DNA of 28,133 nucleotides from Chrysophaeum taylorii (taxonomy: Eukaryota > Sar > Pelagophyceae > Pelagomonadales > Pelagomonadaceae): assembly GCA_029834535.1 (NCBI GenBank), contig JAQMWT010000266.1, positions 1 to 28,133 of the forward strand, given 5' to 3'. The notes under the pieces were generated by a model. That model worked only from the letters and a program-made list of their open reading frames with translations. It made no database searches and was not told the DNA's origin. The position numbers were made by a program, and so were the translations under genes. Positions 1 through 28,133 of this stretch are shown here, piece by piece. How positions within the stretch are numbered: position 1 is the first letter of the stretch; every line of letters starts with the position of its first letter.

Positions 1-429
1 CAGTTACGTATTGCTGAATGGTGATGTTGTAAAGATTGGTAGCTCGTTGTTGCGCATCTCGAATGCGATGGTGCCCCTGGCATGGACTTTCTTATCGAAG
101 GGCGCATGCTTCTCATGGAGCTGTCTTGCCGTTAAGAGGTATTTGTTTTTCTTTAGTAGGAGATGATATATCCGCGGATGAAGTGTGAGAGAGGAAGACG
201 CGAGCTATTGAATCAATATGAAAAGGTAGAAGTTCGTGGTTAGAAGTAAGAGTATCACAACATGAGAGTTTTTATTGGAGATGTAGAACATTGTAATGGA
301 ACTGTGGTAATATTAAGGATGTATCTGTTGGGAATATATTTGTGAAGTAGGTTGACCTATAGTTTGGTTAGAGAAGCGTGATCAGGGTCAAACGATGGTG
401 ATAGCGTTAATTTACGCAAGTCATANNCA
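1..429 (-). pseudogene. Protease to integrase start, Copia copy 1
   Basis: On the minus strand around 180-240 the translation reads FHIDSIARVFLSHTSS. This matches the copy 2 segment with DSVA at the same place, a degenerate form of the retropepsin active-site D-S/T-G-A. Downstream (towards position 1) the sequence matches copy 2 up to just before the integrase zinc-binding region, which would lie outside the window. Both copies lack the glycine of the active-site triplet. No continuous reading frame remains, so this is a relic. Confidence 0.5.
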
Positions 430-2442
430 AGCTGACACATATGTTTATAAATTATATGATATGTTCCAGCTGGAATAGCATTTGCGATGATATCACAGCA
501 TAGGTCCGGGGACAAAGACAGAAGAAAATTGATTTGGTATTGAAGTTATTGGCGCGTGCCAATTCGCGAGTTGAGTAGTGTCGGATGCGATCGAGTCGTG
601 GATCGTACACGAGCATATTAGCAAATCCACGAATGGTAGGAGGAGGTGTATATAGAATGAACTTTGGCACCCATCTTCCTATTGCTTGATGTAATAAATC
701 CCAGATATCTGCTTTGGGACAAATGCATGTCACTTAAAGCAAACATTTTATCGACAAATTCGAGACGATTTTCCAGAGGGTAGAAGACAAAAGAATCGTG
801 AAATACAGGAGAAGTATAGGGCACCAGTGCTTGTACTAGACGACGCGTGTCTTGATTTTCATTATTATGATGGTATGCTTGGCAAAGCCAACGAAAACCC
901 GTAACAGGTTCGAGAGAAGCAGTCTTGTCAATTCCGGCATCATGTGTTAGGAAGATATAGGTTTCGCCAAATGCATTTATATGTGCCTGGTATTTAGAAG
1001 AGGTTTTCTTGAATTAGTCAAGAATCCCAGGCGAAAGTTAGAAATGCCTCCATTTCATCTTGACTGGGATGTTCGACTGTTTTATTAGAGTGCAGACGAA
1101 GGAACAGCATAGTTAAGGTTTCAAGCTCAGTCACAGTTAAGCGCACGGACCCTGTGCGACTGAAAATGTTGTAGGTTTTAGGTGTGGACACGAATGGTAT
1201 GTCAGGAAAGACCTTCGTCCAAGGTTCGTCGACTATTAACTTGCGACTGATGGAATTAGCGTGGTCTGCAATGTCCAGAAAGGAAGCGCGCAACGAGGAT
1301 CCATCTTTCTCTGGCTTGATAATCTCCACATAGATAGCATGGAAATCGGTCACATATATCCACCGTATAGTGCATCGTTGAGAAGATGAGATTAGCAACT
1401 CGTATATGGTCTTCATACGATGCGGAGTGTGGTGGTGTCATTTCCATGAAAAGAACGAGCGGCTTTAAAAGCTCAAGTACACTTAGAGCACTTTGGAGCA
1501 AGGAATCATCCATATCGCGCTCGGGTGGAAATGGATCTCCCATTGATTATGTTGCGATTTGTGCATGGTGATGTCAATTCCACTATATCGGTGTAATATC
1601 GTGCACGTTCAACGTCCGATGCTCGATGGAGATATGTCAGAAACTTAGGTAGGGATGGGGAAACTTCGATGGATTTACCAAAACGTCTTCGTAGCATGTG
1701 CGTGATATTGTCGTCGCTCTCAACAAGAACTTTAACGTTGATGTTGACTTGCAAGTCATTAGAAGCGCAAGCCAAGAATGCAGGAGTGGACATCCCCGAG
1801 CAAAGTAGAGTTACTGTAGGTGTTCGTGGGCTATGAGATGAAGTTACTGTATGAAGCAAACGTGTGGTAACCTTGCGTCATACGGTAGGTGGGAAATGCT
1901 TGCGTATGTAAGGCAGCTGCGAATGCATTGACTCCAGGATGGTTTTAAGCCATGGGACGTAAAATACGCGTTCCGTGAGGGTGGAATATAGTTTGAGCAT
2001 TTCGCGTTGTTCATTAAAAGCACATAGTCTGAACTGTAGCGGCCGAAGTTCCATTTTACGCGCTTTTGCTTGTTGCAGCGAATAAATTGGTAGAGTAGGC
2101 AACAGGTTGCTGAGTCTAAACAAAGTAATCTTGACATTATCATCACTTTTACTCTGGATAGATGATTGTCCTTTAAATTCAACTCCATACAGATGTATAC
2201 CAAGTTTAGCTTCTCCCCATTTAGTCATACTGATGATGTGCAGATCGGGATCGTTATGGTCGTTTTGCTTGGGTAGAAAAAGCGCAACGTCTAGCTTTAC
2301 ATATCCCACATTTGGATGCTTTGGGGGAGCGGGAATGACGGTCCTTATAATCATAGCATGCGTGATTCTCTGCGTATCCGTAGCAGTCTGGATAGCAGGC
2401 GACAAGGACTCGGGTAGCTTTACGATGTGGATAGGATCAGCA
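430..2442 (-). pseudogene. Gag-like region of Copia copy 1, broken
   Basis: A chain of minus-strand open segments (2442-1878, about 1859-1506, 1543-1256, 1416-1018, then about 980-620 and 733-452) gives proteins collinear with those of copy 2 at 19010-24200. At least three frame changes separate them. The conserved blocks, such as a segment beginning DPIHIVKLPESL and one containing SFLDIADHANSISRKLIVDE, resemble no domain I can name. They lie upstream of the protease and integrase, so Gag is the positional inference. The region is very long for a Copia Gag. A second unknown ORF upstream of pol is an alternative reading. Confidence 0.5.
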
Positions 2443-2459
2443 CAAGTGCAGGCCAGTAA

Positions 2460-2810
2460 GTTCACCTAGTCCCAATCTCTAACCCCAGCAAGTTCACCTG
2501 TTCCCGTTAAGTTCACCTAGTCCCAATCTCCAACCCCAGTAAGTTCACGTAAGCCCAATCTCTAACCCCAGTAAGTTCGGCGTAAACCCACACCCACTCA
2601 CCCCACTCTCCTTCGAGCTCGTCTCTCACCCCGCCAATCTAAGCTGCTTTGATCCGCACACGCCGCTTTGAGTTTACTCTAAAAGCCCAGTAAGTTCACT
2701 TGGTCCCAGTAAGTTCACCTGGTCACTAAGTCACCTAGTCCCAATCTCTAACCCCAGTAAGTTCACCTGGTTCCAGTGTCACCTGGTCCCAGTAAGTTAA
2801 CTATAGTGCG
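2460..2810. repeat. CCAGTAAGTTCACCTGGT minisatellite block of Helitron A
   Basis: An 18-bp unit CCAGTAAGTTCACCTGGT and variants ending CTAGT recur irregularly, interleaved with CCCAATCTCTAACCCC. A more unique block containing CTTCGAGCTCGTC and CCGCCAATCTAAGCTGCTT sits in the middle. The same arrangement lies next to the helicase 3' end in every Helitron copy in this window, so it is the element's 3' non-coding region. Confidence 0.8.
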
Positions 2811-2814
2811 CGTA

Positions 2815-3404
2815 GACGCCGGGGGGGGCTTATCGGTATTGCGCAGCACGTGTGGGTAGGGTGGAGTCGTCGACCCAGAAGAGATATCCTCGGGGTTGCC
2901 GATCGACAGAGAGCCACGTAGAGCTGGACGTGCAGAAGACGGGCTTGGGCAGGACGCCGACCTCGCGGGGCGTCTGGCCCTGGCTCTTGTGATCGTTTGG
3001 CGTCGGCGGGCCTTAAGGGATACAGGTTGGAGGAGCCTCGGTGACAACGACACGATCGATCATGTATCTGGTACCGTTGCAGTGGCCGTGCGACGGGTCG
3101 AGGTTGCGAAGACTTTGCTCGCGATCAAAGTCAGCATGCCGTTGGTTGTCAGGAGTTCAAAACTCGACTGTAAAGAGCGAGGCGTCGTCTTCCGACCCAA
3201 CCTAGTCGGCCGAAAAGAACTCCGACGCCTCATCTCCGGGAAAAAGGCGGCGGTCATGCGCGCGTTGTCAGCATCGACAACATCGTTTCGACGGGGCGTG
3301 AGAATGGCGCGCTGAAAGAGCCGCCGCGGGTCGTGGAAATAGTTTGCGAGGTCGCCGTAGACGGCTTGGAGGATCAATGCTCTGCCTGGCTCGCGGCCTA
3401 CATG
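2815..3404 (-). pseudogene. PIF1-like (Helitron) helicase C-terminal fragment, copy A
   Basis: The minus-strand peptide from 3377 reads ILQAVYGDLANYFHDP, followed by RAILTPRRNDVVDADN. This matches the conserved Helitron/PIF1 helicase stretch in which RAIL(T/A)P precedes a run like NDxVDxIN. Downstream, in other frames, come remnants of the CNGTR motif and of the end near QLYVALSR. The INKSQGQT segment is damaged here by a small deletion near 2990. Frames change several times. The role in the intact family would be the DNA helicase of rolling-circle transposition. This copy is dead. Confidence 0.7.
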
Positions 3405-4224
3405 ATCCTTACCCTAAATCGAGGGACAAACAACCTCGCCGCATCTACAGTGAGTGATCGCCACGCATTAGGCCGCCTCATGTGCCCTCACCGCCCTCAC
3501 CCCATGTCGCCTCGGGGAACCCCACCCAGGCCGCCCGATCCCAGCAGGACGTCACCCTTCGTCGCACATACGTCCGGCGGCAGCATGCGTACGACCCACG
3601 GGCGGGCCCGTCCTCTCGCCTGCTCCCACGCCTCGGCGATGACCCTGACTAGGTCCCGCGTACTTATCTCCGCCCGTCAGTACATCCTCATACCCCACAA
3701 ACCCACCCACATCCTTCATGCTCCCCACACACACACCCCTCTTAGCAGTCGACATTTAAAGACAAACAGACAGACGAACATCTGTCGATTAGTAGTAAGG
3801 ATCTGTCGATTAGTAGTAAGGACAAGTGCAGGCCAGTAAGTTCACCTAGTCCCAATCTCTAACCCCAGTAAGTTCACCTGGCCCCAGTAAGTTCACCTGG
3901 TCAGTAAGTTCACCTAGTCCCAATCTCTAATCCCAGTAAGTTCACCTGGTCAGTAAGTTCACCTAGTCCAAAACTCTAACCCCAGTAAGTTCGGCGTAAA
4001 CCCACTCGTGCTCACACCATTCTTTCGAGCTCGTCGCTCCTGCCCGCCAATCTAAGCTGCTTGATCCGCACGCGCCGCTAATCTTTGAGTTTACTCTAAA
4101 ACCCCCAGTAAGTTCACCTGGTCCCAGTAAGTTCACCCGGTCACCATATTCACCTAGTCCCAATCTCAAACCCAGTAAGTTCACCTGGTCCCAGCAAGTT
4201 CACCTACAGTGCGTGTAGACGCCG

Positions 4225-4845
4225 GAGGGGGCTTATCGGCATTGCGCAGCACGTGTGGAATAGGGTGGAGTCGTCGACTCGACGTCGTCGAAGAGCATAT
4301 CCTCGGGGTTGCCGATCGACAGAGAGCCACGTAGAGCTGGACGTGACAGAAGACGGGCTTTGAAGAGGACGCCGACCTCGCGGGGCGTCTGGCCCTGGCT
4401 CTTGTTGATCGTTTGGCGTAGGCGGGCCTTAAGGGATACAGGTTGGAGGAGCCTCGGTGACAACGACACGATCAATCATGTATCTGGTACCGTTGCAGTG
4501 GCCGTGCGACGGGTCGAGGTTGCGAAGACATTAAGCTCGCGATCAAAGTCAGCATGCCGTTGGTTGTCAGGGAGTTCAAAACTCGACTTTAAAGAGCGAG
4601 GCGTCGTCTTCCGACCCAACCTAGTCGGCCGAAAAGAACTCCGACGCCTCGTCTCCGGGAAAAAAGGCCGCGGTCATGCGCGCGTTGTCAGCATCGACAA
4701 CACCGTTTCGACGGGGCGTGAGAATGGCGCGCTGAAAGAGCCGCCGCGGGTCGTGGAAATAGTCTGCGAGGTCGCCGTAGACGGCTTAGAGGATCAATGT
4801 CTGGCTCGCGGCCTACCTGATCCTTACCCTAAATCGAGGGACAAA
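4225..4845 (-). pseudogene. PIF1-like (Helitron) helicase C-terminal fragment, copy B
   Basis: The minus-strand frame ending near 4233 contains QTINKSQGQTPREVGVL, the near-invariant Helitron/PIF1 motif in which INKSQGQT is followed by a VGV strand. The upstream RAILTPRRND region is present in another frame. Shifts in runs of A and G break the reading frame. Copies A, B, C2, D and E share most of this about 600-bp block at roughly 90-95% identity by eye. Only the last 200 or so residues of the helicase are represented. Confidence 0.75.
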
Positions 4846-4941
4846 CAAACTGCCCGTCAGGCACATCCCTCATACCCCACAAACCCACCCACATCCTACA
4901 TGCTCCCCACACACACCCCCCTCTTAGCAGTCGATATTTAA

Positions 4942-5028
4942 AGACAAACAAACAAACAAACAAACACAGACTGACAGACTGACAGACTGACTGACAGACT
5001 GACAGACTGACTGACTGACTGACTGACT

Positions 5029-5059
<31 letters not shown>

Positions 5060-5224
5060 AGACTGACAGACTGACAGACTGACAGACTGACAGACTGACA
5101 GACTGACTGACAGACTGACAGACTGACAGACTGACAGACTGACAGACTGACAGACTGACAGACTGACAGACTGACAGACTGACAGACTGACTGACTGACT
5201 GACTGACTGACTGACTGACTGACT

Positions 5225-5255
<31 letters not shown>

Positions 5256-5280
5256 AGACTGACTGACTGACTGACTGACT

Positions 5281-5348
<68 letters not shown>

Positions 5349-5349
5349 G
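4942..5349. repeat. AAAC then GACT/GACA tetranucleotide microsatellite
   Basis: About 25 bp of AAAC units is followed by roughly 380 bp made almost entirely of GACT and GACA tetramers in alternating blocks, with one GACG. It lies just inside the 5' terminus of Helitron B. The other Helitron copies carry much shorter GACA/AAAC runs at the same place (about 3750-3780, 17853-17887, 19676-19706, 21739-21762), so the array is part of the element and expanded in this copy. Confidence 0.95.
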
Positions 5350-5366
5350 TCGATTAGTAGTTAGGA

Positions 5367-7605
5367 CAGCGGCAGTTCGGGCGAACGGGAAAGCCAACCC
5401 GGAGAATTGTTCGATGCCCTCTTCCGTCATCCGCGCGGGCCCGAAACCGCCACAGCAATCACAGACGCCCTCTTCCAAGCGTTCGCGGACCCGCGCCGAC
5501 AAAACCCCACGGATGCGGACGGCGACGCGCCCGACCGAAACGGCCATGACGCCGACGGCAGCACGCCCGAGAACGATATCAACCCCGATTCAACGTCGAG
5601 GGCGACGCCGCACTCTCCCCAAGGGGGTACCCGCCGCGGACTCGGCCGCGATGTCGGCAGCGGAATCAGCGAGTCGCCGCCAGTCGAGGAACCCGCCCAG
5701 GAACCGAACACGCCGGAACCGGAAGGATCGGAACAAAAAGCCGAAACCGACAGGGAACCCCCGCGCGAAGCGCGGGAAGAGAGAAGCCTCGAGGAAGTTA
5801 ACGGATCGAAAGCGTCCCGCACGCAGTTCAAAAGCGCCAGATTAAGACCTCCGCGCCGAGTGTCGGGGATGTGGACGACAGTCAAGCGGCTCTGGAACAA
5901 GAAGAGTCCAGAGCGAACCGACCCCCCGGCACGAAACCGAAACAAGACCCCATACGGTGGCGGGGTCACCCCTCTCCAAAACGAAGAGAACGCAATCGAT
6001 AAAGAGCCCGAGCCACCCGAAGAACGAAAAGAGCCTCGGAAAGACGAAGAACGAAGATTTCCCGACTTCCCGGCTCGAGAGCGCGAAGAAAGAGGCCGTC
6101 AGTTGCAGCGGAGAATCCAAGAGCTACCCGCCGATCCGCGAACGAGCCGACAGAGCTGGTGGTCGAGAGCCCGCCGATTCTTCGCGGGACGCGCGCACGT
6201 ATCGATGCCGATGGCAGGGACGGAGGACGAAGGCATGTGCATGCACTCCTCTTTCGCCTCCATCAACGCCGAAACGATCGACAGAGACCTGCGCGTCCTT
6301 AACTGCTTGGAAGCCGGTAGCCTGACGTTCATGCCCATCCATATATTCAATAAGCCGGGCGACTCATCGTATGCCACGGTGATCGGTGTGGACGGAATGG
6401 CCGACGTCACCTACATCTGTCGCGACCTCGCACGCCTACTGAGAAAGCGAGGGATGTTGCTGGATAGCGGCGAGCTGCCTTTCGAGCGAACGCTCTTCGG
6501 ATCGGGAAAGAACACGACCTCGATTTCGGAGTGGATCGCCCTGCGAGTATCCGTTTCGGACGAAATGGCCGTACCGGTAGTCGCAATCGTGGCAGACACC
6601 AACAAACAGTTTCTGCTGGGAGCCCGCGACATTCGAGCCTTGGGCGCTGTCGTGGATTATCCCCGAGACCGAATTTCCTTCTCGCGAACCCAAACAGTCT
6701 TCCAGATGATGAAGCTCCCGTACGCTGGGGAAATCGTTCGGTCACCCGCCATTCGTTATCGGGCAGCGTACGAAAGACACCCTGTCGTAGCGCCGATTTA
6801 CAGTTTTCGAGGGCAAGCGAGGACGCAGAGTCGGAGTCAAGGTGGCAAGAGAGCTCTGCCACCACAGCTCACTGAGAAGGATCTCCTCTCGCCGCCTCCT
6901 CAGCGAGCTTCGGCCGCCGTAACCTTGGCCGAGGACCCGTCTATGCCGAGGAACGACCCGAAAACGTCGGCGCCCGAGATCCGAGCGTTCGCAACCGGCT
7001 CCCGGCGCATCGACCCCGGTCGAACCCACAACATCCCGGTCAAGCTGAGTCAAGCGCAGAAGCCCGGAGAAGCCTTCGTCGCCACGGCGCCAAGCGTGGA
7101 GCACCTCGGCATCGTAGCCGGAACCTGCTCGACGTGTGACCGCTCCGACCCGACCGCGGCCGCAGTGGCCGTGTCGTCGAAGGGTGACACGCCGATATCG
7201 ATAATCCCAGGTCGTGAGCTCGCACGGGGGGAAATCGTCAACTGCCAAGAAGAAGTTCAGGTGACAACCCCATTGCCAAGCGCCGACCCTGGAAACGCGC
7301 ACGAGAACGAGCCCGACGGCACGGCACCCTTCACGGTCCCGGTCACCAGTTACCCAACTCCAGATCCCGGAGAACCAGACGGCCAAGCATTTCGAACGTC
7401 TTCGATCGAGCCGCGTCTGCAAGCCCCGAAGGCGCAGTCGCAAGAGCCGCTGAAATCCCGGGCCGCCGAACAAGCGATCCTCGACAAACACCAGGCACTC
7501 TCCTGGATCCCTCCGAGCGTGACTCCCGTCGTGATGTTCTTCGGCGGGATGGGCGGGTACACAGGGCATCTACCGGAGCAACGAATGGTTCGGAGCCGCG
7601 TATAA
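5367..7605 (+). pseudogene. Gag-like and retropepsin part of Gypsy polyprotein
   Basis: One open frame runs from the Helitron junction (in-frame stop at 5362, inside the Helitron) to a stop at 7605. No natural start is left. The first ~250 codons are charged and low in complexity (rich in E, R, P), as in a Gag tail. The segment around 6391-6414 reads VDGMADVTYI and stands where the retropepsin D-S/T-G-A active site belongs. About 73 codons later FLLGARDIRALGAVVDY matches the C-terminal retropepsin signature. A linker with IDPGRTHNIPV and ISIIPGRELARGEIV follows, like the beta-rich region often found between Gypsy protease and RT. The last in-frame residues (from 7531) begin the methyltransferase, and the frame then breaks at about 7567. 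Confidence 0.75.
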
Positions 7606-8370
7606 AGTCGAGCTCGTCATTGACGCATCCGACACCGCCAAAGAAGTTCATGAGAGAAACTTCCCAGGGGTACCTGTCGTCCAGCACACCCTCGGCGGTC
7701 GGTACGACATGGTCTTATCTCTGGTCAAAGGTTACCTGCATGAAAGCCTAAGGCCAACCGCACTTTTCGTCGGCACGCCACCATGCGCAGACTCCGCCTG
7801 GTGCAACCTTACGGCCCGCGACGCCCGGAGAGGGGTCTCTGCGGCCAACTGGACTATCAAGCTTCTCCAGCTCACCGGAGTCGGACGCTGGATCATCGCG
7901 CAGGAGCTCTCCATCCGATCGAAAATCACGCTGCGGTAAGGTTTCGGGACCGTCGTCGATCTATGGACGACGACGACGGACCTCATGAGTACCCGTCGGC
8001 GCACGATCATCACGAGTTGGCCTCGTCAGCTCATCCGACGTCCCAAAACGTGCGGCACCATCCAGGATACCTTCGCCGCCAAACTCGGATTCGACCCTTC
8101 GCAGCCTCTCATCCAGCGCAACAACTTGGATGCACGCGAGATGCCACGGCACCGATATACACCATCACGCGGAACGGAGTGCGAGCAGGACCCGCGCCTT
8201 CGGACACCAAAGCGCTCAAACTAGAGATGCTCGCGGAGGCTCTCACGATGCCGCGCGATCTCGCATGGGGTAAACTCACAGTCACGGACCGAATGAAGCA
8301 TCTAGCAGCCAGGATACCCCCGTCCGCCATGGCGTACATAGCCCTCGACGCCCACAACGCGTTGCCGCCC
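7531..8370 (+). pseudogene. Cytosine-C5 DNA methyltransferase domain in retroelement Pol
   Basis: Motifs of C5 methyltransferases appear in order. FFGGMGGYTG (7540-7566) matches the SAM-binding motif I. VELVID then HERNFPGVPV (about 7607-7680) matches motifs II-III. VGTPPCADS (7769-7795) is motif IV, with the catalytic Cys codon at 7784. QEL near 7900 lies where ENV (motif VI) is expected, keeping only the Glu. STRRRTIIT (7988-8014) matches motif VIII. PIYTITRNG (8152-8178) and RIPPSAMAYI (about 8311-8340) match the conserved C-terminal part (motifs IX-X). The frame shifts at about 7567 and again at about 8130-8142, and a TAA interrupts at 7937. The intact enzyme would methylate cytosine C5 in DNA using SAM. 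About 280 residues and a tiny target-recognition region make it small. Confidence 0.8.
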
Positions 8371-9333
8371 ACGCTCCGTAATATCGGAATCGCGCGCCCG
8401 AACGTAGTCACACCAACCGACGAACCTTCCGAAACATACATCATCGAGCGCGCCCCCTCCGACCACACCCGCACCGGAGTCACCGCACCCGAGCCTCGGA
8501 GCGCCCTCGTGAACGCTTCGACTCGCGCAATCCAGTGGGTGCCCAACCGCGACCTCCAGGACAAAGCGCAATGGCAACCGTCGGATCTTCCCTTGACCCC
8601 TCCGAAGCCCGCCGCATCGGGGACGATGCACTCATCTTCCCAAGGGGGTGTACCCGCGCGAGCAAAAACGACGCGACCTCGAAAGGCGAACCGAGGAGGG
8701 ACGAAAAACCAACCAAGAAACCAACAGGCGACAAGACCATCTCGCCCTTCCGGTTCAAGTATGAGGAACGGTTTGACGTGCCATGGAAAAACGCACCAAG
8801 GGACAAAGACGGCTCCCCGCCACCACAACATCCCCGCCGTCTGAAAGGGAACGAGGCCATGATCGTCAAGAACCCCACAAAGGAAGAAGTGGACAAGGTA
8901 GTCGACGAGCTAGGCATCCCGACCAACACGCACTTGGACGAGGATGCCAAGCTCATGCTGGCGCACTGCTTTCGATACTCTTGGACCTTCTTCGATCCCA
9001 TTATGAGGCCCGGAGACCCTCGACCGGTGTCCCTCCGATTCAAAGACACGAACCAAAAGCCCATCGAGACGTCGCCGTACCGCCGCTCCAGCCAAGATCG
9101 AATATCTTCGCAAGCAGATTGCCGAATGGCGCCGAGATGGACTCGTAAGACCCGCCAACTACCCTCGGGAGTTCCCTATCTTGATGCTTCCGAAGAAAGG
9201 GGCAAAGCTCGGGACATCTAACGCTCTCCGCGCGGCCGTCGACTTACGTCCGCTCAACGACCAGTTGGTTGAAGACAGAGGGCCGAACGCGCCGCAAGAG
9301 GACGCCATAGCGCTCCGGGCCGGCCGAAAGTAC
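8371..9333 (+). pseudogene. Linker and N-terminal reverse transcriptase of Gypsy Pol
   Basis: After a basic, proline-rich linker the frame moves (about 8590-8640) to one containing HLDEDAKLMLAHCFRYSW and VSLRFKDTNQKPIETSPYRR. This is the usual lead-in to Gypsy RT, where an acidic loop and a Pro-Ile precede YR. A further shift near 9093 leads to IEYLRKQIAEWRRDGLVRPA, LPKKG and RAAVDLRPLN, which matches the RT start in which a DxRxLN motif closes the first block. EDAIALRAGRKY follows as the next strand, and then the sequence jumps to integrase. The catalytic YxDD block, RNase H and the integrase core are absent. Confidence 0.8.
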
Positions 9334-9880
9334 AGGACGCCGATACCATACCACGCCCAAGCGAACCCCGCGGAGCAAGTCAACTGAGCAGCATCACCGA
9401 CTGGCCGGCCTTCGTCCGGTACGTGTCGTTTTGCTACAACCGAGAGTTCATCCCCGGTACGCAAATCTCCCCGTTCATGTTGCGCCTGAACCGGCAGCCG
9501 ATGTTGCCCACGGACTACACCTTGTTGGTTCAGCCCGACCCCGTTCTGCCGCGACCCCGATCCGACGCGTTGTTGGAAGTCAAGCAGAACTTCCAGTACT
9601 ACTCGAAAGTAGTTTCCGAAGCACATGATCATGCCAAAAAGACGCAGAAACTCGTTTACGACGCCGAGCACGCTGATGTCGAATACAATGTCAATTCGCG
9701 CGTAGTACCGCACATTCCGCAGTCCCAAAACAAGTTGCGACCGGAGTGGCGAGGCCCCTTCCTCATCACTGAGCGTCTGTCGCCCGTTTCGTACAAGATC
9801 CGATCGGTTTACGGAGCCGCCGAAGAGCGAATCGTGCCTGTCCAACAGATCACCCCAGTGTCGATGCCTCCCACGCTCGA
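9334..9880 (+). pseudogene. Integrase C-terminal part of Gypsy Pol
   Basis: YHAQANPAEQVN (about 9349-9384) matches the Gypsy integrase signature just after the catalytic Glu. After a stop and frame change, DWPAFVRYVSFCYNREF and ISPFMLRLNRQPMLP (9399-9510) match the usual W...YN...SPF block. KLRPEWRGPFLI (about 9732-9767) is the conserved strand of the C-terminal DNA-binding fold. The DDE core upstream is lost through the internal deletion near 9334. The frame from 9387 to 10118 is open. Confidence 0.85.
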
Positions 9881-10504
9881 TGCCACGATCCGTCGTCCGA
9901 GGCCCGGATTCCGCGACGAGTACGAGCGCGGCAAGTTCGTCATCTTCCGCATCCCGTCGGCCCGAGACCCCGATTGGCGCAAGAAGCTCTACGTCGCCGA
10001 GGTTTTCGAGGATTATGATGATGTTCAGGACCGAGTCGCCCTCCACATTTACTCCGATCCGGGCCCGCGCGACGACCCATCGTATTTCGACCGACCTCAC
10101 CGCTCGAAGGTAGCACGCTGAGCCCGGAATTCAAGACGGCACTCGGTCGCAGCTTCACCCGCACCGAGAAATTAACACCTCAGTGCACCCCTTGCGTTAC
10201 CGACTTCGCCCCGGACGAGATCGACGTCCTGGTTCCCCGGTTCAAGCTCCAGGGGAAATCAGTTCCTCCTCCGATCGTCCAGCGCGTCAAAGATATTCTC
10301 GCGCATCGCGCGCGCCAAGAACAAGAACAACTCCAAGCTCAACAACGCGCTCATCAGACGCGCACTCAAGTCCCGTCCACCGACGGTCCGCGCCCAAACT
10401 CTCGTCAGTCCCACAACCGCCGTCGCGGAGGACAGCTCCTATCAAAGCAGGGGAGTCCTGTGGCGGCAACCTGTGGTGGAAACTCAGCTCACCCGCCCCT
10501 CTTC
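9881..10504 (+). pseudogene. Unknown C-terminal domain of Gypsy Pol
   Basis: Past the integrase fold the frame continues with KFVIFRIPSARDPDW, LYVAEVFEDYD and DRVALHIYSDPG, a beta-rich module of about 70 residues. It then changes frame around 10112-10118. The second frame carries DEIDVLVPRFKLQGKSVP, PPIVQRVKDILAHRA and a Gln-rich tail, up to 10504. I do not recognise the module. Its position is where many Gypsy integrases carry a chromodomain, so a chromatin-reading role is possible but unproven. The last 33 bases of the frame run into the 5' LTR of the small element and so are not native. Confidence 0.55.
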
Positions 10505-10804
10505 GCCTAACCGTCGGTCACAACGTGACCGCTCAACTGTCCTGAACCACGGGTGGTTCCACCACACGTCCAACCAAGCGCTCACACTCCGCTCACGCCA
10601 TGCTGTCGAACATTCAACTGAGGGTAATTTCAAGGAAACAGCAAGAAAGCAATACAAATGCCCGGTACATAGGGTTCAGTGGAAGCGCAGGTGAGGGTGT
10701 CAAGATGACACCCCCCCCCATAATTGCAAGGTCAGTACCAGGGCAACAACCAGGGTAAGTCATGTGGCAGGCACGCAAGTGGGGGAATGGGCGTTACTGC
10801 CGCA
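10472..10804 (+). repeat. 5' LTR of small LTR element
   Basis: It starts TGTGGTGGAAACTCAG and ends GTTACTGCCGCA. It differs from the partner LTR at a C/T site (CAACTGAGG versus CAATTGAGG) and near the 3' end (CCGCA versus CCACA). Both contain a run of nine C. Confidence 0.85.
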
Positions 10805-11579
10805 TAAGCCCCCTACTTGAGATGAAGTCGTCCTCGACTTCAAAGGGTGACGAAGGTCACGCTCACGAATGGTACGATAAGCTCGGTGAGCTACATCAGC
10901 AGGAACTTTGTCTGTGGAGGCCGAAGTTACTGACGAGGACATCAATTTCATTCAGGCGAAAGTCAGGCACAAGGTTCACAGCCGTCCATATTCGTTAGTA
11001 GGCGAGTGAATCTACCTCCATCGTGGTCTTTTTCTTCTGGTCTTAATCGTCGTTCTTCAGCAGAAGCGGTCGCAAAACAAACGTCAAACTCCTCTAGTTT
11101 CCATGGTGCGGTTTCTCTCGGATATCAACGGCTATCTCGAACACCAAAACTTCTCGTCGAGCAGCAAAATTTGCCGGCTACTGTTCGACTCGCGCGGTTG
11201 ACCGGTGCGACGGACTTACACGGCACAAGCCTTTTGCCTCGCCAGAGACTATGGTTGGTCTCAGAGACTATGGTTGGTCTCTCCGGCCTTCTTTCTGCCT
11301 CTTTTCGGAGACTGTGGGTGGTCTCCTGGGCTCGCTTTTTGTCTTGAGACCCACAAAAATCCGCTCAACGTCCGAGTAGTAATCCGTCGACCGTTTATTC
11401 CGATTCACGTAAAGAGCCTCAGTCGCTCTTCCGATCCTTCGAAACCGCCTACCAACACGTCGGCTCTGCACTCGCTCAAAGCCTGAACACCGATTCGCCG
11501 CCGACCGCGGGAGACTGACAGTCCGGGATTCGCGTAACAACAACCCCGGAAACTGTCAGTTCCCGTTTCTGAGACCACC
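10805..11579. other. Internal region of small LTR element
   Basis: No protein family is recognisable. The region contains three repeats of a GAGACTATGGTTGGTCTC-like unit at about 11245-11325. A strong inverted repeat lies at 11515-11559, with arms CTGACAGTCCGGG and CCCCGGAAACTGTCAG, 20 bp before the 3' LTR. Short open frames such as 10762-10998 have no family resemblance and are probably chance. Confidence 0.5.
11515..11559. repeat. Inverted repeat near 3' LTR
   Basis: CTGACAGTCCGGGATT at 11515-11530 pairs with AACCCCGGAAACTGTCAG at 11542-11559, with a small bulge and a loop of about 11 nt. It could form a stable RNA or DNA hairpin. Its role (packaging, termination or none) is unknown. Confidence 0.7.
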
Positions 11580-11912
11580 TGTGGTGGAAACTCAGCTCAC
11601 CCGCCCCTCTTCGCCTAACCGTCGGTCACAACGTGACCGCTCAACTGTCCTGAACCACGGGTGGTTCCACCACACGTCCAACCAAGCGCTCACACTCCGC
11701 TCACGCCATGCTGTCGAACATTCAATTGAGGGTAATTTCAAGGAAACAGCAAGAAAGCAATACAAATGCCCGGTACATAGGGTTCAGTGGAAGCGCAGGT
11801 GAGGGTGTCAAGATGACACCCCCCCCCATAATTGCAAGGTCAGTACCAGGGCAACAACCAGGGTAAGTCATGTGGCAGGCACGCAAGTGGGGGAATGGGC
11901 GTTACTGCCACA
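11580..11912 (+). repeat. 3' LTR of small LTR element
   Basis: This is the partner of 10472-10804 at a constant offset of 1108 bp. It ends CCACA and is followed by AACCC, which supplies the second AACC of the target duplication. Confidence 0.85.
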
Positions 11913-12333
11913 AACCCTTACACCGCCATCCTTACCCCTAGTTCTATCGAGTTCTCTACCCCACTTCCTGTTTACTGGACTCTACTTCAACCCCTGACGC
12001 ACGTATTTGCAACGCCGCCAGGCGTCTACTCCTTTCAAATCGACTAATCTCGACCATAAATCATTTCACGAGTCTTCGGATTGAAGCTCGTGGGCAGTTT
12101 GAAGGTTGATCGACAGGAAGGAAGCGCTCCTCAACCCGCTCGGCACCCTCGAGACGTCGAGGGCACAGTCGAAGCAGGGGATGAAGTCAGTGCGCATAAT
12201 CCTTTCCTGCCGCAGGTTTTATTAGTGGTGGTACGCCCGTAAAGAACGGGTCTTTAAGAGGTCGACTGGTAAGAGAGGGGGGGGGGGGGGTTGAACGGGG
12301 TCTTATTTAGGAGCGCGCTTAGGGAAGTAGGGA
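11913..12333 (+). promoter_or_regulatory. Upstream region of the ataxin-2-like gene
   Basis: About 420 bp lie between the LTR element and the start codon. No gene is recognisable. A run of 14 G is at 12277-12290. No convincing TATA box or other core promoter motif stands out at a fixed distance. The region must hold the 5' UTR and probably the promoter. That is inferred from position only, and the first part may be remaining Gypsy sequence. Confidence 0.4.
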
Positions 12334-14443
12334 ATGGACTTCGAAGCTCGCAGAGAACGTTACCTTTACGTCTTGAATGCTTTCGTCGGCCAACGCGTAG
12401 TGATAGAAACATTGAGGGGTAAGTTATTGGAAGGAATCTTGCACACGACAACTCCTTTCAAAAGCATGGCGCATCACGTCGTTGTGACCCACATGTCCAC
12501 AAGCCTTGCAGACCACGGGTTCGACGGAAATCCCGTAGTGGGTTGCACAGTGGTCTTCGATGCTGCAAACCTCAAGAGCTTAAGTATAAATTCCTTAGCG
12601 AGGAAGGAAATCACAAAATCATCAGCCTTGCGTGAGTGTTTTCAGCATTTACACTATATGTGCACACATGAAGCCAGTAATTCCAGGCACAGACGATGAC
12701 ATCCGTAGAGCGTTGAAGAGCTACTCTCAAGATTCTTTTGAGCTTAAGGCTGTGGATGGGGCGTGGCTTGCAAATCCCTCATGCGGTAAATGATGTCTGC
12801 AATGTGCAATCATGTGATAGACTCATGTCGTGCTGTCCACGTTCTTCTCACTGGACCTGGCTTGCGCAGACAGACAGGTAGATAAGCGCCGAGATGTAGC
12901 TCGAGAGTTTTATTCGAATCATCTTTCGACAGAATGGGACCAATTTATGGCCAATAAGCACATCTTCAACCTTGCTGCGAAGTTTGATGAGTGTCTATAC
13001 ACAACTCCGCTTGTCATAGAGGATCTTACAGACGAAGACAAAGCTGCTGCAGCACGACTCGCGGCGGATATTGTGTCTTCGAGAACATCAAACATGCATG
13101 TGGCTGAAGAACGTGGGCATGTACCTCAGCATGAGCATGTGGATGAAGAGGAAAAATACTCGGGGGTCCGTCGTGAAGCCCATTCAGGGCTCGCCTGCAA
13201 AGCTTTTTCTGTAGCCACTGCTGTATCCACCTCGTTGGCGAGTGAGGTTGATATTCAATCTCAATCTCACGCTGGCTTCATGTCCCATATGCCACCTGGC
13301 CAGCCAGATACTACCACGGTGCCCAGTGCGCCCGATCACGAGAATTTTTGTTTGGGCCAGTATGGTCCAAGTCATCTTGGAAGTGACATGGAACCTTGCA
13401 CCTCCGTTGAACACCTTGAACCGTGCACCTCTATTGAACACCATGAAATTGTTCAGACCCAGGTGCAGACCCTAGAGCGGTCTAGTGGTGAAGACACAGG
13501 CGATGTAGTTGATGGATCAAACCCACCAAGAGTGGTTAACCTGCCTAGTATTGCGCGAATGCGTGAGATGGAAATGACGGAAAAGTATCGTTTTAAGAGT
13601 TCATTGGAAGTTGATCCCAGTCCTTCCGCAACTCCGATCGACTCACAGCCCCACAGGCGTTTAGTTGAGCAAGCATCAGGTACACGTAGGACGAGTGAAT
13701 TACTTTCTTCTGGGCAAGTTAGTCGAAACAGCTGTAAGGAAAGCGAAGTTCACCAATGTTCTTCACCGTCAGATACGGCAGTTACCAAAGAATTTAAACT
13801 CAACGTTCAAGCCGCGGAATGGACGCCAAGCACGCTTGTTAGTTCTCTTCCTCCAGCTCCGACATTCCATCATTCCCAGGTATTCCTACCGACACATGTT
13901 CAGCCTGCAGCCTCTAGGCCGATGGGTATGGAGTATCAGTACCCGCCAGACACTGCCTGCGTGATTCCGCAGCACCCTCGCCAAATAGCCATCCATGATG
14001 TGTGTTCAACCCCTGCATTTAATGAGCTTGGGCCGCAGGCCCCGTTCTGTGTGGATGATGTGGTTAGCTATGCTACGCACAACTTCAAATCATCCCAGCA
14101 TTTACTTCCATCACCACAGTTGCCACGTGAGGGCTTGCAGAAGAACCCAGCACAGCAGCGCCAGAAGAGACATAATGCCCCACGAATTGCTGCATACAAT
14201 TTCCACGAAGGTAAGCGAAGCCACGGCTACAGACGCAATAAGCACAGACCTAGTTCGAGTCGTACATTCACTGACACTGCTGGGTGCAGCAAGGATGAAC
14301 GCCAACACAGTCGTTGTGATGACTCTGAAATTCCAGTATGCCAGAGTATTATGAGCGCGAATCCCAGTGCAAATCAGAGTTCTAGTCATTTCCACTGTGT
14401 ACCTGGTGCACACGCGAGTTCACAGATCGCACCCTGTCCGTAG
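12334..14443 (+). CDS. Ataxin-2 family protein (Sm-like, LsmAD, PAM2)
   Basis: The proposed spliced CDS is 12334-12631, 12687-12785 and 12870-14443, 656 residues. An in-frame TAG at 12328-12330 fixes the start. Residues ~5-90 form an Sm-like fold (ERYLYVLNAFVGQRVVI, GILHTTTPF). Residues ~100-230 match LsmAD: TDDDIRRAL, WDQFMANKHIF, FDECLYTTPL, AEERGH and DEEEKYSGVRRE. Residues ~439-453 contain FKLNVQAAEWTPS, a PAM2 motif that binds the MLLE domain of poly(A)-binding protein. The rest is low complexity with a basic C-terminus. Family members (human ataxin-2, yeast Pbp1, plant CID proteins) act in mRNA stability, translation and stress granules in the cytoplasm. No frame defect is seen, so the gene is probably functional. 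Splice joins are inferred but keep frame and restore the family alignment. Confidence 0.88.
12632..12686 (+). other. Intron 1 of the ataxin-2-like gene (55 nt)
   Basis: The donor is C|GTGAGTG at 12632 and the acceptor is TTCCAG at 12681-12686. Removing it joins phase-1 ends and links the Sm-like domain to RTDDDIRRAL, which matches the usual start of the LsmAD segment. Without splicing the frame stops at 12699. An alternative CAG acceptor lies a few bases upstream. Confidence 0.75.
12786..12869 (+). other. Intron 2 of the ataxin-2-like gene (84 nt)
   Basis: The donor is G|GTAAATG at 12786 and the acceptor is TTGCGCAG at 12862-12869. Splicing keeps phase 1 and leads into DRQVDKRRDVAREF and the LsmAD core. 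Unspliced, exon 2 meets a stop directly after the donor. Confidence 0.75.
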
Positions 14444-15290
14444 CTCTAATTTTTACCTGCGTTCGGCAAACTCCATATTGTTGCAAATGCTACGCGTGGT
14501 GCACATATAGACGTACCACACTGATGGCTTCCATTCACATCTGGTCGCAGCATCGTTTGCTCATTGGTCGAATTATCGCAGTCGAGTTGCTCGTCCGTCG
14601 AAGGGCAGCATTTCGTACGACCTGCTTCACCCGACCGACGTCACCTCCACTCTGCCGTTTGTTTAAAAGGCACATTTATTCGAGAACGCAGTACATTCGA
14701 GAGCAGCAACAAACTTTCAGGTTCCCCAGTTGTGCGCCCAGAATAGAGCTGGGGATCATATTGAGCCATAACGGACGAAGGACCTGCGTCCACTCAGTTG
14801 CATTTGAGCAACTTACTAAAAAAATGTAGGCCAGCCCAGTGCATAGGGCGCAGGCTAATTCCAGCGCCGTGGCGTGCGGTATCAGAGTCACGGGTCCGAG
14901 AGACGAGAGGCGCAGAAAGGAGCGTCAGGGGGGAGTTGATGCGTCTCGTTGTGCGACGCGCAGACCGCGATGAAGAACAGTAAAAACCACTATGTCTCCT
15001 GGTAGAGAATGTGGCAGTAGCAGTGCTGCCCTTTAACGCCCTGTCTCCAACGACACCAAGAGCAGCAAGGTGTAGGCACAGTGATTTCTTGTTTTTGGGT
15101 ATGTGTGTGTGAATAAAATTGCCCCACATAGTATTTTCTATCTCCACGCCCTCACAGAGAGCAAAATCTGGATCAAACAATAACAAATGTCTTGTTATAG
15201 GCAAAATGAGGGTTCAGTTCAAAGAGAGGTGTATGGGCAAAGATGTGCAAGTTGCATGATGTCTACGAAGATGGAAAGAAATAACCGATT
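14444..15290. other. Intergenic stretch, nothing recognised
   Basis: This region follows the ataxin-2-like stop codon and must include its 3' UTR. Several short open frames exist on both strands (for example 14524-14829 + and 14794-15204 -), but none resembles a protein family and they overlap each other. An AATAAA lies at 15111-15116 on the plus strand, about 670 bp past the stop, too far to assign with confidence. Confidence 0.5.
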
Positions 15291-15426
15291 GGTGTCATTT
15301 GGTCAACCAAAAAATGTCATTTGGAAAAAAAAAGTCATTTGGTCAATAGTGTCCTTTGGTCACGATCAAAAATGTCATTTGGTAACTGAAAAGTGTCATT
15401 TGATCGTTGTGACCAAATGACATTTT
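15291..15426 (+). repeat. Irregular cluster of TGTCATTTGGTCA motifs
   Basis: Six copies of TGTCATTTGG or close variants occur within 110 bp (about 15293, 15315, 15333, 15350, 15374, 15393). A copy in inverted orientation, TGACCAAATGACATTTTT, follows at 15409-15426. Spacing is uneven (about 16-23 bp). The final inverted copy could pair with any upstream unit, so the cluster can fold. Confidence 0.85.
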
Positions 15427-15441
15427 TTTGGATGAACTACT

Positions 15442-15974
15442 AACTAAGTAACTTCAGACCTCTCCCGAGGCATGGGAGCCAGAGCACGGAAGCCAGGCCG
15501 GACCGGCAGGAGCAGATCCGGAATCACAGAGGAAAATCACGCAGTTGGGGCAGAGGAGAGGGACGAGGACTCGTTGATGGCGGACCGCCACTGCGCGCGG
15601 TCTTGTGCGAGGTCGTGCAAAAGCGTCGCAGGCAGCGAACGTGTTGGTCCACGAACAATCGACCTGTCCGTCGCGTTCTGCCCAACAGAGCAACCCCATC
15701 CCAGCGCGGACTTTCCGGGTGCTAATCAGCCAGCCCGGGAGGCGAGCAGCCACCGTCTCACTCCGGGACGGCTGGGGCCGCCGCAGGGAGCAAGCGTGTT
15801 GGGCGCCATTATCCATCGCAACCATACGGCCGATCGCAGGGTTTAGGAGTAAACTCAAAGGTTAGCGAACATGCGCTGATCAAAGCTGCTTAGATTGGCG
15901 GGGGTGAGAGCGTCGAGCTGAAATGAGAGTGAGGTGAATGGGTGTAAAGGGACGGCAAGACGATCGCAGGGTTA
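15442..15974 (-). mobile_element. TTAG-tailed retroposon, copy S1 (chimeric)
   Basis: A perfect 12-bp duplication GGATGAACTACT flanks it (15430-15441 and 15975-15986). In minus orientation it begins TAACCCTGCGATCG and ends GGTCTGAAGTTACTTAGTTAGT, a short TTAG-type tail. The family body contains stretches shared with S2, S3 and S4. Uniquely, its 5' part holds about 100 bp of Helitron 3' sequence (15846-15945, antisense) between two copies of CGATCGCAGGGTT. No RT is encoded, so a LINE must supply it in trans if it is mobile. Confidence 0.75.
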
Positions 15975-16044
15975 GGATGAACTACTTTTATGACCAATTG
16001 GCTTTTTTCTTTTTGAAAAGTTTGCAACAACCGTATAAGTTTGA

Positions 16045-16880
16045 CAAGTGCAGGCCAGTAAGTTCACCTAGCCCCAATCTCTAACCCCAGTAAGTACACC
16101 TGGTCCCAGTAAGTTTCATATAAGTTCACCTGGTCAGCAAGTTCACCTAGCTCTAACCAAGTTCACCTAGCTCTAACCAACTCCTTTGAGCTCGTCGCTC
16201 TCGCCTCCGCCAATCTAAGCTGCTTTGGTCCGCACGCGCCGCCAACCTTTGAGTTTACTCTAAAAACCCTTTACTCTGAAAACCCCAGCATGTTCACCTG
16301 GCCCCAGTTTCACCTGGTCACTCAGTCCACCTAGTCCCAATCTCAAACCCCAGTAAGTTCACGTGGTCCCAGTAAGTTCACCTATAGTGCGCGTGTAGAC
16401 GCCGGGAGGGGGCTTATCGGTATTGCGCAGCACGTGTGGGGTCGGGTGGAGTCGTCGACCCAGATGAGTATATCCTCGGGGATGCCGATCGACAGAGAGC
16501 CACGTAGAGCTGGACGTGGCAGAAGACGGGCTTGGGAAAGAGGACGCCGACCTCGCGGGGCGTCTGGCCCTGGCTCTTGTTGATCGTTTGGCGTAGGCGG
16601 GCCTTAAGGGATACAGGTTCGAGGAGCCTCGGTGACACGACGCGATCGATGATGTATCCGGTGCCGATCGATGATGTATCCGGTGCCGTTGCAGAGGCCG
16701 TGCGACGGGTCGAGGTTGCGAAGACTTTAACCTCGCGATCAAAGTCAGCATGCCGTTGGTTGTCAGGGAGTTGAAAACTCGACTATAAAGAGCGAGGCGT
16801 CGTCTTCCGACCCAGCCTAGTCAGCCGAAAAGAACTCCGACGCCTCGTCTCCGGGAAAAAAAGGCCGCGGTCATGCGCGC
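16045..16880 (-). mobile_element. Helitron fragment C1 (truncated)
   Basis: The 3' end GCACTTG lies at 16045, followed (on the minus strand) by T. The minisatellite block (to about 16385) and a helicase C-terminal fragment (about 16390-16860, minus) are present, with INKSQGQT and QLYVAL-type peptides. The element stops at CATGCGCGC (16880), about 300 bp short of the usual 5' end, where the next Helitron begins. A 22-bp stretch around 16645-16690 is duplicated relative to other copies. Confidence 0.75.
16390..16860 (-). pseudogene. Helitron helicase C-terminal fragment, copy C1
   Basis: The minus-strand frame ending near 16414 reads QTINKSQGQTPREVGVLFPKPVF and then QLYVALCRSA, both typical of the last helicase motifs in Helitron RepHel and PIF1 proteins. 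The preceding RAILTP region is missing through truncation. Frames change at least twice. Confidence 0.75.
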
Positions 16881-17851
16881 CAGTAAGTTCATCTACTCCC
16901 AATCTCCAACCCCAGTAAGTTCACCTGGTCCCGTTACGTTCACCTGGTCAGTAAGTTCACCTAGTCCCAATCTCTAACCCCAGTAAGTTCGGCGTAAACC
17001 CACTCGTGCTCACACCCACTCACCCCACTCTCCTTCGAGCTCGTCGCTCTCACCTCCGCCAATCTAAGCTGCTTTTATCCGTACACGCCGCTAGCCTTTG
17101 CGTTCACTCTAAAAACCCCAGTAAGTTCACTTGGTTCCAGTAAGTTCACCTGGTCACTAAGTTCACCTAGTCCCAATCTCAAACCCCAGTAAGTTCACGT
17201 GGTCCCAGTAAGTTCACCTATAGTGCGCGTGTAGACGCCGGGAGGGGGCTTATCGGTATTGCGCAGCACGTGTGGGGTAGGGTGGAGTCGTCGACCCAGA
17301 TGAGTATATCCTCGGGGATGCCGATCGACAGAGAGCCACGTAGAGCTGGACGTGGCAGAAGACGGGCTTCGCCAAGAGGACGCCGACCTCGCGGGGCGTC
17401 TGGCCCTGGCTCTTGTTGATCGTTTGGCGTCGGCGGGCCTTAAGGGATACAGGTTGGAGGAGCCTCGGTGACACGACACGATCGATCATGTATCTGGTAC
17501 CGTTGCAGTGGCCGTGCGACGGGTCGAGGTTGCGAAGACATTAAGCTCGCGATCAAAGTCAGCATGCCGTTGGTTGTCAGGGAGTTGAAATCTCTACTGT
17601 AAAGAGCGAGGCGTCGTCTTCCGACCCAGCCTAGTCAGCCGAAAAGAACTCCGACGCCTCGTCTCCGGGAAAAAAAGGCCGCGGTCATGCGCGCGTTGTC
17701 AGCATCGACAACATCGTTTCGACGGGGCGTGAGAATGGCGCGCTGAAAGAGCCGCCGCGGGTCGTGGAAATAGTCTGCGAGGTCGCCGTGGACGGCTTGG
17801 AGGATCAATGCCTGCCTCGCGGGCCTACCTGATCCTTACCCTAAATCGAGG

Positions 17852-17883
<32 letters not shown>

Positions 17884-17908
17884 AACATCTGTCGATTAGT
17901 AGTTAAGA
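16881..17908 (-). mobile_element. Helitron fragment C2
   Basis: In minus orientation it starts TCTTAACTACTAATCGACAG at 17908, preceded by A, and runs through a short GACA/AAAC tract, the helicase fragment (17840-17225) and the minisatellite 3' region. The last ~10 bases of the 3' end are absent where it joins C1 at 16880/16881. Its 5' end abuts the truncated Gag-like frame of Copia copy 2. Confidence 0.75.
17225..17845 (-). pseudogene. Helitron helicase C-terminal fragment, copy C2
   Basis: The frame from 17489 (minus) carries RVVSPRLLQPVSLKARRRQT, then INKSQGQT, VGVLLAKPVF and QLYVALCRSA. The upstream part contains the RAILTP and PGDEAS blocks in other frames, as in the sister copies. Indels break the frame. 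Confidence 0.75.
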
Positions 17909-19113
17909 TAATGAAACAAAGTTTTCCTCTAACCGACGCTTGGATAAACCCGCTTCCTGGATCCCTTACATCCCTGGTACTACCGCTACCAAGCCACCTA
18001 AGGTATTATTGATGGATACTATTCATCAATCCCACGACTCTCTAAACAACGCTTACTCGTTGTTAGCTACTGTAGCTGGACAGTCTGGCTTCGACGCTCG
18101 TAAGCTTCGTAATGCAAAAGATAAAGCATCGACAATTTCACCTCGTGACACGTCGTACTATCGTCCATCTTCAAATTATAACGTCAAAGGTACCAGTTTC
18201 GATTGTCCTGTCTACTCACCCTCCTCTAACCGCAATGCACTCTCTAATATGTCTCTTATGGACCGGGCTACTTATCAAGTTGATCGTCTTCGCCACCTGT
18301 TTGGTAAATTGCAGGAAGCGAATCCCAATCCTTCCACCGACTCTAAAATGGTACAGGAGGAAATGAAAGGCTTACTGAGTACCCTCTGGACAACAGCTTC
18401 TCAAGCTTCGACACAGTCCTTAGATCCTGACGAAGCCACCCAAGTTCATCTCTACTTATCTCGAGTTCATACTATGTCCAATACCATTGTGAACCTCTTA
18501 GAAGCCGATAAGGAGTCTCGTGTTTCAGAAGAAAAGTATCAAACTGAAACATCTGCTCCTGAAGCGTCCCCCAGTGATGCGGAGCAGAGGGGGACTGCTG
18601 ATTCAGAGAAAATGTTCCACACTTTTCTGTCCATTAATGATGATGAAATCGATAACATCCCTCAGCCGCTACAGCAGCACATAAGTGCTAAAGCTCAGAA
18701 TACTATCGTTCGTCGTCAAGCTCGGGAAACTTCCTCGCACTCTGAGCTCCCCAATAATCTACCCAACGAAGATAATGAAGATGGCACAGATCCCCCTGTG
18801 TTGCTACCAAAATTAAACACTGGTTTTACACTCGTCGTTGTGCCTTCCGAACAAACGCAAAGCTTCATGACACAGTACGTGTTTGGTCAAAGCTCAACAC
18901 ACGCCTGTTATGCAACAATGCTTAAACTGTACGGCGAGTATAATTTGCCGCTAATGACTACGCCAGGATATGCTGACACATGTGCTTATCAACATGTAAT
19001 TAACTTTAAATGTTATGCTGATCCTATCCACATCGTAAAGCTACCCGAGTCCTTATCACCTGCTATCCAGACTGCTACGGATACGCCGAGTATCACACAT
19101 GCTATGATTATAA
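17909..19113 (+). pseudogene. Gag-like frame of Copia copy 2, 5' part
   Basis: One open frame runs from the Helitron junction to the S2 retroposon, nearly 400 codons. It is hydrophilic, with SYYRPSSNYNVKGTS and MDRATYQVDRLRHLFGKL early on, an acidic middle, and YADTCAYQHVINFKCYADP just before the segment shared with copy 1. No start is certain because the 5' end is truncated. I recognise no family. Position suggests Gag or an extra ORF. The last codons before the stop at 19121 come from the S2 insertion. Confidence 0.5.
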
Positions 19114-19480
19114 CTAACTAACTTCAGACCTCTGCCGAGCATGGGAGCCAGGCCGGACCGACAGGAGCCAGTCCGGAATCACGGGCCTGTGGACGAGGAG
19201 TGCCGAAAGGTCGGTCGGCGGAGAGTGACCATCAAGCTTGTTGTCGCCATGCGACGAGGAGACCGCGATGTGACTGACAACCAACTCGTCGATAACCTTC
19301 CGTCTTCGCCCCCCGGCCATACCCCGTCCCACTGCGAACGTTCCGGCTGCCAACCGGCCCGCCCGGGAGGCGAATAGGTGCCAACCTACGCCGGGAGGGC
19401 GGATGCCCTCGCAAGGCTCAGGATTCATGAGGCACCGTCCTCCATCGCAACCGCAGTCGGCGATCAGGGTAAGGGTATAA
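19114..19480 (-). mobile_element. TTAG-tailed retroposon, copy S2
   Basis: A 13-bp duplication GCTATGATTATAA flanks it (19101-19113 and 19481-19493). Copia copy 1 has a single copy of this target, which proves the insertion. In minus orientation the 3' end is GGTCTGAAGTTAGTTAG and the 5' end begins near TACCCTTACCCTGATCG, like S1 and S4. The middle differs clearly from S1, S3 and S4, so it is another subfamily. It interrupts the Gag-like frame of Copia copy 2. Confidence 0.85.
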
Positions 19481-19656
19481 GCTATGATTATAAGAACTGT
19501 CATTCCCGCTCTCCCAAAGCATCCAAATGTGGGATGTGTAAAGCTAGACGTTGCGCTTTTCCTACCCAAGCAAAACGACCATAACGATCCCGATCTGCAC
19601 ATCATCAGTATGACTCAATGGGGAGAAGATAAACTTGGTATACATGTTTATGGAGT

Positions 19657-20698
19657 CCTAACTACTAATCGACAGATGTTTGTCTGTTTGTTTGTTTGTT
19701 TGTCTGTCCCTCGATTTAGGGTAAGGATCAGGTAGGCCCGCGAGCCAGACAGTGATCCTCCAAGCCGTCTACGGCGACCTCGCAGACTGTTTCCACGACC
19801 CGCGGCGGCTCTTTCAGCGCGCCATTCTCACGCCCCGTCGAAACGATGTTGTCGACGCTGACAACGCGCGCATGACCGCGGCCTTTTTTTCCCGGAGACG
19901 AGGCGTCGGAGTTCTTTTCGGCCGACTAGGTTGGGTCGGAAGACGACGCCTCGCTCTTTACAGTAGAGTTTTCAACAACCAACGGCATGCTGACTTTGAT
20001 CGCGAGCTTAAAGTCTTCGCAACCTCGAACCGTCGCACGGCCACTGCAACGGTACCAGATACATGATCGATCGTGTCGTTGTCACCGAGGCTCCTCCAAC
20101 CTGTATCCCTTAAGGCCCGCCGACGCCAAACGATCACCAAGAGCCAGGGCCAGACGCCCCGCGAGGTCGGCGTCCTCTTGGCGAAGCCCGTCTTCTGCCA
20201 CGTCCAGCTCTACGTGGCTCTCTGTCGATCGGCAACCCCGAGGATATCCTCTTCTGGGTCGACGACTCCACCCTACCCCACGCGTGCTGCGCAATACCGA
20301 TAAGCCCCCCCCCGGCGTCTACACGCGCATTATAGGTTAACTTACTGGGACCAGGTGAACTTACTGGAACCAGGTGAACTTACTGGGGTTAGAGATTGGG
20401 ATTAGGTGAACTTAGTGACCAGGTGAACTTACTGAGACCAAGTGTGAACTTACTGGGGCTTTTAGAGTAAACTCGAAGTTTAGCGGCGTGTGCGGATCAA
20501 AGCAGCTTAGATTGGCGGGGGTGAGAGCGACGAGCTCGAAGGAGAGTGGGGTGAGTGGGTGCGGGTTTACGCGGAACTAAAGAGATTGGGTTTACGCCGA
20601 ATTTACTGGGGTTAGAGATTGGGAATAGGTGAACTTAACGGGGTGAAAATGCTGGGGTTAGAGATTGGGACTAGGTGAACTTACTGGCCTGCACTTGT
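19657..20698 (+). mobile_element. Helitron fragment D
   Basis: This is the only Helitron here with the helicase on the plus strand. Sequence GGAGT precedes CCTAACTACTAATCGACAG, and GGCCTGCACTTGT is followed by TGAATTT. Copia copy 1 has the uninterrupted target GGAGTTGAATTT, so nothing was duplicated or lost. Because of a shared T the borders can be read as TCC...CTTG before T, or as CC...TTGT between T and T. A short TTTG/GTCT tract, the helicase fragment and the minisatellite 3' region follow in that order. Confidence 0.85.
19735..20335 (+). pseudogene. Helitron helicase C-terminal fragment, copy D
   Basis: LQAVYGDLADCFHDPRRL then RAILTPRRNDVVDADN begins at 19755. CNGTRYMIDRV appears at about 20046-20078 in another frame. 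TITKSQGQTPREVGVLLAKP and QLYVALCRSA (20206-20235) end it. This order (RAILTP, CNGTR, KSQGQT, QLYVALSR) is that of the C-terminal third of Helitron RepHel helicases. At least three frame changes occur. The ATP-binding motifs I and II and the Rep nuclease are absent. Confidence 0.8.
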
Positions 20699-21084
20699 TG
20701 AATTTAAAGGACAACAAGTGCAGGCCAGTAAGTTCACCTAGTCCCAATCTCTAACCCCAGCAAGTTCACCTGTTCCTGTTGAGTTCACCTAGTCCCAATC
20801 TCTAACCCCAGTAGATTCGGCGTAAACCCAATCTCTAACCCCAGTAAGTTCGGCGTAAACCCGCACCCACTCACCCCACTCTCCTTCGAGCTCGTCGCTC
20901 TCACCCCCGCCAATCTAAGCTGCTTTGATCCGCACGCGCCGCCAACCTTTGAGTTTACTCTAAAAACCCTTTACTCTAAAAACCCCAGTATGTTCACCTG
21001 GCCCCAGTTTCACCTGGTCACTCAGTTCACCTAGTCCCAATCTCAAACCCCAGCAAGGTCACCTGGTCCCAGTAAGTTCACCTA

Positions 21085-21735
21085 CAGTGCGCGTGTAGAC
21101 GCCGGGAGGGGGCTTATCGGTATTGCGCAGCACGTGTGGGGTAGGGTGGAGTCGTCGACCCAGATGAGTATATCCTCGGGGATGCCGATCGACAGAGAGC
21201 CACGTAGAGCTGGACGTGGCAGAAGACGGGCTTGGGAAAGAGGACGCCGACCTCGCGGGGCGTCTGGCCCTGGCTCTTGTTGATCGTTTGGCGTAGGTGG
21301 GCCTTAAGCGATACAGGTTGGAGGAGCCTCGGTGACAACGACACGATCGATCATGTATCTGGTACCGTTGCAGTGGCCGTGCGACGGTTCGAGGTTGCGA
21401 AGACTTTAAGCTCGCGATCAAAGTCAGCATGCCGTTGGTTGTCAGGGAGTTGAAAACTCTACTGTAAAGAGCGAGGCGTCGTCTTCCGACCCAGCCTAGT
21501 CAGCCGAAAAGAACTCCGACGCCTCGACTCCGGGAAAAAAAGGCCGCGGTCATGCGCGCGTTGTCAGCATCGACAACATCGTTTCGACGGGGCGTGAGAA
21601 TGGCGCGCTGAAAGAGCCGCCGCGGGTCGTGGAAATAGTCTGCGAGGTCGCCGTAGACGGCTTGGAGGATCAATGTGTGGCTCGCGGGCCTACCTGATCC
21701 TTACTCTCGCGCCTACCTGATCCTTACCCTAAATA
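21085..21735 (-). pseudogene. Helitron helicase C-terminal fragment, copy E
   Basis: The minus frame ending near 21114 reads QTINKSQGQTPREVGVLFPK and QLYVALCRSA. The upstream RAILTP block lies at about 21600 in a different frame. Sequence is very close to C1 and C2. It is broken by A/G-run indels around 21535. Confidence 0.75.
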
Positions 21736-21762
21736 GAGCGACAAACAGACAGACAAACAAAC

Positions 21763-22068
21763 TAACTAACTTCAGACCTCTCCCGAGCATGGGAGCCAGG
21801 CCGGACCGGCAGGGGCCGGTACGGTATCACAGAGGAAAATCACGCAGTTGGGGCAGAGGCGAGGGACGAGGACTCGTTGATGACGGACCGCCACTGCGCG
21901 CGGTCTTGTGCGAAGTCGTGCAAAAGCGTCGCAGGCCGCAAACGTGTTGGTCCACGAACAATCGACCTGTCCGTCGCGTTCTGCCCAACTGAGCGAACCC
22001 CATCCCAGCGCGGACTTTCCGGGTGCTAACCGGCCAGCCCGGGAGGCGAGCAGGCACCGTCTCACTCC
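21763..22068 (-). mobile_element. TTAG-tailed retroposon, copy S3 (5'-truncated)
   Basis: It is inserted into the GACA/AAAC microsatellite of Helitron E, with AGACAGACAAACAAAC on both sides (21747-21762 and 22069-22084). In minus orientation it begins inside the family body at GGAGTGAGACGGTGCC and ends GGTCTGAAGTTAGTTA. The missing 5' part, compared with S4, is the 5' truncation typical of LINE-driven retroposition. It is close in sequence to S1 and S4. Confidence 0.8.
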
Positions 22069-22109
22069 AGACAGACAAACAAACAAACATCTGTCGATTA
22101 GTAGTTTGG

Positions 22110-24200
22110 ATCATCTATCCAGAGTAAAATGGATGATAATGTCAAGATTACTTTGTTTAGACTTAATTACCTGTTACCTACTCTACCAATTTATTCGCTA
22201 CAACAAGCAAAAGCCCGTAAAATGGAACTTCGCTCTGTACAGTTCAGACTATGTGCTTTTAATGAACAACGAATGCGAAATGCTTAAACTATATTCCACC
22301 CTCATGGAACGCGTAATTTACGTCCCATGGCTTTAAACCATCTTGGAGTTAATGCATTCGCAGCTGCCTTACATACGCAAGCATTTCCCACCTCCCGTAT
22401 GACGCAAGGTTACCACACGTTTGCTTCACACAGTAACTACGTCTCCTAGCTCACGAACACCTACTGTAACTCTACTTTGCTCTGGGATGTCCACTCCTGC
22501 ATTCTTGGCTTGCGCTTCTAATGACTTGCAAATCAACATCAACGTTATAGTTCTTGTTGAGAGCGACGACGATATCACGCACATGCTACGAAGACGTTTT
22601 GGTAATTCCATCTAAGTTTTCCCATCCTTACCTAAGTTTTTGACATATCTCCATCGAGCGTCGGACGTTGAACGTGCACGATATTACACTGACATAGTGG
22701 AATTGACATCACCATGCACAATTCGCAACATAATCAATGGGAGATCCATTTCCACCTTCGAGCGCGATATGGATGATTCCTTTTTCCCAAGTGCTCTAAG
22801 TGCACTTGAGCTTTTAAAGCCGCTTGTTCTTTTCATGGAAATGACACCACCACACTCCGCATCGTATGAAGATCATATACGAGTTGCTAATCTCATCTTC
22901 TCAACGATGCACTATACGGTGGATATATGTGACCGATTTCCATGCTATCTATGTGGAGATTATCAAGCCAGAGAAAGATGGATCCTCGTTGCACGTAAAT
23001 ATAACACCGGCCCTCTTGATCTGCTTTCATGGCCTAATAAACGAGTCACTTCCTTTCTGGACATTGCAGACCACGCTAATTCCATCAGTCGCAAGTTAAT
23101 AGTCGACGAACCTTGGACGAAGGTCTTTCCTGACATACCATTCGTGTCCACACCTAAAACCTACAACATCTTTAGTCGTACAGGATCCGTGCGCTTAACT
23201 GTGACTGAGCTTGAAACCTTAACTATGCTGTTCCTTCGTCTGCACTCTAACAAAACAGTCGAACACCCCAGTCAAGATGAAATGGAGGGCATTTCTATCT
23301 TTCGCCTGGGATTCTTGACTAATTCAAGAAAACCACTTGCTTGCATGAGATCCCCTATTGAACTCAAAGCTTTCGTGCTCCTCTATTATATTATGGGACG
23401 CTTATTCCCTAAATCTATCACATTACCTGGTCCTTGCGTATTACAACGATCGAATCTAACCATCTCATAGGTTATTTTTAAATAAATCCTCTACTTCCTC
23501 CATCATTTACATCACCGGTGGAAGACATACAGGCGGAGACATAACAGTTTCTAACTCCTCTTCTAAATACCAGGCACATATAAATGCTTTTGGCGAAACC
23601 TATACCTTCCTAACACATGATGCCGGAATTGATAAGACTGCTTCTCTCGAACCTGTTACTGGTTTTCTTTGGCTTTGCCAAGCATACCATCATAATAATG
23701 AAAATCAAGACACGCGTCGTCTAGTACAAGCACTGGTCCCCTATACTTCTCCTGTATTTCACGATTCTTTTGTCTTCTACCCTCAGGAAAATCGTCTCAA
23801 ATCTATCGATAAAATGCTTGCTTTAAGTGACATGCATCTGTCCCAAAGCAGATATCTGGGCTTTATTACATCAAGCGATAGGAAGATGGGTGCCAAAGTT
23901 CATTCTATATACACTCCTACTCCTACCATTCGTGGATTTGCTAATATGATCGTGTACGATCCACGACTCGATCGCACTCGACACTACTTAACTCGTGAAC
24001 TGGCACGCACCAATAACTTCATAGCGCACCAAATCAATTTTCTTTTGTCTTTGTCCCCGGACCTATGCTGTGACATGATCGCTAATGCTATTCCGGCTGG
24101 AACATATCATATAATTTATAAACATTTGTGTCAGCTTGTCTATGACTTGCGTAAATTACCGCTATATCACCATCGTTTGACCCTGATCATGCCTCTCTAA
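22110..24200 (+). pseudogene. Gag-like region of Copia copy 2, 3' part
   Basis: This is collinear with copy 1 (430-2170, minus). The longest open piece is 22640-23470, with SFLDIADHANSISRKLIVDE and FSRTGSVRLTVTELETLTML. A later frame holds FGETYTFLTHDAGIDKTASL and GFLWLCQAYHHNNENQDTRR (about 23587-23725), then SRYLGFITSSDRKMGAKVHS to a stop near 24200. I find no zinc knuckle and no known domain. The first segment (22111-22340) is shifted against copy 1. It may be an unusually long Gag or one or two extra ORFs. Confidence 0.5.
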
Positions 24201-24280
24201 CTAAAAACTATAGGTCAACCCTCTTCACAAATATATTCCCAACAGATACATCCTTATTATTACACCAGAGTTCCATTACA

Positions 24281-24806
24281 GTGTTCTACATCTCCAACAA
24301 AAAACTCTCATGTTGTGATAATCTTGCTTCTAACCACGAACTTCCATCATTTCATCTCGATTCAGTAGCTCATGTCTTCCTCTCTAACACCTCATCCGCG
24401 GATATATCATCTCCTACTAAAGAAAAACAAATTCCTCTTATAACGCCAAGACAGCTCCATGAGAAGCATGCACCCTTCGACAAGAAAGTTCATGCCAGGG
24501 GCACACTTGCATTTCGAGATGCGCAACAACGAGCTACCAATTTTTACAACATCCACCATTCTAGTGATTCTCAAGCTATAAAAGCTGTTCAGGTTATTGC
24601 TAGTCCTGGACACCACCCATCTGACGTACCCTACCGTAAGTTCTGTGTGGATTGTACGATTCATAAAAAACGCTTTCCTCATCCACACCACCTTATCAAG
24701 CAACCATCATTCGAAAAAATTTTTCAACCTGGTGAAGCCTGGGCATGTGACGGTGGTTACGTATCCGTTCTCTCGGAATGGGGATCCTTTCGACATATCA
24801 TTGTTT
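24281..24806 (+). pseudogene. Protease end and integrase start, Copia copy 2
   Basis: FHLDSVAHVFLSNTSS (about 24351-24398) occupies the retropepsin active-site position, with DSVA instead of D-S/T-G-A. KFCVDCTIHKKRFPHPHH (about 24640-24693) fits the Cys pair of the integrase zinc-binding domain, and the next block, EAWACDGGYVSVLSEWG, FRHIIVFKC, fits the first Asp region of the rve integrase core, where the usual pattern is W..D..G..S..G..H.IVF.D. The frame is then interrupted by S4 at 24820. Assignment rests on pattern and order. Confidence 0.6.
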
Positions 24807-24819
24807 TTAAGTGTCTCAT

Positions 24820-25492
24820 AACTAACCCTGCGATCGCTAAACGTTGGTTGCGATGGAGGACGGCGCCTAACACTCTTGCTCCCTGCGGCGGCCCCGGCCG
24901 TCCCGGAGTGAGACGGCGCCTGCTCGCCTCCCGGGCTGGCCGGTTAGCACCCGGAAAGTCCGCGCTTGAATGGGGTTCGCTCGGTTGGGCAGAACGCGAC
25001 GGACAGGTCGATTGTTCGTGACCAACACGTTTGCGGCCTGCGGACGCTTTTGCCACGACTTCGCACAAGACCGCGCGCAGTGGCGGTCCGTCATCAACGA
25101 GTCCTCGTCCTCGCCTCTGCCCAACTGCGTGCTTCCTCGGACCGTACGAGGCATATATTTTATTTTTATCGATCTACCTCTAACCTTTCGGTAATCGTTC
25201 TCTCCCAACAAATCGACATTCCGTCACTTCTCCTCCATCGGCGCCACTGTGGTCTGTTCTGCTGCGACCAAAACATATCGGCTAAAACCTCGGCTAAAAA
25301 ACGGCTCTAAAACTTCTCGGGGTGCCCCGTGGAAAAGAAGAAGACGTCGTCCCCGAGTCAACTCAAAGGTCTACGTCATCACGTTGATCTGCCGCAAGAC
25401 ATGCACATTGACGAATGGGGGGACACTGGAACCTGCGGCATGGGCTCGTCCTGGCTCCCATGCTCGGGAGAGGTCTGAAGTTAGTTAGTTAG
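24820..25492 (+). mobile_element. TTAG-tailed retroposon, copy S4 (long form)
   Basis: TTAAGTGTCTCAT lies on both sides (24807-24819 and 25493-25505), although its first TT may be tail. It begins CTAACCCTGCGATCGC and ends GGTCTGAAGTTAGTTAGTTAG. The first ~300 bp match S1 and S3. From about 25130 to 25440 it has a block absent from the others, with CGGCTAAAACCTCGGCTAAA and a GAAGAAGAAGACG stretch, before the shared 3' end TGGCTCCCATGCTCGGGAG. No RT is encoded. It interrupts the Copia integrase. Confidence 0.8.
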
Positions 25493-25505
25493 TTAAGTGT
25501 CTCAT

Positions 25506-26400
25506 TTCTAAATTTTTGTTAGTGTGACTTTTGCGTCCACATAACCCAGAGAAAAAAAAAGAACGAAAATTTCGTACGCCCTTGAGTTTGGCCGCAATTT
25601 ATGCTCTACTTAGGCTCAATGTTAAAACTCAATCAAAATCTATTGATTCCCTTTAAACCCTTTTATCTCAGCATTTACAACCCTTTTCGTGTGGACATGG
25701 TATTAAAAAACATGTCGCGCGTTCCCCCCTTACTTTTCATGTTTTTTTTAATATAAGTAGATAGCCGCTGTTGGTCATACATCCACTGCCGCGTCTTACA
25801 CCCCCCACGACTCTGGCCCTATGCTCATTTGTCCTATAAAGGTCACCCCCTAAACAGATTCCGGCCACCACCCTTGTCTGAACCCGTGGGCTGTTATTAC
25901 CAAATTCCACTCCAACCGTATAATCTCCTCCCTAACGTTTTTCCTCGAACGTATTTATACCATAAAAGTCCGAAGCCCCCAAACAATTTTGTTAGCCAAA
26001 TGTAATGTTCCGCCAACAGGACTCCTCACCTTTTGGTTTGTTTATTATCTGCCTTTGGACCTAAGCGAATTCATAAATATGAACCCCGACGTCGTTTCCC
26101 TACATCTACTTATGGGTGCTCACACTTATAAACCCTTTATTACAACACCCACGCCATGTTTAAATCTTTTTTAGAGGGCTCACCGATTTTTCCTTATCCT
26201 GAAGAAAACGGCCCAGTCCTTGTTTCCTCCAAATGGACTATTCCTCGTCTTAGTTCTCTACATCTCCTCCGATTATGAACAGCATCCACCTCCCGCACCT
26301 TCCCTCGACATTCCCTGTTCTCTGTTACAGCACCCCAATGATGCGGCGCAGTAGGGGAAAGAAATGCTTATGCCTACCGCACTGACCAATAGAGGGGGGG
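25506..26400 (+). pseudogene. Integrase remainder, Copia copy 2
   Basis: Joined across S4, the frame continues with SKFLLV then LLRPHNPEKK, typical of the strand after the first integrase Asp in Copia elements. At about 25670-25740 another frame reads FSCGHGIKKHVARSPLTFH, matching the usual F...HGI...S.P..P..N region before the catalytic Glu. Stops and frame changes occur every 30-60 codons. Beyond 25830 the similarity fades. Long runs of C, T and A are frequent. Confidence 0.55.
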
Positions 26401-27420
26401 ACTTCCCCCCCCCTTCTTCTCATTTCCAATGCTCCCTCTCCCGCTCCCGCATATCTCCAGCTGCTTCTGCATCCCGCTATTCCGCTAACTACACCTATAC
26501 ACTGAAAGTCCACCAACACTCTGCCGACTTTTACCCTCTTGTCGGTCTCCTTTATTTTCCCAGGATGGTCCTACGCCTACACCCGTGGCCTCATCACCCC
26601 AAACCTCGTCGCAAACCATCTCATGATGTTATTACTCGTATTGCCTCGCCGTACTACTGTGGCCGTTTCTTCTTAAGACAAGCGGTGGTACGCTTGCCGA
26701 CTTCAAGTATGGGGGAACAAAAAACCCCCCCTTCCAAGCCGTACTCACTTCCTGCTACCCCGCCCGCCACTCCCTTCAGCTTGCTCATGGGCAATCCACC
26801 TGGAAAAAATAAAAATAAAGAAGAAAAGAAGGTAAAAAGTGAGGCTTCACCTCCATTAGGGGGATTTTTACATCATTCCCTTCACCACCATGTGCACCAA
26901 GCGCTTTCACGTAGTCCTCTCATTAGTTAATATGTGTCAGAGGAAAGGAGCCATAAGCACCATCGCCTGATGCTGCCTCAAACGTTCACGGTTCTGCGAC
27001 GACGTCAACGCTTGCAGAAGTTCACCTTCCTCGGAGCTCTCGTTCATTATTTCTTAACATGCTCACGCCTTTTCACACAAAAACAGAAAAGTCCTCCTCT
27101 CAATATGCTTATGCTTTGTTCACCGCCAGCCCCACTCCATTTTGGATCATAATGACGCTTCTTATGGTGCCTCCGAAGCCTCACCTCACCTTCTCCGCCA
27201 TCGAAGACTATATCACCGTGCAATCCCAAGATACATGAGACCCACCTTGGTGATTACTCCTCACTGAGTTTTCAACTCGTCGAATATCCCGATCACTGCC
27301 ATACCGCACGTAATGTCGCTTCGTACGCACTTACGCATCTGACACGACTCATGACCCCAGCACGGTTGTTCGGGGTGGGAGCGGCGTCGCGACTGAATAC
27401 AAGATTCCAGCCAAGGATAT
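26400..27420 (+). other. Degraded linker between Copia integrase and RT
   Basis: The longest frame (26364-26930) is rich in Pro, Ser and His, for instance DGPTPTP in one frame and PSKPYSLPATPPATP in another. This is like the low-complexity spacer between integrase and RT in Copia elements. No domain is recognisable. Homopolymers such as GGGGGGG followed by C9 occur at 26393-26411. Confidence 0.4.
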
Positions 27421-28133
27421 CAAAATTGATTAAATATTAGTTGAACTGCCTCAAAGGTCTATCAACGCTGATCGCAAAGCTACGTCGCCGCCATCTCCAA
27501 AAGAGATTTTTGATATTTTTAGTTTTGGCTGCTTACACTAGCGCTCTGCCAATGGTCAACTCACAAGCTATTGCCAACCGCCCGTCCTACGTTAAAACCA
27601 ACGCTGCTGGTCAGTACATTAACATAAAGCACGCCTGTTCCGTACGGGTGGGAGGATGCTTACCTCTCTGGGCGCCGTTTTTTCAAAACATATTCACCTA
27701 TGGCACAAGCGTCTGGCATCCGTTGTGTTCTGGCGCTAGCAGCTCATCTGCGCTTCCGTCTACCATGTCGACGAAAGTCCCTGACGCTTTTGTTTCAAAG
27801 CTCCTATCGCTCTCATGTCTATGTCAAACTGCACAGAAAAGAGAGAGGCAGTTTTTTTACCTTCTCGCTTCCCGAAGATTTTATTCACTAAATACCACAC
27901 AAGCCGTCGTCTCCCGAAAAAAAAGCCCCCCCCCTACTTAACACAACATCTCTGAGAATTCGTCCGAGCCCTGCCCTTTGGAATCAAACCATAAACGGCT
28001 TTTTTTGTTCATTGGCCTATACGACATTGGAAACCGCGCAGAGCACCCTACGGGGACAGGGCCGCGCTACTGCATGGAGGCGCGACAGACGGCGGGGAGA
28101 GAGAGCGCGGGAGCCGTGCCTCCAGCGAGGGAA
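27420..28133 (+). pseudogene. Reverse transcriptase start, Copia copy 2
   Basis: Pieces in different frames line up with Ty1/copia RT. YVKTNAAGQYINIK (about 27590-27630) fits the strand in which K.n..G.i..KARLV is usual. FFKTYSPMAQASGIRCVLALAA (about 27680-27745) fits the tSPVa...iR.lLalAA motif. SKLLS then VYVKL pieces fit AF..g.L...vyv..P. EFVRALPFGIKP (about 27958-27993) stands at the aLYGLKQ site. The YxDD catalytic motif would lie to the right of the window. The last 130 bp are GC-rich and unassigned. Confidence 0.65.

Follow-up and report, generated by a model that had tools for sequence, protein, structure and literature searches.

Does the decayed Ty3/Gypsy copy at positions 5367-10460 of the window (the whole 28,133-nucleotide stretch of DNA analysed here) come from a retrotransposon family with its own C5-cytosine methyltransferase (MTase), and what could such an enzyme do for the element? 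Hosts use cytosine methylation to silence retroelements, and elements that carry an MTase would therefore invert the usual arms race. A sequence-only reading of this locus had proposed a Gypsy-type element with a compact C5-MTase between protease and reverse transcriptase (RT), and had inferred that the element could methylate its own or other DNA.

The motifs quoted in that reading are all present on the + strand and in the order it gave: FLLGARDIRALGAVVDY (6610-6660), FFGGMGG (7537-7557), GTPPC (7772-7786), STRRRTIIT (7988-8014), RIPPSAMAYI (8311-8340), RAAVDLRPLN (9229-9258) and YHAQANPAEQVN (9349-9384). They mark a protease, an MTase, the start of an RT, a deletion and the end of an integrase (Table 1). 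The 5' end lies near a simple repeat, and upstream of 6193 there is no match to P0002, the long-frame polyprotein of a related copy; this stretch is possibly gag-derived, a putative identity. Most of the RT, the RNase H and the integrase core have been deleted, so that the RT start (to about 9345) runs into the integrase end (from about 9314-9349). Within the MTase, a frame shift near 7560 separates the frame of motif I from that of motif IV, a stop lies at 7937-7939, and the frame changes again near 8100-8130. Motif IV is still PPC, while motif VI reads IIAQE (Glu to Ala) against IIEQE in all eight other copies read from the same family (G1, below). With its frames broken and the motif VI Glu replaced, the window copy is dead, and the proposal that the element could methylate DNA is unsupported for this copy.

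Table 1. Features of the Gypsy remnant and of the Copia-like (C2) copies in the window.
Feature	Position	Strand	Details
5' part of Gypsy remnant, possibly gag-derived	5365..6190	+	charged low-complexity; open frame 5365-7605
Protease and linker, retropepsin-like FLLGARDIRALGAVVDY	6193..7506	+	40% to P0002 residues 900-1372
C5-cytosine MTase domain, broken	7507..8345	+	motifs I, II, IV, VI (Glu to Ala), VIII, X-like
MTase-RT linker	8413..9089	+	36-54% identity to second frames of L041, L038
Ty3/Gypsy RT, N-terminal piece, remainder deleted	9088..9345	+	68.6% to L038 second frame residues 165-250
Integrase C-terminal part, YHAQANPAEQVN onward, SH3-like C-terminal domain	9314..10121	+	46-74% to L041 third frame 581-653
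C5-MTase-like domain of C2 element, differing from the Gypsy one	22403..23467	+	in-frame stop at 22613-22615
Integrase region of C2 element	24488..24880	+	tblastn with Copia polyprotein P0004, 25%, E 1.9e-4
Second C2 copy, broken, including MTase-like domain (motif I-IV 1506-1877)	16..2166	-	91-92% identical to 22110-24561

Pfam found no MTase when given the window's six Gypsy pieces; at E<=1 it returned only two integrase C-terminal families, neither reaching its cut-off: Integrase_p58_C (E 2.7e-5) and SH3_Tf2-1 (E 3.3e-4). The window alone would therefore not prove the domain, and proof comes from its relatives. The protease is assigned by eye, with no Pfam match for it in the window pieces or in relatives.

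The 134-aa MTase piece of the window has at least 149 further matches across the 70.8-Mb genome that it comes from (best 150 of 643 candidates scored), and the weakest listed match, at E 4.9e-35, places the domain beyond chance. Among the matches listed, 23 are close (family G1) and 126 stand at 46-50% identity (family G2); the MTase domains of the two families share 46-48% identity. Of the 126 G2 MTase rows, at least 68 are followed on their own strand, 1.2-1.9 kb further downstream, by an RT row, and at least 12 of these pairs share one unbroken frame; MTase and RT lie together in frames of 3063 and 3067 aa. P0002, itself a G2 copy, shares 40-44% identity with window positions 6193-8640, the best group of aligned pieces scoring E 3e-140. 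At loci L038, L039 and L041 a protease, assigned by eye, is followed by MTase, RT and RNase H; L038 and L041 also have integrase domains. Pfam families over cut-off are RVT_1 and RT_RNaseH_2 in L039, RVT_1, RT_RNaseH and Integrase_H2C2 in L038, and RVT_1, RT_RNaseH, Integrase_H2C2 and rve in L041. By this RT-RNase H-integrase order, of which the window copy retains only the ends, the MTase-bearing element is classed as Ty3/Gypsy, as first proposed. Sister elements missing the MTase alone would have counted against the proposal; there was none among six RT copies without a listed MTase, since four carry at least part of the domain and two have no element sequence at the expected place.

Self-comparison of the 9.9-kb loci L038 and L041 found no LTRs; in L039, each end carries a direct repeat of 122 bp (86%; 60-181, 9780-9896). 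A 336-bp direct repeat at 10469/11577 of the window was examined as a possible 3' LTR of the Gypsy element. It was rejected because several other places also carry two copies of it, spaced about 1.1-2.6 kb; judged by this distribution, the copy at 10469 is part of another element.

Profile comparisons indicate what the domain is. Against the C5 methyltransferase family (PF00145, cut-off 22 bits), the match held in L039 (23.5) and L041 (22.4) and fell short in L038 (19.2) and in the window pieces; three of the 12 Gypsy domains of alignment A1 match at E<=1, and the other nine, among them the G1 copy shown, do not. By hhalign, the Gypsy domain matches the MTases of two ENA proteins, P0001 and P0005, at 99.2% (E 8.7e-20), these in turn reach 84% (E 7.4e-6) against four canonical MTases, and the Gypsy domain matches the canonical set directly at 83% (E 9e-6, 77 columns). 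These scores tie it firmly to the MTase of another retroelement-like protein and less firmly to cellular MTases. The A1 profile gave three PDB matches at E<=10 (best E 0.61), none of them a DNMT3 chain and two of them DNMT2-type MTase chains (E 0.61-0.67). DNMT1 accounted for 13 of the 15 PDB rows of P0005, those at E 0.03-0.18, again with no DNMT3 chain; P0005 and the DNMT1 chain 9ped share weak matching pieces. AlphaFold2, given few alignment rows, was uninformative (pLDDT 46.8 for the window MTase fragment and 34.9 for the C2 domain). Motifs I, VIII and X lie in order around the target-recognition region, as read by eye in the alignment with P0001 (motif X, GDAVPPPF), and in the longer G1 frames the stretch from motif I to the X-like motif is about 280 residues long, which is not unusually compact. 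Taken together, profiles and motifs identify the domain between protease and RT as C5-MTase-like, and purifying selection keeps it in relatives; the original interpretation is supported. Motif coincidence or an assembly artefact, with no real methyltransferase, could account for the Pfam silence of the window pieces and for a direct canonical alignment of 77 columns at 83%, but hardly for at least 149 further genomic matches, ordered motifs, long frames joining MTase to RT and a 99.2% match to MTases from another source; we regard it as extremely improbable.

The catalytic Cys (motif IV) and Glu (motif VI) are kept in 8/8 G1 and 3/3 G2 copies read. Motif IV is Pro-Cys throughout (PPC in seven G1 copies, APC in one, and PC in 3/3 G2), without the usual Gln, and motif VI is EQE in all eight G1 copies and EQE, ERE or EQG in G2, the Asn-Val of ENV being replaced and the Glu kept; P0001 and P0005 have ENV. 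Since the G1 copies read have EQE, not ENV, and motif IV lacks its Gln, activity is not assured. Alternatively, the domain may have been kept for a non-catalytic role, its fold binding DNA or RNA, dimerising or tethering the pre-integration complex while its catalysis is weakened or gone. These motif VI variants are consistent with such a role, as are the EMT of family C2 and the degenerate motif I of families C1 and C2 (below), whereas the retention of Cys and Glu in 23/23 domains read from four families, and the loss of the Glu in the dead window copy, make it unlikely.

The Gypsy MTase domain is under purifying selection. Over the first 230 codons, eight G1 copies gave a median dN/dS of 0.156 (28/28 pairs <=0.322), and over 310 codons five copies gave 0.227 (10/10 pairs <=0.488), compared with 0.79 (5-95% 0.54-1.27) under simulated neutral drift. 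Breaks are frequent in individual copies (the window, the tails of L054 and L055, and 3/15 C1 copies with in-frame stops), as might be expected of a functionless captured passenger carried since a single insertion into an ancestral element. However, values far under the neutral simulation contradict this idea, as does retention of the domain in both G1 and G2 at only 46-48% identity, and we consider it very improbable.

The explanation that we favour, and hold to be rather probable, is that the Gag-Pol of this Ty3/Gypsy family carries a working C5-cytosine DNA MTase that serves the element's own cDNA. The family assignment, the domain's position, its in-frame fusion with RT in relatives, the kept Cys and Glu and the purifying selection are established above; beyond these, we infer that the MTase would be packaged with RT inside the virus-like particle and would methylate the new double-stranded cDNA ahead of integration. 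The incoming copy might then resemble ordinary host DNA, or be steered towards methylated chromatin or accepted there. The selected MTase of the relatives suggests that these elements use the very mark by which cells normally silence them. CpG was undepleted in the element pieces measured (observed/expected 0.92-1.32), which therefore bear no footprint of long CpG methylation.

Alternatively, the enzyme could methylate element RNA instead of DNA, with effects on packaging, reverse-transcription priming or RNA stability. C5-MTase-fold enzymes with RNA substrates exist (DNMT2), and the two MTase chains matched by A1 are of this type. RNA has also been raised as a possible substrate of SymbioLINE-Dnmt (de Mendoza et al. 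2018, PMC5890265). However, those PDB matches are weak, and the same source reports de novo CG methylation of DNA by one retroelement DNMT; we judge an RNA substrate distinctly improbable.

A Gypsy element with a DNMT has already been published from a charophyte, and the combination itself is not new. KnitGypsy-Dnmt3 of Klebsormidium nitens is described as a Ty3/Gypsy element with a C5 DNMT in its Pol polyprotein, under purifying selection (Ka/Ks < 0.2) and with key residues kept (PMC5890265), features that the window's family shares. As far as the descriptions can be compared, KnitGypsy-Dnmt3 belongs to the Dnmt3 family, whereas the domain here has no DNMT3 among its PDB matches and an EQE motif VI, and its host, probably an ochrophyte or haptophyte alga, belongs to a different algal lineage. 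The same paper describes DNMT capture in dinoflagellates as well as charophytes, with hundreds of retroelement DNMT domains in one Symbiodinium genome (SymbioDIRS-Dnmt3, SymbioLINE-Dnmt). By that account the present genome is similar in bearing several DNMT-carrying element classes in many copies, although the Symbiodinium elements are DIRS and LINE and those here LTR Gypsy and Copia. PMC12344493 briefly places DNMT3 members in DIRS elements and in LTR elements of the Copia type, another pairing of Copia with a DNMT. None of the listed titles or abstract openings in the literature described a DNMT carried by LTR elements of ochrophytes or haptophytes.

P0001 and P0005 hold the DNMTs closest to the Gypsy one, with a common IPVVQHTLGG-type motif. 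Unlike the Gypsy family, they are not recognisably LTR elements and combine GIY-YIG-like, DNMT and RT-like stretches; the GIY-YIG and the RT (in P0001) are assigned by eye, Pfam at E<=0.1 giving the DNMT alone. Among the candidates sharing most words, P0001 was the sole protein match of the P0002 region and P0005 that of alignment A2, and the region of Copia polyprotein P0004 had no match among 4245 candidates. Scans with two short patterns each found no relatives of A2, A5 or A4 in viral contigs, nor of A2 in genome contigs, and tblastn of P0005 against phage records gave no match.

Besides Gypsy, at least one other LTR lineage in this genome, and probably a second, has an MTase domain of its own, so the trait seems favoured in this host. 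C1 is a Ty1/Copia family whose MTase bears PCQ and ENV motifs, and L034 and L035 each hold RVT_2 and PF00145 in one frame (DNA_methylase 32.1 and 29.9 bits; RVT_2 133.2 and 97.9 bits). Its domain matches canonical C5-MTases by hhalign at 9.95% (E 0.003), and its PDB profile matches are C5-MTases in 7/7 cases (E 0.03-0.2). Cys and Glu are kept in 8/8 C1 domains read, and median dN/dS is 0.172 (64/66 pairs <0.5, highest 0.681). C2 is a Copia-like family with a probable MTase domain and two copies in the window. Its motifs, read by eye, are LLCSGM, ELTSPC, FMEMTPP and YQARERW, and the domain occurs at 136 other genomic places. Hhalign against canonical MTases gave 15.9% (E 0.0016), Pfam gave PF00145 alone (E 0.3) in one of six members, and the PDB profile search returned no MTase, its single match being a ribosomal protein (E 1.1). 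Cys and Glu are kept in 4/4 C2 domains read, and dN/dS is 0.05-0.08 in five pairs (dS about 1-2) and 0.42 in the sixth.

No similarity was detectable between the Gypsy MTase and the Copia MTase, which fits the suggestion that the Gypsy enzyme is a separate capture; this is unproven because long branches dominate the tree (18 MTase rows, none of them Dnmt3), where family groups are recovered and the order between them is unsettled. A broader reading, to which we give slightly less than an even chance, is that three LTR lineages (Ty3/Gypsy, Ty1/Copia C1 and Copia-like C2) separately acquired a C5-MTase upstream of RT or integrase and multiplied until their hundreds of copies far outnumbered the host DNMT genes detected (DNMT2, DNMT5 and one or two that are unassigned), self-methylation being a repeated solution to survival in this host. 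The Gypsy enzyme would then belong to a retroelement-only MTase lineage shared with a GIY-YIG/RT element from another source, and methyltransferases would thus pass between retroelement classes. If true, this would add a further algal lineage in which several LTR families at once carry the trait, in many copies and with strong purifying selection. Function could then be tested by comparing sister elements with the motif VI variants EQE, ENV and EMT within one cell, against a small host DNMT set.

All of the motifs quoted for a Gypsy element carrying a C5-cytosine methyltransferase (MTase) are present in the window, on a single strand and in the expected order, and positions 5367–10460 are a damaged Ty3/Gypsy element. 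P0002, a long open frame from locus L038 in a more distant group of Gypsy relatives (G2), aligns to 6193–8640, a span running from the protease to beyond the MTase, at 40–44% identity; the best group of aligned pieces reaches E 3e-140. The start of the reverse transcriptase (RT) lies at 9088–9345 (69% identity to other relatives) and the integrase end, placed by alignment to relatives, begins at 9314, the middle of Pol having been lost by deletion. The MTase is broken across several frames, and its motif VI Glu, present in all eight sister copies examined, is replaced by Ala. Judging from its sequence, the window copy cannot be active in its present state. An 8-bp unit (ACAGACTG), present in 49 tandem copies at 4966–5349, lies immediately 5' of this remnant.

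The 134-aa MTase piece of the window matches at least 150 places in the genome, itself included (best 150 of 643 candidates). Among the matches listed, at least 24, including the window, are close relatives (G1, 73–100% identity) and at least 126 are G2 (46–50% identity); these counts are somewhat inflated and loci are fewer than rows, since near-identical match positions and scores in contig pairs C25/C521 and C10/C297 suggest duplicated or haplotypic contigs. Downstream of the MTase, RT and RNase H exceed the Pfam cut-off in G2 loci L038, L039 and L041, as do integrase domains in L038 and L041. At least 68 of the 126 G2 MTase rows have an RT row 1.2–1.9 kb downstream on the same strand (74 of 150 RT rows entered), and in at least 12 G2 cases both rows share one frame length (up to 3067 aa), which we read as a single unbroken frame. 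No sister element lacking only this domain turned up among six RT copies that had no MTase row of their own: at least part of an MTase is present in four (one at only 41% identity), and the other two have no sequence of this Gypsy element at the MTase position. The 9.9-kb stretch of L039 that holds a G2 element has a 122-bp direct repeat at either end (60–181 and 9780–9896; the two are 86% identical), which might be part of the element's LTRs.

Direct evidence that the Gypsy domain is a C5-MTase is moderate. PF00145 scores 23.5 and 22.4 bits in two of three G2 copies and 19.2 bits in the third (cut-off 22), with matches at E<=1 in 3 of 12 alignment members; the top PDB match of the Gypsy profile has E 0.61, and its comparison with a canonical set (two bacterial MTases, host DNMT2 and host DNMT5) gave hhalign 83% (E 9e-6, 77 columns). 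A strong link to MTases, drawn from profile similarity, runs through P0001 and P0005, ENA proteins from another source that match PF00145 with PPC, ENV, PQ(R/K)RxR and GDAVPPP motifs. In hhalign comparisons these score 99.2% against the Gypsy profile (E 8.7e-20, 225 columns) and 84% against the canonical set (E 7.4e-6). P0005 matches at least 93 places in the genome (best 93 of 437 candidates), 11 of those listed overlapping Gypsy MTases (L050–L057, L038, L039 and L041). The Gypsy domains retain the motif IV Cys and motif VI Glu, with the Asn-Val of ENV substituted. P0001 (2034 aa) and P0005 (456 aa) show by eye a GIY-YIG-like stretch before the MTase, followed in P0001 by an RT-like YADD stretch after it; they may represent an additional class of retroelement that has captured an MTase.

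The MTase is an in-frame Pol domain that retains catalytic residues and is under selection. Across the first 230 codons of 8 of 23 non-window G1 copies, median dN/dS was 0.156 (range 0.075–0.322; all 28 pairs below 0.5), and across 310 codons of five copies it was 0.227 (0.145–0.488); simulated random drift of one G1 stretch gave 0.79 (5–95%, 0.54–1.27). Three G2 copies gave 0.055–0.161, with dS of about 2 in two pairs. Neither here nor in the Copia comparisons below are the pairs independent of one another. These ratios contradict the reading of the MTase as a passenger. The enzyme would travel with RT and methylate newly made cDNA. The same has been proposed for SymbioDIRS-Dnmt3, and de novo CG methylation by its DNMT is reported (PMC5890265). 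Alternatively, the Gypsy domain may serve binding only or methylate RNA.

One Copia-type family of the same genome also carries such a domain, and a second probably does. A PF00145 scan yielded at least 124 matches (123 of 474 candidates scored), and all 28 loci L003–L030 have their match in the MTase region of C1, a Ty1/Copia family. In C1 loci L034 and L035, PF00145 and RVT_2 share one polyprotein frame; a protease recognised by eye comes first, then the MTase, an integrase (rve matched weakly in L034) and RT. The C1 profile matches the canonical set at only 9.95% (E 0.003), but all seven of its PDB matches are C5-MTases (E 0.03–0.2). After exclusion of three of 15 chosen copies with in-frame stops, median dN/dS was 0.172 (range 0.086–0.681; 64 of 66 pairs below 0.5). 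The second, Copia-like family (C2) occurs at no fewer than 136 places outside the window (77–98% identity; best 137 of 989 candidates). Its domain is a probable C5-MTase, with LLCSGM, TSPC, EMT and QARERW in order by eye, PF00145 in one of six members (E 0.3) and hhalign 16% (E 0.0016) against the canonical set; a PDB profile search returned no MTase matches. Among four C2 copies, dN/dS was 0.05–0.08 in five pairs (dS about 1–2) and 0.42 in the only close pair. A stop codon directly upstream of the C2 domain, kept in all four copies examined, is probably an ORF boundary. Profile comparison detected no mutual similarity among the Gypsy, C1 and C2 domains (probability 0.1–0.8%), which fits separate captures.

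A DNMT-bearing Gypsy element has been described from K. nitens, its domain being Dnmt3-type (PMC5890265), whereas the Gypsy enzyme here is EQE-type and not recognisably Dnmt3; DNMT3 within Copia elements is mentioned in another source (PMC12344493). The portions of the literature examined held no earlier account of LTR-DNMT elements from this host group, of an EQE-type enzyme not recognisably Dnmt3, of several LTR lineages with DNMT at once, or of kinship between a retroelement MTase and P0001/P0005.

Among host enzymes, DNMT2 is L042 (E 3.9e-39 to 1g55), and L031, a DNMT with an SNF2 domain, matches 7r76 (E 1.6e-251; labelled Rad8), which we take to be a DNMT5. Further PF00145 matches, assigned to no DNMT class, lie on contigs C260 and C57; the search went exon by exon through the matches listed, and other host DNMTs may therefore be missed. 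CpG is undepleted in the element pieces measured (o/e 0.92–1.32). Plastid contig C697 carries rbcL, read as red-type, with rbcS adjoining; no phycobilisome genes were found, and mitochondrial cox1 is spread over three places. From these traits the host is probably an ochrophyte or haptophyte.

Coordinates of further features in the window
Feature	Position	Strand	Details
C2 element copy 1	16-2166	minus	Copia-like, MTase-like domain
C2 element copy 2	22110-24880	plus	Copia-like, MTase-like domain
Direct repeats, 336 bp	10469-10804 + 11577-11912		99.4% identical
Host gene, LsmAD domain (ataxin-2-like)	12331-14443		frame 12821-14440, E 6.7e-19
~1-kb repeat copies	2442-3433, 3819-4850, 16036-17908, 19656-21707		~80-92% identity

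The 336-bp repeats, also paired about 1.1–2.6 kb apart at several other places, are probably a short non-autonomous LTR element adjoining the Gypsy remnant. One pair of the ~1-kb repeat forms a long inverted repeat (19718–21707).
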